From Nitrosomonas communis (GTDB lineage: Bacteria; Pseudomonadota; Gammaproteobacteria; Burkholderiales; Nitrosomonadaceae): a stretch of 64,000 nt of DNA. Position numbers and translations under genes: made by a program. The notes under the pieces were generated by a model. It saw only the letters and a list, made by a program, of their open reading frames with translations. It was not told where the DNA came from and made no database searches. Where the stretch lies: contig NZ_FOUB01000018.1 in assembly GCF_900114745.1 (NCBI RefSeq), positions 1 through 64,000 on the forward strand. Reading direction: 5' to 3'. Shown here piece after piece: positions 1-64,000 of this stretch. How positions within the stretch are numbered: the first letter of the stretch is position 1; every line of letters starts with the position of its first letter.

Positions 1-201
1 TGACCAGGCATTGAATCTTTTATAGATAGAATTCCAGCAGCCGAACACCCTGGGCAGATCGCGCCACGGACAGCCAACCCGCATTCGATACAGTAGGCCT
101 TCTACCGTCATGCGCAGATTGCGCTTGTTATAAATCGATTCTTGAAGCAGAATCTTCTCCAGCTTCGACCAGTACTCATCATTGAGCATCATTCGGGGCA
201 T
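1..201 (-). CDS. IS5-family transposase, N-terminal part
   Basis: This is the N-terminal 67 residues of a transposase cut by the window edge. It starts MPRMMLNDEYW and contains the run GCPWRDLPRVFGCWNSIYKR, the signature of the DUF4096-type N-terminal domain of IS5-family transposases, which precedes the DDE catalytic domain. The start is the ATG at 199-201, the first Met in a run open on the upstream side. Catalytic residues lie outside the window, so activity cannot be judged. Identification to the family is firm; identification to a named IS is not possible here. Confidence 0.8.
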   Translation of the reverse strand, partial: MPRMMLNDEYWSKLEKILLQESIYNKRNLRMTVEGLLYRMRVGCPWRDLPRVFGCWNSIYKRFNAWS

Positions 202-293
202 CGCAAACTCGTTTTGTTGGGGGTGTAGGAACCCCAATATTACGAGTTTGTTTCTATCTATGAAATACTTATCTTAAAACGTCAACAGACCCT
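1..293 (-). mobile_element. IS5-family insertion sequence, one end (partial)
   Basis: The first 201 bases encode the N-terminus of an IS5-type transposase on the minus strand. The sequence beyond its start runs to a plausible terminal inverted repeat, reading inward from about position 292 as GGGTCTGTTGACGTTTT. It is followed directly by TAA, which fits the short TA-rich target sites used by IS5 subgroups. The element continues beyond the window, so its other end and target duplication cannot be seen. It lies about 20 bp upstream of the OsmC-like gene and may have displaced or supplied that gene's promoter. Confidence 0.75.
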
Positions 294-313
294 AATAAAG
301 CACAGGAAAAAAT

Positions 314-730
314 ATGAAAGCACGGATTAAATGGCTAGATGGTATTAGCTTCAGAGGTGAAACAGAAAGCGGGCATTCCGTATCAATTGATGGCGCACCA
401 AATATCGGCGGGAAAAATCTAGGACCTCGCCCGATGGAATTGATATTACTGGGGCTCGGTGGCTGCTCTTCTATTGACGTCATCCTGATTCTGCAAAAAA
501 GCCGCCAGGAAGTTACCGACTGCGTCGTGAAAATCGATAGCACCCGTGCTTCTGAAGATCCCAAGGTCTTCACAGATATCCATCTGCACTTTATCGTTAC
601 CGGAAAAAGCCTGAACGCTCAACAAGTAGAACGCGCGATCAATCTCTCCGCAGAAAAATATTGTTCAGCCTCCATCATGCTCAGGAGCACTGTCAATATC
701 ACGCATGATTTTGAAATCATTGAAGGATAG
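314..730 (+). CDS. OsmC/Ohr-family protein
   Basis: A 138-residue protein of the OsmC superfamily, whose members are thiol-dependent peroxidases or related redox proteins of the cytoplasm. The two family cysteines are visible: C51 in GLGGCSSIDV and C117 in EKYCSAS, at the usual spacing on the central helix and near the C-terminus. Length is typical. It resembles the YhfA-like general OsmC branch more than the organic-hydroperoxide Ohr branch, so the substrate is unknown. A ribosome site (AGGAAAAA) lies just before the ATG. The gene follows an IS end by only about 20 bp and is followed by a stem-loop. Confidence 0.85.
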   Translation: MKARIKWLDGISFRGETESGHSVSIDGAPNIGGKNLGPRPMELILLGLGGCSSIDVILILQKSRQEVTDCVVKIDSTRASEDPKVFTDIHLHFIVTGKSLNAQQVERAINLSAEKYCSASIMLRSTVNITHDFEIIEG

Positions 731-731
731 C

Positions 732-826
732 TTTACGGGTCAGAATAAAATGAGAAAATTCGCCTATTAGCAATCAGCCTGAACTATCCTGAAAAACCTC
801 TTTTAGGATAATTCATGACCCGTAAA
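732..826. terminator. Nested inverted repeats between convergent genes
   Basis: An outer 11-bp perfect inverted repeat, TTTACGGGTCA at 732-742 and TGACCCGTAAA at 816-826, encloses an imperfect inner palindrome at 781-814 (GAACTATCCTGAAAA against TTTTAGGATAATTC). A run of A follows at 824-831, giving a T-tract for a minus-strand transcript. It lies between the OsmC-like gene on + and the secreted-protein gene on -, so it could act as a bidirectional terminator. The large loop makes this uncertain. Confidence 0.5.
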
Positions 827-844
827 AAAAACCGAGAGCTAAAC

Positions 845-1276
845 CTATCGTGAAGAAATATGGCTAAAATAATCGCCATCTGTCCCGTCTGACAATCCAG
901 GAGGTAAAGGCCCAGTCCCTTGGAAGAAAAAATCACCACTGTTTCCCAAATTATCTGTCCAAGTGCCATTAAGTGATTGTGTATTTAACGACACAAAAAA
1001 TTGGCCGTGAAACCCGTTAGGGAAATGAGAAGTAAATCCTAGATGATATCGATTAGTTGAACGGTTCAAATTAGCTGCACCATGTGATGAAATTTGAAAA
1101 GTGGCGATGCCTTGGGTTCCTGTCAGTTCAAAAACAAACCCTTTATCTTCAATATCGAAACACAAAATATCAACAAAAGGATTAAGTCTCCAACAAAATA
1201 CCCCGAGGCTTTGGGCGTGGAGAGTAATAGGTAACAATAATCCAATGAAATTAGCTAAAACGATTAACCTTTTCAT
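845..1276 (-). CDS. Small secreted protein of unknown function
   Basis: A 143-residue protein with a clear Sec signal peptide (MKRLIVLANFIGLLLPITLHAQS, likely cleaved after HA or QS). The mature part is rich in Gly, Asn, Phe and Thr with alternating polar and aromatic residues, suggesting a small beta-rich periplasmic or extracellular domain. Two cysteines (in VFCWRL and ILCFDIE) may form a disulfide. The start is well supported by GGAGGGATAAAG just before the ATG. I do not recognise a family. Neighbours are unrelated; it converges on the OsmC-like gene. Confidence 0.65.
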   Translation of the reverse strand: MKRLIVLANFIGLLLPITLHAQSLGVFCWRLNPFVDILCFDIEDKGFVFELTGTQGIATFQISSHGAANLNRSTNRYHLGFTSHFPNGFHGQFFVSLNTQSLNGTWTDNLGNSGDFFFQGTGPLPPGLSDGTDGDYFSHISSR

Positions 1277-2384
1277 CTTTATCCCTCCTGGCTACCTGCC
1301 GTTTAGACTCATTAATAAAGGACGCAAGAAAAGTATTTTATTCTTCACATGAAGGTACTCCCGCCGCCGACAACCCCGACTTAACTTCCCTATCTCGCGC
1401 ATACCGACACTGTGAATAAAACGCATACGAAGTTAGCGCGCTTTGACAGACATTAGCAGATTAATTCTACTGAAACACTTATTGCTATTGGTATCTGCCC
1501 CATTCAAAATCAACTCCAAAGGCAACACCACAGCTGGCGCTTACGCGCCTTTACTACACTTCCTTTTATTAAATTTGATTCCATTATTCCATTGATTCCA
1601 TTTGAAATCAAACATGACGCAAAAGAAAAATGCAGACGGTATAAATCCAAGAGCAAGAAAAAGCTGACAATGCCAGGTTTAATTTAGGAATAGAATTAAA
1701 AAAATAGATATAGAATAAGGATAGTCAAGAGACATTTCTCTGTATGTTACTAATTTTTAATGATTAAATTCAACAATAAAAAATGTCGTTAAAAAGTGAC
1801 ATCTGTTATTGCCGAATATAAATAGACGCAGTATGATGTATGCAAATGCTGTATCGATATGAGCAAATGACAATATTCTGAAATTGGTCATGAAGATGAA
1901 AATGATTTATACGCAAATGAAATTATTGAGAAAACATAATTTTATTTCAAGCAAGATAATTGAAAAGATTTGATGATCAATGACGAAGTTGATCCACCAG
2001 TCACCTTTCAATGAGCTAAGAATTAGCAAATCTATTTTTTCAATTCACTACGATACACTATGTAAAGGTATTTTGATTGTGATCAGTATCCTGCCGTTCT
2101 TTCTATGGAGTCCGACCGTTATCCAACTTACATACGCTTCCCTTTATCCGATCTCGTGTTGTACCGTACGTGCGCATCGTGCTAATTGCGAGAACAATCT
2201 TTTAATTAATGCATCAGCGAGCGACGAGTATGACAAAGGGTAAAAATGGATGATTCCTATTATCATGTAAATAGCATGTGATGATGGCATGTCAAATTTA
2301 ATTCGGAATTTACTGAAATGGCTGTATTAATTTAAATCGGCATTAACAACACGACCCTAATCGAGTCAAACAGGAGTAATTATC
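1277..2384. other. AT-rich intergenic region
   Basis: About 1.1 kb without a convincing gene. It contains a degenerate family A repeat (1595-1696). A possible 87-codon frame at 1980-2243 has no ribosome site, no recognisable similarity and a composition like its surroundings, so it is not called. The stretch just before 2385 should hold the promoter of the LuxR-type regulator, but no clear -35/-10 pair was found. Confidence 0.5.
1595..1696 (-). repeat. Family A short inverted-repeat element, degenerate copy
   Basis: A diverged copy of the roughly 103-bp element found many times in this window, here in reverse orientation. The left end reads ATTCCATTTGAAATCAAAC and the right end TTTAATTTAGGAATAGAAT, matching the element's ends with several mismatches. 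The interior has drifted most. It lies in the long intergenic region before the LuxR-type regulator. Confidence 0.65.
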
Positions 2385-3077
2385 TTGATTATATTTGCCA
2401 GTTCATCTGAAGACAAACTTACTCATTGGAAGCAGGGATTATCAGATATCTCTACTTTATACTGCTTGACAAATCCGGATACCCTCAGAAATGAGCTGAT
2501 AAGAAGAACACCCCCCATCCTTTTACTTGATTATGACTTCTTGGTTATAGACAACTCTCAGACAATTGAGAACATGCTGAAGTTGAGTCCCCGAACACGC
2601 ATTATATTGTTTAGTCCCGGTATTTCTGATGAAAATGAATGGAAGTTATTCAAAGCGGGCGTTAAGGGTTTTTGCCTGGATACGATCTCATCTGAGCAAA
2701 TCAAGCGCGCAGTTGAAGCTGTCTGTCGAGGTGAATTATGGATCCGGCGACAATTAGTTCAGCGTATGCAAGATGAACTGGCTACGGCCATGCAGGAGAA
2801 AAAACACATTGAGCGTGCGGTGAATAACTTGCTGGAAAATTTAACAAAACGTGAATATGAAATCGCCATTCTGGTGGGTCGCGGCGAAAGCAACAAGCAG
2901 ATTGCTAAACGATTGGATATTACCGAACGAACCGTCAAGGCGCACTTGACTGAAATATTCCGCAAGCTGGCGATTTCAGACAGAATTAAGCTGGCCTTGC
3001 TCGTTAAAGATACCGCTGCTACAACGAATCAGGTATTTGACAATAATAACAGTGATTATCCCACTATTTCTGCCTGA
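2385..3077 (+). CDS. LuxR/NarL-type response regulator-like transcription factor
   Basis: A 230-residue protein with an N-terminal receiver-like domain (about 1-120), a short helical linker (about 125-145), and a C-terminal LuxR-type helix-turn-helix (about 150-212). The HTH is recognised by LTKREYEIAILVGRGESNKQ and ITERTVKAHL. The receiver has acidic residues in LLLDYDFL at the position of the phosphoacceptor, but the rest is diverged, so phosphorylation is uncertain. The start is a TTG preceded by CAGGAGTAAT at good spacing. No histidine kinase is adjacent. It lies upstream of the Tad/Flp locus in the same direction, so it could regulate the pilus genes; this is inference from position only. 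Confidence 0.8.
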   Translation: MIIFASSSEDKLTHWKQGLSDISTLYCLTNPDTLRNELIRRTPPILLLDYDFLVIDNSQTIENMLKLSPRTRIILFSPGISDENEWKLFKAGVKGFCLDTISSEQIKRAVEAVCRGELWIRRQLVQRMQDELATAMQEKKHIERAVNNLLENLTKREYEIAILVGRGESNKQIAKRLDITERTVKAHLTEIFRKLAISDRIKLALLVKDTAATTNQVFDNNNSDYPTISA

Positions 3078-3145
3078 TGTTGTATTGGCTCACTCGTAAA
3101 AAAACCTGCTGCCATTCATCTCCGGTTAAGCAGAACCATGCAACC

Positions 3146-3230
3146 GTAGGGTGTAATAAGCGTAGCGCATTGCACCAGTTTTGTATCTATAAAACATACG
3201 GCGCAATGCCCGATGGTTATTGCGCCCTAC
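3146..3230. repeat. REP-like imperfect palindrome
   Basis: The left arm GTAGGGTGTAATAAGCGTAG and the complement of the right arm, GTAGGGCGCAATAACCATCG, form a long imperfect inverted repeat around a short A/T-rich centre. The GTAGGGTG(C/T)AATAAGCG motif is a common intergenic palindrome in proteobacteria. It lies 70 bp after the LuxR-type gene and before the converging methyltransferase-like gene, and may form a stable transcript end. Confidence 0.65.
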
Positions 3231-3333
3231 ACGCTGCATCGTTGAGTCCTTTTGTGCGGGAATAGAAAGCATATTTCCATTTAGCAAAATTCCCAGCGAT
3301 GCAGGGATTAGCTCAAATTCACCAACTCGCGGG

Positions 3334-3954
3334 TTAAAACACAAAAGGAATCAGCCGGTAACGCACGTTAAACATATAGGTGCGATAAGTTTGATCCTGA
3401 GCAAGATGTTTTTCTTCACGAAAGATTCTTATGCAGAGAAATACCATCGTCACTATATAAACCAACAGATTCATAAGCGTGGTATGCACTAATACATAGC
3501 CACCAAATAACACTGAATAACTGGCATATAGCGGGTGTCGCACGATACGGTACATCCAGGTTGTTTTAATTTCGCGCTTAGCCGCTACGAGTGCAAAACT
3601 TCGATTGAGGGATATCAGACTGATGATCTGCAGCATGGTACCCACCATTATCAGAATATTGGCCACCGGGAGAATCCCCCACTCTGCTGGACGCAAAAAG
3701 AGTGGCGCAAACGTACCAATAATCGCCACTAGCCAGTCTGAGGGCGCAGTAGAAACGGTTTGCGGATCGCTACGGCAGATAAAGAAAATTGCTCCCAAGG
3801 TTTCAGCAATGATAACCAGCAATAATGCCCAATCATTGGTTTGTTGAAACTTGCTGAAATGTGCGTAAGCAAATAATCCATATAACGTGGCCAATAGCAC
3901 ACCACTGTAAACATTGAATCTCGGCGATTTTATGATTCTTGATAATGCATTCAT
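3334..3954 (-). CDS. Isoprenylcysteine carboxyl methyltransferase-like membrane protein
   Basis: A membrane protein of about 206 residues with five or so hydrophobic segments and the motif RHPLYASY near residue 140. That motif is characteristic of the ICMT/phospholipid methyltransferase/NnrU group of SAM-dependent membrane methyltransferases. The start is placed at the ATG giving MNALSRIIKSP because GGAGCC lies 7 bases upstream; a longer frame from 4017 has no ribosome site. Bacterial members mostly lack a known substrate, so none is assigned. It is transcribed away from the Tad locus. Confidence 0.75.
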   Translation of the reverse strand: MNALSRIIKSPRFNVYSGVLLATLYGLFAYAHFSKFQQTNDWALLLVIIAETLGAIFFICRSDPQTVSTAPSDWLVAIIGTFAPLFLRPAEWGILPVANILIMVGTMLQIISLISLNRSFALVAAKREIKTTWMYRIVRHPLYASYSVLFGGYVLVHTTLMNLLVYIVTMVFLCIRIFREEKHLAQDQTYRTYMFNVRYRLIPFVF

Positions 3955-4129
3955 ATTTTGGCTCCATGAGAAAGAAGAAAGAACAGCAATGTGCGCTCCG
4001 CGTCTTACCACCTCCACTCTAGATTGATTAGAGCAGGTATATCACGACTACTGATTGAATTGTTTTGCTAAAAGAACGGCAAGATTGCGCACTTATTCTT
4101 TATATACGATGCGCGGCTGTTCGTAGATC

Positions 4130-4174
4130 GTACCAAAGTACGGTGTACCAAAGGACGATGTACCACAGTACGAT
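4130..4174. promoter_or_regulatory. Three tandem 15-bp repeats (putative operator array)
   Basis: Three head-to-tail 15-bp units stand at 4130-4144, 4145-4159 and 4160-4174: GTACCAAAGTACGGT, GTACCAAAGGACGAT and GTACCACAGTACGAT. Units 1 and 3 each contain the inverted pair GTAC-N4-GTAC. The array ends about 100 bp upstream of the first Flp prepilin ATG and 113 bp beyond the start of the divergent methyltransferase-like gene. Position and regularity suggest binding sites for a regulator of the pilus locus. The regulator is unknown. Confidence 0.6.
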
Positions 4175-4275
4175 AGGCAAAGAATATCTGTCACACCACA
4201 ATTACACCGTGGCGTAACAAAATAATGTCACTTTCATAAAGTTCTTTTTACTTAACCTTAACTGGAGTAAACACC

Positions 4276-4458
4276 ATGAACAAACTGATTCAATCTGTAA
4301 AACAATTCATGAACAACGAAGAAGGCGTTACCGCCATTGAATATGGTCTGATCGCTGCATTGATCGCGGTTGTAATTGTTACTGCTGTACAAACAGTCGG
4401 AACAGATCTGAATACTGTCTTTCAAACTGTATCCGCCAATCTTAAACCAGCAGCATAA
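4276..4458 (+). CDS. Flp/Fap-type major prepilin, copy 1
   Basis: A 60-residue Flp-family type IVb prepilin. The processing site is EEG17|V18TAIEYGLIA, with the conserved Glu at +5 and Tyr at +6, followed by a hydrophobic stretch that forms the pilus core helix. The short leader is removed by the CpaA-type peptidase encoded at 4976. It encodes exactly the same protein as copy 2. It is the first gene of the Tad locus, after the tandem operator-like repeats, and has a slightly weaker ribosome site (CTGGAGTAA) than the next two copies. It polymerises into Flp pili used for adhesion and biofilm. Confidence 0.95.
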   Translation: MNKLIQSVKQFMNNEEGVTAIEYGLIAALIAVVIVTAVQTVGTDLNTVFQTVSANLKPAA

Positions 4459-4499
4459 TCATAAAGCTCTTTTCACTTAACTTTAACAGGAGGAATACC

Positions 4500-4682
4500 A
4501 TGAACAAACTGATTCAATCTGTAAAACAATTCATGAACAATGAAGAAGGCGTTACTGCCATTGAATATGGTCTGATCGCTGCATTGATCGCGGTTGTAAT
4601 TGTTACTGCTGTACAAACAGTCGGGACAGATCTGAATACTGTCTTTCAAACTGTATCCGCCAATCTCAAACCAGCAGCATAA
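4500..4682 (+). CDS. Flp/Fap-type major prepilin, copy 2
   Basis: A 60-residue Flp prepilin identical in protein sequence to copy 1, with a stronger ribosome site (CAGGAGGAAT). It has the same cleavage site after G17 and the same E-Y motif. It is separated from copy 1 by only 41 bp, so the copies are certainly co-transcribed. The duplicate probably raises pilin dosage, as an identical product cannot give new function. Confidence 0.95.
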   Translation: MNKLIQSVKQFMNNEEGVTAIEYGLIAALIAVVIVTAVQTVGTDLNTVFQTVSANLKPAA

Positions 4683-4723
4683 TCATAAAGCTCTTTTCAT
4701 TTAACCTTAACAGGAGGAATACC

Positions 4724-4906
4724 ATGAACAAACTGATTCAATCTGTAAAACAATTCATGAACAATGAAGAAGGCGTTACTGCCATTGAATATGGTCTGAT
4801 CGCTTCATTGATTGCTGTTGTAATTGTTACAGCTGTACAAACAGTCGGAACAGATCTGAACACTATCTTTCAAACTGTATCCGCCAATCTCAAACCAGCA
4901 GCATAA
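4724..4906 (+). CDS. Flp/Fap-type major prepilin, copy 3
   Basis: A 60-residue Flp prepilin differing from copies 1 and 2 by two conservative changes: A28 to S in the hydrophobic segment (LIASLIAVV) and V48 to I (LNTIFQTV). The ribosome site CAGGAGGAAT and the cleavage site after G17 are intact. The sequence similarity between the units ends at the stop codon. It leads into the prepilin peptidase gene 70 bp downstream. Confidence 0.95.
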   Translation: MNKLIQSVKQFMNNEEGVTAIEYGLIASLIAVVIVTAVQTVGTDLNTIFQTVSANLKPAA

Positions 4907-4975
4907 TTTTATTTCTTATTCCGGTGCAACAATTAAGTTGCACCGGAATAATAAAACTCAGAGGAGAAAATTTAA

Positions 4976-5518
4976 ATGCACCCTTTGATAATTTCAACTT
5001 TAATCATACTGTTGCTAATCGCAGCATGGCAGGATATCCGCTATTACCGAATACCCAATATACTCGTTTTTCCGGGTGCCATTATCGGTGTGTTACTCAA
5101 TACTCTACTCCCACAAGAAATGGGCGCCTTTGGCTTGTTAACTTCTCTGGCAGGATTAGGAGTAGGTCTCGTAGTGTTACTTCCGCTTTATCTGCTGCGT
5201 GCCATGGGAGCGGGTGATATCAAACTTATGGCCATGATCGGTACTTTTGTAGGCTCGACCAGCATGTTAATCATTACGTTATATATTTTACTCGCTGGAG
5301 GTGTATTGGCGTTAGGTGTTGCACTTCTGCGAGGCAGGTTATCCAGATTGCTAGAAAATCTAAAGATCATGCTGCTCATCCGCATTGCAGGGTCGTCAAT
5401 GGTTAGTATTTCAGCAAGTGAAACGTTCCCAGAATCTACTGGCAAATTACCTTATGGTGTAGCGATAACAGCTGGGACGCTATTCTATCTGGCAACAGCT
5501 CACTGGGTGGCGGCATAA
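4976..5518 (+). CDS. cpaA: Prepilin peptidase CpaA/TadV type
   Basis: A 180-residue integral membrane aspartic peptidase of family A24, with about six membrane segments. The two catalytic aspartates are visible: D20 in AAWQDIRYYRIPN and D81 in MGAGDIKLM. It lacks the N-terminal methyltransferase domain of PilD, as is normal for Tad-locus peptidases. It cleaves the leaders of the three Flp prepilins and probably of the TadE/F pseudopilins at the inner membrane. The ribosome site AGAGGAGAAAA precedes the ATG. The 255 bp after it show no clear gene. Confidence 0.93.
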   Translation: MHPLIISTLIILLLIAAWQDIRYYRIPNILVFPGAIIGVLLNTLLPQEMGAFGLLTSLAGLGVGLVVLLPLYLLRAMGAGDIKLMAMIGTFVGSTSMLIITLYILLAGGVLALGVALLRGRLSRLLENLKIMLLIRIAGSSMVSISASETFPESTGKLPYGVAITAGTLFYLATAHWVAA

Positions 5519-5780
5519 CAGTAAGAAAGTAAATTGGTTTTACTGTTTTCTTATCTTCACAAAAACAATTAAAGAATTAAGAAATGTTAAATAAAAAAAT
5601 CAAAGAGTTTGTGAAGAAATCGCAGTGATCAGCCGTAATGATAAGTAGAAGAAATCCTGCGACTAAATATATCAATTAAATAAACAAGGGGAAAGAGAAC
5701 ACTGCCCAACGTAGCGATCAAGGTGTGCAATAGATTTATGTACAAGTTTACAACCCGATTAACAGACAAGAGGTATGCCA

Positions 5781-6587
5781 ATGAGAAATGCACGAGGGAT
5801 AGGGATGATCATAGTTTCATTATTGTTAGGGGTTGCTGCGATGATTGTGGCAGGAAGATGGATTAATCAGCAAGTAAACATTGATGCCTCCAGAATCGTC
5901 GTTGCTGCGCAGGATATCAATGTGGGTACGCGGCTCACACCTGATTTACTGACAACAATCGATTGGCCAAGTGGCAGTATACCGGCTGGATCGTTTCATG
6001 ACATTAAATTACTCGACAGCCGCGTTAACAAGGTTAATCTACATCGAGGCGAACCGCTGCTAGATGCCAAACTCGCACCCGAAGGCACTGCAGGCGGGTT
6101 GTCAGGTGTCATTGCTGATGGTAAGCGCGCCATCACTGTACGCGTGAATGATGTGGTGGGTGTAGCAGGATTTGCTCTACCCGGTAATCTGGTCGATATC
6201 CTGGTCAATATTAAAGAAGACAACAATAAAAACCCTATTTCCAAAATTGTTCTGGAACAGATTTTAGTGCTTGCTGTGGCGCAGGACCTCGGTCGTGATG
6301 AAACCAAGCCCAAAGTTGTCAATGCGGTTACGCTTGAAGTTACACCTGATGAGGCAGAAAAACTCGATTTAGCGCGTAGCGTTGGCACATTATCACTGGT
6401 ATTACGTAACCAAATTGACAATAGTTACGGTGCAACCAATGGGGTACGCACCAATGATCTGCTTGGAAGAAAAATTGTTACAGCAGAAGCTAAAACAGAA
6501 ACCAAAATCGTCTACAAATCTACTGGCACACCTAAGCCCTCGGTTGAAATCATCCGGGGCCTGCAAAAAACCAATGCGCAGCATTAA
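5781..6587 (+). CDS. cpaB: Flp pilus assembly protein CpaB/RcpC
   Basis: About 268 residues with an N-terminal membrane anchor (MIIVSLLLGVAAMIVAGRW), then an SAF-type domain (about 38-100, IVVAAQDINVGTRLTPDLL), then the RcpC/CpaB domain to about 215. It acts in the periplasm with the secretin during Flp pilus assembly. Two in-frame ATGs are 6 bp apart; the second (5781) is preferred because AGAGG then stands at normal spacing, whereas it abuts the first at 5775. The tail is Lys/Thr-rich and low in structure. The gene opens the main assembly block and is closely followed by the secretin gene. Confidence 0.92.
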   Translation: MRNARGIGMIIVSLLLGVAAMIVAGRWINQQVNIDASRIVVAAQDINVGTRLTPDLLTTIDWPSGSIPAGSFHDIKLLDSRVNKVNLHRGEPLLDAKLAPEGTAGGLSGVIADGKRAITVRVNDVVGVAGFALPGNLVDILVNIKEDNNKNPISKIVLEQILVLAVAQDLGRDETKPKVVNAVTLEVTPDEAEKLDLARSVGTLSLVLRNQIDNSYGATNGVRTNDLLGRKIVTAEAKTETKIVYKSTGTPKPSVEIIRGLQKTNAQH

Positions 6588-6608
6588 ATAAAAGGAAAGG
6601 GGAATTAA

Positions 6609-8201
6609 ATGACATCGCAACGACAATCTGATTTCACCACGATCCTACTTTGGATAGTCATATTGTGGATAATCAGTATTTCCACGACATTGGCACAAAA
6701 TGTCGCATCGATTCCATCCAAACACAGAGCATACGATATGCATGAGATGGCATCCACCATGGATGTAACGCTAGGTAAATCTACTCTACTTAGGCTGCCA
6801 TCAGCAATTTCTCGCATATCGGTTGGCAATCCTGGCGTGGCCGACGTTACCCTGATCAATCCAAGTGAGGTGTATATCCTGGGTAAAATGATCGGTACCA
6901 CCAACATCATTCTGTGGGCAAAGAGCGGGCAAACCAGAGTGGTCGATGTGACCGTCTTGATGGATGCAGTAGCGTTGCAAAACAAACTACAGGAGATCAT
7001 GCCGGATGAAAAAGACATTCATGTTAGAGCTGCCGGTGATTCGCTGATTCTTTCCGGCACGGTAGCCAACACCATTAAGGCTGATCGTGCAGTTGCCCTG
7101 GCGGATACCTATATGCGCACATCGGTATTAGGCATGATGATGAGCATGCAAGGCGACAGTCCGCAAGGTGGGCAAGGAGGACAGGGGGGAATGCAGGGAA
7201 TGCAGATATTACGGCAAGGAGTACAAAGCGACGAGGATTCAGCCGGTGCTGGTGCTGGCCTCGGTAGCATCAAAATCGTTAATCTGCTACGTGTACGCGA
7301 CAATCAGCAAGTCATGCTGGAAGTTAAGGTAGCAGAGGTCAACCGTACCATAGCGGAAAAATTAGGTTTTGATTTTGCCCGGGCAGCAAGAAAAGCCGGC
7401 AGCGCCTGGACACAGGTGATGGCAGGCGTTATTGGCGGCGGTGCTGCGAATCTGCTGACAGCTAAAGGTCTGAATGCAAATGTCGATCTGGGTTTGCCCA
7501 GAATCTCAAATGCCACCTTTGAGGAAGCCACTGCTTTCCTCGTGGATGCCGAAAAGAAGGATGAACTAATCAAAATTCTGGCTGAACCCAATATCGTCGC
7601 GATTAGTGGACAGGCCGCAAGCTTCCTCGTTGGCGGTGAAATTATGATTCCTGTTCCTAGTGCAAATCAAGTAAGGCTCTTACCTAAAGAATTCGGTATA
7701 GGCGTGCATTTCACGCCGACAGTATTGGAAGAAGGTCGTATCAATCTGAAAGTCAGCCCGGAGGTATCGGAACTGGTAGATATTACCAATGTCGCATCCA
7801 CCGGCTTGGGGCAGGTTCTGGCTATTCCTACCTTTACCACTCGGCGCGTCTCGACCACGGTACAACTGAGCGATGGTCAATCACTGGCTATCGGAGGTCT
7901 GTTGCAAGATAACTTAACAGAGCAGGTCAAACGATTCCCCATACTCGGCGAGGTACCGGTACTCGGTACGCTATTCCGCAGCAGCAATTATAAGCAAAAG
8001 AAAACAGAGCTCATGATCGTGATCACACCCCGTTTGATCAAACCATTACAGCCTGACTACCCACTACCGACCGATGCATTCATCTCGCCTGACCGTGGTG
8101 AATTCCTGATTCATGGCAGGATGGAAAGTAAATCCGATCAAGCCCAATCTACAAGGGTAAGCTCTCCACAGATCGAGCACGGCGGTTTTCAGATGAAATA
8201 A
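6609..8201 (+). CDS. cpaC: Flp pilus secretin CpaC/RcpA
   Basis: A 530-residue outer-membrane secretin for the Flp pilus. It has a signal peptide (about 1-29), an N-terminal pilus-secretin domain (LGKSTLLRLP, about 55-125), a BON-like domain (about 128-180), a Gly/Gln/Met-rich linker near 185-205, and the C-terminal secretin domain. Within that domain are VAISGQAASFLVGGE and the terminal motif QSLAIGGLLQDNL followed by VPVLGTLFRS. Length fits the family. The ribosome site AAAGGGGAAT is strong. It forms the gated channel for the pilus and works with CpaB and the small lipoprotein gene that follows after 12 bp. Confidence 0.95.
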   Translation: MTSQRQSDFTTILLWIVILWIISISTTLAQNVASIPSKHRAYDMHEMASTMDVTLGKSTLLRLPSAISRISVGNPGVADVTLINPSEVYILGKMIGTTNIILWAKSGQTRVVDVTVLMDAVALQNKLQEIMPDEKDIHVRAAGDSLILSGTVANTIKADRAVALADTYMRTSVLGMMMSMQGDSPQGGQGGQGGMQGMQILRQGVQSDEDSAGAGAGLGSIKIVNLLRVRDNQQVMLEVKVAEVNRTIAEKLGFDFARAARKAGSAWTQVMAGVIGGGAANLLTAKGLNANVDLGLPRISNATFEEATAFLVDAEKKDELIKILAEPNIVAISGQAASFLVGGEIMIPVPSANQVRLLPKEFGIGVHFTPTVLEEGRINLKVSPEVSELVDITNVASTGLGQVLAIPTFTTRRVSTTVQLSDGQSLAIGGLLQDNLTEQVKRFPILGEVPVLGTLFRSSNYKQKKTELMIVITPRLIKPLQPDYPLPTDAFISPDRGEFLIHGRMESKSDQAQSTRVSSPQIEHGGFQMK

Positions 8202-8213
8202 GGAGAAAAACAC

Positions 8214-8543
8214 ATGAAAACAATGACATCAGAAAATATCTCAGGCTCACTTTCCGGCCCTTTGCTTGCCTTGGCTCTCCTAACAGCGGGATGTACACCC
8301 ATCACCCCGCGTTGGGATGCACACTTTGGTGAAGCAGTCGATATTGCCAAAGCACAGCAAACTATTAATCCGGAAGCCTCACTCAATACTGAGCCTGTCA
8401 TGGGCGTCGATGGGCAGGCTGGCGATGCCATCTTTGATAGCTACCGTAATTCGTTCAGAAACCCACAACTGTCACCGCGAGGAGTTCCCTCATCTTTAAG
8501 CTCCGGCGGAGGTGGCGGCGGTCAGCGCGGCAATGGCAATTAG
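8214..8543 (+). CDS. Small Tad-locus lipoprotein
   Basis: A 109-residue predicted lipoprotein: hydrophobic leader LSGPLLALALLTAGC with a lipobox at AGC. The mature part has RWDAHFGEAVDIAKAQQTINPEA and a later DGQAGDAIFDSY segment, a pattern I know from short proteins encoded next to CpaC in Tad loci and sometimes labelled pilus assembly protein or CpaD-like. The C-terminus is a glycine-rich tail. It probably sits in the outer membrane with the secretin, perhaps as a pilotin-like partner. That role is inferred from position. Confidence 0.7.
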   Translation: MKTMTSENISGSLSGPLLALALLTAGCTPITPRWDAHFGEAVDIAKAQQTINPEASLNTEPVMGVDGQAGDAIFDSYRNSFRNPQLSPRGVPSSLSSGGGGGGQRGNGN

Positions 8544-8587
8544 GCCCTGGATCAGGATTAGCAGGAAATTTACGAGGATAACAACTG

Positions 8588-9865
8588 ATGAATAACTGTT
8601 CAAATAGATTACCCCTTAGCTTGAACAATCGATTTCCCCAGAAGGAAACAGGTGCCGCCGCTATCATCGTAGCTCTGTCACTGGCCGCACTGGTCGGCTT
8701 TGTTGGGCTGGCACTCGATCTGGGCAAGCTGTTTGTCGCCAAGACCGAGCTGCAAAACAGCGCAGACGCCTGTGCATTGGCTGCAGCACGTGAATTAACA
8801 AGCGCCAATACCAATCAGCTCGTGCTAGCTGAGGCAGCGGGTGTGACCACTGGCGAGAACCACGAGGTACTCTTCCAGAAGGAACAGATTACCATCCGCA
8901 GCGTAACATTCAGTGAAACTTTGACAGGAGGCTATCAGACCGCTTTTACTGGCCCCGGGGCGATCAATATGCGTTATGCACAATGTGAAGCTAGTCGCAC
9001 AGGTATCGCCAACTGGTTCATCCAAGTACTGAATCTTCTACCTGGTGTTGATATTGATGACCAAACGGTAGCCGCAAGTGCAGTCGCCACCCTCTGGCCA
9101 TCACAGATTACCTCTTGCGCTCTCCCTATAGGCGTCTGTAGCAACAGTGTATCTACAGGCACTCCGGTGGGAACATGGCTAGAAAGTGTGTTGGGACCAG
9201 CGGGGAGTACAACCGAAGGTAATCTGACAGGAAATTTTGTATGGGTGGATTATACCCCGCCTGCAGGCGGTGCCTCCGAATTGGCCGGGCAATTAACAGG
9301 CCCCGGTGTGTGCAGCCTCCCGACTACAGGAACTGAAGTTGGCGAAGCAGGCGTCAAGTCCTCTCTAGCCAATGACTGGAACAGCCGTTTTGGGATATAT
9401 CAAGGTAACGTCAAAGCAGGTGATTCGATACCTGATTATAGCGGCTACGCCTATACTGAAATTAACTGGTTTTCCAAATCCAATGCATTCGCTGATTTTC
9501 AGGATCAAAGAGGAAACAACTCACCCTACCAAGGAGATGCCAATACAGGATTGAAAATAAATGGCACGATTGAAAATGCCTCTTATCTCAAGGCAAATGG
9601 TGAAGATCGCAGATTAGCTACCGTACCTATAATTGATTGCAGTGGTTTCGTGAGTGGTTCCACAGCACCTGTTAATGAATGGGCATGTATTTTGATGCTC
9701 CACCCAATCAATAACGCTCAAGGTGGCAACACCCAAACAGGTTCAACTAGAATGTTTGTCGAATATCTGGGCCGATCAAACGATCCCAACAGCCCCTGCG
9801 CCACCAATGGTGTACCAGGAGGAGCCAATGCTGCAGGGCCGTTAGTTCCAACTTTAGTGAGGTAA
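8588..9865 (+). CDS. TadG-like putative Flp pilus-associated protein
   Basis: A 425-residue protein with a basic N-terminus, then GAAAIIVALSLAALVGFVGL and ALDLGKLFVAKTELQNSADA, the N-terminal signature of TadG/TadE-G-like pilus-assembly proteins anchored in the inner membrane. The rest (about 60-425) is an extracytoplasmic domain rich in Thr, Ser, Gly and Asn with several cysteines (for example CALPIGVCS), suited to a surface or periplasmic role. No von Willebrand factor A motif was recognised. It lies between the lipoprotein gene and two TadE-like genes, with a 4-bp gap to the next. Confidence 0.85.
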   Translation: MNNCSNRLPLSLNNRFPQKETGAAAIIVALSLAALVGFVGLALDLGKLFVAKTELQNSADACALAAARELTSANTNQLVLAEAAGVTTGENHEVLFQKEQITIRSVTFSETLTGGYQTAFTGPGAINMRYAQCEASRTGIANWFIQVLNLLPGVDIDDQTVAASAVATLWPSQITSCALPIGVCSNSVSTGTPVGTWLESVLGPAGSTTEGNLTGNFVWVDYTPPAGGASELAGQLTGPGVCSLPTTGTEVGEAGVKSSLANDWNSRFGIYQGNVKAGDSIPDYSGYAYTEINWFSKSNAFADFQDQRGNNSPYQGDANTGLKINGTIENASYLKANGEDRRLATVPIIDCSGFVSGSTAPVNEWACILMLHPINNAQGGNTQTGSTRMFVEYLGRSNDPNSPCATNGVPGGANAAGPLVPTLVR

Positions 9866-9869
9866 ATAT

Positions 9870-10370
9870 ATGAATCAAGTCAGACACACCCTTCAAAAAT
9901 TTCCTGGCAACATGCAGAACATGCATAAAGCGATGCGCGGTGCAGTCGCGGTGGAATTTGCGCTGGTATTGATTCCGCTACTGATGCTCGCACTGGGAGC
10001 AGCAGAATTTGGCCGGGCAATCTATCAATATAACACGCTCGTCAAAGCAGCCCGTGATTCGGTACGGTATCTTTCGCTCTACAACCCCTCATCGACCAAC
10101 TATACCCAGGCTCAAACTGAAGCCAAATGCCTCGCGGTATACGGCAATAGCGAGTGCACCGGGCAGACCCTCGCCCCCGGATTGGCTACCAGTATGGTAA
10201 ATATCAACCCTATCAATACTACAACGGCAGAAGGTACACCGATTACACTCGTGGAAGTAAGCATTACTGGATACACCTTTAACTTTATATTAGATCCGCG
10301 CACATTTCTTGGTGGAGGCGAGGGATCGATCACATTTGACGACATAACGGCAACGATGAGGCAATCATGA
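9870..10370 (+). CDS. TadE-like pseudopilin
   Basis: A 166-residue TadE-family protein. The hallmark is RGAVAVEFALVLIPLLMLAL, with the conserved Glu in the hydrophobic segment, followed by GAAEFGRAIYQYNTLVKAARD. TadE proteins are processed by the TadV/CpaA peptidase and are needed for pilus formation. A cysteine pair (KCLAVYGNSEC) may form a disulfide in the periplasmic domain. Its stop overlaps the start of the next TadE-like gene by 4 bases, showing translational coupling. Confidence 0.9.
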   Translation: MNQVRHTLQKFPGNMQNMHKAMRGAVAVEFALVLIPLLMLALGAAEFGRAIYQYNTLVKAARDSVRYLSLYNPSSTNYTQAQTEAKCLAVYGNSECTGQTLAPGLATSMVNINPINTTTAEGTPITLVEVSITGYTFNFILDPRTFLGGGEGSITFDDITATMRQS

Positions 10371-10819
10371 AAGCTAACGAACAATTTAATAGAAGATCTG
10401 CATCGATTAATCGCTTTAATCAACGCGGTGTAGCTGCCGTTGAGTTTGCTCTGATCGCTTCCATTCTATTTACAGTACTGATTGGTGCCATGGAAATGAG
10501 CCGGGTGCTGTTTTACTGGAATTCCGCTACGGAAGCAACGCGGTTGGGTGCACGTCTGGCAGTCGTGTGTAACCAGGATGCAGCCGCTATTAAAACAAAA
10601 ATGCAAGCTATGCTAGGCGTGCTGGGATCCAGCAATATCACCGTCGATTATTTACCCAGCGGCTGTGACAGTAATACCTGCACTTCAATCACTGTCGGTA
10701 TCACCGGCTTAACAGTATCCACCGTGATTCCATTTGTGCCATTAAATATTAGTATGCCGTCGTTTAGCACGACGCTTCCGCGTGAAAGTATGGATAGCGT
10801 CAATCCGGATTGCGCCTAA
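10367..10819 (+). CDS. TadE/TadF-like pseudopilin
   Basis: A 150-residue second TadE-family protein with the signature RGVAAVEFALIASILFTVLI and the following EMSRVLFYWNSATEATRLGA. The C-terminal domain has Cys residues (VVCNQDA, SGCDSNTCTS, PDCA), probably paired in the periplasm. Its ATG overlaps the stop of the preceding gene. By position it corresponds to TadF or a second TadE. The 233 bp to cpaE show no further gene. Confidence 0.9.
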   Translation: MKANEQFNRRSASINRFNQRGVAAVEFALIASILFTVLIGAMEMSRVLFYWNSATEATRLGARLAVVCNQDAAAIKTKMQAMLGVLGSSNITVDYLPSGCDSNTCTSITVGITGLTVSTVIPFVPLNISMPSFSTTLPRESMDSVNPDCA

Positions 10820-11052
10820 CTCATTATGAATAAACCTATTTCCAAATCACCGCTAGACCATTTAGGCAGAATTCTTATTGTGCGCATTAAGCTTTCCGAA
10901 CCACCTGATCGAATTAAGAGCGGATTTCAACAAACTCAAGCAAAACGCTGTAACGATGCAAACGATAAGTATGACAAGGTCAAATCGACATAAAAATTTG
11001 GAAAGGCAAAACATCTGTATCAGCATACACAGAACATAAAAGGAGTAGGCAA

Positions 11053-12213
11053 ATGAAAATCGCAACCATCTCACAAGATCAACAATGTTTGAGTGATATC
11101 CAGAAATATTTGGCGCAATCCAACATGCCACAGCCATTGGTAGCGATAACGGGAGGTGCGCAACAAATTCCGGCTGTGATCGAACAAATCCATCCGGATC
11201 TACTGCTACTGGAAGGCATTCGTCTTGATTCAGGGGAGCAGCAGATCCTGAGTCAGGTCACTTCCCGCTTTCCTGATTTGGGCGTAATTGTGCTATGCCC
11301 GCCCCAACCGCAGGAATTCCTGCTGGAAGCCATGCGTGTAGGTGTGCGGGAGGTCGTCCCTACTCCTTTAACCCAAAGTGTGCTGACCAACGCAGTCGAG
11401 CGCTTCCAACAAAGAATGATGCTCGCCAAAATGCCAATGCATGAGAGCAAAATAGTGGCATTTATCCCCTGCAAGGGAGGTAGTGGCGCGACCTTTCTTG
11501 CGAGCAATATTGCTTATAACCTGGCGTCAGAGGAAAACAAGCGGGTCATTCTGCTCGATTTCAACTTGCAGTTTGGTGATGCTTCCCTGTTCATACACGA
11601 GGCGACATCTACTACGAACATTGCTGATGTGACCCGGCAAATCCAGCGGCTGGATGGCTCATTTCTCTCTTCCAGCTCGATTCAGGTCCTGCCTAATTTC
11701 GATATGCTACCTGCACCGGATGAGCCCGAGAAAGCGGCCGAAATAAAACCGGAGCATATCAAACCTTTGCTTGAAGTAGCTAAAAAACACTACGATTTTG
11801 TGATTCTGGATATCGGGCGTTTGTTCGATGCTATTTCGATTCAGTGCCTGGATCAGGCTGACCTGATTTTTCCGATCTTACAGCAGACATTACCTTTCGT
11901 CCGTGATGCAAAACGCATCATCGGTACCTTCAACTCGTTAGGCTATTCCCCTGACAAAATCCGGCTGATCTTAAATCGCTATGGTAAAAAAGATGATATT
12001 ACCCTGGATGATGTGGCTAGCACACTGCAGCAGGAAGTGTATAAAGTCATTCCCAACGACTATAAAGTTGTCGCTGAATCGGTTAATCAAGGCATACCAG
12101 TTAGCAAATTGGCACGGCGCAGTGCAGTTGCAAAATCATTACAGGAAATCACGCAGGAACTCACAAAAAATCATGCGCATAACGGACTACTAAAAAAACT
12201 CTTTTCTTTTTAG
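11053..12213 (+). CDS. cpaE: Flp pilus assembly protein CpaE/TadZ
   Basis: A 386-residue cytoplasmic protein with an atypical receiver domain (about 1-115) and a MinD/ParA-type ATPase domain (about 130-370). TadZ/CpaE proteins localise the Tad machinery to the cell pole. The P-loop is CKGGSGATFLASN: the signature lysine before GG is present but the second lysine of the usual KGGxGKT is replaced by Ala, a change common in this family and expected to weaken ATP hydrolysis. The Walker-B-like strands VILLDFNLQFGD and FVILDIGR are present. The AAAGGAGTAGGC ribosome site supports the start. Confidence 0.92.
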   Translation: MKIATISQDQQCLSDIQKYLAQSNMPQPLVAITGGAQQIPAVIEQIHPDLLLLEGIRLDSGEQQILSQVTSRFPDLGVIVLCPPQPQEFLLEAMRVGVREVVPTPLTQSVLTNAVERFQQRMMLAKMPMHESKIVAFIPCKGGSGATFLASNIAYNLASEENKRVILLDFNLQFGDASLFIHEATSTTNIADVTRQIQRLDGSFLSSSSIQVLPNFDMLPAPDEPEKAAEIKPEHIKPLLEVAKKHYDFVILDIGRLFDAISIQCLDQADLIFPILQQTLPFVRDAKRIIGTFNSLGYSPDKIRLILNRYGKKDDITLDDVASTLQQEVYKVIPNDYKVVAESVNQGIPVSKLARRSAVAKSLQEITQELTKNHAHNGLLKKLFSF

Positions 12214-12270
12214 CGCTGAAACAACACATCCCATGGCAAATCATTCACCAATATTTAGGGAACACATATC

Positions 12271-13650
12271 ATGTCAATACGAGATCGTCTTCAAGGAATA
12301 ATAGCAAACAGCAACGCAGCACCAAATCAGGTTGTTGCCATGGCCGTCAATAATAACCGTACGGTTTCACACGAAAGCTTGGCCTACCATGAATTGAAAT
12401 CCCGCATCCATGAAGAACTGCTCAATCGGATGGATCTAGCTGTTATGGAAAATTTGCCGCAAGACCGCTTATTGGCAGAAATCAAGGCTCTGGTGGAACG
12501 GCTACTGATCGAGGAGCGCACTCCGATCAATGACACCGAGCGTCAGCGTATCATTCAGGATATTCAACACGAAATACTTGGACTCGGGCCACTCGAACCG
12601 TTGTTGGCAGATCCCACCATCTCAGATATTCTGATCAATACGCATCGCCAGATCTATGTCGAGCGCCGCGGGAAGCTGGAAATCACCGATATCCATTTTG
12701 CCAACGAAAATCATTTAAGAAAAATTATTGACCGCATTGTTTCTCGGGTTGGGCGTAGGGTGGATGAGTCAAGCCCAATGGTCGATGCCCGGTTGCCAGA
12801 TGGTTCACGGGTCAACGCGATTATTCCGCCGCTGGCTCTTGATGGTTCCCTGGTCTCGATCCGTCGCTTTGCTGTGGTTCCTCTCAAAGTGGATGACCTG
12901 ATAAGCTACAAATCAATGACATCCGAAGTGGCTGAAATTATCAGCGGATTAGTTAAGGCAAAATGCAGCATACTGATTTCAGGGGGTACCGGTAGCGGCA
13001 AAACGACATTGCTCAATATCATGTCCAGTTTTATCCCCACCTCCGAACGTATCATTACGATCGAAGATGCCGCCGAGCTGCAATTACAGCAGCCGCATGT
13101 GGTCCGACTGGAAACACGCCCGCCAAACGTAGAAGGCAAGGGTGAAGTCTCCCAGCGTTCACTGGTGCGAAATAGCCTGCGAATGCGCCCTGACCGGGTC
13201 ATCATCGGTGAAGTACGTGGTGCGGAAGCAGTCGATATGCTGCAAGCTATGAATACCGGTCATGAAGGCTCCATGGCAACGGTTCATGCTAATACCCCCC
13301 GCGATGCGCTGAGCCGGGTCGAAAATATGGTTGGAATGGCTGGACTTAATTTACCGCCCAAGGCAGTCCGTCAACAAATCAGTTCCGCGATCGTTGCAGT
13401 CATCCAAGTCTCCCGTCTACCGGATGGCAAACGCAAAATCCTAAGCATTCAGGAAATTACCGGTATGGAGGGTGATGTCATCACCATGCAGGAAATCTAC
13501 ACATTCGAGCAAACAGGTGTAGCAGCAGATGGAACCGTGCTGGGGCATTTCCGTGCAACGGGGATCCGTCCAAAGTTTGCTGATCGTTTACGTGTATATG
13601 GTGTAGCTTTGCGGGATGACCTGTTCGATCCTACTAAAAGATACGAATAA
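12271..13650 (+). CDS. cpaF: Flp pilus secretion ATPase CpaF/TadA
   Basis: A 459-residue type II/IV secretion-type ATPase that powers Flp pilus assembly from the cytoplasmic face. It has an N-terminal helical domain (about 1-130) and a RecA-like core. The Walker A motif [11 protein letters not shown] lies near residue 240, a Walker B-like [14 protein letters not shown] near 305, and the His box [15 protein letters not shown] near 335. All key residues look intact and length is normal. It lies between cpaE (57-bp gap) and tadB (9-bp gap), in the standard Tad order. Confidence 0.96.
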
Positions 13651-13659
13651 GGAGCGAAT

Positions 13660-14634
13660 ATGGATTACCTTTATTATTTATTCATAGCACTGGCTTTTCT
13701 TGCAGTCGTACTGATGCTCGAAGGAGGTTATTTCGCTTGGCGCTCGAACCAGGGGCCCGAGGCAAAACGCATCCAGAAACGATTACAGCAAATTTCAGCT
13801 GGCTGGAGCGGTAAAGAAAATACAACCCTGCTCAAGCAACGCTTATTGAGCAACTCCCCTCCCCTACAAAGACTGCTGCTGAAATTACCGCGCATGCATA
13901 GCCTCGATAAACTGTTGCTACAATCCGGACTGCCGATGATGATGTCACAATTTCTGACTTACAGCGCTATGAGCAGTCTGGGGAGTATGGCAATTGCTGC
14001 ATTGCTGAACTGGCCATTTCTAGTCATGTTGCTATGCGCAGTAGGTGGCGCCCTGATTCCCTATTTCTATGTATGCAGAGCCAAACGTAAGCGTCTAAAT
14101 TTAATCGAACAGCAATTGCCGGAAACTATCGACCTTATGTCGCGTGCCTTGAAGGCAGGGCATGCCTTTCCGGGTGCGTTACAAATGGCCGCGACTGAGG
14201 GCGTTGAACCTTCTGCTACCGAATTTCGTTTGGTATTTGATGAAATTAATTTCGGTGTTCCCGCGCAGAATGCCCTGATCAATCTTGCCGCACGCGTACC
14301 CATCACTGATTTGCGTTACTTTGTCATAGCTGTGCTTATTCAGCGCGAAAGTGGCGGTAACCTGACGGAATTACTCGACACAATCAGTGGATTGATTCGT
14401 GCAAGACTCAAATTATTAGGCCAAATTCGCGTTCTGTCTGCTGAAGGAAGATTATCTGCCTGGATCCTTTGCAGTCTGCCATTTGCAGTCGGGCTTGTAA
14501 TGAACCTCGTCAATCCCGGTTTTATGGATCCATTATGGACAGATCCAGCTGGGCATAAGCTCGTTGCAGCCGCGGGTATAATGATGCTACTCGGTATTTA
14601 TGCCATGTCACGCATTATCAAGATTCGCGTATAA
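13660..14634 (+). CDS. tadB: Flp pilus inner-membrane platform protein TadB
   Basis: A 324-residue GspF-like platform protein with an N-terminal membrane segment, a pair of hydrophobic segments near 105-145, the cytoplasmic T2SSF domain (LPETIDLMSRALKAGHAFPG to about 270) and two C-terminal membrane segments. It works with TadC and the ATPase CpaF in the inner membrane. The ATG is preceded by AAGGAGCGAAT, 9 bp after cpaF. Length and topology are normal. Confidence 0.93.
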   Translation: MDYLYYLFIALAFLAVVLMLEGGYFAWRSNQGPEAKRIQKRLQQISAGWSGKENTTLLKQRLLSNSPPLQRLLLKLPRMHSLDKLLLQSGLPMMMSQFLTYSAMSSLGSMAIAALLNWPFLVMLLCAVGGALIPYFYVCRAKRKRLNLIEQQLPETIDLMSRALKAGHAFPGALQMAATEGVEPSATEFRLVFDEINFGVPAQNALINLAARVPITDLRYFVIAVLIQRESGGNLTELLDTISGLIRARLKLLGQIRVLSAEGRLSAWILCSLPFAVGLVMNLVNPGFMDPLWTDPAGHKLVAAAGIMMLLGIYAMSRIIKIRV

Positions 14635-14718
14635 GCCGCGTTGTGTAGATAAATAAAATTTAAAATTAATATGATTTAGCTGCTCTTTAATTTTCATTAG
14701 TTCTAGAGGTAACAAATT

Positions 14719-15669
14719 ATGATTTCTGCACAAACCGCTTTTTTGATTATGATTTTTCTGGCAGTTGCTGGTATTGCTTACGCCATGATGCTCGTATTCT
14801 CACCTCGCGCGACCAGTACGCGCCTGAAACAAATCGCTGCAAAGGATAGCGTACTGGATGACAATAAAGCAGATGAGGCGTGGAAAGAAAAGGTTATAAA
14901 ATTATCAAAACCTTTGGCAAAACTTGCATTGCCTGAGGAGGACTGGGAAAAATCTGCTTTACGAGCCCGTTTTATTCATGCTGGCTATCGATCCAACGGT
15001 GCACCCTACATTTACTTTGCCATTAAGGCATTACTCGCTCTGGTATTTCCCGGAATCTTTTTACTTGCAGCAGGTATTGGTAAATTACAGTTAAGCATGG
15101 AAGTAGCTGCAATGGTGCTGCTGGTGCTTGCATCTATAGGCTATTATTTACCCAATGTAATATTGGCACGTAAAATATTTGTGCGTCAGCGCGAACTGTT
15201 TGAAAGCTTTCCTGACGCGATTGATCTCATGACTGTATGTGTCGAAGCTGGGCTAGGGCTGGATGCTGCTCTGGCCAAAGTGGGAGAAGAAATAAAGCTG
15301 AGCAGTAAAATTCTGGCTGATGAAATTTTTCTTGTGGGTCTGGAATTGCGCGCTGGCGCATCCAGGGAAAAAGCACTACGCAATCTTGCCCTGCGAACTG
15401 GAGTAGAGGAAATTGAAGCTTTGGTCGCTATGCTCGTTCAAGCCGACCGCTTTGGAACAAGCACAGCTGCTTCCTTGCGTGTGTACTCAGATACCTTGCG
15501 TACTAAACGTCGTTTACGTGCAGAAGAAGCAGCTGCGAAAATTGCTCTAAAATTGCTGTTTCCACTTATTTTCTTCATTTTTCCTTCTCTGCTAGTTGTA
15601 CTCATGGGACCTGCCATGATCAACATCTATAGTATTTTGCTACCTACCATGGGTGGCACAGGCCAATAA
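14719..15669 (+). CDS. tadC: Flp pilus inner-membrane platform protein TadC
   Basis: A 316-residue second GspF-like platform protein, homologous to TadB. It has an N-terminal membrane helix, hydrophobic segments around 100-150, the T2SSF domain (ESFPDAIDLMTVCVEAGLGL) and C-terminal membrane helices (LLFPLIFFIFPSLLVVLMGP). It pairs with TadB. The 84 bp between tadB and tadC contain no gene. The ribosome site is weak (TAGAGGTAACAA), and the next gene follows after 12 bp. Confidence 0.93.
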   Translation: MISAQTAFLIMIFLAVAGIAYAMMLVFSPRATSTRLKQIAAKDSVLDDNKADEAWKEKVIKLSKPLAKLALPEEDWEKSALRARFIHAGYRSNGAPYIYFAIKALLALVFPGIFLLAAGIGKLQLSMEVAAMVLLVLASIGYYLPNVILARKIFVRQRELFESFPDAIDLMTVCVEAGLGLDAALAKVGEEIKLSSKILADEIFLVGLELRAGASREKALRNLALRTGVEEIEALVAMLVQADRFGTSTAASLRVYSDTLRTKRRLRAEEAAAKIALKLLFPLIFFIFPSLLVVLMGPAMINIYSILLPTMGGTGQ

Positions 15670-15681
15670 AGGAGATTTTTC

Positions 15682-16191
15682 GTGTTCAATTTTAAACAAC
15701 TTTTATGGATACTTACCTGCATCTTTCTGTTGGCAGGTTGCGCCACTCAACCTGGCAAGAACAAAATGGGATCAACAAGTAGTGATACAAAAGAAAGCGC
15801 TCAGATCACCCATGATCTTGAAACAATGTATCAATTAGGGCGCAAATATCAGGATGAGGCCCGGTTCCCAGAAGCCATCACTACCTATGAAAATATTCTG
15901 TCAATCAACCCTAATTATGCTGAAGCACATAATGGGCTCGGTGTTATTTATTCTATCCAGGGAAAATTTGAACCAGCGCTACAACATCTGCAGAGAGCAG
16001 TTGCTTTAGCGCCACTGGCATCTCATTTACGTAATAATCTGGGTTATACCTATTTTTTGCTGGGGCGCAAACCTGAAGCCATCAGTGAGTTTGAGCAAGC
16101 GTTGCGATTAGATCCCGGAAACGAAAAGGCACGTGCCAATCTAGCTGCCATTCATAGCAAGGCGGATACGACGGATACTACAGGAGAATAA
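15682..16191 (+). CDS. tadD: TadD-like TPR lipoprotein
   Basis: A 169-residue lipoprotein with leader ending in FLLAGC and about three TPR units (from about 48 to 160, for example NPNYAEAHNGLGVIYSIQGK). TadD is an outer-membrane pilotin-like TPR lipoprotein needed for secretin assembly. The start is GTG, chosen because AAAGGAGAT stands 6-7 bases upstream. It is directly followed by a second TPR lipoprotein whose repeats closely resemble it, indicating duplication. Confidence 0.88.
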   Translation: MFNFKQLLWILTCIFLLAGCATQPGKNKMGSTSSDTKESAQITHDLETMYQLGRKYQDEARFPEAITTYENILSINPNYAEAHNGLGVIYSIQGKFEPALQHLQRAVALAPLASHLRNNLGYTYFLLGRKPEAISEFEQALRLDPGNEKARANLAAIHSKADTTDTTGE

Positions 16192-17349
16192 ATGATGAGC
16201 ATGAACAAACAAAGGCTTGCATGGGCATTCAGCTGTCTGTCTATATTGACTGGTTGCGCGTCCTTATATTCAAGCAAAGAATACTCAGCACTGCAAATTA
16301 AGCCCGTGATGAATGTACAGCATGCGGATACGAGTGCAGAAAATCTCTATCAAATGGCACGCTATCATCATAGAAAAACCAGTTATGCAACCGCGATCGA
16401 ATTTTATCAGAAAGTACTTGCTGTCAATCCTAATTATATAGAAGCTCACAATGGCTTAGGTGTTATTTACTCCACACAAGGACAGCATCAGTTAGCATTG
16501 GAGCATTTCCAAAAAGCAATCAGTATTGCACCTTCAGCGACCTATCTGTATAACAATCTTGGCTATGCTCATCTTATCCAAGGGCAAAATAGCGAAGCAG
16601 TGGCGGCATTCCAGGAAGCACTTAACTTTGATCCCCACAATTCTAAAGCACGCCAAAATCTGGCTATGGCACAGAAACGCATGGGAATGATAGAGGGAAT
16701 GGCAGTTTTTTCACCTGTAATGAAAAAGCCTGAAGAAATTAGCGCGAGTGTCCCGCAAAATCTACCCATAAAACAAAATTCCAGTCAGCAGCAACTCGTA
16801 CAAGTCGCCCCCAACGTTTATGAATTCAGAGTCGAGCAGGAAAAACTCCACACAACACCAACAGTAGCACCCGTTTCAAAAGCTGTACCTAAAACAGTTT
16901 CAACCCCCGTTACCGCCTCACCTTCAACCTCATCTATTTATCTGACTCCTCTCACCCATGACCAAGCAGAAAAACCCGCTCCAGAAAATTCTGCCGCTGT
17001 TAAGCAAAATAAACGGATTGAAATCTCAAATGGTAATGGCGTAGCAGGCATGGCCAAAGATATGGCTGCCTTTCTGAAATCATATGGATTTGACAACGCA
17101 CGCCTTACCAATCACCCAACATTCCAGCAGCCCCAAACCGAAATACATTACCACACAGATGCGCATACGCATGCTGTGCGAATCAGTCAACTCATGCCAG
17201 GTCAAGTTAAAATGATTGAAAACAACGAACTACGTGAAGATACCCCTCTAAAAATATTGTTAGGTAAAGATATTGCGAATGAGATGGCTTATTTCACCAA
17301 GCAAGGGAATATTCGGCTTGCTCAAAATATGTTGGCCTTTGCACCCTAG
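16192..17349 (+). CDS. TPR lipoprotein with LytR C-terminal-type domain
   Basis: A 385-residue lipoprotein (lipobox ILTGC) with three TPR units (about 45-165) closely similar to the preceding TadD-like protein. A Pro/Thr/Ser/Val-rich linker (about 210-270) follows, then a C-terminal LytR_C-type domain (RIEISNGNGVAGMAKDMAAF). TPR plus LytR_C proteins occur at the ends of Tad loci. A cell-wall anchoring role is plausible but unproven. The ATG immediately follows the upstream stop; AGGAG inside the previous gene serves as ribosome site. In-frame ATGs at 16195 and 16201 are also possible. Confidence 0.85.
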   Translation: MMSMNKQRLAWAFSCLSILTGCASLYSSKEYSALQIKPVMNVQHADTSAENLYQMARYHHRKTSYATAIEFYQKVLAVNPNYIEAHNGLGVIYSTQGQHQLALEHFQKAISIAPSATYLYNNLGYAHLIQGQNSEAVAAFQEALNFDPHNSKARQNLAMAQKRMGMIEGMAVFSPVMKKPEEISASVPQNLPIKQNSSQQQLVQVAPNVYEFRVEQEKLHTTPTVAPVSKAVPKTVSTPVTASPSTSSIYLTPLTHDQAEKPAPENSAAVKQNKRIEISNGNGVAGMAKDMAAFLKSYGFDNARLTNHPTFQQPQTEIHYHTDAHTHAVRISQLMPGQVKMIENNELREDTPLKILLGKDIANEMAYFTKQGNIRLAQNMLAFAP

Positions 17350-17382
17350 GGTTTCTAGGTGATAACTTAAGCGCGTATCCTT

Positions 17383-17484
17383 ATTCCATTTCTAGATCAA
17401 GAATACGCGAAGGCGAGCCGCAGACAGGTTAAATAATACGGCAAGGTAAAGCCAACAAAATCAGTTTTGATTTAGGAATGGAAT
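17383..17484 (-). repeat. Family A short inverted-repeat element
   Basis: A 102-bp copy in reverse orientation between the converging ends of the Tad locus and corA. It begins ATTCCATTTCTAGATCAAG and ends TTTTGATTTAGGAATGGAAT. It could form a long hairpin in transcripts from either side and serve as the transcription end for both. Confidence 0.9.
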
Positions 17485-17503
17485 TAGTGTCCACTATGAA
17501 AAA

Positions 17504-18601
17504 CTATATCCAGCGCTTTTTCTTAAAGTAGACAAGCATGACCGCGCCCAGCCCGATCATGATCATCCATATCAGTAGATAGCCATATTCCCATTCAAGC
17601 TCTGGCATATATTTAAAATTCATACCATAAACGCCAGCGAGAAAGGTTAATGGCATAAAGATGGTAGCGATGATCGTCAGGACTTTCATGATCTCGTTCG
17701 TTCGGTAGCTCACATTCGAGATATACAGATCAAGCAAGCTTGTGAGCATATCCCGGTAAATCTCGACACTGTCAATGGCTTGCACGACATGATCATAGAT
17801 ATCAAGCAAATAGGGAACCGTCACTTCATGAATTAACGGCGACTCCCGCCGTGCCAGCGATGAAATGACTTCGCGCAACGGCCACACCACTTTATGTAAA
17901 AACAGAAGTTCCCGCTTCAATTGGTAAAGCTGCTCTATAACAGTTTTATCAGGTCGGATCATCAACTCCTCTTCCAGCAGATCAATCTTATCGCCAAGTT
18001 TTTCGAGAACGATGAAATAGTTATCCACCAATGTATCCAGTAGCGAATAAGCAAGATAGTCGGTATCCATCTTCCTTATTTTCCCTTTTCCAGTACGCAG
18101 ATGGTCACGAATTAATTGGAAGGCATCTCTTTTACTCTCCTCCTGAAAAGACAGCAGGAATTTCTGTCCTAGAATAATACTGATCTGCTCCGGATGGATT
18201 TTGTTCTCCTGCTCGTCATAGGAAAGCATCTTGACAACGATAAATAGATAATCACCAAAATCATCACATTTTGGCCGCTGCACGATATTCATCAAATCTT
18301 CAGTCACAAGCCGGTGGATACTAAAATCTTCACTCAATTTCTCAAGTATACTGGGATCATGCACGCCATCGACATCGATCCATGTGATGGTGGGCTTAAG
18401 TTTATAAGGTAGGCACTCATCTACTTGTTTGAGTGTATGCTCCTCAAAGTGCTTTGCATCATAGTCAGTGAGCGTGATATGGATACTGTTTTTCTCCCTT
18501 TCCCCTGTGTATAGCAAGGTCTCAGCGGGTAAACCAACCTTTTTTGCTCTGCGTCTAGTTGCCTTGGATTTATGCATGAGAATATTTTTTGGAAGAATCA
18601 A
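17504..18601 (-). CDS. corA: CorA-family magnesium/cobalt transporter
   Basis: An inner-membrane divalent cation channel of the CorA family. It has a large cytoplasmic N-terminal domain, a long stalk helix (about 195-310) and two C-terminal membrane helices with the defining YGMNF loop between them (about residue 328), then a basic tail (YFKKKRWI). At 365 residues it is longer than E. coli CorA, mostly through an N-terminal basic extension. The start is either the TTG at 18601 or the ATG at 18577; neither has a strong ribosome site. It stands alone as a single gene, convergent with the Tad locus. Confidence 0.93.
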   Translation of the reverse strand: MILPKNILMHKSKATRRRAKKVGLPAETLLYTGEREKNSIHITLTDYDAKHFEEHTLKQVDECLPYKLKPTITWIDVDGVHDPSILEKLSEDFSIHRLVTEDLMNIVQRPKCDDFGDYLFIVVKMLSYDEQENKIHPEQISIILGQKFLLSFQEESKRDAFQLIRDHLRTGKGKIRKMDTDYLAYSLLDTLVDNYFIVLEKLGDKIDLLEEELMIRPDKTVIEQLYQLKRELLFLHKVVWPLREVISSLARRESPLIHEVTVPYLLDIYDHVVQAIDSVEIYRDMLTSLLDLYISNVSYRTNEIMKVLTIIATIFMPLTFLAGVYGMNFKYMPELEWEYGYLLIWMIMIGLGAVMLVYFKKKRWI

Positions 18602-18794
18602 CCACTCTTTAACGAGTGCATCGTATAAGGAGCTATAGGGACTTTGGTGACGAATAAGCTTACGCTATTTCGCCAATACTCATCTTACCGCATGATGAAT
18701 AAACAGTATTTTCACCCTGCTAGCAGGTGAAAAAAATTAAGAATGTGCAATACGGAGGCGGATAGCTTCTAACTAATCCGCCCACTTTTAATAA

Positions 18795-18935
18795 AGGGCA
18801 CTCTAAAAATTCATATTTCGTACAATCTTTCGTTGTTTACAAAAAATGTTTCCTTACATATCAGTTATATGCTACGTCAATATTTTTTGTTCTCGACTTG
18901 TCTTGTTTAGAACTCTGAATTTTTAGAGGCGTCCT
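18795..18935. repeat. Family B short inverted-repeat element, copy 1
   Basis: A 141-bp element with end AGGGCACTCTAAAAATTC and an inverted, slightly diverged opposite end GAATTTTTAGAGGCGTCCT. The interior (TGTTTCCTTACATATCAGTT and following) is shared with copy 2 at 20078-20260. It ends 4 bp from the stop codon of the small acidic gene on the minus strand. Confidence 0.85.
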
Positions 18936-18939
18936 AAAA

Positions 18940-19113
18940 TTAATCTAATCCCAGAGAATCAAGCGTTATTTCAATTTCTTCGATTTCAATATCTTCATCA
19001 TCCTCATTGAGGAATTCATTTTCATCAATTATCTTCGCTACCCGGCTAATCGGCATGATGTCATTGACTACTTCATCAACATCAATATTATCAAAAGAAA
19101 GTTCTTTGTCCAT
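18940..19113 (-). CDS. Small highly acidic protein of unknown function
   Basis: A 57-residue protein, mostly Asp, Glu and Ile in its second half (NEDDEDIEIEEIEITLDSLG). The start is set at the ATG giving MDKELSFDNIDV because TAAGGAGGTTT, a near-perfect ribosome site, precedes it; a longer frame from 19200 would ignore this. No signal peptide or cysteine. The strong ribosome site argues that it is translated. It is unlike any family I recognise; possibilities are an anti-activator, a DNA mimic or a peptide precursor, none supported by neighbours. A family B repeat follows immediately. Confidence 0.6.
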   Translation of the reverse strand: MDKELSFDNIDVDEVVNDIMPISRVAKIIDENEFLNEDDEDIEIEEIEITLDSLGLD

Positions 19114-19379
19114 TGCAACAAACCTCCTTATAACAAATGAAGAGAGTAAATCAGCTTTGTTTAGACAACTTATAGCATAAAGAATAAAAATAATGAGCAA
19201 GTTACATTCACAATTTGAAGGTTTATATGAAGAAAGTCAATACATAATTGCTATTATTATAAAATCATTAAAGCATGGCTATTGCAGAACGGCACGTTCA
19301 GGTTGGCCATTGCCAATAAGCATCATTATGATAGCTATACTGCAGCGCTTCTCAACCTAATAAAATTTTATTAACCTTC

Positions 19380-20069
19380 ATGGCTCATAAAGAAGATCAT
19401 CGCTCTCACCGTACTGGGTGGTTACGTGCTGCCGTACTGGGTGCTAATGATGGAATTGTGTCTATAGCCAGCCTTATTATCGGCGTAGCTGCTGCCCACA
19501 CAAGCCGGGAAGATATTCTTTTGGCAGGTATAGCAGGTCTTGTTGCCGGAGCCATGTCGATGGCGGCCGGGGAATATGTCTCTGTCAGCTCGCAGGCCGA
19601 TACAGAAAAAGCCGATATTGCTCTTGAACAACGCCATCTTCAGGAAGATCATGAATTTGAATTCCAGGAATTAGTAGAGATCTATATCAAAAGAGGAATC
19701 CAACCGGAACTCGCAAAACAAGTGGCTATGCAATTAATGGCTCAGGATGCATTAGATGCCCATCTCAGAGATGAATTGGGTATTTATGAGCGTATGACCG
19801 CAAAACCCATTCAAGCGGCTTTTACCTCAGCAGCGATGTTTACCCTAGGTGCTGCCATGCCGCTTACAGCTACTTTTGTTGCACCCACAGCCCAAATTAT
19901 TCCTATTGTCGCCAGCTTTTCCCTTTTTTCTCTGGCTATGTTGGGTGCACTGGCTGCTTATTTGGGAGGCGCAAATATTTTGAAAGGCGCAATCAGGGTA
20001 ACTTTCTGGGGAACACTCGCCATGGGGCTTACTGCTACAGCAGGAAAACTGTTCGGTATCACCGTCTGA
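19380..20069 (+). CDS. VIT1/CCC1-family iron/manganese transporter
   Basis: A 229-residue membrane protein of the VIT family (Fe2+/Mn2+ efflux or storage transport). Helix 1 motif LGANDGIVSIASLIIGV and helix 2 motif AGAMSMAAGEYVSVSSQ are both classic. A cytoplasmic loop (about 75-140, EKADIALEQRHL and DAHLRDELGI) carries the acidic metal-binding helices, followed by three C-terminal membrane helices. Length is normal. No clear ribosome site precedes the ATG, so translation may be weak or start elsewhere. It stands alone on +, between two family B repeats. Confidence 0.92.
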   Translation: MAHKEDHRSHRTGWLRAAVLGANDGIVSIASLIIGVAAAHTSREDILLAGIAGLVAGAMSMAAGEYVSVSSQADTEKADIALEQRHLQEDHEFEFQELVEIYIKRGIQPELAKQVAMQLMAQDALDAHLRDELGIYERMTAKPIQAAFTSAAMFTLGAAMPLTATFVAPTAQIIPIVASFSLFSLAMLGALAAYLGGANILKGAIRVTFWGTLAMGLTATAGKLFGITV

Positions 20070-20077
20070 CAATTATA

Positions 20078-20260
20078 AGGGTATCTCTAAACACCCATAT
20101 TTGCGAGCATCTGCTTTCGCGGATTGCCTGCTTACCCCGTCTCGTCACAATACGTCGCTGTTCACAAAAATTGTTTCCTTACATATCAGTTATATGCTGC
20201 GTCAACATTTTTTGTTCTCGCCTCGTCTTGTTTAAAACTCTGAATTTTTAGAGGTGCCGT
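20078..20260. repeat. Family B short inverted-repeat element, copy 2
   Basis: A 183-bp element whose right half is nearly identical to copy 1 (from TGTTTCCTTACATATCAGTT to GAATTTTTAGAGG). Its left end AGGGTATCTCTAAAC is diverged, with about 40 extra bases inside. It fills the gap between the VIT gene and the converging disulfide-reductase gene, ending 4 bp from the latter's stop codon, exactly as copy 1 does at its neighbour. Confidence 0.85.
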
Positions 20261-20263
20261 AAA

Positions 20264-21703
20264 TCAATCGAGTGCGGCCGCATTGAAAGCATCACAGGAA
20301 GCAAGATCAGATTCGCTGACTGCCGGCAATTTGGCAGCGAGATTACGTAATCCCGTACGGAGTCCCTCTTCCAGAACCGGATGATAAAAAGGCATACCTA
20401 ACAGGTCCCCAACCGTTAGAGATTGATCAATTGCCAGCGCCAGTAAATGAGCCATATGTTCGCCTGCTGGGGCACAAATCTCTGCACCGAGTAGTTCGCC
20501 GCTTCCTGATTTTGCATAAAGGCGTAACATTCCTTTATTACATTGTGCAGCCCTGGCACGTCCTTGATGATCAAAATGCACTTCACCGATTACGATATCA
20601 TTACGATCAAGTGATCGAAAATCGTTTCCAACAACTGCAATATTTGGATCAGAAAACACGATGCCAAGTGGAGTACGACGTTTGAAACAAATCATTTCTT
20701 CTTGTACTGCGTTTAGCCCTGCGATATGTCCTTCGTCGGCAGCTTCATGCAGCAATGGCAGATAATTATTCGCATCGCCAGCCAAGAACACAGGAAGATC
20801 AGCTATCTGCATAGTAGTGGGATTCACAGGGGGTAATCCTTGTTCATCGAGCGAAACACCTAGCGTTTCGAGTCCAAGATTATCAATATTGGGGCGACGG
20901 CCAAGTGCTGCCAGTACACCATCAACCGCGATGTCTACTCCACTCGTTCGAATGCGCACGCAATTTTCTTCTGGTTCCAGAACCACCTCAGCTCTTTCTC
21001 CCAAATAGAGTGGAAATTCCTGTGAAAGTAAATCTAACGCTACCTCATTAATGTGTGGATCAGTTAAGCCGCCAATCAGCTTATTACTGCCGAATGCAGT
21101 GACCTTTACACCTAAGCGGGCCAGTGCTTGTGCCATTTCCACCCCAATAGGCCCCGTTCCAATGACCGCCAACCTTGTTGGTAAGTTTTCCTGCTCAAAT
21201 AAAGTGTCTGTAGTCAATAAACGATTTCCCGGTACATGCCACTCTGCGGGGACAATTGGGTGTGAGCCGGTAGCGATAATAATATTTTTTGCACTTAACT
21301 TTTTATCATTGATCAGGACTTGATTTGCATTAAGCAAGCGCGCACGACCCGAAATCGCCCTCGGTCCAAGCACTTCAGTTGCATTTAAGGTACTGGCTAC
21401 AAAATCATTACGAAGCTCACGAACACGCTGCATGACACGAGCTATATCTATCCTCAGCTGGTCTGCCCCCCGAATTCCAAATGTATCAAATGTAGTACGC
21501 CGATGGAAGGCATTGGCCGCTTCAATCAATAGCTTAGAGGGCATACATCCAATACGTGCGCATGTCGTTCCCCAAGGGCCATCATTGACAATTACAAATT
21601 GTTCGGTGCGCTTCCTTACTTCGCGCAACGCAGACAACCCAGCGCTCCCTGCCCCAATGATAATGACATCCAGCATTTCATTTACAAAATTAGAATTCGC
21701 CAC
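20264..21703 (-). CDS. Class I pyridine nucleotide-disulfide oxidoreductase (dihydrolipoyl-dehydrogenase-like)
   Basis: A 479-residue FAD enzyme with an N-terminal FAD fold (VIIIGAGSAGLSAL), the redox-active pair C48/C53 in WGTTCARIGCMPSK, an NAD(P)-binding fold (LAVIGTGPIGVEMAQALARL), FAD motif VFLAGDANN and a C-terminal dimerisation domain. The usual catalytic His-Glu pair appears in FYHPVLEEGL. It is not linked to any 2-oxo-acid dehydrogenase gene and has no lipoyl domain, so it may be an orphan reductase acting on another disulfide. The start is a GTG with a weak site; ATG at codon 10 (MLDVIIIG) is possible. Confidence 0.85.
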   Translation of the reverse strand: MANSNFVNEMLDVIIIGAGSAGLSALREVRKRTEQFVIVNDGPWGTTCARIGCMPSKLLIEAANAFHRRTTFDTFGIRGADQLRIDIARVMQRVRELRNDFVASTLNATEVLGPRAISGRARLLNANQVLINDKKLSAKNIIIATGSHPIVPAEWHVPGNRLLTTDTLFEQENLPTRLAVIGTGPIGVEMAQALARLGVKVTAFGSNKLIGGLTDPHINEVALDLLSQEFPLYLGERAEVVLEPEENCVRIRTSGVDIAVDGVLAALGRRPNIDNLGLETLGVSLDEQGLPPVNPTTMQIADLPVFLAGDANNYLPLLHEAADEGHIAGLNAVQEEMICFKRRTPLGIVFSDPNIAVVGNDFRSLDRNDIVIGEVHFDHQGRARAAQCNKGMLRLYAKSGSGELLGAEICAPAGEHMAHLLALAIDQSLTVGDLLGMPFYHPVLEEGLRTGLRNLAAKLPAVSESDLASCDAFNAAALD

Positions 21704-21748
21704 ATTGTGCCTATTTAGCTAAGAACAGTTTTTCAATTATCTCATTTT

Positions 21749-21851
21749 ATTCCATTTCTAAATCAAAATTGTCTTTGTCGGCTTCACCTCACCGTATTAT
21801 TGATACTGTCTCCGGCTCGCCGTTGCGTCATTTTTGATTTGGAATTGGAAT
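21749..21851 (+). repeat. Family A short inverted-repeat element
   Basis: A 103-bp copy, ATTCCATTTCTAAATCAAAA at the left and TTTTTGATTTGGAATTGGAA at the right. It lies in the 404-bp region between the divergent disulfide-reductase and zapA genes. The remaining AT-rich sequence (21852-22107) should hold the zapA promoter, but no firm match was made. Confidence 0.9.
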
Positions 21852-22107
21852 AAGGTCGATTAATAATTGACTTTAACTTTATTATGTTTGTAAAACCATA
21901 GTGACTTCATGAATGCAGAATTTTAAAATTATTTGATGATAAAATTAATCAACTTGTAAAATGATATAAAGTTATCTGCTCATTAAAAGGCAGATTTTAT
22001 CATCATTCAGCTGACTCAATCACTGCATAGATAATCAGCTTCCTAAACTATACATATTGTTATCAATCGCTTACAGGATTTTTTAAAAAATCTTCCTGAA
22101 AATAGGT

Positions 22108-22416
22108 ATGGACACTGAGACAATCATCGTTACTATTATGGGACGAGAATTCCGCATTAACTGCTCTGAAAAAGAACGCGAGGGTTTATTGCTGGCGGTT
22201 TCTTATTTAGATAAAAAAATGCTGCAAATAAAAAATGAACGCAAAATAGTGGGAACCGAACAGATTGCGATTGTAGCAGCGCTTCATATGACTCATGAAC
22301 TGCTTACCATGCGTCCAGCCAAAAGTTTTGACATGAGTGAATTTAAGCGTAAAATTAAATTTATAGAAAACAAGTTAGATGAGTTGTTGCCAAAAAAAGA
22401 AAAAGAAGACCAATAA
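22108..22416 (+). CDS. zapA: Cell division protein ZapA
   Basis: A 102-residue ZapA-family protein that bundles FtsZ filaments at the division ring. It has the N-terminal beta segment (IIVTIMGREFRINCSEKER), followed by the helix LLLAVSYLDKKMLQIKNERK, then VGTEQIAIVAALHMTHELL and a C-terminal coiled coil ending in a charged tail. Length is typical. It is followed by 6S RNA, the arrangement conserved in many gamma- and betaproteobacteria, which supports the call. Confidence 0.92.
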   Translation: MDTETIIVTIMGREFRINCSEKEREGLLLAVSYLDKKMLQIKNERKIVGTEQIAIVAALHMTHELLTMRPAKSFDMSEFKRKIKFIENKLDELLPKKEKEDQ

Positions 22417-22477
22417 AAAATAAGTTAAGATTTTTTCATTAAATCTTGTTTGAGCAATACAGAATTTGCATTACAGA

Positions 22478-22656
22478 ATTTCCCTGCGGTGTTTGTTAAG
22501 GCTAATACTCTTTGAACCAATTGTTATAGCAGGTTGCGAACTAAAGTGATGCTGTTGTGCGCTCCTCAAAGAAGGGGCACCTGATGCATCCGGTTTGCGA
22601 CCACCTTGAACCTCAAGGTTCAAGATGACAGCCTGACGGCATTGGCGGGGAAACCA
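22478..22656 (+). ncRNA. ssrS: 6S RNA
   Basis: About 178 nt with the marks of 6S RNA, which binds the sigma70 RNA polymerase holoenzyme and mimics an open promoter. The ends pair (TTTCCCTGC near 22479 with GCGGGGAAA near 22645). The GCTCCTCAAAGAAGGGGCAC segment and the diagnostic 3' half CACCTTGAACCTCAAGGTTC AAG then GACAGCCTGACGGCA are present. It lies about 60 bp downstream of zapA, the usual place. The frequent partner gene (5-formyltetrahydrofolate cyclo-ligase family) is absent; an IS200 remnant follows instead. Exact ends are estimated. Confidence 0.88.
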
Positions 22657-22720
22657 TTTTCATAATAACACTCCAGAAAGGCAAAAATTGCGCTACCTAA
22701 AGATAGGATAGCAGATAGTA

Positions 22721-22853
22721 TCAGGTAGCATCACACATAAGCTTAAGCTGATCATAATGTTCATCCTCCTTCTCTTTTACTTGGTGTCGGATAGATATAT
22801 TCTCTAACTATTTCTTCATCTAATCCTACCGTCGCTACAAAATAAGCACCTGC
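22721..22853 (-). pseudogene. IS200/IS605-type TnpA C-terminal remnant
   Basis: On the minus strand the sequence reads AYFVATVGLDEEIVREYIRH QVKEKED and then a stop, the recognisable C-terminus of IS200-family transposase TnpA (usual form STVGLDEEVIREYIRHQ). The catalytic HUH and Tyr region is missing upstream, so this is a dead fragment. It is too short to be an active gene and lies between 6S RNA and the end of the TcA gene, a sign of past insertion and deletion here. Confidence 0.75.
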
Positions 22854-22894
22854 TTAAAAAACTCTCACCCGTAAAATTTCTCGCCTTCTACATA

Positions 22895-22940
22895 AATCCA
22901 GATTTTCCATTAGAAAATTTTCTTAATAAAAATCTGGATT
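22895..22940. terminator. 12-bp perfect stem-loop at the end of the TcA gene
   Basis: AATCCAGATTTT (22895-22906) and AAAATCTGGATT (22929-22940) form a perfect 12-bp stem 40 bp beyond the TcA stop codon. No long T-tract follows on either strand, though the arm itself ends in T residues. It is probably a transcript end or RNA-stabilising hairpin of the toxin gene. Confidence 0.5.
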
Positions 22941-22979
22941 AGACTGAACTATTTAAAAAAAATAGAAATCTGATTTTCA

Positions 22980-25900
22980 TCAGCTTTCCTCCCACTGATA
23001 GCCTATTATCAATAAAACATCTTTTACTTCATTGTTCTGCAAGTTACCGCTAGAGCCTGGGCCGGTCATCTTTAGTTGCCATTTCAATGGCGGATCTGTT
23101 GGTACCACCTCAACCCCTAAGGCAGAGACGTCCTTTTGGCTGAAATGCAAACCACCATATTGATCTTGCTCGACTGGGGAAAGGGTAAAAGCATTAGATC
23201 CCGCAGGAGGCGGCTCAGGCAATGGTGGCGTCATGACAACGTTATAGTTGCCCCTATCTGTGCATTGTGCCAATAGCCAAATGCTATTAACCTTCAGGAT
23301 CTTTCCCTGATCCAGGAAACGGAAAAGACTTGGCACCATCTCCAACTCAAAAATATTCTCTTCTGCTGGATTGATCGGGTGCAAAAAGCGATGCCACTGG
23401 GTCGGGAATTCCTGACGCAAATTAAGCAATCGTACAGAGTGCGTTGTCCCCTCTTTGCTGAAATATTCTCGTAGATAAGCAATTGCACCGTTTTTAAATG
23501 GTCCAGCATCTTCTCTTGCCGTGTACTTGATGTGAACAATGACATCAGAAATCGTGCTGTAATCAAATTGACGCAATGGCCTCCCAAAGTCAGGGTTTCC
23601 AGGATCAGGATTATTAGAAGGAAGATCACTAAATAATTCCAAAGACCATTCGCTAATTACGCCCGCTCCCTCAAAGGGGAGATAGCGCTCGTCGCGGAAG
23701 CTTAATTCAAAGACGCCGCTGTCGTTCTGCCCATTGCTAGCTGCGATTGATTTGACTGGGATATTGCTTTCCACAAAACGGGGATCGTCCGTCCAGACGC
23801 CGCTGTCGTCCTGAGCATGGGCGTAACCGTCGGCAAGATCGGAATGGATGCGGATGTAATTTTTCAATAGCCGAAGCGTGCAGGAAACTGTCGTGTAAGG
23901 TCCAGTGACGCACGGCAGCGTGATACTCACCGACTTAATGTGACGGAAGTAGTGACCTGGGTAGTCGAGATCAAAGATCTCCTCGGGTAGGTTGATAAAG
24001 CAACGTCCGGTTGCTTTCAACTTCACCAAGGCTAGCGGGTCAAGCGTGAGCAGCGAGATATGCTTAGTTAACTCGAACTCGCGCCGATTCTGTTCCAAAT
24101 ACGCCGTTTCGAGGCGGCGCAGGTCATACTGTAATTTCTCGCCAGACAGCAGCCCCTTTTTCAAGCTGTCCCAATAGCCGAATTGGATATAATTGCTGTC
24201 CTGCAAACCGAGCTCGAAACGGAAGCAGCGCTCCGCGCGTTTTGCCAAATCATACGCAAGCTGGTAGCTCTTGAAAAATACCCCGGAAATTTGTCCTACC
24301 TGCCACTGAAACAGCTCCTCGTTGGTGTACTTTGAATGCATGAAGTCATCGGTGGCTTTGGCGTTCTCGATTTGGAGGACGTGGTTATCGAGTTCTTTCT
24401 CGGCAATGGCGAGGCGCAGTTCGGCAGCGGCGATTTGCTTGTCGAGTTGCTCGATTTCCTTAATGGCCAGATCCTTTTGGTAGTCCCATTCTTCCTGTCG
24501 ACGTTGATAACTGGCAAGGTTAGCAACAAGATCTGCGTTCTTGTCCAAAATGGTGGCTATATTGTACAAGCCGTTGGCTGCACGCTCTGAAGCCTTTGCC
24601 GGTTTATCACCCGTGGGGGGTACAGATGTAAAGTGAGGGCTACCTCCAAATCCTGACCCGCCAATTCTGAAATCTGGAATAAGAAACATCACGCCTGCCA
24701 ACGTGTCGGCAAGGGTACCGGCTGTATGAGACGCCATGGAAAGGAAATTTAAAGCAGTTGCCGTTATTTCTCCTATATTCATAAACTCCCGACTTTCGTA
24801 GTAATCTTTCTTGATTTGGGCCAGTTCCTTACTTTTCTTCACTCCTTCCAGATTATCCTTCGCCTCATCAACCTGTTTCTCTCGCACCGTTTTCATCGCT
24901 TCCAGCAGTCTGATCTCCTGACCCTGCCTCAGCAGGTTCAACGCCTCAGCATCTTTTTTTTCTAGTGCAGAGAGCAAGGCGCCGCCAAGTGCCTTTAAGT
25001 CGTTGCACACCTCATTGGCTTTTTGCAGTAGCACGTTGAAGCGGTAGAGCGGTAGCGGTGTATTCAAGTCAGTGAGCGTGCTGCTGATATCCACGCCGGC
25101 GGCGATCGCTTTCACCAAGACACCGGGCTCGATCGGCGGCTCGAAAAGCGCCAATTGCCGTACCACACCTTCGATATTCATACAGTGGCGGATCTTGAAG
25201 AGCCGGTCAGCGACAGTATCCCAATAGCCGAGCAACTTATCGTTCTGCGGGATGCAGAAATAGAGCATGGGCAGCGGCGCTGCATCTTCGCCGTCCTGGC
25301 CATCGCCTGGCATGGGCGGCACGAAATTCTCTACCTGCACAAGGGTATTGGAGAAGCGGTCAAACTGATCTTCCAGTTCGTTGAAAGACTCTGAGGACGG
25401 CTTTGCCTGAGGCGGAATCTTGCGTGGGCGCGGCCCGAGGATTTCCGCCGCCAGAATGTAAAGTTGAGTCGCCTCGTTGATACTTTCCATGCTGTCCTGT
25501 CGGAACAGGTAATCGCCCCAGGCGATAAGATTATCCAAGTATTTCATCACCGTCGTTTTCTGGTAGGCGACGGTCCGATACTGAGCAATACGGTGTGGCT
25601 CGAAGGGGTGGTCCCTCCAATCTTTTACCTGGTCTTCAAGACTCTTTTTCAACTGTACGGTATAGCCAGGTACAGCGGTATCCTCCGCCAACATGCGCAG
25701 GATGCCATCGATGCGCTGCTGCAGGTACTCGTCATCAGTTGTCAGGAAAAATGGTTTGGTGATCCAATACTTCTGGGGTGCCCCTGCTATTGTGCCGTCC
25801 GGCAAGGTACCTTCTAAGCCAAGAGGATTGAAGATGAAGTGATACCATTGCATCGCCTCTGCGAAGCGCTGGTTCTTGCTCAACTGGTTAGCGATCATCA

Positions 25901-28900
25901 GCGGTGCGTGGAAGAATAATTCCCAGTTGTAGGGCGAGTAGGCACCATCCGGCGTGAAGTCCACGTCTTCCTTGGGGTAAAACTCCGAATAAGGATTGTT
26001 TGGATCGCCGGTTGGCTCGACGACCCATTGGGTCGGCTGGTAGATATCGAAGAACCGGAATCCGGAATCTTTCAACTGGGTTTCCCGACTCATCAAGGCG
26101 GGGATACCCTTGAGAGGGTTATTAACCAGCTTGGCAAAATCACAGACAAAGGGATGATAAAAATTCTTGAAGTGAAACTGCCGAAACAGGAACAAATAGT
26201 ATGACCAGTAGCCGAGCCAATAATTGAAATACCTCATCAAGAATCGTGTCAACAGTTCCAGGACCTTTTTGTCTGTATAGCGTGGCTGCTCTTCCTCTCT
26301 GGGGAACTGCAGGCGAAGACCCTCTTCCAACTGTTTCCGTTGGTCAGGAGTCAAGGCCGAGAGGTCGATGCCGTCCACAACGGTTTGTACCTGACCATCG
26401 AAAATATCCTGCCATTGCCGGAATATTTTCTTGACCTCCGGGTAGTACAGTCGGATGGCTGCGGCACCTCCGTGTATCGTGTCTACATCTCCCGTCCGCA
26501 ATTTGAGCGAGGGTAGGACAAAAAACGTGCGCTTTTTATCAGCGTAGAAGTACGGAAGCCAACTGCCTGCAAAATTGACTCCTGATCTAACGGAGGTTCG
26601 ATTCGATGTAAGATGGAAAAGATCAAAGGAATCAAGCCAGAATTTATCCAGGTAAGAAAGATGCCAAGGCGGGGACATTTTGAAGATATTGGGCGTCTGG
26701 ATCAGGATGGGGGTAGAAAACCCACTCCAATCCCGGGGAACCATGATGGTATTGGGTAGATTGGTGATCTTCGACGTTTGAAGGAGGGTGAGGAATGAAT
26801 TGGAGAGGGTGAAATCGTTCTGCGGCTCGTCATGACGACTAACGGTATGACCAAATTCATCAGGCATTCCCAGCTCAATCCACTTCATGAACGCTGTATA
26901 GGACTTAGCTGGATTACTATATTGCCCCACTGAAGCCCATTCTGGCTGAAGGACGGGTATGTAGTTGCCCTTTTCAGCCGTGAGAGCCGTGAGTTCAGGC
27001 ACCCCCTTACAGCCGGTAATCTCAAACGCACCATGCAACTCCGCCTGCTCGTATCCATCGCTACCAAGGCTATATCCACCAAAGTTAATAATGAACCGTC
27101 CATCAATGCTGCTACGATCCACGGGGATAAAATGATAAAACTTTCTGACAATATCGACCTCAGTTACCCAGCCACTCTGATAAAAATCTTTTGATATCTT
27201 CTTCGGTGTCCATTTTCCTTGCCGGTAATCACTCACCGCCATCTGCAATCTGAGCCGTTTTATTGTTCTCTTAACGGGTGCCTCGCTATCCCCTGACTGC
27301 GGTATCGGAACGGGCTTATTGTTTTCTGTTTCATCCGGCACTTCCGTAAATATCGGCCAAAATAGGAGCAGCCGTTTGTTTACCACCGCCGGGATGAGGT
27401 AGTCTCCCGCAATGTCCAAGTCCACCTTCTCCCAAGCAGTCCAGCGGCGATAGTCGTATTGGCGATAGTAATAAATATGCGGCTCACCGCCCTTTGTGCG
27501 TCCAAAAACATGCAGAATAGTATGGTCGGCATCATCTTCCTGGTAAAAACCCGCGATTTCAAGTTGGGCAACTTCGTCCAGCTTTTCCAGATAATTCAAA
27601 AAAGCCGTTTCGACCGTATACTGATTCACCTCGTTCTGCAGTAGCTCATTCTCCAGATCCTTAAAAAAGGAGGATTTATCTCGGCGCAATTCCGGCTCGA
27701 TCCAATTTTCGGGATAGAGAAATACTTTACGGTTAGCCTCCCAGACACGGTATTTACTCATCCACTCCCACCAGCGCCAGGCACTGTCACCGTCATTGCC
27801 ATCGGCCTTCACCAATACATCAGGTTCCAAGCCCATATGGCAGCGTTGTAGGAATAGCTGCACCGAACCGGATGCTTGGACGAGGCGAGAAGTCAATTGA
27901 CAAGAACTCATTTCCACGTCAAGCAGATAGTAGCCGTACACATCATTGGTATTCTCCCATTTACCGGAGGGTGGCGGTGGCGTTGTCGGGGTGAAGTGAT
28001 GAAGCAACCAGGCCACAAGGGCATCGCGCTTACGCTCGCGCAGCATGTCCTGTATTTCCGTACTGAGGGTTAGCCAAGTATCCGCCCCGAATTTGGAGCG
28101 AAGCAACTGCTTGAGCGTATCACTTTCCATTTTACCGACGATGGGGTTGGCGAAAATAATTGCCTTATCCGCTCCGGCATTGAGCTTATCAAAGAAGCGA
28201 AATGCATCGCGCAAGCGTTCCCAGTTTTCCGCCAGCAGGTAGTCAGTTGGATAAGCAAGGTCGAGTGATTGGATAAGGTGCTCAACGTCAATTGCATTCC
28301 AGGCGTCGTTCAGGAGCTGCACATCGGCGGCAAATTCATTGGCAGAAGCATAGGCACCTTCATTTAATTTCCCTAAAATAACGAGTAATTTGATGCCCGT
28401 TTCTGGCAAGGTGTCGCGCAACTTGAACAACCGATTCATGCGCAGGAAAGTGTCGATGGGAGCGATCGGATCATTGTTGTCGAGCGGCAGACTTTTAAAA
28501 TCGAACAGTTTTGCCGGAGCTTGCAGAGTGATGATGGTTTCAAGCTCCTCCAGATTGATCTTCCATTTTTTCAAAATCACTGCAATCCTATTGAGCCAGT
28601 ACCAGGTATCGAAAGCATCCTTAAAAGCTGGGTCTTCGTAATCCAGCGCTCCGCTCGATGTGGAGAACGCACCGATGAAAAGTTCAAGAATGGTATCGGG
28701 GGAGTTCAATTCGAAACGGGTCATGATTTCCCGTACCATGGCTGTGGTTAAGCCGAGTGTGTCACTACTCTGCTGTACCACAGTATTTACTGCTAATGTC
28801 TTGGCAAGGTAAGCCAACGCTTGCTTGGTAGCATTTACGAGTCGCTTGGCAAAAGTGTCATTGGCGGGAACCGTGGTATCAAGGTCAGCGTCACTCAACC

Positions 28901-31900
28901 AGATGCGTTCGTCCGGCAAAACGATAGTCTGGGGTTGCGTGGCGAGGCTGGTTACGGCATTGCGATAAGCAGCATCCAGCGGATCCGAAGGAGTAGTGTT
29001 GGGCACAAGATCTTCGAGCGCCGCCTGTTCTTCCTCGGTCATGATGCCGGTAAAGCGCAGCAATCGATACTCGGCATCATAAACGATCTTGGCAGCGAGA
29101 TCAGCGGAAAGCTGTGTTTGAAAATTTATTGCGGGGGGCAGTATTTTGAGTGGCGCGGTGAACACGGGTTCGTAAAATTTCACCGCCAACCGAGGGCGCT
29201 CGAACAGATCTTTAATGGCGTCACGGTATACCGAGTCAGCAGACAGACCGTTTAGCGTGTTTTGTTGGGTGCTGGTCATGACGCCGGTAAAGCGCAAGAT
29301 TCCGCTCGTTGCATTGTACTGGATCGGTATTCCGGCAGGAAAAACGAGTGTCCCCAAGCCTGCCACTTTCTTTTCCACCGCCACATCGCCCCGCAGTATC
29401 GCCACGAAGGAGCTCACTGCCGGTTCATCGCGGTTTAGCTGTTGCAGGAGCGTAACCAGCAGTCCGGCCAATTGCTCCTCATCCGTGGGCGGCGTGGCTG
29501 TCAGGAACGCATACTTTGAGGCATCGTACTCGCTACGCACGGCCTGCAGCGCTTTGCGCAGCTCGAACAAAAACTTGGCTGCGTCTGATTCCTTCACGGT
29601 GGCTTTCGCAGAATGGTCCACGTAGAGCAGCCAGTTCAATTCATCCATGTTGAAACCGGTTTTCTTCAGTTGCCCGACTTTCTCCAGGAAACCCCAAGCT
29701 GCTTGAGGACTGCTAAATGCGGCAATATCCTCGTTGAGTAACTTCAATAATATCTGCCACTCGTTCGCTTTGAGTTTCAGTAGCTTAACTAGCCAAGCGT
29801 GGCGCCAGAGGAAGGACAGATTGGCCAAATTGAGGTCATCGTTGATGTAAACTACACCGGAGGGGTTCTTAAGATGCTTGAAAACCTGCAAATCAGCATC
29901 ACGCACGCCTAGCGCTGCTTGCACAACCGGCAGATGAGCTGTGATCGTTTGCCCGGTAGGTAGATCACCCGTATTGGGGTCGAGCTGGAATGCCGGGTCA
30001 AGCGGATGAATGAGCTTCTTGTTTAGGAACAGATTCTGATAGAGCGCGTCCTCCCGTTTTTCATGAAGCTTGGTGAATCGTGTCACGGTGTTTAGATCAC
30101 CAAACAGGACGGTGGTCTGCTCCACCGTCACCTTACTGCCCAACTTGTTTTTTACTTCTGCAAAGTACATCAGCTTGACTAGGAACGCCTCGTCCAGGCT
30201 GCCATTGCCGATGGCAGGATGACGAATGACGAGGTCGAGCTCCCACATCTTCCAATCGGTTAGCTTGTGCCACAGCCGCAAAAAGCGGTGGATACGGTCG
30301 AGTTTCTGAGCATCCAAGGTTTCGATGCGCTTCTGCTCTGTGTCGCATGTCGGGTCGAGGTGGACGACGGCGATATCGCCCATGGGATTGATGAATTTCA
30401 GGTCGAGCAAGGCGAGCAGTTGCGGGTACTCCAGGCTGGTTTTTTGTAGAAAAACGTCAACCTTGCTTACGTTAGCTATCATTGTTGAAATATCTGGTTC
30501 ACCCCAGTAAGGGTGCTGATTAGCTGAGTCTTCTATGAGTATGATACGCTTCTCATCCTTTTCGAGCGGTGGTGCAGTCTCTTCTAACGCGACCGAAATA
30601 CCGAAGTATTCGGCAGCGATGTGAACCTCAGTCGGATTGTTCGGTGCAACCGTACCTTTGAGTGTGCGCATAAGCTCCCAACGCTTCAATGCGATTTTTT
30701 GAAAAGCTGTCCGCACTTCTTCAATGAACAGGTCAAAAGGCAGTGTAAAGGGATAAAACGCTTTTTTTAACTTGCCATAAGCTTTGGGATTAACATACTG
30801 GGGGTTGGCCCGCAGCTCGTCAGCACTTGCTTTTGTATTGCGCAGGATTTCGGCGAAGAAATTAGGCGTGGCCTTTTTCTTCAACAGATATGTAATAGCA
30901 TCGCCGTGCACCACCCAAAGGTTGGGGTCGGCGGGCTTAACCTGTATGAGCGTGAAATCATCCCCTAAGCTGACCCCCTGCGTGGCGAAGGCAGTCGCCA
31001 CGTTGGCTTTGCTGGTAGCGCTCGCATCAAGGATAGCTGTCAGCCCAGACAGCTCCAGGTCGTTCTCGCCATTGGCGATGACATCTTCCAGCACTTCACA
31101 TACGATGTCGATATAGGGCAAAGGTACATGGGCATTTTCGCAGTTCAACTCCAGGTAGCCCAGATCGGGGCGGCGCTGGAATAGGATGCCCTTGACTGTC
31201 TGTGCCGGGTTCTTCGCCTTACGATCTTTGAGGAACATCAGCACATCAGCAAAATAAGCTGCAGGGCTGAAGACTGAGCGGCACTGCTCACACTCACATA
31301 GATCACCCGCTTTGAACAGGTTGTTCCAGTTGGGGAACTTGGACACCGCCTCGTTGCCATTGAGCAACGCCTTAGGCAAGCCTTCGGCATCCAGCGCCTG
31401 CAATTCGCCCACCAGCGTCACTACAGCAGCATGAGTTTGAGCAGCACGGTTATAAGTGAGTCGCGCAGTTTCTCGGCTAAAACCAGGACGATTGGCATAA
31501 GTTCGCACGAACTCCGCCTCTCCCATACGGTAAATCTTCAAAGCCGAATGCAGATCATCCGCCAGCAATTCATCCGTTGCCTCGAAGTTGGGTACAAGCT
31601 TGAATACCCGCTGAATCCCCTTCAGTTGCAGCCTCAACTCCTCATTCTGTTCCAATCTCCCTATATCTGGGCGAAGCTTGGTTTCAAAAAAATCATCTAT
31701 GGCTGTTGTTAGAAATTCAAACTGTTCGTGCGCCTGCAGGAACTTATTGATGAGTTCAGGATGCTTCAATCCTTTCGGCCCACCATTACTCATTACCCGT
31801 TCTAAGCCTCCCGTGAAAGCAACCGTAGGAAAAGCTTCCCGGAACTGTTGCGCCAAGGTTTTACCATAGGCTTCAGCGGCGCGTAAGTCAGCCTTTAGCG

Positions 31901-33341
31901 GCAAATCTGGCAGGGGGATATCTACCGGTAATTGCAGCTCGCCAGAGGCGACATGATCGCGCACCAGCTTAATCCACTCATCCTCGCTCACCTTGGCTAG
32001 CAGTCGTATTTGACTAGGTTGATCAATGCCATAGACTTTCTTTGAAACACGGGCAACGGAGAAGTTACCCTGTGCCAACTCTGTAATCTGAAAAGTGGTT
32101 TGCAGATCAGTAATCTCGCTCTCTTTGAAGGAGCCATCTTGCTTCAACACCTCAACCAGATCGTGCGTTAACCCTTGATACTCGCCAAAGAGACGTGCGA
32201 ACTTTTCTTGTCTTGGGGCATCTCGAATACCCGCGTCTTCGAGTACGCCTTTGAGGACGGCGCCATCGTCGCTCACGGTTTGCCGGGCTACAAAATCGAG
32301 GAACGCCTTGATCCACACGCCTACCTTATCCTTGCCCCACGAAGGAATGAGATTATGACTCAAGGCACTGATCAAAGCCTTATGCACGGTCATCGCATCA
32401 AGAGAAGGAAGTGTGGCGAGTATCACCGCCAGCAGATCCGGTAGATTCTGATCCTCAGAGATCGAATAGAAAGGTGTCGAGAATACAGCATACCAGAATT
32501 CAGGTTCGATATGGCTCTCCCCCATCAATTGATGAGCTACCGCAAAGCAGAAAAGCTTTTCATTCGGAAGGTTGGTTTCTCCATTCAAAAAAGTAATGTC
32601 GCGGATTTTATTATCTTGTCTGAGTTCAGCGAAAGTGACGTTATCTAACAGTGGCATCAGTTGTTCGACAATCTGCTCGTATTCGGAAGGGCCGCGGTAT
32701 TCACCGTCGCCGATGACCAGATCGACTATCTCAACCGGCTGGGCATTGAAGATAATGGCTGACTCGGTGATATTTTCTCTTCCCAGATAGGCACGGACCA
32801 ACAAATCCGCGCTTTTCTTCTCCTTGCGGCGGAACTGGCTAACATGATAGGTAATCTGATAGTGCCCTGCTTTGCTAGTTAGCGTCTCACCCAGGTATTC
32901 CTCGCTACGTAAGTCCTTATCGAATACCATGACGAGTCCCGACATTACTGGCTTGCCATCCGGATAGTGGATGAGTCCTCGAACAATGAACATCTCCTCC
33001 GGCTGAGGCTCGGCAGCTTCCATTTCAACCTCGATTACGACTGGGGCTTCCATGCTCTCTACATTGCACAACACTGAATCTTCAGTGCTCTTGATGAGTT
33101 TATTTTCATGGAACACCTTGAAGAATAAATCCTGCCGCCGGTCCAAGAAAATTTCACGAAAAGAAGACTCATCGAATATTACCCGGAAAATACCTTGCTG
33201 ATCAGTCACAGCACAACCCACCAGATCATTCAATATATGATCCTTACTCCACACCTCAACGCGTAAACCCGCTAAAGTCTGATGCGTTTTTGCGTCGATC
33301 ACATAGCCCGTAATACGAAACGTTTTGTTAGTATCATTCAT
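22980..33341 (-). CDS. Tc toxin TcA-like subunit (giant, about 3453 residues)
   Basis: A very large protein of the TcA family, the cell-binding, translocation-channel subunit of ABC toxin complexes. Residues 7-95 and 117-215 look like two transthyretin/CarboxypepD_reg-like beta domains (FRITGYVIDAKTHQTLAGL; FIVRGLIHYPDGKPVMSGLV). Near 675-700 stands the VRP1-type motif CECEQCRSVFSPAAYFADVL. Coiled-coil helices lie around 2960-3000 (KQIAAAELRLAIAEKEL). The C-terminal part (about 3060-3400) matches the TcB-binding region. No signal peptide is present, as usual. The start ATG (33341) has AGGAG 8 bases upstream; a longer frame from 33374 lacks one. At about 3450 residues it exceeds the classic 2500-residue TcdA. 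Confidence 0.88.
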   Translation of the reverse strand: MNDTNKTFRITGYVIDAKTHQTLAGLRVEVWSKDHILNDLVGCAVTDQQGIFRVIFDESSFREIFLDRRQDLFFKVFHENKLIKSTEDSVLCNVESMEAPVVIEVEMEAAEPQPEEMFIVRGLIHYPDGKPVMSGLVMVFDKDLRSEEYLGETLTSKAGHYQITYHVSQFRRKEKKSADLLVRAYLGRENITESAIIFNAQPVEIVDLVIGDGEYRGPSEYEQIVEQLMPLLDNVTFAELRQDNKIRDITFLNGETNLPNEKLFCFAVAHQLMGESHIEPEFWYAVFSTPFYSISEDQNLPDLLAVILATLPSLDAMTVHKALISALSHNLIPSWGKDKVGVWIKAFLDFVARQTVSDDGAVLKGVLEDAGIRDAPRQEKFARLFGEYQGLTHDLVEVLKQDGSFKESEITDLQTTFQITELAQGNFSVARVSKKVYGIDQPSQIRLLAKVSEDEWIKLVRDHVASGELQLPVDIPLPDLPLKADLRAAEAYGKTLAQQFREAFPTVAFTGGLERVMSNGGPKGLKHPELINKFLQAHEQFEFLTTAIDDFFETKLRPDIGRLEQNEELRLQLKGIQRVFKLVPNFEATDELLADDLHSALKIYRMGEAEFVRTYANRPGFSRETARLTYNRAAQTHAAVVTLVGELQALDAEGLPKALLNGNEAVSKFPNWNNLFKAGDLCECEQCRSVFSPAAYFADVLMFLKDRKAKNPAQTVKGILFQRRPDLGYLELNCENAHVPLPYIDIVCEVLEDVIANGENDLELSGLTAILDASATSKANVATAFATQGVSLGDDFTLIQVKPADPNLWVVHGDAITYLLKKKATPNFFAEILRNTKASADELRANPQYVNPKAYGKLKKAFYPFTLPFDLFIEEVRTAFQKIALKRWELMRTLKGTVAPNNPTEVHIAAEYFGISVALEETAPPLEKDEKRIILIEDSANQHPYWGEPDISTMIANVSKVDVFLQKTSLEYPQLLALLDLKFINPMGDIAVVHLDPTCDTEQKRIETLDAQKLDRIHRFLRLWHKLTDWKMWELDLVIRHPAIGNGSLDEAFLVKLMYFAEVKNKLGSKVTVEQTTVLFGDLNTVTRFTKLHEKREDALYQNLFLNKKLIHPLDPAFQLDPNTGDLPTGQTITAHLPVVQAALGVRDADLQVFKHLKNPSGVVYINDDLNLANLSFLWRHAWLVKLLKLKANEWQILLKLLNEDIAAFSSPQAAWGFLEKVGQLKKTGFNMDELNWLLYVDHSAKATVKESDAAKFLFELRKALQAVRSEYDASKYAFLTATPPTDEEQLAGLLVTLLQQLNRDEPAVSSFVAILRGDVAVEKKVAGLGTLVFPAGIPIQYNATSGILRFTGVMTSTQQNTLNGLSADSVYRDAIKDLFERPRLAVKFYEPVFTAPLKILPPAINFQTQLSADLAAKIVYDAEYRLLRFTGIMTEEEQAALEDLVPNTTPSDPLDAAYRNAVTSLATQPQTIVLPDERIWLSDADLDTTVPANDTFAKRLVNATKQALAYLAKTLAVNTVVQQSSDTLGLTTAMVREIMTRFELNSPDTILELFIGAFSTSSGALDYEDPAFKDAFDTWYWLNRIAVILKKWKINLEELETIITLQAPAKLFDFKSLPLDNNDPIAPIDTFLRMNRLFKLRDTLPETGIKLLVILGKLNEGAYASANEFAADVQLLNDAWNAIDVEHLIQSLDLAYPTDYLLAENWERLRDAFRFFDKLNAGADKAIIFANPIVGKMESDTLKQLLRSKFGADTWLTLSTEIQDMLRERKRDALVAWLLHHFTPTTPPPPSGKWENTNDVYGYYLLDVEMSSCQLTSRLVQASGSVQLFLQRCHMGLEPDVLVKADGNDGDSAWRWWEWMSKYRVWEANRKVFLYPENWIEPELRRDKSSFFKDLENELLQNEVNQYTVETAFLNYLEKLDEVAQLEIAGFYQEDDADHTILHVFGRTKGGEPHIYYYRQYDYRRWTAWEKVDLDIAGDYLIPAVVNKRLLLFWPIFTEVPDETENNKPVPIPQSGDSEAPVKRTIKRLRLQMAVSDYRQGKWTPKKISKDFYQSGWVTEVDIVRKFYHFIPVDRSSIDGRFIINFGGYSLGSDGYEQAELHGAFEITGCKGVPELTALTAEKGNYIPVLQPEWASVGQYSNPAKSYTAFMKWIELGMPDEFGHTVSRHDEPQNDFTLSNSFLTLLQTSKITNLPNTIMVPRDWSGFSTPILIQTPNIFKMSPPWHLSYLDKFWLDSFDLFHLTSNRTSVRSGVNFAGSWLPYFYADKKRTFFVLPSLKLRTGDVDTIHGGAAAIRLYYPEVKKIFRQWQDIFDGQVQTVVDGIDLSALTPDQRKQLEEGLRLQFPREEEQPRYTDKKVLELLTRFLMRYFNYWLGYWSYYLFLFRQFHFKNFYHPFVCDFAKLVNNPLKGIPALMSRETQLKDSGFRFFDIYQPTQWVVEPTGDPNNPYSEFYPKEDVDFTPDGAYSPYNWELFFHAPLMIANQLSKNQRFAEAMQWYHFIFNPLGLEGTLPDGTIAGAPQKYWITKPFFLTTDDEYLQQRIDGILRMLAEDTAVPGYTVQLKKSLEDQVKDWRDHPFEPHRIAQYRTVAYQKTTVMKYLDNLIAWGDYLFRQDSMESINEATQLYILAAEILGPRPRKIPPQAKPSSESFNELEDQFDRFSNTLVQVENFVPPMPGDGQDGEDAAPLPMLYFCIPQNDKLLGYWDTVADRLFKIRHCMNIEGVVRQLALFEPPIEPGVLVKAIAAGVDISSTLTDLNTPLPLYRFNVLLQKANEVCNDLKALGGALLSALEKKDAEALNLLRQGQEIRLLEAMKTVREKQVDEAKDNLEGVKKSKELAQIKKDYYESREFMNIGEITATALNFLSMASHTAGTLADTLAGVMFLIPDFRIGGSGFGGSPHFTSVPPTGDKPAKASERAANGLYNIATILDKNADLVANLASYQRRQEEWDYQKDLAIKEIEQLDKQIAAAELRLAIAEKELDNHVLQIENAKATDDFMHSKYTNEELFQWQVGQISGVFFKSYQLAYDLAKRAERCFRFELGLQDSNYIQFGYWDSLKKGLLSGEKLQYDLRRLETAYLEQNRREFELTKHISLLTLDPLALVKLKATGRCFINLPEEIFDLDYPGHYFRHIKSVSITLPCVTGPYTTVSCTLRLLKNYIRIHSDLADGYAHAQDDSGVWTDDPRFVESNIPVKSIAASNGQNDSGVFELSFRDERYLPFEGAGVISEWSLELFSDLPSNNPDPGNPDFGRPLRQFDYSTISDVIVHIKYTAREDAGPFKNGAIAYLREYFSKEGTTHSVRLLNLRQEFPTQWHRFLHPINPAEENIFELEMVPSLFRFLDQGKILKVNSIWLLAQCTDRGNYNVVMTPPLPEPPPAGSNAFTLSPVEQDQYGGLHFSQKDVSALGVEVVPTDPPLKWQLKMTGPGSSGNLQNNEVKDVLLIIGYQWEES

Positions 33342-33734
33342 CCCGAATTCTCCTGTCCAAATCAATTGTCTCAATACATTAGTTAGCCGATGCCATATGT
33401 CTCTTTTCCCCTGTGCAATCTGAACCTACGAGCTCAGCTTGCTGCGGGAAAGGGCCTGTTCCAAGCGGATCTTCCGCCAGGCTCATGACAAGCCTTGTGC
33501 GCTATCCAGCGATAAGAATCACTATCGTTACCTGGCGGCGGTGTTAACACCATGCCTGTGATCGGGTATGACTATTTAATCGTCCATATAAATTCTGCGG
33601 CCGCACAACGAACGTCCGGTCCAGATGTTGGACATCGAATTCCCCCATCCGGAACGTTTGAAATAGCGCCACTACTTGCAGTGTTGACACGCATTGCATA
33701 AACTTATCAGCTTATCCACCAAGCATCCTTACCC
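33342..33734. other. Region between TcA gene and RAYT remnant
   Basis: About 390 bp with no gene. It contains one of two GA(A/T)TTCCCCC(A/G)TCCGGAA repeats (33637-33659) that bracket the transposase remnant. As the region upstream of the TcA start it should hold a promoter or be transcribed through from the TcB-TcC gene; no clear promoter was identified. Confidence 0.5.
33637..33659. repeat. Direct repeat flanking the RAYT remnant (left)
   Basis: GAATTCCCCCATCCGGAACG plus TTT, repeated in direct orientation with three differences at 34276-34298. The two copies bracket the REP-associated transposase remnant, suggesting that they are the REP-type sequences it recognised or the borders of the inserted segment. 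Confidence 0.6.
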
Positions 33735-34213
33735 TCATTGGGAAGCGGGGTGCGCCGACGACCAAATCCAATGTTCAGGACACGTCACATAGCCCTTTCT
33801 CACCAGGTCTTCGTAGATGTTAATTGAGCTTCTGTCGGTAAGAATCTGGGCTTTCAGCTTTCTTCGATCATGGATACCCATCCAAAACCGATGCTTTCCG
33901 TCCTCATCCAAAAATAACTTCAATACACTGGGCTTTTTAGTTTCCAGATTGCTCTTGAATTTCATGGAGGTAAACCGTTTTAAGTCGTGCGGAAACCTGC
34001 CATGTCCGGCAATGTGGCGATAAGATGAAAATGGTTCAGCATGAAAACATATCCGTTCAGTTCCAGATTTTTATGTTCCCGGCAATATCGCAGCGACTCG
34101 GCCAGAATCTGCCAGTGGTTATCACGATCGAACAGGTAATACCAGTGCTGGACCGTCAGGGTCAAGTAATATGTCTCAGTACTCAGGTCGACAGCAACAC
34201 GGCGCGAGGGCAT
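33735..34213 (-). pseudogene. REP-associated tyrosine transposase (RAYT), frameshifted
   Basis: An IS200-like Y1 transposase. The first part (start at 34213, MPSRRVAVDLSTETYYLTLT) contains the HUH-type motif FMLNHFHLIATLPD. It then runs out of frame near 33988: one missing base separates DMAGFR from the continuation HDLKRFTSMKFKS, which goes on in another frame to GYVTCPEHWIWSSAHPASQ at 33735. The C-terminal WIWSSA segment is typical of RAYTs. With one frameshift the gene is probably inactive. It sits between the two toxin genes in the same direction. Confidence 0.8.
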
Positions 34214-34275
34214 AGTATTCGTTCTCCTGCAAAACCTTAATTTCCTCGTGCCGAACTCTTTATTGCCGGATCGGT

Positions 34276-34298
34276 GATTTCCCCCGTCCGGAATGTTT
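34276..34298. repeat. Direct repeat flanking the RAYT remnant (right)
   Basis: GATTTCCCCCGTCCGGAATG plus TTT, the partner of the copy at 33637-33659. It lies about 60 bp upstream of the transposase remnant's start. Confidence 0.6.
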
Positions 34299-34331
34299 CG
34301 ATACCCGACTAATTTACACAAACGTTCGGGT

Positions 34332-34429
34332 CGGGGTATATACCCCGTCCCGCTTGGTGGTGAACCCCAACGATTAATCCCGATAGCAACGCCCGAAAGT
34401 GATCCCAGTGCCGCAAAATGTTGGGGTTC
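34332..34429. repeat. Palindromes downstream of the TcB-TcC gene
   Basis: A perfect 16-bp palindrome CGGGGTATATACCCCG lies at 34332-34347. Next to it is a 10-bp inverted repeat GAACCCCAAC (34362-34371) and GTTGGGGTTC (34420-34429), whose outer arms extend imperfectly (GGTG against CACC). They stand 24-120 bp after the toxin gene's stop and may belong to the RAYT-associated palindromes or act as transcript end. Confidence 0.6.
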
Positions 34430-34452
34430 TTTGTCACCCTAACCTTCGCGGG

Positions 34453-37400
34453 CTAAGGTACAAAAATATCTCCTTTGAGAATCCTCTCTTGACGGTACCG
34501 TTTCCTCTCCAATCGCTCGAGAGGGTCCAACTGCTTTCTGTACTCAACCGGTCCTGGACCATACTCTTGAAATTCTCTTATGCTCTGATAAGCCTTTATT
34601 CCTTCGTCAATCTTCTTCATGCCTTCTTCTATTTTTTCTTTGGCATACGATACCCCACCGAACGTAAAAAAATCTGCCGCTTCAATGGCTGCCGCATCGA
34701 TATCACCGTGAGCGAGATGCCACACAATCGTAGCACCTGACACGACAGCCCCGACGACCACTGCCGCCTTGCCGAGGAACTTCGCTCCTTGCAGTGCTTT
34801 ACCGCCATATCCCCTCCAGCGTCTGGCCGGCCCACTTTTCTTTTTTGTCCCCCCGCCACCACCGGTACCTTTGTCCCCAGCAGGTGTGCTGGTTTTCTTA
34901 CCTTCGAGCTCATCGATTTTTCGTTCCAAATCGTCTACTTCTGTTTCGGCCAAGCTTGCCTGATCCGCCTTGCCGTACCTGACATCGCCACGCTCCACAT
35001 TTGGATCGCCTCCCAGCTTCGTGACACGGCGTGCCAGGTTTTTTACAGTGCTTTGCGATTTCTTGATGTCTGCCTTAACCTGCCGCACACGTTCTCCTGC
35101 AATCTCCAGATCCGATCGAGTCAACCCGTAGTGGACCCGTTTCCTCAACAACTCCGCTTCGAGCTTCTGCTTTTGAGCCGCGAATCCAGCCTCTTTGGGG
35201 TTGAGTCCCTTGATATCCGACTCAAGCTGCTTGATGCTCGCTTCGGTGCTTTTGAGTTCCACTTCAAGCTGCCGCTGTGAGCTGAGCGTTTCTGGCAACC
35301 TGTTCTCCACTAAATCTTTCAGCTTTGTACGCTCATCGATCAGCGCGCTTTCTGCCTCGCTCACCTTATTCGAATTTCGTCCATTTCGATCCATGAAGTT
35401 GATCGGATTATTTCGGCTGAGCACGTACATATTGATGTGGTCCAGAATGCCAGCCGGATCGGTAGACAGCCACGTGCCAATCCATGGCGCGTAGTAACGT
35501 GCCCCATGATAGTTGAGCCCGCTTTCTTCATCCCGCTCCTTTCCCGTATACCGATACCGCTTCAGGCTTACCTCCGTGGCGCTTCGGTCCGCCTGGTATG
35601 ACGTGCTGCCGTAAGGGTAATATTCCTCGTAAGAGAGGATCTGCGCCTCCTCATCCAATTCCAAGGTAGCGGAACCGAGGTGATTTCCGAATTGATAACG
35701 GACTAATTTGGCCGGTGAACCATCGTTGCCCTGGGTCCGGATTTCTACCAACGCGATGCGTTGCTTATCGTCCATGATGTGCAGCGCCTCTCGCTTCAAT
35801 TCCACCGTGTTACCATCGTTCTCATATTCACGGTAAATCTCAAAGCCTCCCAAATAGATGCGCTCTTTCTTGCGTGTCGAGGTTTGACCGGCAGCGGCTT
35901 GACGTTCGGTCACTTTGCGCACGCGCTGTCCGGCTGCGTCGTATACATAGTAGGTGGTCTCCGGCGTGCCCTCGTTCACGACCTGCCGCGCGGTCGCCCG
36001 CAGCTGATCCTTGAAGTCCCACTGCATTAAGCTGAGGTGCCGCATGGTGGTCATGTTACCGTGAGCGTCGTGACTATGCGGCTCAGGAATCGGTTGGTTG
36101 CCGTTTGGGTGGGCAGTGGTACTGCTCAGACGGTTGCTTTTCTTGGCAGGTTCAATCAGACTGTCTTCGTTATAAGCATAACTGCGGATCCAATTGCTAT
36201 TCGCCGCCTGATGAATCAGTTGCTCGAAATTGCCAACCGCATCGTAATAGTACGTTTCGCTATAGCGGCGCATGGCCTGCCCATCGCCTGGGTGCGGCAA
36301 ATGCACTCGAAATTGATCATCCCAGGTGGTCTGCGGCTGGGAAGACTGGCCGATATGCTCGCGCCCCTTTGCCTGGATCAGGCGATAAACCGCGTCGTAG
36401 CTATAGTCATTGCTGGGCGTCACCACCTGATTGTTGAAATAGATCGTCTGCTGAGCGGCGTCCTCAATCTGCGTGATGTTACCTGCGGGGTCATAGGTAT
36501 AGTTCAGGTCCTGCAGCCGCGTCTGGTCGCTCAACCGCGTAGTCTTGAGGCGGATCAGACGGAAGGTCAAGACGTCATATTCATACTCGGTCTTAACCTG
36601 ATTGCCGTACTCGATGAGCACGCGCTGGCCCCTAGCGTTGTAGTCGATGTTGCGCACGAAAGGCATAGCCACCGCCGCGCCGTGCAGGTGGATGTCCACC
36701 TTCTCCAACAGATTGGCTTCGTTGAATGTGGGATGATAGACGCTCAAGTCCGGCGCGGTCTGTTCTGTCGCCCGGTTAAGGGCATCGTAGCGAGTGCGGC
36801 TGATATAGATATCGGTTTCCAACTGCTGAATGCTGTCGGACCAATCTACAGTGGTCTTGTAGGCCGGAATTCGAGTGCCTTGCGGGTCGACAAACTCGGC
36901 CAATTGGCGTTGGCTTCGTAAAAGATTGCTCTTGAAGTCGTACTCATCAGTGGTGGCAACGCCGGCCTGATCAAAGAGTTGAACCATCTTACCGCGCAGA
37001 TTGTTCGCCTCGGGATTGGGGCGGGTTTCACCATAAACCGTGCGTTCAATAAGAAACTCTGGTCCTGTGTCTTCGCGGAAAGAGGTTTCGATAGATCGAC
37101 GCAATGGATCGTAAGCTGTACGGAACTGGTGGTTGCGGCTATTCCAAGCGTAGAGCGGATTGCCAGCGACATCGTTCAGCATCCAGCGCTCGCCCGCCTC
37201 CATGCTGACTTGGTGGATGCGGTTGCTCAGCATGTCGTAGTCGTAGCGCATGACGATACGATCTTTGGCATCGATCACCTCACGCTGGTTGCCTTCGATG
37301 TCGAGCACCACGCGGGTGGCATAATGCTCCTCAATGAGCGCGCCGTTACGCTCGAAGCGGTTGTGCGCAATGGTTAGAAAAGTACGGCCGAGCGAATCTG

Positions 37401-40400
37401 TGTGAGCGATGGCAGGTGTTCCAGCATGCATGGCTGCTTTCTCGGCAGCCTGCCGCTCAGGATCTGCCGGTGGTCTGCTTATTCGTTCTTGATACCAAGT
37501 AGGCAAGTAATCCACAGCCGGCAGTCGACGGAAGAAATCGCCGGCATTGGCATCCGTCTTAGGATCGGCGATCAGCACGGTGTCGTTGATGTCCCAGGTT
37601 TCCTGCTGCCACGAGTCGACTATCACCTTTTCCCAGGTGTGATTGGGATGCAGCGTGGCCACGACCCGTTCGACCGGATCGTAGAACAGGATGGGACTGA
37701 CGCCGGTGTCCGTCATCTCCCTCTCTTGTTCATAAAGAGGGGTCGAGCTGAAGAAGGGTTCGTACTGCCTGACGGGCTTGCCTTTGTTGTTGAACACGGT
37801 ACGCCCGCTACCGACCCAGCGCTGTGGCGTATCGACTTGCACAGGTTTGCCGTTAGCATCGCGCACCAGCGCACCCTGCTGCACATCGCCAGAGGAAAGC
37901 ATCACGTCGGGGCCGCGCTGTGGTGCGTCGCCGCGCTCAGCCTGCATCTTTTTCTGGATCTCCCGGCCGAAGCCGTCGGAGTAGGAAAAGCCGACCTGGA
38001 TTTTCGTCTCTGGGCCACCAGGATCGAAGAAGTGCGTCTCCCGCGCCAGCGTCGCTATGAAAGGGGGTTGGCCACTGCGTAAATAGCGGTCGAGATCATA
38101 AACGATGCGGGTAGTGGCTTTGCCCAGCAGGGAGTCTGCCTGGCCGTGCGGGTCAGCGACGAAGGCTTGCAACGCCACGAGCGGCGGATCGGGATCGAAA
38201 TCTTCCAGCAGATCGCCGAGGGTTTGCCCGATCTTGCCCTTCACAGCAGTGGCGACCACCATGCCGAAGATGTCGAAGGCCACTTCGGAGCGGTTCCCAT
38301 TTGGGTCGGTCATTAACCGAGCTGCTAGTATGCGATAGTCGTTCTGTGCGCGAATTGTGTTGCTGAGCGCATCACGTGTCTCTACCGTGAGTAGCTTGTG
38401 ATCATCGTAGATGACAACGGTCTCGGTGTTATGTACGTCAGTATGGAACGGATTGCGGTAACGATGCGGTAAGAAAAAGTGACTCCGGGCATGGGTCAAC
38501 TCTGCTGCTGCATTGTCAGTTATATTTGGCGAGAAAAACACCCGACCGGATGGCAGCCACCAATGGTCATTTTTATCCAGATCGACATAACCGCCGCGCT
38601 CAGCGCCTCCACCTTCCAGCACATCTGCGGGATTGGCCGGAAGCAAACTCTGGCCGTTGCGCTTATAGACGTTATTTAAAAGGCCTGGCGTGAAAGTAAG
38701 CTGATAACTTTCGCCCGGTAAGGCCTGCGATTCCATCTTGCCCAACGGTAAAAATATAAGGGGGTTATTGTTCTGGACTGCTCCGAGGTCATCTGGCCGG
38801 TAGTATGTGCGCACCTGCTCGATCCACCGCTTCTGCAATATACTCGCAGCCGGGTTCTGCTCATAATCAATAGGCACAGCACCAGCGCCAGCAGTTAGCA
38901 TCTCTGTTACGGTAAAACGGTTCTGTCCCATGGGTAGGTGCAGTCCAGTCAGCTCAAAGCAGCGCGACTCACTGGGCAGCGGGCTACGATAAACGTCGGC
39001 ATCCTCAATGGCATTAGTTACATTATTTTCTCTGTAGGTGACGTGAATTTCAGTCTGCTTAGTCTGGGCTTCTACCGACAAAGTCGGGTCCGGTTGGCGG
39101 CGGCCGTAACCAATAGCCGCCGATTTCAGCACATTACCGAAGCCATCTACCTCGAGCGTCAGCACATGGGAAATACGCGGATCACTCGGGTTACGTTCAT
39201 AGTGATAGCTGACAGCTTCTCGGGTGTGGGTGAAGAAGACCGCATGGCGGTTTTTGTCACGCGGCTGCAAAAGCCGGACGGTAAAGTTCTGCTCGACAAC
39301 ATTATAGGGATGCTTTGCTTTATCCGTGCCATCCAGCGCATATACCTCCTGACGCAGCATAGCACCTTTCAGCGCGCGACAGGCTTCGCGCTCTTCCTCG
39401 ACCGTTAAATCTTCAGGCAGCACGGTATCTTCAAGCAAAAGCTGCCTCGCTTGAATATCACTCAGCCCTGGCTCGCGGTAATACTCACCAACGTCCCTTT
39501 CATTCAACAGTCCGGCGAAAAAATTGGTGACATGACCGCGACCAAGATAAATCCCGGTATGAAACCAGGTTTTGGTATGAACAGGCGCCACATGAGAGGT
39601 TTCGTCGATATTACTGGCTGCTTCCTCACCTCCTATCGGGGCAAAGGAGCTGAATTGTTCAGTGTCAAACTGTTCCACCATGCCGAAGCCACGGAACTCT
39701 CGTTCCTCGCCATCGAAGTAACCGTGGTGATAAGCATAGCGCGTGACGAAATAGTTATTGCTGATATGATCGAATGTCTCGACTCGTTCAACCACATGTA
39801 CTGGGAACGGCAAACGGGTGACCCAGGGCTTTCCTTCCTGTTTGTCTTTTAAATAAAAATAGGTGGAAGGGAGGTATTTCACCCGAGTTTCGGCACCTAG
39901 ATTATTGATGGTCTTGATGAGCAAATGCGGTTTATGCTCCCCCATCAAGTTCACATAACGCATGGGCCGTTGCATATCCCTTTGTAATGGCGATGACCAC
40001 ACCAGACAAGCAGTACCATTTCCGAGCAAATCAGTAGGAGCGATATTGACCAAATCATCTACACGAGAAAAAACGTTTAAATACACCGGCTCACTCCAGC
40101 TATTACCTGATTGGTTGAAATACAGGCGTATACCCTCGCGGTGTAGATAAATTACATCGGTGGTGCCAGTGCCATCAATATCAGCCAGTCGAATGCGTTC
40201 GTGCTCGAATTCAGTTGGATTGTCGAAAAAAGGGGGATGATCCATAGCTATCTTGGCACCGAAACGACCATAGCCAAGGTTGGGCCAGTAGCAGATCTCA
40301 CCATTTCGGATACGTACTAAATCAGTAAGGCCATCACCGCTTAAATCAGCCAGATAGATGGATTGCGTAGCATCAGCGAATATCAAGCGAGGGCCTTTCT

Positions 40401-42171
40401 CTTCATCCAGGGATTGAGCCATTCTTTGTGCCGGGCCAAAGCCGTTTTCTGCCAGTGAGGCATGCCAGATAAAAGCTTCATCTTCTGTAATCAGCACGTC
40501 GGCATGACCATCCCCATCCAGATCAATAAATTTGAGGTTTGGACTGCGCATCTCATGATTTGGCAGTGACTTAAATGGGCGAAAGGATTGCCAGCCTTCC
40601 TCTTCATCATGCTCGTACAAACCGGGTATGGTGTTATCTAACATCACCAGGTCTGGCTGGCCATCCCCTGCTAAATCCATAAACTGCGCACCACCAGCCA
40701 GAGCTAGATTGGGTTTGGTCATGACATGCTCAATCGGCGCAAATTCGACTGGCTGCTTGCTTGTCAAATTGAAATTCCTGGGGCTCAGATTACGTTTGTA
40801 ATACCAAGCAGCTCCTTGCTCGGTCAGGATACCAGGAATACCCTCCCCATGCAGATCAGTCCATTGATAGCTTGCACCATCTACACCGATGGGCAAATTT
40901 TCCAGGCTAACAGGATCGACTTCCTCGACTATATCCTGGACGATGGGTTGGGTGTACTCGAATTCGAGAGGTGGCAGGCTGCGTTTTAGATAGGTATTGC
41001 CATTACGTTTGTAGCCAGCTTGGGTCACTTGCTTTAAAAAAGTATAAACAGGATTGCGAGCACTGATTGGATCTTGCTCATGAGAGTAGTTAAAGTCAGT
41101 AGAACGTACCAGGCAATTTTCTCCTACCCCTTCCTCTTCCGGGAAGTGATGGAACATGAGCACACGCTGACATAAGCGAGTGGTACGTACTTCAAAACCT
41201 GCACGGTAGGTGGAAAATGGGTCAAGACGGAAATTCCATTGACCTGAATCATTTGGCTGCGGTGCATTGACATCGTGCTCACCATAATCGAACACAACCT
41301 CAAACATCCAATCCAATTGTGTGTCCCTCAGAAAAGAAGGGCGATGCCCGTTATCATCTAGCGCAGTTTTTCGGTTGCCATATTTGATATGCTTTAGATA
41401 GCGATTGACCGCACGATGAGTATCATCACGTGCACCGCGATTGCGCTCATGCACGTAGCCCAAGTCGACGCCATCGCCATTTTCCGATTTGTATTCATAG
41501 AGAACTACATTGCCCTTGTCATCACAGATTTCGCAGATCAACCAGGAAAAGATATGGGTAGAATTCTTGGGATCCGAGATGCGTGCAGCAGCATCTTTAC
41601 CATAAAGCGTTAGGATGTTGTCCTTGGAGAGAGAACGCCAATGAATCTCACCGGTTTCAGTATTGGTCCATCGCTCGATACGAGCAAATAATCCTTCGGT
41701 ACGAGGCCGGTAGCGGTAGAGACGATAGGATGTACCCTCAATATTTCGTATATCACTCCAACGTGAACCATCCTCCTTCAGCAGCGGGACCAAATCTTCT
41801 GAGCCGAATAGTATAAACTCATCGGATTCTTCAGCCTCTTGATATTTGGGCAAGCCTTTGTCGGTCTTGCGAGTGATAGAGGGAATCGAAAGGCTCCAAC
41901 CAAAGCCAAAGGTGCCATTGCCGGCACCTGAGTCATATGACAATGAAAGCTGCGGACCAAAACCGGACCGCCCTGAGCTGGTGGCAATCGGTAAGCTTAT
42001 TGAACCTGTGCCTGTAACCGGATTGGCAGTAAATTTTTCACCTATACCACGAATGGCGCCGCCGCCTTTGGGTAGTGTTATTGAGGGGGCAGCGTTTGAG
42101 ATTGCCTGTCTATGCGACGTTTCACCTTCTTTACTTGCGCCAGAATTGGTTGAACGTGATGAATATTCCAC
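34453..42171 (-). CDS. Fused TcB-TcC toxin protein with unrecognised C-terminal domain
   Basis: A protein of about 2572 residues joining TcB and TcC. The N-terminus is SpvB-like (SLPIATSSGRSGFGPQLSLS). A beta-propeller follows at about 500-690 with repeated D-x-D-G-D-G motifs (LDLDGDGHADVLIT, LSGDGLTDLVRI). Then come the TcdB middle regions and RHS/YD repeats to the core motif GLNYHGARYYAPWIGTWLS and NPINFMDRNG at about 2207-2265. The C-terminal 300 or so residues are the variable payload: a long coiled coil, a GTGGGGG linker and a hydrophobic segment (AAVVVGAVVSGATIVW). The start is the GTG at 42171, with GGAAGGAG just upstream; an earlier GTG at 42222 lacks a site. Confidence 0.9.
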   Translation of the reverse strand: MEYSSRSTNSGASKEGETSHRQAISNAAPSITLPKGGGAIRGIGEKFTANPVTGTGSISLPIATSSGRSGFGPQLSLSYDSGAGNGTFGFGWSLSIPSITRKTDKGLPKYQEAEESDEFILFGSEDLVPLLKEDGSRWSDIRNIEGTSYRLYRYRPRTEGLFARIERWTNTETGEIHWRSLSKDNILTLYGKDAAARISDPKNSTHIFSWLICEICDDKGNVVLYEYKSENGDGVDLGYVHERNRGARDDTHRAVNRYLKHIKYGNRKTALDDNGHRPSFLRDTQLDWMFEVVFDYGEHDVNAPQPNDSGQWNFRLDPFSTYRAGFEVRTTRLCQRVLMFHHFPEEEGVGENCLVRSTDFNYSHEQDPISARNPVYTFLKQVTQAGYKRNGNTYLKRSLPPLEFEYTQPIVQDIVEEVDPVSLENLPIGVDGASYQWTDLHGEGIPGILTEQGAAWYYKRNLSPRNFNLTSKQPVEFAPIEHVMTKPNLALAGGAQFMDLAGDGQPDLVMLDNTIPGLYEHDEEEGWQSFRPFKSLPNHEMRSPNLKFIDLDGDGHADVLITEDEAFIWHASLAENGFGPAQRMAQSLDEEKGPRLIFADATQSIYLADLSGDGLTDLVRIRNGEICYWPNLGYGRFGAKIAMDHPPFFDNPTEFEHERIRLADIDGTGTTDVIYLHREGIRLYFNQSGNSWSEPVYLNVFSRVDDLVNIAPTDLLGNGTACLVWSSPLQRDMQRPMRYVNLMGEHKPHLLIKTINNLGAETRVKYLPSTYFYLKDKQEGKPWVTRLPFPVHVVERVETFDHISNNYFVTRYAYHHGYFDGEEREFRGFGMVEQFDTEQFSSFAPIGGEEAASNIDETSHVAPVHTKTWFHTGIYLGRGHVTNFFAGLLNERDVGEYYREPGLSDIQARQLLLEDTVLPEDLTVEEEREACRALKGAMLRQEVYALDGTDKAKHPYNVVEQNFTVRLLQPRDKNRHAVFFTHTREAVSYHYERNPSDPRISHVLTLEVDGFGNVLKSAAIGYGRRQPDPTLSVEAQTKQTEIHVTYRENNVTNAIEDADVYRSPLPSESRCFELTGLHLPMGQNRFTVTEMLTAGAGAVPIDYEQNPAASILQKRWIEQVRTYYRPDDLGAVQNNNPLIFLPLGKMESQALPGESYQLTFTPGLLNNVYKRNGQSLLPANPADVLEGGGAERGGYVDLDKNDHWWLPSGRVFFSPNITDNAAAELTHARSHFFLPHRYRNPFHTDVHNTETVVIYDDHKLLTVETRDALSNTIRAQNDYRILAARLMTDPNGNRSEVAFDIFGMVVATAVKGKIGQTLGDLLEDFDPDPPLVALQAFVADPHGQADSLLGKATTRIVYDLDRYLRSGQPPFIATLARETHFFDPGGPETKIQVGFSYSDGFGREIQKKMQAERGDAPQRGPDVMLSSGDVQQGALVRDANGKPVQVDTPQRWVGSGRTVFNNKGKPVRQYEPFFSSTPLYEQEREMTDTGVSPILFYDPVERVVATLHPNHTWEKVIVDSWQQETWDINDTVLIADPKTDANAGDFFRRLPAVDYLPTWYQERISRPPADPERQAAEKAAMHAGTPAIAHTDSLGRTFLTIAHNRFERNGALIEEHYATRVVLDIEGNQREVIDAKDRIVMRYDYDMLSNRIHQVSMEAGERWMLNDVAGNPLYAWNSRNHQFRTAYDPLRRSIETSFREDTGPEFLIERTVYGETRPNPEANNLRGKMVQLFDQAGVATTDEYDFKSNLLRSQRQLAEFVDPQGTRIPAYKTTVDWSDSIQQLETDIYISRTRYDALNRATEQTAPDLSVYHPTFNEANLLEKVDIHLHGAAVAMPFVRNIDYNARGQRVLIEYGNQVKTEYEYDVLTFRLIRLKTTRLSDQTRLQDLNYTYDPAGNITQIEDAAQQTIYFNNQVVTPSNDYSYDAVYRLIQAKGREHIGQSSQPQTTWDDQFRVHLPHPGDGQAMRRYSETYYYDAVGNFEQLIHQAANSNWIRSYAYNEDSLIEPAKKSNRLSSTTAHPNGNQPIPEPHSHDAHGNMTTMRHLSLMQWDFKDQLRATARQVVNEGTPETTYYVYDAAGQRVRKVTERQAAAGQTSTRKKERIYLGGFEIYREYENDGNTVELKREALHIMDDKQRIALVEIRTQGNDGSPAKLVRYQFGNHLGSATLELDEEAQILSYEEYYPYGSTSYQADRSATEVSLKRYRYTGKERDEESGLNYHGARYYAPWIGTWLSTDPAGILDHINMYVLSRNNPINFMDRNGRNSNKVSEAESALIDERTKLKDLVENRLPETLSSQRQLEVELKSTEASIKQLESDIKGLNPKEAGFAAQKQKLEAELLRKRVHYGLTRSDLEIAGERVRQVKADIKKSQSTVKNLARRVTKLGGDPNVERGDVRYGKADQASLAETEVDDLERKIDELEGKKTSTPAGDKGTGGGGGTKKKSGPARRWRGYGGKALQGAKFLGKAAVVVGAVVSGATIVWHLAHGDIDAAAIEAADFFTFGGVSYAKEKIEEGMKKIDEGIKAYQSIREFQEYGPGPVEYRKQLDPLERLERKRYRQERILKGDIFVP

Positions 42172-42249
42172 TCCTACTCCTTCCAGTGAAGATTCATGAA
42201 GCGTTACGCATGAACATAGCACCTCAAATAGGGCAAAAGCTAGGGACTA

Positions 42250-42342
42250 ATTGCCTTTCCAAATCAAAAATGACGCCGCAGACAGCATCAATAATATGGC
42301 AAGGTGAAGCCGACAAAGTCAGTTTTGATTTAGAAATAGAAT
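42250..42342 (-). repeat. Family A short inverted-repeat element, shortened copy
   Basis: A reverse-oriented copy of about 93 bp with an internal deletion; ends ATTGCCTTTCCAAATCAAAA and TTTTGATTTAGAAATAGAAT. It lies in the 495-bp divergent region between the TcB-TcC gene and the decarboxylase gene. The rest of that region (42343-42666) is AT-rich and should contain both promoters; none was firmly identified. Confidence 0.75.
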
Positions 42343-42666
42343 AAGATTATTCAGCTTTACAACGTAATAATGCTAAGGAGTAAGAAGCAAGCTAACAATA
42401 ATGCATCTGCATACAATTTTTATTCCTTATCATCAAAAATTTCAGCCATAGGAGAAAATTGTCCAATAATGGTCGAATTGTTGATTTAGATTAGATTAAG
42501 TTTAAACTCCTAAATAAAATTTATAACAAAAATTTTGTGCATAAAGAACGTCACAACAAAATAGTTGATGACTTTAAGCTTTTGTTAACCAAGATAATAA
42601 TTTCTAATTGAATGGTGAGAGTTCTCAGCTGTCACCTCTAGCATTCATTTTGATGACGTATATCTC

Positions 42667-44643
42667 ATGAAAAAACCAATCAGCCGTATTCTGCTTATCA
42701 ATGATGAAAAACTGATCCTGAAGGGATTCATCAAAGGATTGAACGACGCAGCCAAGTCAATGGAAAATTCTTTGGGGATCACTTTTACTGGCGTTACGAC
42801 TGCACGCGAGGCGTTGCAGGCAATTGAAGAAGATGGCGATATTCAGGCATTGGTGGTCGACGATAAGCTCTATACTCTGCAAAGTGAACGGAAAGGTGCA
42901 CGTAATCTGCAAATGACGGCATTAGAACTCGTCCAAAAAATTTCTCGTTTTCGTCCTGAATTAAATATTTATATTCTGATTGCACAAGAACAGCAGGATG
43001 AAGTCGTTGATGCCCTCTTCTCAGAAACGGTAGATGGTTATTTCTATCGAGAAGAACGTGATTATCGCGGTATGTATCGCATCCTTAATGCTCAGCTGCA
43101 AGAAAAGGCGCGCACCCCTTTCTATGATCAACTCAAGAGTTATGTCCTGATGGCAAAGGATGCTTGGCATACACCGGGGCACTCTTCTGGTGATTCACTG
43201 CGCGATAGCCCGTGGATAAGCGATTTTTATGAATTTATCGGTGAGCATATTTTCCGGGCTGATCTGTCGGTCTCCGTTCCCATGCTTGATTCGTTAATGG
43301 AACCCGCGGGAGTCATCGCGGAAGCGCAAAAAATTGCAGCTAAAGCATTCGGCGCACGCCGTACCTTTTTCGCTACTAATGGCACTTCTACCGCCAACAA
43401 GGTTATTTTTCAGACCTTACTCGCCCCAGGTGAAAAATTACTGCTGGACCGAAACTGTCACAAATCGGTACATCATGGCGTGGTGCTATCAGGGGCTCAT
43501 CCGGTTTATCTTGACTCATCGGTCAATAAGAAATTCAGTATTTATGGGCCGGTACCCAAACAAACCCTATTCAATGCCCTTGAACAACATGCTGATGCAG
43601 AAGCATTGATATTAACCAGTTGCACCTATGATGGTCTACGCTATGATCTCTCCCCGATCATTGAAGCTGCGCATGCAAAGGGGATCAAAGTTATTATTGA
43701 TGAAGCCTGGTATGGCTTTGCCCGCTTTCATCCCGCTTTTCGCCCCACTGCTCTGGAAGCAGGCGCTGACTATGCCACCCAAAGCACACACAAAGTATTG
43801 TCTGCTTTTTCCCAATCTAGCATGATTCATGTCAATGATCCCGATTTCAACGAGCATCTTTTCCGTGAAAATTTCAACATGCATACCTCCACTAGCCCGC
43901 AATACAGCATGATTGCAAGCCTGGATGTAGCCCGCAAGCAGGCCACGCTGGAAGGATACAAACTGCTTTCGCGCACACTGGAGCTTGCCAGAGAACTCCG
44001 TCCACAAATCAATTCTACAGGTGTATTTCAAGTACTGGAACTGCCCGAACTCCTGCCTGATGAAGTCAAGCATGACAATATTCAGCTTGATCCCACTAAG
44101 GTAACGGTGGATATTTCACGCTGCGGCTTTACTGTGGAAGAGCTGATCCGCGAATTATTCGAGCACTACAATATTCAAGTGGAGAAATCCACTTTTAATA
44201 CGCTTACCCTGTTGCTCACCATCGGTACTACTCGCAGCAAAGTCTCGCGTCTATATGATGCCCTGATGCGCATTGCACGCGAAGGCCGGGCTCCTCGGCG
44301 CCTTTATCAGACACCTGAAATCCCTCATTTTACTGAGTTGAGATATTTGCCGCGTGATGCATTTTACTGCGAGGGTGAATTAGTACCCCTATTGGACGAA
44401 GAAGAGAAAGTCAATAAGCATTTGGAAGGAAGAGTATCTGCCGATCAAATCACACCTTACCCGCCCGGCATCCCCGTGCTGGTACCAGGACAAACCATTA
44501 CCAACAGCATCGTACATTATCTGGTCAGTATACTCCGTTCACAAAAACGTGTAGAAGTACATGGCATTGTCTTTGACGGCTACTTGCCTTGCTTAAGGCT
44601 GCTTACGGCTACTGAGGAAGGAAGCTTGAGAAAGCTATCTTAA
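42667..44643 (+). CDS. Orn/Lys/Arg decarboxylase-family PLP enzyme
   Basis: A 658-residue enzyme of the large inducible amino-acid decarboxylase type (fold type I, PLP). It has an N-terminal receiver-like wing domain (about 1-130, RILLINDEKLILKGF, VVDDKLYTL), a PLP core with FATNGTSTANKVIF, DEAWYGFARFHP and the PLP lysine K376 in ATQSTHKVLSAFSQ, and a C-terminal domain with PYPPGIPVLVPGQ. Relatives decarboxylate arginine, lysine or ornithine, for polyamine supply or acid resistance; the substrate cannot be read from sequence. No antiporter gene is adjacent, arguing against a classic acid-resistance pair. At 658 residues it is somewhat short of the 710-750 of E. coli enzymes. Confidence 0.88.
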   Translation: MKKPISRILLINDEKLILKGFIKGLNDAAKSMENSLGITFTGVTTAREALQAIEEDGDIQALVVDDKLYTLQSERKGARNLQMTALELVQKISRFRPELNIYILIAQEQQDEVVDALFSETVDGYFYREERDYRGMYRILNAQLQEKARTPFYDQLKSYVLMAKDAWHTPGHSSGDSLRDSPWISDFYEFIGEHIFRADLSVSVPMLDSLMEPAGVIAEAQKIAAKAFGARRTFFATNGTSTANKVIFQTLLAPGEKLLLDRNCHKSVHHGVVLSGAHPVYLDSSVNKKFSIYGPVPKQTLFNALEQHADAEALILTSCTYDGLRYDLSPIIEAAHAKGIKVIIDEAWYGFARFHPAFRPTALEAGADYATQSTHKVLSAFSQSSMIHVNDPDFNEHLFRENFNMHTSTSPQYSMIASLDVARKQATLEGYKLLSRTLELARELRPQINSTGVFQVLELPELLPDEVKHDNIQLDPTKVTVDISRCGFTVEELIRELFEHYNIQVEKSTFNTLTLLLTIGTTRSKVSRLYDALMRIAREGRAPRRLYQTPEIPHFTELRYLPRDAFYCEGELVPLLDEEEKVNKHLEGRVSADQITPYPPGIPVLVPGQTITNSIVHYLVSILRSQKRVEVHGIVFDGYLPCLRLLTATEEGSLRKLS

Positions 44644-44745
44644 TTCCATTTCTAAATCAAAACTGACTTTGTCGGCTTCGCCTTGCCGTAATATTGATAC
44701 TGTCTGCGGCTCGTCTTCGCGTCATTTTTGATTTGGAAATGGAAT
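44643..44745 (+). repeat. Family A short inverted-repeat element
   Basis: A 103-bp near-consensus copy, ATTCCATTTCTAAATCAAAA to TTGATTTGGAAATGGAAT. Its first base is the last base of the decarboxylase stop codon and it ends 8 bp from the phoR stop codon, filling the gap between converging genes. A terminator role is likely. Confidence 0.92.
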
Positions 44746-44753
44746 AAGAAGGA

Positions 44754-46142
44754 CTAAAGTAGCGGTGGAATCGTTTTATTTGAAGGCATAGCATGAGTAT
44801 CATGGATGGTAATGTTGCTTACCTTATTTTTTATCAATCGTTTTGCTGGGAACCAGACTTTGAAAATACTTCCTTTTTCTATTTCACTGATAATTTCCAT
44901 GCGAGCCTGATGACGACCTAACACATGCTTGACGATAGCAAGCCCTAATCCTGTTCCCCCGGTTTCACGGGAACGGCTCCGATCAACTCGATAAAACCGC
45001 TCTGTCAGGCGAGGGATATGCTCAGGTCCGATACCGATACCACTATCCTGCACATAAAATAAGCCTTGACCCTGCTCTTCTGCCCAGTTTAATGAAATAT
45101 TACCGCCATCGGGTGTATAACGAACGGCATTACTGATCAAATTACTGAAGGCGCTCCGTAACTCGTTCATACTTCCCAGCAAGTGAGCATCACTTACCAG
45201 ATTCAAATTAATGTGGTGGCGTCCCGCACTGAGCGATTGTGCTTCTTGATACAAGCTTTGCAGCAATTCAGCAATGTTAATCTCTTCCTCATGCAAGATA
45301 TTCTGTGCATTCTCGAGTTTGGATAAGGTCAGTAAATCCTCTACCAGATGTTGCATGCGTTTTGCCTGATCATTCATTAGAATCAACGCGCGCCTTTCCA
45401 TCTCGCTGTCTTTAATCTCTTCATCTAGCAATGTTTCTAGAAACCCGCCTATGATCGTCAAGGGTGTGCGCAACTCATGTGAAACATTCGCGATGAAATC
45501 ACGACGCATGATTTCCATTTTCTCAAAGCGTGTAATATCTCGACTGATCAGCAGCTTTTCCATGTCTCCATAAGGCACTAGCTGAAGTAAAAGCACCAAC
45601 TCCTCATATCGTGATTGCTTGATAATCAGTGGCTTGCTGTAATCGCCGGAAGTCAAATACGCTACAAACTGCATCTGCCGCACCAGATGAGTCACATGCT
45701 GCCCAATATCAAGCCTCAGATCCAATCCCAGATGCTGCTCAGCAGAGGGATTACACCATTCAATCCGATCCGCTTCATCTAAGATAACGATACCTTCCGG
45801 CATTGCTGAAGTAGCGCGCTGCAAACGCTCCAGCGCTTTGCTCAGACTTTGTCGGCTTCGGTAATAACGTCGGATAAAGCGCGTTAGACGAATGAACACA
45901 TCCCCCCACGCACCAAAACTTTTAGGTACATTCGGTATGGTGGAGGGATCAAACCCGGTATGATTAAAACGTTGAAACCATAGATCAAGTAAAGCCAAGC
46001 AATAGGTATGGTATATCGTTAATCCTAATAATACCAAGCTGAATAAAGCCAATGCTGTCACAGCATCTACCACCATCCATATTACAGCTGTAACCACTAT
46101 CAGCAAAATAATAGCAGCAAAGCGTCGCCAGAAATCAAACAC
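44754..46142 (-). CDS. phoR: Phosphate regulon sensor histidine kinase PhoR
   Basis: A 462-residue membrane histidine kinase. Two N-terminal hydrophobic segments (FAAIILLIVVTAVIWMVV; ALALFSLVLLGLTIY) are followed by a PhoR-type linker, a PAS domain (about 105-205, EGIVILDEADRIEWCNPSAE), the HisKA domain with FIANVSHELRTPLTIIGG, and HATPase motifs (NLISNAVRYTPDGG, DSGIGIGPEHI, GGTGLGLAIVKH). All kinase boxes are intact. It lies downstream of phoB in the same direction, supporting assignment to the Pho two-component system. The start is GTG with a weak ribosome site. A family A repeat separates the pair. Confidence 0.88.
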   Translation of the reverse strand: MFDFWRRFAAIILLIVVTAVIWMVVDAVTALALFSLVLLGLTIYHTYCLALLDLWFQRFNHTGFDPSTIPNVPKSFGAWGDVFIRLTRFIRRYYRSRQSLSKALERLQRATSAMPEGIVILDEADRIEWCNPSAEQHLGLDLRLDIGQHVTHLVRQMQFVAYLTSGDYSKPLIIKQSRYEELVLLLQLVPYGDMEKLLISRDITRFEKMEIMRRDFIANVSHELRTPLTIIGGFLETLLDEEIKDSEMERRALILMNDQAKRMQHLVEDLLTLSKLENAQNILHEEEINIAELLQSLYQEAQSLSAGRHHINLNLVSDAHLLGSMNELRSAFSNLISNAVRYTPDGGNISLNWAEEQGQGLFYVQDSGIGIGPEHIPRLTERFYRVDRSRSRETGGTGLGLAIVKHVLGRHQARMEIISEIEKGSIFKVWFPAKRLIKNKVSNITIHDTHAMPSNKTIPPLL

Positions 46143-46184
46143 TTCAATAGCCCGGAGGTAAGAATTTTGGATATTCCAGAAATT

Positions 46185-46288
46185 ATTCCATTTCTAAATT
46201 CAAAACTGACTTTGTCGGCTTCACCTTGCCGTATTATTTAACCTGTCTGCGGCTCGCCTTCTCGGTATGTTTGATTTGGAAATGGAAT
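46185..46288 (+). repeat. Family A short inverted-repeat element
   Basis: A 104-bp copy with minor changes (ATTCCATTTCTAAATTCAAA; TTTGATTTGGAAATGGAAT). It lies within the 287-bp gap between phoB and phoR, so it would be transcribed inside the presumed operon and could attenuate phoR or set RNA processing. Confidence 0.9.
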
Positions 46289-46429
46289 TAACATCTTCCC
46301 ATTTAACTGCCTTTGAAAAGATTAGTTTGCTACGTATTATGCGCGAAAAAGCAGATAGGCATAGAAAAAGATAGTGATTATTAATAAGAATACCAAAGGA
46401 TAATACTCAAAATCAATGCAGCCCAACTT

Positions 46430-47155
46430 TTATTCAGCGCCAACTTCACAGCGGGTAGAAAAACGGTAACCTGCTCCCCTCACAGTTTGCACCAATTCAT
46501 CTTTGCCTGCTTCTTCGAGCGCTCTACGCAGCCTTCGTATATGAACATCCACTGTACGATCTTCCACAAAGACATGGTCTCCCCATATACGATCAAGTAA
46601 CTGCTCCCGGGTATGCACGCGTTCGGTATGCGTCATCAGAAAGTGCAATAGACGAAATTCAGTCGGTCCCAAGGCAATTTCTGCTGACTTTGCGCCATCT
46701 TCCAGATCATTAGCGATGACTCGATGCGAGGCTGGATCTAATCTTAACCCGCCTACTTCAACCACTTCATCTGACACTTCCGGTAGGCGTCGGCGTAGCA
46801 CGGCCTTGATGCGCGCAACAAGTTCACGCGGTGAGAAAGGCTTAATAATATAATCATCTGCACCAATTTCCAATCCGGTTATCTTGTCACTTTCCTCCAC
46901 TCTGGCCGTTAACATGATAATAGGAATCATCTTGGTGCGTGCTTCTCGCCGCAGCATGCGAGCAAGCTCAATGCCGCTCATATTGGGTAGCATCCAATCC
47001 AGTAGCACCAAATCCGGCAACGCATCGTTAACCATATCCTTTGCCTCTTCTGCACTTTTAGCGCACAAAACGCCATACCCTGCAGTGCGTAAGTGGTATG
47101 AAATCAGCTCCTGGATTGCGGGCTCATCTTCCACGATCAGTATTGTTGCAGGCAT
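46430..47155 (-). CDS. phoB: Phosphate regulon response regulator PhoB
   Basis: An OmpR/PhoB-type regulator of about 241 residues: receiver domain (ILIVEDEPAIQELISYHL, phosphoacceptor Asp in LVLLDWMLPNMSG, and Lys in DYIIKPFSPREL) and C-terminal winged helix (GPTEFRLLHFLMTH, RIWGDHVFVEDRTVDVHIRR). The start is the ATG giving MPATILIVEDEP, with GGAGTCACGAG upstream; a longer frame from 47239 has no support. Followed by phoR on the same strand. It should activate phosphate-starvation genes. Confidence 0.92.
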   Translation of the reverse strand: MPATILIVEDEPAIQELISYHLRTAGYGVLCAKSAEEAKDMVNDALPDLVLLDWMLPNMSGIELARMLRREARTKMIPIIMLTARVEESDKITGLEIGADDYIIKPFSPRELVARIKAVLRRRLPEVSDEVVEVGGLRLDPASHRVIANDLEDGAKSAEIALGPTEFRLLHFLMTHTERVHTREQLLDRIWGDHVFVEDRTVDVHIRRLRRALEEAGKDELVQTVRGAGYRFSTRCEVGAE

Positions 47156-47282
47156 TATACTCGTGACTCCATTCAAAAAAAATTCTTTAGAAATTTCTGA
47201 GATAATATATCGGCAATATTGCATTTTTGTGACAATCATCCTAGCTGCTATTTATTAATAATCTCAATTTTAAAAAACATCT

Positions 47283-47681
47283 ATGGCAGGCCTTAGTAAA
47301 CATACTCCAATTCCCACTGAAATAAAATTTCATCAGAAATCCAGGATACTGGAAATTTCCTTCAGCGATGGTAAGACTTTTCGATTACCCTGTGAGTTTC
47401 TTCGCGTCTATTCTCCGTCAGCGGAAGTACGAGGCCACGAGCCTGGACAAGAAGTTCTGCAAACTGGCAAACAGGATGTGTCCATCACGCATATTGAGCC
47501 AGTCGGCAATTACGCCATCCAGTTAAATTTTTCTGATGGCCACAATACGGGACTTTATTCATGGGATTTACTTTATAATTATGGATTGAATCAAGATGCA
47601 ATGTGGCAACATTACTTGCAACGGCTAATTGATGCTGGTATCAACCGTGAAAATAATATGAAGGATATGTCTAACTCATAG
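47283..47681 (+). CDS. DUF971 protein
   Basis: A 132-residue protein of the DUF971 family (gamma-butyrobetaine hydroxylase-like N-terminal fold): LEISFSDGKTFRLPCEFLRV YSPSAEVRGH and INPUT-like repeat IQLNFSDGHNTGLYSWDLLY. In betaproteobacteria this gene commonly precedes ubiE, as here with a 46-bp gap. Homologues are thought to aid Fe-S protein or cofactor handling, but the role is not certain. It is divergent from phoB. Confidence 0.85.
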   Translation: MAGLSKHTPIPTEIKFHQKSRILEISFSDGKTFRLPCEFLRVYSPSAEVRGHEPGQEVLQTGKQDVSITHIEPVGNYAIQLNFSDGHNTGLYSWDLLYNYGLNQDAMWQHYLQRLIDAGINRENNMKDMSNS

Positions 47682-47727
47682 CCTATATATTGCACTTATT
47701 TTCTTAATACTCAACTAATCATTTGAA

Positions 47728-48462
47728 ATGACAAAAACTACCCATTTTGGTTTCAAAACCGTTTCAGAAGCTGAGAAAGCACACAAAGTTGCGGATGTTT
47801 TTGACTCGGTAGCTGCACGCTACAATCTGATGAATGATGTCATGTCACTCGGTTTGCATCGACTGTGGAAACGATTTGCTGTCGAAACCAGTGGTGCAAA
47901 AGCGGGAGATCGGATTCTTGATATCGCCGGTGGCACTGCAGATTTGACGGCATTGTTCGTTGATCAAGTTGGTGAAACAGGCCAGGTTTGGTTAACTGAT
48001 ATTAATAATTCCATGCTGGCAATCGGGCGGGATCGCATGCTGAATGAAGGAATAGCCGTTCCAGTAGCCCAATGTGATGCTGAAAAACTACCATTCCCTG
48101 ATAATTTCTTTGATCATGTCAATGTCGCCTTTGGCCTGAGAAACATGACTCACAAAGATATTGCACTCAAAGAAATGCTGCGTGTGCTTTGTCCAGGCGG
48201 ATCACTTACTGTGCTGGAATTCTCAAAAGTATGGAAGCCACTCCAACCTTTTTATGATACTTATTCTTTCAAAGTGCTCCCTCTCATGGGTAAATTAATT
48301 GCTCGGGATGAAGGAAGTTATCGTTATCTTGCCGAATCGATTCGTATGCATCCATCGCAGGATGAGTTGAAACAACTCATGCAGCAAGTTGGATTTGAAC
48401 GGGTAGAATATTTTAATTTGGCTGCTGGTGTGGTAGCGCTGCATCGCGGCTACAAATTTTAG
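47728..48462 (+). CDS. ubiE: Ubiquinone/menaquinone C-methyltransferase UbiE
   Basis: A 244-residue SAM-dependent methyltransferase for the C-methylation step of ubiquinone (and menaquinone where made). Motifs are [32 protein letters not shown] for SAM binding, [20 protein letters not shown] and the terminal [14 protein letters not shown], all typical of UbiE. Length is normal. It stands directly downstream of the DUF971 gene, probably in one transcript, and ends before a tandem family A repeat. Confidence 0.95.
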
Positions 48463-48545
48463 AATATTTCCCAAGTATTTTTGCGAAAGAATCACTGCGT
48501 ATGGTTCCTTGTGCTTCATCTACTAAAATGCCTTTCTAGATTCTA

Positions 48546-48697
48546 ATTCCATTTTCAGATCAAACATGACGCCAAGGCGAGCCGCAGGCAGGTTAAATAA
48601 TACGACAAGGTGAAGCCGACAAAGTCAGTTTTGATTTAGAAATGGAATGATACGGCAAGGAGAGCTGGCAGAGTCAAATTTGATTGAGAAATGGAAT
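48546..48697 (-). repeat. Family A element, tandem one-and-a-half copies
   Basis: A full reverse-oriented copy (48546-48648, ATTCCATTTTCAGATCAAAC to GATTTAGAAATGGAAT) is followed directly by an extra partial right end reaching 48697 (TTTGATTGAGAAATGGAAT). It fills the gap between the converging ubiE and apbE genes. The duplicated end suggests slippage, unequal exchange or nested insertion. Confidence 0.85.
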
Positions 48698-48712
48698 CAT
48701 CTCTTTGATCAA

Positions 48713-49615
48713 TCAGCATTCTTCCGTGAGCGAACCTCCCACTTGCCCATCAACATCTACCCACAAATGAGGTAAACCAAGCTCAGCAAGCCAATCTTTG
48801 CCTTGCTGCTCTTTTAGCATCCCGATCGTTGAAGCGCTGCCCGCAATAACACAAAAATCACCTACTACACTTACTGCAGCCATTCGGTTTACAGGCCAGC
48901 CTGTCTTTGGGTTGAGCACATGACCATAACGGATGCCATTTATGGTAATACAGCGCTCATAATCCCCACTGCTGGCAACTGCACCTGAATATAGCTCTAG
49001 CGTTTGTAATAACGTATCGGGACGACGCGGGTGACATATCCCGACTCGCCAGGGACTGCCGTCCGCATGCGGGCCAATAATTTTGATATCTCCTCCCAAA
49101 TTGATCATGCCATGATGAATGCCCCTATCCCAACATATCGTAGCAGCACGATCTACTGCGTATTCTTTAACGACACCACCCAGGTCAATCTCCATGCCAG
49201 CAAGCGGGAATTCAAGCACAGGCGAGGCCCACCTCAATTTATGCCAGCCAATTTTATCCAGCAAGGCTTGAATAACCGCTTCATCCGGTAACTGATTTGA
49301 TTTAAAATCCCAGGCACGGCGCAAAATACCCGAGGTAATGTCAAAAAGCTCATCACTCTCCCGATAACAGGTGTCTGCGTAATCCAACAAGCCGGCTGTT
49401 TCGTTATCGACAATAATACTTCCTCCTTCCGCTGCGATCCGATTAATCTCAGACAAAAAGCTACTTTCACGATAACGGGAATAAATCGATTCTAATCGAT
49501 GAATATCAGAAATTGCTGCATCCATAGCACGCCCAGCTTTAGTCTCGGTTACAGCATAAATCTGTATTTCACAAGGCGTGCCCATCGCTTTAAACGGAAA
49601 ACGGTACAGTTTCAT
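48713..49615 (-). CDS. apbE: FAD:protein FMN transferase (ApbE family)
   Basis: A 300-residue ApbE-family enzyme that transfers FMN from FAD onto a Thr or Ser of target proteins. Visible motifs are MGTPCEIQIYA, YSRYRESSFLSEINR, ELFDITSGILRRAWDF, LGGVVKEYAVDRA, MINLGGDIKIIG and GHVLNPKTGWPV. No signal peptide or lipobox is present and an upstream in-frame stop leaves no room for one, unlike most Gram-negative ApbE proteins. Flavinylation may therefore be cytoplasmic, or this branch is exported otherwise. It is the last gene of the same-strand cluster whose DUF3570 protein carries a flavinylation-like motif. Confidence 0.9.
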   Translation of the reverse strand: MKLYRFPFKAMGTPCEIQIYAVTETKAGRAMDAAISDIHRLESIYSRYRESSFLSEINRIAAEGGSIIVDNETAGLLDYADTCYRESDELFDITSGILRRAWDFKSNQLPDEAVIQALLDKIGWHKLRWASPVLEFPLAGMEIDLGGVVKEYAVDRAATICWDRGIHHGMINLGGDIKIIGPHADGSPWRVGICHPRRPDTLLQTLELYSGAVASSGDYERCITINGIRYGHVLNPKTGWPVNRMAAVSVVGDFCVIAGSASTIGMLKEQQGKDWLAELGLPHLWVDVDGQVGGSLTEEC

Positions 49616-50009
49616 TAAAAAGGGAATACTCAGGTAGTCATTCAGACAATTCTAGAACCTTTATTTTCATTTCTATAACCAATGAGACGAGTTATACGCA
49701 TCCAGGTTCTTTCAAATAAATTAAAATGAGTAAATAATAAATTATTTACTTTGTCACTTTTTAACGACAAATTTTCTGGAATCTTAACTAAGATAGAAAT
49801 TTCTTGCAGTAAATTACTTATAAACTCACTGCGATCATTGAATAATGTTTGGCTGAGTGCGAGAAAATATTATAGTTTAGTTGCTACGGCTCGCCTTCGT
49901 GTTATATTTGATTTGGAAATGGATTTAGCTGCGCTTTACAATCTGCTGGTTTTCCAACCAGCTACCTCAAGAAGCGAATAATTAAATCCAAAATACACTA
50001 AAGGGCACC
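49616..50009. other. Gap between apbE and the DUF3570 gene, with repeat fragments
   Basis: 394 bp without a gene. It contains the right 43 bp of a family A element (49883-49925, GGCTCGCCTTCG through TTTGATTTGGAAATGGA). Next to the DUF3570 stop it holds a family B-type end (AGGGCACCCTAAAA, 50002-50015) that overlaps the stop codon itself. The rest is AT-rich. Confidence 0.6.
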
Positions 50010-52769
50010 CTAAAAGCTATAATGCCAAGTAGCTGATAACCCGCCCTTACGCTCAAGCTGAAAACCATTCACATCCTGATGCAGTGGTTGCACCCATTCG
50101 AAAGCAAAGTGATTGCCAGCAAACTTGCCACTCGGTACCGAAGCGTTTACACCGATGCCTATATCCCAGTAATGTCCTCCTTGATTCTCAGGGAAATCCA
50201 TCGGCCCAATACGCGCATTAAACTGGTTGAAATCTCCGTGTATTCTATCGCGGTAGGTATAAACGCCTCGCACTGATGCCCCCAGCCAATGAGTCAAATG
50301 ATACCCTCCCCAGGTAGAGGCTTGAAAAATATCACCGAGTCGATAGCCCGATTCGTTACTGCTTTCCATTCGCTTGACGCCATAAAGCTGGGTTCCCCAG
50401 TACCAGCGATTGCTTTTCCCAGTATACGTCACATTAGGCATGAAATCCCACGTGCCGCTTCCTAGCTGCATGTCAAAGTGAATAAGCCCTCCATCGGCCT
50501 GAAACATACGCCGAAGTTCCAAGTCTACTTTTCCGGTTGGTGCACTGACACCTAAGCCCACATGTAGACCATGCCCAGGTAAATTTAGCAACTTGTAAAG
50601 TGACATCAGAATGGTGTCACCGACACCGCCGGTTGTATGCCCACCAATGCCAGTATGCTCGTGGACACCCGGCGTGGGTGGTGGGCGCCCGGTAAGCTCA
50701 CGTAAATTCATGTCCATATCCACGAATTGCGGCATGATCATTAGATTCAACCAGCGGGTGGGTGCATACATAATATCGAGCATGTGCATTCTCATGCTCA
50801 TATCTTTCGGGGCAAAGCGGCACAATGCGAGGTCGCTACAACCTTGATTGACAATCGCCTGATCGCTGGCATGGTGTGTTCCATGCAACATATCGCCTGT
50901 TTGACGTGAATACATGAAGCGGTATCCCACCATCAATTCACCTGGATTACCCAGCATGTGTCCAAACATAATACTTGCCGGGACATGATCTATCCCATGT
51001 ACATGCTGTTGGCCATGGCCATTATCCGCATGGTTATGCTGGTTTTTTTTATTCACCCGGGAGTTAATGGCATCCATATCAACTTTTATTGCAGCATTGG
51101 CAACGTAAAAATCAAAATCAGCAAAACTGCTATGACCATTTCCACCTAGTTTAAGCGCGCTGGCCCGCGTGTAATATTCAAAGGCTGCTTCTAATTCGAC
51201 TCCTTTGGCAAATTTCTTATTAACTACAAAGCCGCCGCTCAATGAACCAAAACCAGACAATCGGTGATCACTAGAAAAGCTTTTAGGTAGCTTGGCAGCA
51301 TCAAATGAAACCAACTGAGGTTGTAAATTAAGTTCAGTTGCATCAATTGGATTGCCATTCACATCGAAAAAGTTACCATTGCCATTACGAAAAAATTGTT
51401 GATTGGGATTATCCGAATTAACCCAGATTTGCCGCCCCGATGCATCGATAGCAGGGCTACGAAATGCCTGAGTAGAAATGAGAAAAGGGTTATAAAAATC
51501 AGCTGAATCTTGTGAGTAATAGCGAATTCGAGGCGTAACAGTCAAACCATAACCCAGTGGTTGCACCCAATCCGCTTCAAAAGTATGCGCATGGATTCCC
51601 CAATCATCGAATGAGAATTGGTAATTCAGATGAAGAGCAGCATCCAATGGGCTAATATGCTGCACGAATTTACTACCTAACGCCAGTTGATTGCGGATAT
51701 TGGGTCGCTGCTCCAATAAGGCACGCGCATCACCCATTATGGGGACATTGGGATCAGGACTGATGGCATTTGGGTTAACAAAAATAACCGTCATTACTTT
51801 ATACGGATTTTCCATAAACCCACTACTATGGGTATAACCGATGTTGGTATCAATCAGCGAGTTCTTACCAAGGACCTGAGTCAAGCCTAAATTAGCTGTC
51901 CAATCCTGTCGATCGCCTTGTAATATATCCGAGCCACTGCGCCGTTCGATTTGATTGGCATAAGCGGTCGTAGTTAAATAAGGCACAAGATCTGGGTCGA
52001 GAATGGCGGATGTTTCACTGCTGGTATAAGCTGCTCCATATTTCAAGCTGGTTAACTTCTGATTGAAATCGAGACGACCGCTGATATTGCCATAACTGGA
52101 TTTATAATCCCTTTCTAATGAAAATCCCCCTCCCACATTAAGCGCCGCCTCATTCCATTCATAACCCAGTTTAAAATTTGCCTGATTACGTGTTTCAGGC
52201 GATGCGGAAGACAGAACCAGTACATTACGTGAATCAACAACTTGTCCAGCATCGGGTGTGAGTCTAAGTGGATTTAAATTATGATCCAGCAAAACCTGGG
52301 TATTGACGAAAGGAGAGGCCCCAACGGTAACCACTCCATTGGGTGAGTTTTGCAGAATCGGCCGATTTCCATTCGCCACTAAAGGCGCTGTTGTAACAGG
52401 CGTCGCACCCGACCACGTATCCTGAGTATAGTTAAAGGAAAACTTAACTCGATCATAGAAGGTAAAATTGCCACTTCCATGGATTACATCAACCGTAATA
52501 GGCTTCAGGTTGCTATGTACATTGTAAAGATTGCGTTTACCTTCTTCATAGCGGATATATTGGAAACTGACGTTGTCACTACTGGGATTTGCACCGTGTG
52601 CAGAAGACAGTAACAAACCCGGCAAAACAAGCGCGGCAGAAGTCAATGCTTGCAGCGCTGTTTTACTGGAAGGAGAAGCTGAATTGGCTTTTAAATCGCT
52701 AGATTCAAGTTCCTCGGCTGAATATTGAGTTGAGCCAGCTAAGAGTGGATCGTTCAAACCTATTTTCAT
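50010..52769 (-). CDS. DUF3570-type outer-membrane beta-barrel with flavinylation-like motif
   Basis: A 919-residue exported protein. The signal (about 38-57, ALTSAALVLPGLLLSSA) ends at an S-S-A site before H58. The N-terminal half has DUF3570 character: FQYIRYEEGKRNLYNV and the segment D117-T-W-S-G-A-T123, which fits the D-x-x-S-G-A-T motif flavinylated by ApbE, with T123 as candidate acceptor. The C-terminal part (about 650-919) resembles MetA-type outer-membrane barrels (LPGHGLHVGLGVSAPTGKVD) and ends in Phe. Between them lie His-rich (HNHADNGHGQQHVHGIDH; HEHTGIGGH) and Met-rich (DMSMRMHMLDIMY) stretches suggesting metal binding. Encoded 8 bp after the DUF4266 lipoprotein. Confidence 0.8.
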   Translation of the reverse strand: MKIGLNDPLLAGSTQYSAEELESSDLKANSASPSSKTALQALTSAALVLPGLLLSSAHGANPSSDNVSFQYIRYEEGKRNLYNVHSNLKPITVDVIHGSGNFTFYDRVKFSFNYTQDTWSGATPVTTAPLVANGNRPILQNSPNGVVTVGASPFVNTQVLLDHNLNPLRLTPDAGQVVDSRNVLVLSSASPETRNQANFKLGYEWNEAALNVGGGFSLERDYKSSYGNISGRLDFNQKLTSLKYGAAYTSSETSAILDPDLVPYLTTTAYANQIERRSGSDILQGDRQDWTANLGLTQVLGKNSLIDTNIGYTHSSGFMENPYKVMTVIFVNPNAISPDPNVPIMGDARALLEQRPNIRNQLALGSKFVQHISPLDAALHLNYQFSFDDWGIHAHTFEADWVQPLGYGLTVTPRIRYYSQDSADFYNPFLISTQAFRSPAIDASGRQIWVNSDNPNQQFFRNGNGNFFDVNGNPIDATELNLQPQLVSFDAAKLPKSFSSDHRLSGFGSLSGGFVVNKKFAKGVELEAAFEYYTRASALKLGGNGHSSFADFDFYVANAAIKVDMDAINSRVNKKNQHNHADNGHGQQHVHGIDHVPASIMFGHMLGNPGELMVGYRFMYSRQTGDMLHGTHHASDQAIVNQGCSDLALCRFAPKDMSMRMHMLDIMYAPTRWLNLMIMPQFVDMDMNLRELTGRPPPTPGVHEHTGIGGHTTGGVGDTILMSLYKLLNLPGHGLHVGLGVSAPTGKVDLELRRMFQADGGLIHFDMQLGSGTWDFMPNVTYTGKSNRWYWGTQLYGVKRMESSNESGYRLGDIFQASTWGGYHLTHWLGASVRGVYTYRDRIHGDFNQFNARIGPMDFPENQGGHYWDIGIGVNASVPSGKFAGNHFAFEWVQPLHQDVNGFQLERKGGLSATWHYSF

Positions 52770-52777
52770 GATATGGC

Positions 52778-53005
52778 TTAGAAACAGCCACAGCCGCCGC
52801 CTCCCCCCGAAGAATTAATGCTGGCAGCAGCTTCACGACTACCATAAACGTGCGCCTGAATAGCGCTTTGTAATGGGTTAGGCTCCAGCGCCATTTCCGG
52901 TTTGGCAAGATTACCACGCTCCCAGGCCGCTACATGGACACAGCCTGATAATCCCGATACGCTGAGTAAAATAGCGAAAATGACAACAAAATGAGTGACT
53001 TTCAT
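52778..53005 (-). CDS. DUF4266-type small lipoprotein with Gly-Cys tail
   Basis: A 75-residue predicted lipoprotein (MKVTHFVVIFAILLSVSGLS then GC lipobox). The mature part has the recurring pattern WERGNLAKPEMALEPNPLQ, HVYGSREAA and the C-terminal tail SSGGGGGCGCF. Two cysteines in the tail could bind metal or be a thiol substrate of the adjacent TlpA-type thioredoxin. The ATG at 53005 is preferred because it gives a classic lipoprotein signal; a TTG at 53017 is also possible. Such proteins are known to me as DUF4266, function unknown, recurring beside DUF3570 proteins. Confidence 0.8.
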   Translation of the reverse strand: MKVTHFVVIFAILLSVSGLSGCVHVAAWERGNLAKPEMALEPNPLQSAIQAHVYGSREAAASINSSGGGGGCGCF

Positions 53006-53058
53006 CAATGAAGTCAAGCTAAAAATTTTTATACCGTTACTATGAATATCAACTAGCT

Positions 53059-53574
53059 CTATAGTTCTTCTTGCAGCAATTCCTCAATCAAACCACGCAA
53101 CTCTTCAGTTTCCCCAGTCCGGAAACCACGATGAATATGTCGGACCAAACCTCTTTTGTCAATGATATAAGTGGACGGCATGGCCATCACTTTGAAGTCT
53201 TGAGCGCAGCGTTTACTGGTATCGACCATAATAGAGAAATTAACAGGACGCTTGGCAAGAAATTCCTTAGCATCTTCAAGATTTTCGTCCAGATTAATGC
53301 CGATCACCTTCAGACCTTTGTCTTTAAATTCATGCATTAATTGGCTCATGAAGGGAAACGATTTCACACACGGAGGACACCAGGAAGCCCAGAAATCAAC
53401 ATAAATCACTTCACCTTTCATTGCCTCCCAATCTTCAGCAGATTTTCCATCCAAAGAAATCAACTGACAATGCGGCGGCGGCGTATTTCCTTCCAGGTGC
53501 GCCCTGACAGGCGTTACCATAGAAAGGCACAATATCAGGCTGGCTGAAAATAATAAACTCGTTTGCTTGGTCAT
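53059..53574 (-). CDS. TlpA/ResA-type periplasmic thioredoxin
   Basis: A 171-residue thioredoxin-fold protein with signal peptide (1-25, ending TPVRA), so that His26 would be the mature N-terminus. The active site is DFWASWC66-P-P-C69, with the cis-proline segment AMPSTYIIDKRG and central VIGINLDENLEDA insertion typical of TlpA/ResA proteins. An extra cysteine pair (C36, and C in SKRCAQDF) is notable. It acts in the periplasm as a disulfide reductase or isomerase; the DUF4266 Cys tail next door is a natural substrate candidate. The gap to the lipoprotein gene is 53 bp. Confidence 0.9.
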   Translation of the reverse strand: MTKQTSLLFSASLILCLSMVTPVRAHLEGNTPPPHCQLISLDGKSAEDWEAMKGEVIYVDFWASWCPPCVKSFPFMSQLMHEFKDKGLKVIGINLDENLEDAKEFLAKRPVNFSIMVDTSKRCAQDFKVMAMPSTYIIDKRGLVRHIHRGFRTGETEELRGLIEELLQEEL

Positions 53575-53610
53575 TTTAGTAAAAATTTATGATCATCATC
53601 AAAATTGAGA

Positions 53611-54075
53611 TTATTCGAACTGATCCACCACAATATCTGTACCGGTATGCACGCCTGTAGCAGTGTTGCAATGCCATTCAACTTCAAAATCCCGAACACC
53701 GGCAATCGTTTTGTCCGCCATCATAAAATACGTTCCGTTACCTCCTTGCAATGTTACAAATGGGCTGAATTCGGCATCACCCGGTGTGGTATCGGTAATA
53801 CTGATTGCTTTGCTGCCTTTATGCAGCTGGAGGCTGACAAACATGCCAGGTGTGGCAGGAGAGTTATCGCGAATACGAGCAACAAGATGATCAGGCGGCC
53901 CATTGCCATCATCAAGGCAGGTCACGCGCGCCAACGCTGTAAACGTTGCCTTGTTGCCAGCAGGATCAAGCGTCGCACCCCCACCATGTGCACTGATCGT
54001 TGCAGTATAACCAGCAATTAAGGTCAAACTTACCACCATCAATACTTTTTGCAGAAATAAATGGTTCTTTGCCAT
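53611..54075 (-). CDS. Secreted protein of unknown function
   Basis: A 154-residue protein with signal peptide 1-29 ending ATISA, giving a predicted mature N-terminus HGGGATLDPAG. The mature part is beta-rich with two cysteines (RVTCLDDG and EWHCNTAT) and an acidic tail. I do not recognise the family. AGAGGAAAAG precedes the ATG. It is encoded 36 bp upstream of the TlpA-type gene in the same direction and is probably part of the same operon. The N-terminal His and the neighbours suggest metal binding, unproven. Confidence 0.75.
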   Translation of the reverse strand: MAKNHLFLQKVLMVVSLTLIAGYTATISAHGGGATLDPAGNKATFTALARVTCLDDGNGPPDHLVARIRDNSPATPGMFVSLQLHKGSKAISITDTTPGDAEFSPFVTLQGGNGTYFMMADKTIAGVRDFEVEWHCNTATGVHTGTDIVVDQFE

Positions 54076-54244
54076 GTTTTCTTTTCCTCTTTCTTACTCT
54101 TCTTTCAAATATTCAATTAATTTAATCATTAAAAACATATGGGTAAGAGCATTATCGAATCAACTTCATTTTTCACAATTTTTTAGCAATGGCTCGCAAG
54201 CATACCCGTTTTAACTGACTAAAAAAATCATCTATCTTTATTGA

Positions 54245-54273
54245 TGCAAACGAGATTCACGATCTCGTTTGCA
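54245..54273 (-). terminator. 12-bp perfect hairpin after the YcnI-like gene
   Basis: TGCAAACGAGAT - TCACG - ATCTCGTTTGCA forms a perfect 12-bp stem with a 5-base loop, 17 bp beyond the stop codon of the minus-strand gene at 54290. A T-rich tract (GATTTTTTTAG) lies about 25 bases further on the minus strand. It is probably a terminator or attenuator between this gene and the rest of the cluster. Confidence 0.65.
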
Positions 54274-54289
54274 CATGTCTAGTATAACG

Positions 54290-55033
54290 CTATTGAGGCC
54301 AAACTTGCTGACCTTCGAACTTAATCGGCATATCACGGTTGATCTGGGCAGCTGACGGCTTCACCTCGACATCGACACCCGCACTGCATGAGCTAGGTAG
54401 CGGATTCTTCGTTAAATCACGATTAATTGTTAATGGAGCGGGACCATCATCTTCCGCACTCACACGATCAAACGGCGTTCCCAGATTATTATGCGTCCAT
54501 AAATCAACAACTCCCTCCACACCAAATTGATCTACACCTGTAATCTTGCAAATAGTCGCAATAGACACATAGACTTTTACACTATTGGCACAAGATGCCG
54601 GCTCAATACTAGGTGCAGTCAATCTAAACTGTGTGGCCATGGTGAGATTGTGTGGCACACCTGGTCCCCCACCTGCCCAGAATCCAACCACATTGCCATT
54701 CGGGTCTGTTTTTTCGTCCATATGATCAAATACAGCACGATTAAAAATGAGTTGAGCGTTATTTCCGTAATTTGTCAAAAAATCTGTTATTGGACCACTA
54801 TGGGGTTGGCCATTCACCAGAATAGTTGAATCAATCCCATCAGGAAAAACAACTGACGTTCCAATGGCATTATTTTCGCCACAGGTATGACCTAGCAAGT
54901 GATTAATGGCACGAGTGCCTTCAGTCATAGTCGGTATATCTAACCTTGTATGTGCCAGCACACTTTGCCCCACACTTACCAGCATAGTCGTAACCAAAGT
55001 CAGCGTTAATATTTTAAGCTTTCTTTTTTTCAT
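54290..55033 (-). CDS. Secreted protein, YcnI/DUF1775-like features
   Basis: About 247 residues. A signal peptide with strongly basic start (MKKRKLKILTLTLVTTMLVS) ends SVLA, predicting mature N-terminus HTRLDIPTMTEG. The start of the mature protein, then GHTCGENNAIGTSVVFPDG, resembles the DUF1775/YcnI copper proteins, in which the N-terminal His takes part in Cu binding; the match is loose. Six or so cysteines are likely paired. The start is placed at the ATG preceded by AAAGGGCAAT; an ATG six codons earlier (55051) lacks a site. It is the first gene of the minus-strand cluster, below the paired palindromes. Confidence 0.65.
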   Translation of the reverse strand: MKKRKLKILTLTLVTTMLVSVGQSVLAHTRLDIPTMTEGTRAINHLLGHTCGENNAIGTSVVFPDGIDSTILVNGQPHSGPITDFLTNYGNNAQLIFNRAVFDHMDEKTDPNGNVVGFWAGGGPGVPHNLTMATQFRLTAPSIEPASCANSVKVYVSIATICKITGVDQFGVEGVVDLWTHNNLGTPFDRVSAEDDGPAPLTINRDLTKNPLPSSCSAGVDVEVKPSAAQINRDMPIKFEGQQVWPQ

Positions 55034-55220
55034 ATTGCCCTTTTTACTCATTTTTTATACGTTTATGATTTAATCAAGAAGCAGTCCAAAAGACTCATCC
55101 CAGCTACCGGGTTAATTTATTAATTGAAAATGAAACTAGAGTACCGGTGACTAATCATCTTTTTGCAAAGGAAAGAGGAATAGTCACAAACATTATCTGG
55201 TCTGCTCAAATAAATAACAA

Positions 55221-55237
55221 TGCGACAAATTGTCGCA
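55221..55237. promoter_or_regulatory. 17-bp palindrome (operator candidate 1)
   Basis: TGCGACAAATTGTCGCA: 8-bp perfect arms around one central base. It lies 188 bp upstream of the YcnI-like gene's start. The reverse complement occurs at 55347-55363. The binding protein is unknown. Confidence 0.7.
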
Positions 55238-55346
55238 GTTATTATTTCAAACGTGCCTTTGAAATCTATTGTACTTACAGAACTGCTTGAAAATGAATGT
55301 AATCTGAGCAAAGTTTATTTATATAATTACTGGAAGGGTATCGGGT

Positions 55347-55363
55347 TGCGACAATTTGTCGCA
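55347..55363. promoter_or_regulatory. 17-bp palindrome (operator candidate 2)
   Basis: TGCGACAATTTGTCGCA, the exact reverse complement of site 1. The centres are 126 bp apart, close to twelve DNA turns, so a protein bound at both would face the same side of the helix. This is typical of dimeric activators or of loop-forming repressors. Confidence 0.7.
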
Positions 55364-55829
55364 TGGCAGAGCGTTTATTGGTTGTTCTAATACCTCCTTT
55401 ATTCGAATAAAACGCCCAGCTGTGGAGATAGCAACAGGATATAAAAGCTGATAAACAAGCGCTTCCAGATAGAGTTATATAATAGAGTTACATAAATCCA
55501 ATTTGTACCGTTACCCTTTGCGTCCGCTAGAGAGAGGCTGATAACTATTCAGGCTATATGACAAACAGTACTTTTTAGTATTTTATTTGGACTGAAATAA
55601 TTGTTTGACTAAGTAGACTAACGCAAGTATTGGGTGGCGTACATATACGCCAGCTAGTACTGTTTCTGATCCTAGCACATATAGCTCATGGCGAATTATG
55701 TTAGTCGGTATGCGCTGGGCTAAATACCGTGTGGCAAATAATATACTAGGTTTGAGCAAATTCGACTGAAGTTTATGCAGTTGCAACAGAAAATCACCCC
55801 GTACAACTATATTGTTAAAGCCAGATGAG

Positions 55830-55870
55830 CCCCAGAGCAGCATTCTTGCTGCTCTGGGGTATTTTTTTTA
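55830..55870 (+). terminator. Strong intrinsic terminator without an assigned gene
   Basis: CCCCAGAGCAGCA - TTCT - TGCTGCTCTGGGG, a perfect 13-bp GC-rich stem with a tetraloop, followed by TATTTTTTTT. This is a textbook rho-independent terminator for a + strand transcript. No + strand gene lies within 2 kb upstream, so it may end a small RNA. Converging minus-strand transcription from the RTX gene would meet it as well, but the T-tract is only on +. Confidence 0.88.
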
Positions 55871-55992
55871 CACCTGATAAAAAATTAATTAGGTTGCCGC
55901 GTAGACAGCAGCAATTCTCGTAGATTAAATAATTCTCAATATAAAAACATCTCGCTACAAAATGAATGCGCTTGGTGATTGAAGAAAATACC

Positions 55993-56595
55993 TCAAACTG
56001 TAAAGACAATCATATCTGCCGTAATATCGTTTAAATTGATACCAATAAGGTCGATCGATGCTTCTGATCCGAATTCCACCTTAACTCCATCCGCTCTTTG
56101 GTTAATATTTGTTATTAAGGGAGCGAGCTGTTCGAGACTATTAATTCCAATCTTCTCAGAATCAAAAAATAAGCGATCTTGGCCAATAGTAAAATCGGTT
56201 ACCCGAAAATGCCCCAATGCATAAAAACCAAACGTATCGTTCTCACTCCCCCCCGTCAACTGATCACGACCATGGCCAGCACGAAGAATATCATCACCTG
56301 CGCCACCAAAGAGCTTATCGGTTCCTAACCCACCATCCAGGTCATCATTGCCAGCATCGCCATCCAATGTATCGTTACCATCTCCACCTGTTAATGTATC
56401 GTTTCCAGCCTCTCCTTCTATTTCGTCATGACCGGATCCGCCTTCAAGGACGTTATCCGTTTCATCACCAATAATCAGCAAATCATTTTCGTTAAATCCA
56501 CCCGAACCGAAACCGAGAAATTGGATGCCATCGATTATCTCAAAAATATTCCCAGAATTGCTGAGATTGGGACGAGGTTGAGTACTCACAGCCAT
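55993..56595 (-). CDS. Short RTX-repeat (haemolysin-type calcium-binding) protein
   Basis: A 200-residue protein with about six nonapeptide RTX repeats (about 47-120; for example GGSGHDEIEG, GGDGNDTLDG, GGAGDDILRA), which bind Ca2+ and form a beta roll, and a C-terminal region of about 75 residues that could act as a type I secretion signal. There is no N-terminal signal peptide. No enzymatic domain is present, so it is not a toxin by itself; adhesin or matrix roles are possible. The ribosome site AAGGAGATAAC is strong. No type I secretion genes are adjacent, but an ABC/HlyD/TolC-type set lies 3.4 kb away. Confidence 0.88.
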   Translation of the reverse strand: MAVSTQPRPNLSNSGNIFEIIDGIQFLGFGSGGFNENDLLIIGDETDNVLEGGSGHDEIEGEAGNDTLTGGDGNDTLDGDAGNDDLDGGLGTDKLFGGAGDDILRAGHGRDQLTGGSENDTFGFYALGHFRVTDFTIGQDRLFFDSEKIGINSLEQLAPLITNINQRADGVKVEFGSEASIDLIGINLNDITADMIVFTV

Positions 56596-56736
56596 TATGT
56601 TATCTCCTTGTACATTAAAGAAATTTCCTAAAACATTATTATTTAATCATTCAAATAATAATGAGTTTAATTCTCAATATTAACAAATAATCAGTAGAAT
56701 ACAAGAATAATGTGAATTAAATCGTGCTAATTATTA

Positions 56737-58302
56737 ATGACTATGACTGAGAAACTTAAGAGCGCCTTACAGCGCGCGCAGGAGCTTATTGTTACCGGCA
56801 ATCTAAATGAGGCAACCAAAATTCTAGAGCCATTAAAACATGAGCATCCATTATCACCTGATGTTGCCAAATTATGGTGCTCGATGGCGATGCGATCTGA
56901 ACGAACAAAAGAGGTTCCAGCCTATGCCGCTAGTATTTATGACCATGTACAAGGTGATTTCCAGAAAGCACGCTGGGCGCAGATTATGGGAATAGCAAGC
57001 TTTCTATTATTGGATTTGACAGCGGCTCATGCTCACTTTACCAGCACAATTCATCATTTAACGTTACTCGCCAAATCGGGAAAAGCTCCGGCCAAAAAAA
57101 AACAAGCGGAAGAACAAGCCGGTACAGAAAATATTTTTACCTCTGGTAAGGCTGAACAGTTGTTATGGGCAACCTGTGCAGAATTGGCTTCACAAGGCAT
57201 ACCCGCATTTCCTTTTGCTGGCACTTTGCTCGGTTTAGTTCGTAATGGTCATCTACTAGAGTTTGATAAGGATCTGGACATTGCGGTATGGATTGAATCC
57301 TGGGAAGCATGCTGCAAGGCTCTTGAGAAAATGGGATGGTCCAGGGTATCAATGGGTTTCAACTACAACAATTACCGTGATTATGTGCATTCAGAAATTG
57401 GAATAACCCTTGATCTATGTGGCCTACAGCACAGGAGTGATCACAAAATCGTAGGAGGCTTTTCTTTGCCAGATTATCCGGAAGAATATCAACGGGTTTC
57501 CGTCTTTCCTGAGTTCGATTTAATCAAACGCAGCACAGAGTATGGAGATGTATGGTTCCCACAACCTCCCGAGAAAATTTTAACCGCCTTCTATGGTGAT
57601 TGGCGTACCCCCAATCCCTATTGGGATACAGTGATATCTGCCTTAAATCTGGAAAAATTTACTTTGTTGGTGCGATGTTATGCTTACTATCGCCTCACCC
57701 AGCGTTGGCTATCCGGCGATCTGGTCAAAGCATGGTCGTATGCTCACCAAATAGCTCTGAAAGATCCTGATGATGCAACCGTTTTGCGTAGTCGCCAATG
57801 GCTAGAAAGAGCAATATCCTATTTAAGTCAGGATATTCCATCCTGGCCTAGGAATCGACCCCAGAAGCGTGTTTATACACGGATGGTGGCCGATTTGTTT
57901 CACGAAGGTCACGTCAATTTCTTACGGGAAGCACGTGCACTGGGTACCCATTTAACGGTTTGTGTTGTTTCAGATACGCGGGTTCTTGAGAATAAAGGAA
58001 AACTCCCCGTTATGACTCAAGCTGAACGTACTGTAGTCGTCTCTGCTTGCAAATACGTTGACGCCGTTATAACTGAGAGCCCTGTTCATACATCGCCAGA
58101 GTTTATGGAGAAACATGGCTTTGCAATTTATACATTCGCTTGTGCTTCTGAGAAAGAACGCATAGAAAAATATAAATTATGCGCGACGCTCCCCCCCGAT
58201 ATGATTAAAGAAATTGACTATACACCCGGTATTTCTACATCTGATCTTGTACTGCGTATTTTAAATGGCGCAGGAAGCACAAATCCAGAATCGGTAGAAT
58301 AA
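56737..58302 (+). CDS. LicD/fukutin-like nucleotidyltransferase fused to a cytidylyltransferase
   Basis: A 521-residue fusion. Residues 1-120 are helical and TPR-like. About 125-345 resembles the LicD/FKRP family: AGTLLGLVRNGHLLEFDKDLDIAVW, with the D-K-D-L-D metal-binding pair. About 380-510 is a cytidylyltransferase of the phosphocholine/phosphoethanolamine type: VADLFHEGHVNFLREAR with the HxGH nucleotide site, then VCVVSDTRVLENKG and MTQAERTVVVSACKYVD. One protein may thus make a CDP-activated alcohol phosphate and transfer it to a glycan. Substrate (choline, ethanolamine or glycerol phosphate) is unknown. It stands alone with no kinase gene beside it. Confidence 0.78.
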   Translation: MTMTEKLKSALQRAQELIVTGNLNEATKILEPLKHEHPLSPDVAKLWCSMAMRSERTKEVPAYAASIYDHVQGDFQKARWAQIMGIASFLLLDLTAAHAHFTSTIHHLTLLAKSGKAPAKKKQAEEQAGTENIFTSGKAEQLLWATCAELASQGIPAFPFAGTLLGLVRNGHLLEFDKDLDIAVWIESWEACCKALEKMGWSRVSMGFNYNNYRDYVHSEIGITLDLCGLQHRSDHKIVGGFSLPDYPEEYQRVSVFPEFDLIKRSTEYGDVWFPQPPEKILTAFYGDWRTPNPYWDTVISALNLEKFTLLVRCYAYYRLTQRWLSGDLVKAWSYAHQIALKDPDDATVLRSRQWLERAISYLSQDIPSWPRNRPQKRVYTRMVADLFHEGHVNFLREARALGTHLTVCVVSDTRVLENKGKLPVMTQAERTVVVSACKYVDAVITESPVHTSPEFMEKHGFAIYTFACASEKERIEKYKLCATLPPDMIKEIDYTPGISTSDLVLRILNGAGSTNPESVE

Positions 58303-58362
58303 ACATCAATATACATGGCAATAGGATCAGTTTGCATTTTCTACAAAAACAAATATAATTAC

Positions 58363-58381
58363 GAATCATTCTCATTAATGA
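58363..58381. promoter_or_regulatory. Fur-box-like operator
   Basis: GAATCATTCTCATTAATGA resembles the Fur consensus (GATAATGATAATCATTATC) at most positions. It lies 65 bp upstream of bfd, where iron-repressed control would be expected. Binding is inferred. Confidence 0.6.
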
Positions 58382-58445
58382 TATTATTTGCTTCCTATTT
58401 GTACAAGCAAACTACTTTCAAATCAATCGACAAAAGGCGTATTTC

Positions 58446-58640
58446 ATGTATATTTGTGTCTGCAAGGGAGTTACTGATCATGCAATTCGCGAAGCTGTTC
58501 ATCAAGGTGCTGAACGGATGCGTGATCTTAAAGCCAGTTTGGGAATTACCGAGCAGTGTGGAATCTGTGCCTGCCATGTAAAAAGAGTGCTCGATCAAGC
58601 ATTAGTACGAAAAACTCCGGACCAACCCCTTGTTACCTAA
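58446..58640 (+). CDS. bfd: Bacterioferritin-associated ferredoxin Bfd
   Basis: A 64-residue [2Fe-2S] protein with the Bfd cysteine set: C4 and C6 in MYICVCKGV, then C38 and C41 in EQCGICACH, with the characteristic [15 protein letters not shown]. It docks on bacterioferritin and delivers electrons to release stored iron. A Fur-box-like site lies upstream and bfr follows after 41 bp. Length is normal. Confidence 0.95.
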
Positions 58641-58681
58641 ACCTACTCGATCTTACGAGTCAACCGTTAAAGGAGACAACT

Positions 58682-59146
58682 ATGAAAGGGAATGCAGACA
58701 TTATTAGTAGGTTAAATCGTCAACTATTGCTTGAATTAACTGCAATCAATCAGTATTTTCTCCATGCCCGGATGTACAAAAACTGGGGGCTTAATCAACT
58801 CAACGAGCATGAATACAACGAATCCATTGAGGAAATGAAACACGCTGACAAACTTATTGAGCGTATCTTGTTTCTAGATGGATTGCCCAATTTACAGGAT
58901 CTGGAGAAGCTTTTGATTGGTGAATCGCCCCAAGAATGCGTGACATGTGATCTTACTCTGGAAAATACTTCACGTGAATCGCTGCTTGCTGCAATTGCTG
59001 CCTGTGAAACAGCTCAGGATTTTGTTTCGAGGGAAATTCTTGAGCATATTCTTGAGGATACAGAAGCACATATCGATTGGCTGGAAACACAATTGGATGT
59101 CATGCAAAAGGTTGGTATTCAGAACTGGCTACAAAGTCAAATGTAA
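58682..59146 (+). CDS. bfr: Bacterioferritin
   Basis: A 154-residue haem-containing iron-storage protein. The four-helix ferritin fold is evident: [45 protein letters not shown], and [15 protein letters not shown]. The ferroxidase ligands (Glu18, Glu51, His54, Glu94-region, Glu127, His130) appear intact, and Met52, the haem ligand, is in EEMKHAD. The start is the ATG at 58682, with AAAGGAGACAACT before it. It forms an operon with bfd, so iron release and storage are co-regulated. Confidence 0.95.
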
Positions 59147-59400
59147 ATTTTGTTCCGTCGCTGGCATAAAACACCAGCGGCATTCTAGCCAGCCAGCCTC
59201 CCCTCCTCCCAAGCAAGCCAGCCAATAATCTTCACTGACGCTAACTGAAAATAAGCTGTGAAGAAATCAAATGAATATCCTGTAGAGCAAGAATCAATTC
59301 GTGGCTTAACTGCCAGCCAATATACTTGGATCAGATGAAAATCTGAGAACGATCTCAGGCAATGGAAAGTATTTGACAAAAAAGACCTGAATTCACGCCA

Positions 59401-59501
59401 ATCATTTCTAAATCAAAACCGACTTTGTCGGCTTCACCTTGCCGTATTATTTATACTGTCTGCGGCTCGCCTTCGCGTCATTTTTGTTTTGGAAATGGAA
59501 T
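59401..59501 (+). repeat. Family A short inverted-repeat element
   Basis: A near-full copy with a slightly damaged left end (ATCATTTCTAAATCAAAAC) and right end TTTTTGTTTTGGAAATGGAAT minus one base. Interior close to consensus. Confidence 0.88.
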
Positions 59502-59794
59502 AATTTCACTCACCCTCAGTAAAACCAACTGCTCCCAAAAATTGGGTTGTTCAGACATTTTCCAGTTCACTTTGATCAGTGAGATACGATCAGTGTAAAT
59601 TAGTGCATAGAAAAATTCGCACTGTGTAAGCTGACGAGATCTTCCGCTTCCACAAAATGAGAAAAACACTACATGAAGGCTTAATGGAAAAAAAGCGATA
59701 ATTGCCCCAAGATAAACAGGATTCATTACCCATAATGGATGCACGTTGCAGTGATTCATCATCCATATCGATTGTCTCACACCATGAGTCTATT

Positions 59795-59897
59795 ATTCCA
59801 TTTCTAAACCAAAACTGACTTTGTCGGCTTCACCTTGCCGTATTATTGATACTGTCTGCGGCTCGCTTTCGCGTCATTTTTGATTTAAAAATGGAAT
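59795..59897 (+). repeat. Family A short inverted-repeat element
   Basis: A 103-bp copy, ATTCCATTTCTAAACCAAAA to TTTTTGATTTAAAAATGGAA. It ends 16 bp before the ABC permease start codon, so its right end forms part of that gene's leader, with GGGAGGTGG following as ribosome site. Confidence 0.9.
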
Positions 59898-59913
59898 TAG
59901 AGGGAGGTGGTAA

Positions 59914-61050
59914 ATGAAAGGAATTCTGAAACTTGCCTTTAAGCTTCTTGTAAATGACAAAGGTAAATATGCCGCCTTATTGGTGGGAATTACTTTTGCC
60001 GTATTTCTCATGGTCCAAATGACATCCATTTTTTCTGGAATTCTTGCCAAAGCTTCCTCAACAGTTATCAATCTGGGAGCTAAAGTATGGGTACTGGATC
60101 CCGCAGTCAATAACGTTGCAAACAGTATCCCAATGCCCGATTATGTGCTTAATGCCGTTCGCAGCATTGATGGTGTCGAATATGCTGTCCCGATGTATTC
60201 TGGCGGCGCATTAGTCAAGCTTAAAAGTGGAGTTTTTCAATCCGTCACTATTTTAGGCTTGGATGATAACAGTCTAGTCGGCCGCCCCGAGCTTATCGAG
60301 GGAAAGATTGAGGATATCTATGCTGAGAATGCCTTTATCGTTGTGGATGATGCAGAGATTTCCAAACTGGAACATCCCCGTACAGGCACAGAATTTGAAC
60401 TAAACGATCATCGCGGCGTTATCGTGGGTATCGCGAAGGTAGCAAGCAGCGGATTGTTCGGAATCCCAACTCTTTATACGACATACAGTAAAGCGATTCA
60501 GTATATCCCATCAACACGATTCACAATTGCTTTTATTCTCATTGAACCGAAAAGTAGTGATGCAATTCCTCATATTCAGAATCAAGTGAAGCGACTGGGA
60601 TATGAGGCACTCACCGAAGAACAATTCATGCAAAAAATTTCCAATTACTACAAATATAAAACGGGGCTGGGAACCAACATTTTCATTATGACGATTGTGA
60701 GCTTCCTGGTCGGTTTGTCAATCTCAGGGCAAACATTTTATACCTTCATACTGGAAAACCTCGAAAAATTTGGTGCATTGAAGGCGATCGGTATCAAAGG
60801 GAAGGAACTTGTTTACATGATTCTTTTTCAAGCTGTACTCGCAGCGGTAATTGGGTATGGATTAGGAGTCGGTTTTTGTACCCTTATCATCACAATCGCT
60901 AAACTCAAAGTTCCTGAGTATTCCGCCAATATCACTTTTAGTACTCTGTCTTTTGCGTTTGTAATGGTTCTCATCATCGCAGGAATTTCAAGTTATATTG
61001 GGATTAGAAAAGTATTAAAGATTGAGCCTTTCGACATTTTTAGAAGCTGA
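59914..61050 (+). CDS. ABC transporter permease (DevC/FtsX-like)
   Basis: A 378-residue permease of the FtsX/MacB superfamily: one N-terminal membrane segment (YAALLVGITFAVFLMVQMTS), a large periplasmic domain (about 50-255), then three C-terminal membrane segments (FIMTIVSFLVGLSISGQTF; LVYMILFQAVLAAVIGYGL; FAFVMVLIIAGISSYIG) and IEPFDIFRS at the end. It resembles DevC of DevBCA exporters. With the ATPase, the HlyD-like adaptor and the outer-membrane factor that follow it should form a tripartite exporter; the substrate is unknown. The ribosome site GGGAGGTGGTAA is strong. Confidence 0.88.
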   Translation: MKGILKLAFKLLVNDKGKYAALLVGITFAVFLMVQMTSIFSGILAKASSTVINLGAKVWVLDPAVNNVANSIPMPDYVLNAVRSIDGVEYAVPMYSGGALVKLKSGVFQSVTILGLDDNSLVGRPELIEGKIEDIYAENAFIVVDDAEISKLEHPRTGTEFELNDHRGVIVGIAKVASSGLFGIPTLYTTYSKAIQYIPSTRFTIAFILIEPKSSDAIPHIQNQVKRLGYEALTEEQFMQKISNYYKYKTGLGTNIFIMTIVSFLVGLSISGQTFYTFILENLEKFGALKAIGIKGKELVYMILFQAVLAAVIGYGLGVGFCTLIITIAKLKVPEYSANITFSTLSFAFVMVLIIAGISSYIGIRKVLKIEPFDIFRS

Positions 61051-61194
61051 ATCAAACCGGCTTCAAAATCGGATAGTCAAACTTATAGCCCATAGAATGA
61101 ATGAGTTTAATTATGAAAATGTCATTTTGTTAGATAGAGCGGCCATAAATATTACCTGGCTTAATTGTTCCAATTTTATCAATGGGATAATAAC

Positions 61195-61890
61195 GTGGCG
61201 CCTGCAATCTCTGCTAATAAATTAACAAAATGGTTTGGTGAAGGTGATCTCAGAGCCTTTGCAGTAAGAGAAGTTAGTTTCGAAGCTTATTTCGGTGAAA
61301 TATTATTTATTGTAGGCCCATCAGGAAGTGGAAAGACGACATTATTGAGCATGATCTCTGGTATTTTGCGTCCCAATTCAGGAACGGTAGCGATCGATGG
61401 CGTGGATATCTGGAAACTGGCATCTGATCAGATTGCCGAATTTCGATTAAACAAAGTAGGTTTCGTTTTTCAGGATTATCATCTCTTTCCACGCCTCACT
61501 ACCGCTGAAAATGTCGCTATTCCTCTCATTCTTAAGAAACAGAACTGGGATGAATCCATCAAAAAAGCAGCCTATTACTTAGAGATCGTAGGACTCAAGA
61601 ATAAGGCGGAGCTTCCGCCGGTCAAGCTGAGCGGTGGGGAGCAGCAACGTGTTGCCTTAGCCAGAGCGTTGGTCAGTCAACCGGATTTAATGATCTTTGA
61701 TGAGCCCACTGCCTCGCTGGATGGAGATACCGGGCGACGCATCATGGATTTTGTAAAAAATAACATACTTACAGACAAGCGGTGTATTTTGATTGTTACC
61801 CACGATAGCCGTATTTTTGAGTATGCCGACAGGATGATGAAAATGGAGGATGGCAAAATTGTCGGTATCGAGAAAGGGAGAAATGATTGA
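61195..61890 (+). CDS. ABC transporter ATP-binding protein (DevA/LolD-like)
   Basis: An ATPase of about 231 residues with all nucleotide-binding motifs: Walker [15 protein letters not shown]-loop VFQDYHLFPRLT, signature LSGGEQQRVALARAL, Walker B LMIFDEPTASLDG and switch VTHDSR. It pairs with the DevC-like permease. The start is the GTG at 61195, with TGGGATAAT upstream; a TTG at 61165 is possible. It overlaps the start of the adaptor gene by 4 bases, indicating coupling. A 144-bp gap to the permease gene contains no recognisable gene. Confidence 0.92.
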   Translation: MAPAISANKLTKWFGEGDLRAFAVREVSFEAYFGEILFIVGPSGSGKTTLLSMISGILRPNSGTVAIDGVDIWKLASDQIAEFRLNKVGFVFQDYHLFPRLTTAENVAIPLILKKQNWDESIKKAAYYLEIVGLKNKAELPPVKLSGGEQQRVALARALVSQPDLMIFDEPTASLDGDTGRRIMDFVKNNILTDKRCILIVTHDSRIFEYADRMMKMEDGKIVGIEKGRND

Positions 61891-62975
61891 GGAACCAGAT
61901 CATTATCATCATTGCCCTATGTGGAGTGATTGCTGGTTGGATGAGCGCGTATCTATTCGGTATAGAGAAGAAACCGCAGCCACCTGTTTTCAATCCAGCG
62001 CCGAATCCTTATGCCAAGGGTATCTACTCGACAGGCATTATCGAAAGCTACCAATCAACAGGTGAAAATATCAATCTTTATCCAGAGGTTGCTGGCGTCA
62101 TTACTCAAATTCTGGTAGCTGAAGGACAAACTGTCAAACAAGGAGAGCCTTTGCTCCAAATAGATGATTCCATTCAGCGAGCCACAGTCGAGCAACAACA
62201 TGCACAAGCCGATGCAGCGTTAGCACTACTGGAGGAATTAAAAGCTCAACCAAGAAAGGAAGTTCTGGATGTTTCTAAAGCGCAACTGGATTTTGCGAGA
62301 GCAAATCTGAAAACTGCCGAAACACAATTGGAAAAACTACAACACGCCTATGAGCTGGATCCGAGATCAGTCAGCAAGGATAGTCTGGATAATGCGATCA
62401 ATGCGGCCAAAGTTGCTAAAACTAGTCTTGTGATTGCTCAAAAGAACTACAACCTGACTAAGGCAGGCGCTTGGAGTTACGATATCCAAAATCAGGAGCG
62501 TCAGTACATCGCCTTAACCAAAACTTATCAAGCGGGCAACGCCTTGCTCGCAAAGTATACTATCAAAGCACCTGTCGATGGTGTGATTATGTCACTACGA
62601 GCGACAATCGGTAACTATATTTCACCGCAGGGCGTCTATGACATGTATACAGAAAGTTTCAAACCGGTTGTGGTGATGGGTAATTCAGAAAACAGCCTGG
62701 CGGTAAGATGCTATGTCGATGAGATTCTGATTCACCGGCTTCCGGATGTTTCGGAAATAGATGCGCAAATGTTCATACGCGGCACTGATATTCGTATTCC
62801 TTTAGAGTTCAGTCGTTTGCAGCCTTATGTTTCGCCAAAGATCCAGTTATCGAACCAACGAACTGAGCGGGTGGATGTCAGAGTATTACCCGTACTTTTT
62901 CGTTTTGAGAAACCAAAAAATATTCAATTGTACCCAGGTCAGCTGGTAGATATTTATATTCGGGCGAGTAAATAG
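61887..62975 (+). CDS. HlyD/DevB-type membrane fusion protein
   Basis: A 362-residue periplasmic adaptor anchored by one N-terminal membrane segment (IIIIIALCGVIAGWMSAYLF). It has a split biotinyl-lipoyl-like domain (NLYPEVAGVITQILVAEGQT and YTIKAPVDGVIMSLRA) around a long alpha-helical hairpin (about 95-200), then a beta-barrel region. Length fits DevB proteins. The start is a TTG whose codon overlaps the ATPase stop (TTGA), with AAAGGGAG 6 bases upstream. It links the inner-membrane ABC unit to the outer-membrane factor that follows. Confidence 0.88.
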   Translation: MRNQIIIIIALCGVIAGWMSAYLFGIEKKPQPPVFNPAPNPYAKGIYSTGIIESYQSTGENINLYPEVAGVITQILVAEGQTVKQGEPLLQIDDSIQRATVEQQHAQADAALALLEELKAQPRKEVLDVSKAQLDFARANLKTAETQLEKLQHAYELDPRSVSKDSLDNAINAAKVAKTSLVIAQKNYNLTKAGAWSYDIQNQERQYIALTKTYQAGNALLAKYTIKAPVDGVIMSLRATIGNYISPQGVYDMYTESFKPVVVMGNSENSLAVRCYVDEILIHRLPDVSEIDAQMFIRGTDIRIPLEFSRLQPYVSPKIQLSNQRTERVDVRVLPVLFRFEKPKNIQLYPGQLVDIYIRASK

Positions 62976-63154
62976 TGACATAAAAAGGCTTAGAGTTTGT
63001 GAGTAATAAATCCTGATCGCTCTATTCGGTTGCATTGATTACAGTAAAAAAAATATCACAATCATTTATAAAGTACAGAAATATAAAGATCCACGACAAT
63101 TAAGGTTGGATCTTGAAAGAAAAGTACCTACGCCGGAGAATGGAGGAGCTGTGA

Positions 63155-64000
63155 ATGTACGAACATTTTTTTCATTTCAAGGCAAAGTACATGCTGGCCA
63201 GACTATGGACAGTCTGGTTACTGGCAACGACAGGTTGCGCTGTTGGCCCAGACTTTGTTCGTCCGCAGCCACCAGAGACTGAGCGCTATGTTCCTGGCAA
63301 GCAATTACAGGAAACTATTTCAGCAAATGGACAAATACAGTATTTTATGCAAGGCGCTGAAATAACAGCCGATTGGTGGCAATTATTCAAATCTCCCAAA
63401 TTAGACGCTCTGGTAAAAGAAGCCATCGCCAACAACCCAACTCTAGAATCAGCACAGGCTAGCTTGCGGCAAAGTCAAGATAATTTACAAGCAGGATATG
63501 GCGTTTTTTTTCCTCAGATTGATCTCTTAGGAGGGGCAAGCCGCCAGAGATTCTCAGCTGCCCGCTTCGGGAGCCCTGTTAGCAGCATTTTTAATCTCTT
63601 CACACTATCAGCCAGCGTCAGTTATGCGCTAGACGTATTTGGCGCTCAGCGGCGCACTGTCGAGGCCCTTAGCGCCAGCAGGGATATTCAACATTATACG
63701 GTTATAGCTACTTATTTGACACTGATTAGCAATATTGTAAACACTGTGATTGCCCGGGCAGGTTACGAAGCTCAGATTCAAACTACTCAGCAATTGATTG
63801 AATCACAGCGAGAACAAGTCAAGCTTACGGAATTCCAGATGCAAGCAGGTATCCTTGAGTACGAAAAACCGGTCCACTTGAGATTGCAGCTTGAAGTGCT
63901 CGAGTCCTCTCTCCCCCGGCTCATGCAAAAGCGCAGCCAGGCCGAGCACCTGCTTGCTACATTAATCGGTCAGCTTCCAGGAGAACATGAATTTGAAAAG
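63155..64000 (+). CDS. Outer-membrane efflux lipoprotein (TolC/NodT family), partial
   Basis: The first 282 residues of an outer-membrane factor, running off the window. The leader LWTVWLLATTGC has a lipobox, followed by AVGPDFVRPQPPE and WWQLFKSPKLDALVKEAIAN NPTL, the standard start of the RND-type NodT/OprM lipoproteins. Then come the helix repeats (AQASLRQSQDNLQAGYGVFF; SYALDVFGAQRR). The ATG has GGAGGAGCTGTGA upstream. It completes the ABC/HlyD export system encoded before it, 179 bp downstream. Function as exit duct is inferred from family. Confidence 0.9.
   Translation, partial: MYEHFFHFKAKYMLARLWTVWLLATTGCAVGPDFVRPQPPETERYVPGKQLQETISANGQIQYFMQGAEITADWWQLFKSPKLDALVKEAIANNPTLESAQASLRQSQDNLQAGYGVFFPQIDLLGGASRQRFSAARFGSPVSSIFNLFTLSASVSYALDVFGAQRRTVEALSASRDIQHYTVIATYLTLISNIVNTVIARAGYEAQIQTTQQLIESQREQVKLTEFQMQAGILEYEKPVHLRLQLEVLESSLPRLMQKRSQAEHLLATLIGQLPGEHEFEK

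Follow-up and report, generated by a model that had tools for sequence, protein, structure and literature searches.

What do six adjacent genes do that combine a flavin transferase, a thioredoxin, an outer-membrane-type barrel and secreted proteins? We addressed this question for a cassette of Nitrosomonas communis that lies in a window of 64,000 nucleotides of contig NZ_FOUB01000018.1, the window being the whole stretch of DNA that was analyzed. The original prediction of six same-strand genes at this place was confirmed, as all six are on the minus strand at 48713-55051 and Pfam recovered the expected families for ApbE, DUF3570, DUF4266 and the thioredoxin (Redoxin). The predicted end at 55033 is an internal Met start of a frame that runs to 55051. 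The genes are transcribed in the order SecB, SecA, thioredoxin, DUF4266, DUF3570 and ApbE, where SecB and SecA are working names for secreted proteins of 253 and 154 aa, respectively, and where the DUF3570 protein is a fusion whose C-terminal barrel is termed METBARREL. Gaps of 214 bp (SecB-SecA), 36 bp (SecA-thioredoxin), 53 bp (thioredoxin-DUF4266) and 8 bp (DUF4266-DUF3570) are followed by a repeat-free DUF3570-ApbE gap of 394 bp (49616-50009) that exceeds that of many relatives. Just 3' of apbE, at 48546-48700, there are two copies of a 38-nt direct repeat (82% alike) and a 25-nt inverted copy. On the other side, a 200-aa protein with RTX-like GGxGxDxL repeats, as judged by eye, adjoins the cassette (55993-56595, minus strand). 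The window also holds two giant minus-strand open reading frames of 3464 and 2589 aa (22980-33374 and 34453-42222), which by eye we take to resemble large subunits of an insecticidal-type toxin complex.

Throughout the genus the six proteins have relatives in the same order, each in 43 to 51 of 51 loci, which is more than expected by chance. Specifically, DUF3570 and DUF4266 have relatives in all 51 loci, the thioredoxin in 50, SecA in 49, SecB in 47 and ApbE in 43. This set consists of the window plus 50 loci fetched around DUF4266 matches, several of which stop at contig borders, and one locus (L031) contains DUF4266 and a short DUF3570 alone. Since our search found DUF4266 in 49 of 61 genus genomes, some Nitrosomonas members are without the cassette, and N. 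europaea ATCC 25978 has SecB in a locus that lacks DUF3570. Loci with SecB relatives, considering the best 80 of 127, are mostly from Nitrosomonas and include N. europaea, N. ureae, N. communis and N. oligotropha. A search of 40 genomes from three other genera of the family returned no SecB in any of them, with Nitrosomonas itself as the sole match, indicating that SecB is not generally required in the family. Some genomes (those of L032, L063, L068 and L080) have more than one DUF4266 place, and one cassette copy adjoins genes that by eye look like RND-type metal efflux.

The core of the cassette belongs to a system that is already in the literature. Meheust et al. (2021; PMC8238504) reported flavinylation of a DUF3570 protein from Chlorobium luteolum, where the ApbE of this organism modifies two [S/T]GA[S/T] sites, and their text gives 316 clusters with ApbE, DUF3570, thioredoxin and DUF4266 but without DsbD, together with 227 DUF3570-containing clusters among those with DsbD. 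The suspected co-occurrence of DUF3570 and DUF4266 with ApbE and a thioredoxin was thus already answered by these clusters. As described in that text, the published system has the same four core genes, flavin motifs and Cys-X-Cys tail as the Nitrosomonas cassette; the cassette differs by the addition of a Met/His-rich barrel fusion, SecA, SecB and an operator. DsbD, which some of the published clusters contain and which is not obligatory (PMC8238504), is absent from the Nitrosomonas cluster and is encoded elsewhere in the N. communis genome (G000:C94). The claim of an undescribed system therefore has to be narrowed to, at most, the Nitrosomonas form with its fusion, two secreted proteins and operator, and Nitrosomonas may be included in the supplementary lists of PMC8238504. 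The more general proposal of extracytoplasmic electron transfer or metal handling fits, although its electron-transfer part is not new (PMC8238504).

The fusion protein of 919 aa (50010-52769, minus strand) matches Pfam DUF3570 (2.2e-110) over residues 40-555 only, and its DUF3570 half comprises residues 1-559 (51093-52769, minus; 4.6e-111). In line with the original prediction there are flavinylation-like motifs, two in all, with SGAT at residues 120-123 (52401-52412, minus) being a strict match to [S/T]GA[S/T], and VGAS at residues 149-152 (52314-52325, minus) being relaxed at its first position. Motif 1 reads SGAT or AGAT and motif 2 contains GASP in 46 of 46 genus DUF3570 proteins of at least 850 aa, a set that leaves aside split or cut copies in L057, L068, L069 and L080. 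These are the predicted FMN attachment sites of the fusion. The small DUF4266 lipoprotein (52778-53005 from its ATG, minus; Pfam 5e-20) is Cys-tailed as predicted, with an LSGC lipobox (by eye) and a tail of ...GGGGGCGCF, in which the Cys-X-Cys is encoded at 52784-52792; this C-terminal CXC is shared by all 63 DUF4266 frames from class loci. The thioredoxin (53059-53574, minus; Pfam Redoxin 4e-23) is of the TlpA/ResA type with a CPPC active site and, by eye, a signal peptide. ApbE, the FAD:protein FMN transferase (48713-49615, minus; Pfam 5e-72), has only 10 residues ahead of its MGT/MGS motif, and 14 or fewer are present in 35 of 41 genus ApbEs. Judged from these sequences the genus ApbE has no room for a signal peptide, and flavinylation may therefore precede export. 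Among ApbEs of the wider class the domain start could be placed in 11 of 31 proteins, 5 of which have a hydrophobic leader. In 60 other class loci (L179-L238), adjacent ApbE and a strict motif are only loosely associated (19/26 vs 13/34, p 0.01), suggesting that the wider family may not always need flavin. Again, 21 of these 60 loci have the thioredoxin/DUF4266/DUF3570 set but lack both a strict motif and an adjacent ApbE, and the thiol part may thus work without flavin.

A feature that sets the Nitrosomonas protein apart is its C-terminal part, a predicted second barrel that the original prediction overlooked. The His/Met-rich stretches that it did point out are real, as the mean Met content across the 46 genus proteins is 6.4% in the C-terminal part vs 0.8% in the DUF3570 part, and the linker at residues 557-596 (50982-51101, minus) averages 15% His. 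Behind this linker, METBARREL (residues 597-919; 50013-50981, minus) is a Met/His-rich, Phenol_MetA_deg-like barrel as judged from a borderline PF13557 match and from stand-alone homologues. When residues 560-919 were scanned alone they matched PF13557 at 5.3e-5 (23.8 bits vs a cut-off of 22), a match that is unlisted in the whole-protein scan, and the stand-alone homologue of genome G360 scores 36.4. Such stand-alone homologues occur in many genera.

We surveyed 369 genomes from 271 genera of the class, 90 of which have DUF4266. Profile searches for SecB, SecA and the barrel located the fusion in four genomes only (G000, G006, G234 and G309). All four carry SecA and SecB and the other 86 DUF4266 genomes carry neither (Fisher 4e-7, or 9e-6 with Nitrosomonas counted once), where absence was judged from inspection of 60 loci and, less firmly for the remaining 26, from genome searches that are not exhaustive, as the SecB of G234 was missed and then recovered by profile in the fetched locus, and as a frameshift-broken fusion would escape. 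In the 60 inspected loci the barrel is neither fused nor nearby, there is no SecA or SecB in the stretch, and DUF3570 is a separate protein in each (59 proteins of 367-517 aa, with that of L199 split into two frames). This four-out-of-four pattern reflects co-inheritance, not independent origins, and the three fusion lineages may share the fusion by horizontal transfer. There are variations among them, as G309 encodes SecA and SecB in a single gene and the ApbE of G234 is a 69-aa fragment. A further genome, G360, has SecB and a separate barrel that is accompanied by a thioredoxin and a gene for a dihaem-type cytochrome, and a search of this genome did not find DUF4266; in G360 SecB thus goes with the barrel and not with DUF4266.

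The step downstream of the flavin relay is suggested by stand-alone barrels. We analyzed 20 such loci, taken from the head of a 75-genome list, with the barrel position in 4 of the 20 taken from the genome profile search. Together with G360, which is the only case where SecB is beside a stand-alone barrel, 10 of 21 loci show the order barrel, small cytochrome c, thioredoxin, and the one representative cytochrome that was assigned to a family is of the dihaem type (PF09626). These loci resemble the cassette in having the barrel, the operator described below and an accompanying thioredoxin, and they are often near RegB/RegA-like genes (RegB-like in 13 of the 20, RegA-like in 12). They differ in their electron carrier, which is a dihaem-type cytochrome as opposed to the DUF3570/ApbE flavin of the cassette. 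By analogy, the conserved principle seems to be a barrel paired with an electron carrier, and the flavin may replace the cytochrome in Nitrosomonas. This gene order is also what an outer-membrane electron conduit would predict, one that serves redox balancing or an extracellular acceptor, with flavin in place of the dihaem-type cytochrome and with the metal proteins being incidental. Both the flavin/cytochrome redundancy described in PMC8238504 and the redox type of the predicted operator are congruent with a conduit. However, the six genes include no terminal reductase or multihaem protein, and a conduit leaves SecA and SecB, which are co-inherited with the fusion, without a role. We regard it as improbable.

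Of the two secreted proteins, which had been described as being of unknown function, SecA (53611-54075, minus) is a predicted beta-sandwich that matches no Pfam or NCBIfam family above cut-off, and SecB (54290-55051, minus) is a distant YcnI/DUF1775 relative. SecB has only matches below curated cut-offs, to a signal-region model, and does not match Pfam DUF1775; a bridging relative (L174) passes the DUF1775 cut-off (29.6 vs 25), and a fold comparison assigned SecB to the YcnI fold. His34, the likely mature N-terminus given the predicted cleavage, is invariant in 57 of 57 aligned SecBs and is the first residue aligned, opposite His27 of YcnI. Such pairing of N-termini is expected since solved YcnI chains start at residue 27 and the domains align end to end. 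SecB Trp185 is likewise invariant and aligns with a Trp of four DUF1775 proteins, with its match to YcnI Trp137 being by alignment only. Relative to the Cu(II)-binding YcnI/DUF1775 proteins, SecB differs in having no equivalent of YcnI Glu50 (that stretch contains His55 and Cys57), an extra C-terminal part of ~40 residues, a position below the Pfam cut-off and other gene company; the YcnI paper notes that family members without the Glu are mainly proteobacterial. SecA also has a likely mature N-terminal His (His30), and its Cys53, Cys136, His135 and His143 are invariant. The idea of copper, which was originally taken from the His/Met-rich stretches, thus gains the SecB-YcnI relation, and copper as the probable substrate rests on homology, residue pattern and composition. 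The SecB relatives also disclosed a second recurring Nitrosomonas set (L162, L166, L167 and L170) of SecA, a BNR-repeat protein, a thioredoxin-like protein and SecB with operator-like sites, and in L168 and L171 a SecB paralogue is just upstream of genes that by eye look like cytochrome c maturation genes.

Conserved cysteines in both SecA and SecB would also suit a maturation system, in which the thioredoxin and DUF4266 keep cysteines of secreted proteins or cuproproteins reduced for metal loading. TlpA-type proteins are indeed known to help load metal into respiratory oxidases. This explanation leaves ApbE, the conserved flavin motifs and the barrel fusion unaccounted for, and we consider it very unlikely.

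Upstream of SecB are two exact 17 bp palindromes, also overlooked in the original prediction, that are 126 bp apart. Palindrome 1 (TGCGACAAATTGTCGCA, 55221-55237) starts 170 bp and palindrome 2 (TGCGACAATTTGTCGCA, 55347-55363) starts 296 bp upstream of SecB. With up to 2 mismatches allowed, the window is expected to hold 0.02 occurrences of the pattern, and the two are the only copies in the 4.4 Mb N. communis genome at up to 1 mismatch. The best sites upstream of SecA/SecB in the 51 genus loci have 0, 1 or 2 mismatches in 28, 16 and 3 cases, respectively, and 5 mismatches in one case, with three loci not assessable. A site with no more than 2 mismatches over 14 fixed positions thus precedes the cassette in 47 of 48 assessable loci as compared with 0 of 113 shuffled stretches, where each locus is scored by the best of one to four upstream stretches, each shuffle is a single stretch, and the operator shuffles keep base or two-base-block composition only. 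Sites at the same threshold are upstream of 17 of 20 stand-alone barrels in other genera (1/400 shuffles) and of none of 60 unfused DUF3570 clusters, where the best sites have 3 to 6 mismatches. This indicates that the predicted operator is a part of the barrel/SecB module, and that the fusion therefore brings the flavin relay under its control.

A candidate regulator of this predicted operator, as suggested by binding-site similarity, is RegA. Of the 11 specified positions in the RegR box of B. japonicum that is given in PMC5506826, GNGRCRTTNNGNCGC, the window sites fit 9 or 10, depending on the strand, and a TTT variant found in relatives fits all 11. A homologue encoded in the N. communis genome shares 78% identity with a RegA-like protein of Nitrosomonas. 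Published boxes of the RegA family are degenerate, and the authors who list them report having found no motif in their own species (PMC5506826). Against a RegA switch, one or two of the 11 fixed RegR-box positions are not matched by the window sites, and two sites in the genome (at up to 1 mismatch) is narrow for a global redox regulator. The putative cassette operator also differs from known RegA/RegR/PrrA sites in being a near-perfect palindrome that is rare in its own genome.

Outside the cassette, GCGACA-N3-TGTCGC is found 187 times in 61 Nitrosomonas genomes vs 14 times for the reversed pattern, among the matches listed. We sampled 40 stretches from 10 genomes, with most cassette sites left out, and the 47 genes near the 43 operator sites include 8 FecI-type sigma factors, 6 TonB-receptor plugs, 4 TonB, 3 PepSY_TM and 3 BNR proteins. 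One SecB, multicopper-oxidase-like proteins and a RegB-like kinase (L352) are also present, and many others are unrelated singletons. These genes look like a metal/redox envelope regulon that does not itself specify the metal. In L340 and L354 the operator precedes secreted proteins of no Pfam family with a mature N-terminus near AHEGEP, possibly further N-terminal-His proteins, each followed by an open frame that by eye may be a TonB-dependent receptor.

TonB, FecI-type sigma factors, TonB-dependent receptors and PepSY proteins are the usual company of iron uptake, and their presence behind same-type operators counts against copper. They would fit an accessory of reductive iron assimilation, with Fe(III) being reduced by flavin and thiols on the outer membrane or beyond it, and with the N-terminal-His proteins having a structural role or binding iron. 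Met-rich sites, on the other hand, suit Cu(I) over iron by their coordination chemistry, SecB is related to a copper protein family, and the cassette is without a known iron gene. In addition, the palindrome is unlike the Fur box given for N. europaea fur, TAATAATACGTATCTTTAT (PMC3050691). For the core system, Meheust et al. call the function uncertain and consider an iron role possible since 25 clusters hold a VIT1 iron transporter, and the word 'copper' does not occur in the main text of their paper (PMC8238504). Overall, we view the iron explanation as unlikely.

The reading that we prefer, with a probability of roughly 0.45, is that the cassette is a composite envelope redox system in which a thiol/flavin relay and a metal module, probably for copper, are placed under a RegA/RegR-type switch. 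The direction in which we infer electrons and metal to flow is as follows. DsbD, encoded elsewhere in the genome, would probably be the electron source that reduces the thioredoxin, and electrons would then pass from its CPPC site to the C-terminal Cys-X-Cys of DUF4266 and on to FMN attached to DUF3570 by ApbE. SecB, and perhaps SecA, would hold Cu(II) through the N-terminal His, the DUF3570 flavin would reduce Cu(II) to Cu(I), and the Met-rich barrel fused behind the His-rich linker would bind or pass Cu(I). A redox response regulator of the RegA/RegR type would switch the whole via TGCGACA-N3-TGTCGCA. Since a relative of a Cu(II)-binding protein adjoins a Met-rich barrel, the simplest use of the electrons would be to convert Cu(II) to Cu(I). 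Points against the copper reading are the regulon described above, the missing equivalent of Glu50 and the position of SecB itself outside Pfam DUF1775. A more specific version is a reductive copper-acquisition machine, where N-terminal-His proteins catch Cu(II), the flavinylated double-barrel reduces it and the Met-lined barrel imports Cu(I) under a redox two-component switch. We hold this specific version to be doubtful.

The function of the DUF3570 flavin system has been unsettled since the system was described in 2021, and the barrel fusion, the co-inheritance of a YcnI-like protein and the common operator provide a concrete and testable substrate hypothesis for it. The original interpretation is partly supported, and the Nitrosomonas form, comprising the fusion, SecA, SecB and the operator, is best described as a variant of this known system with a copper hypothesis that can be tested. 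The operator links an envelope redox and metal-uptake gene set to one switch. Ammonia oxidisers have a large copper demand, and to our knowledge the passage of copper across the outer membrane of Gram-negative bacteria is poorly known. If true, the copper machine would be a bacterial counterpart of the yeast route of copper uptake, which pairs a reductase with a Met-rich transporter.
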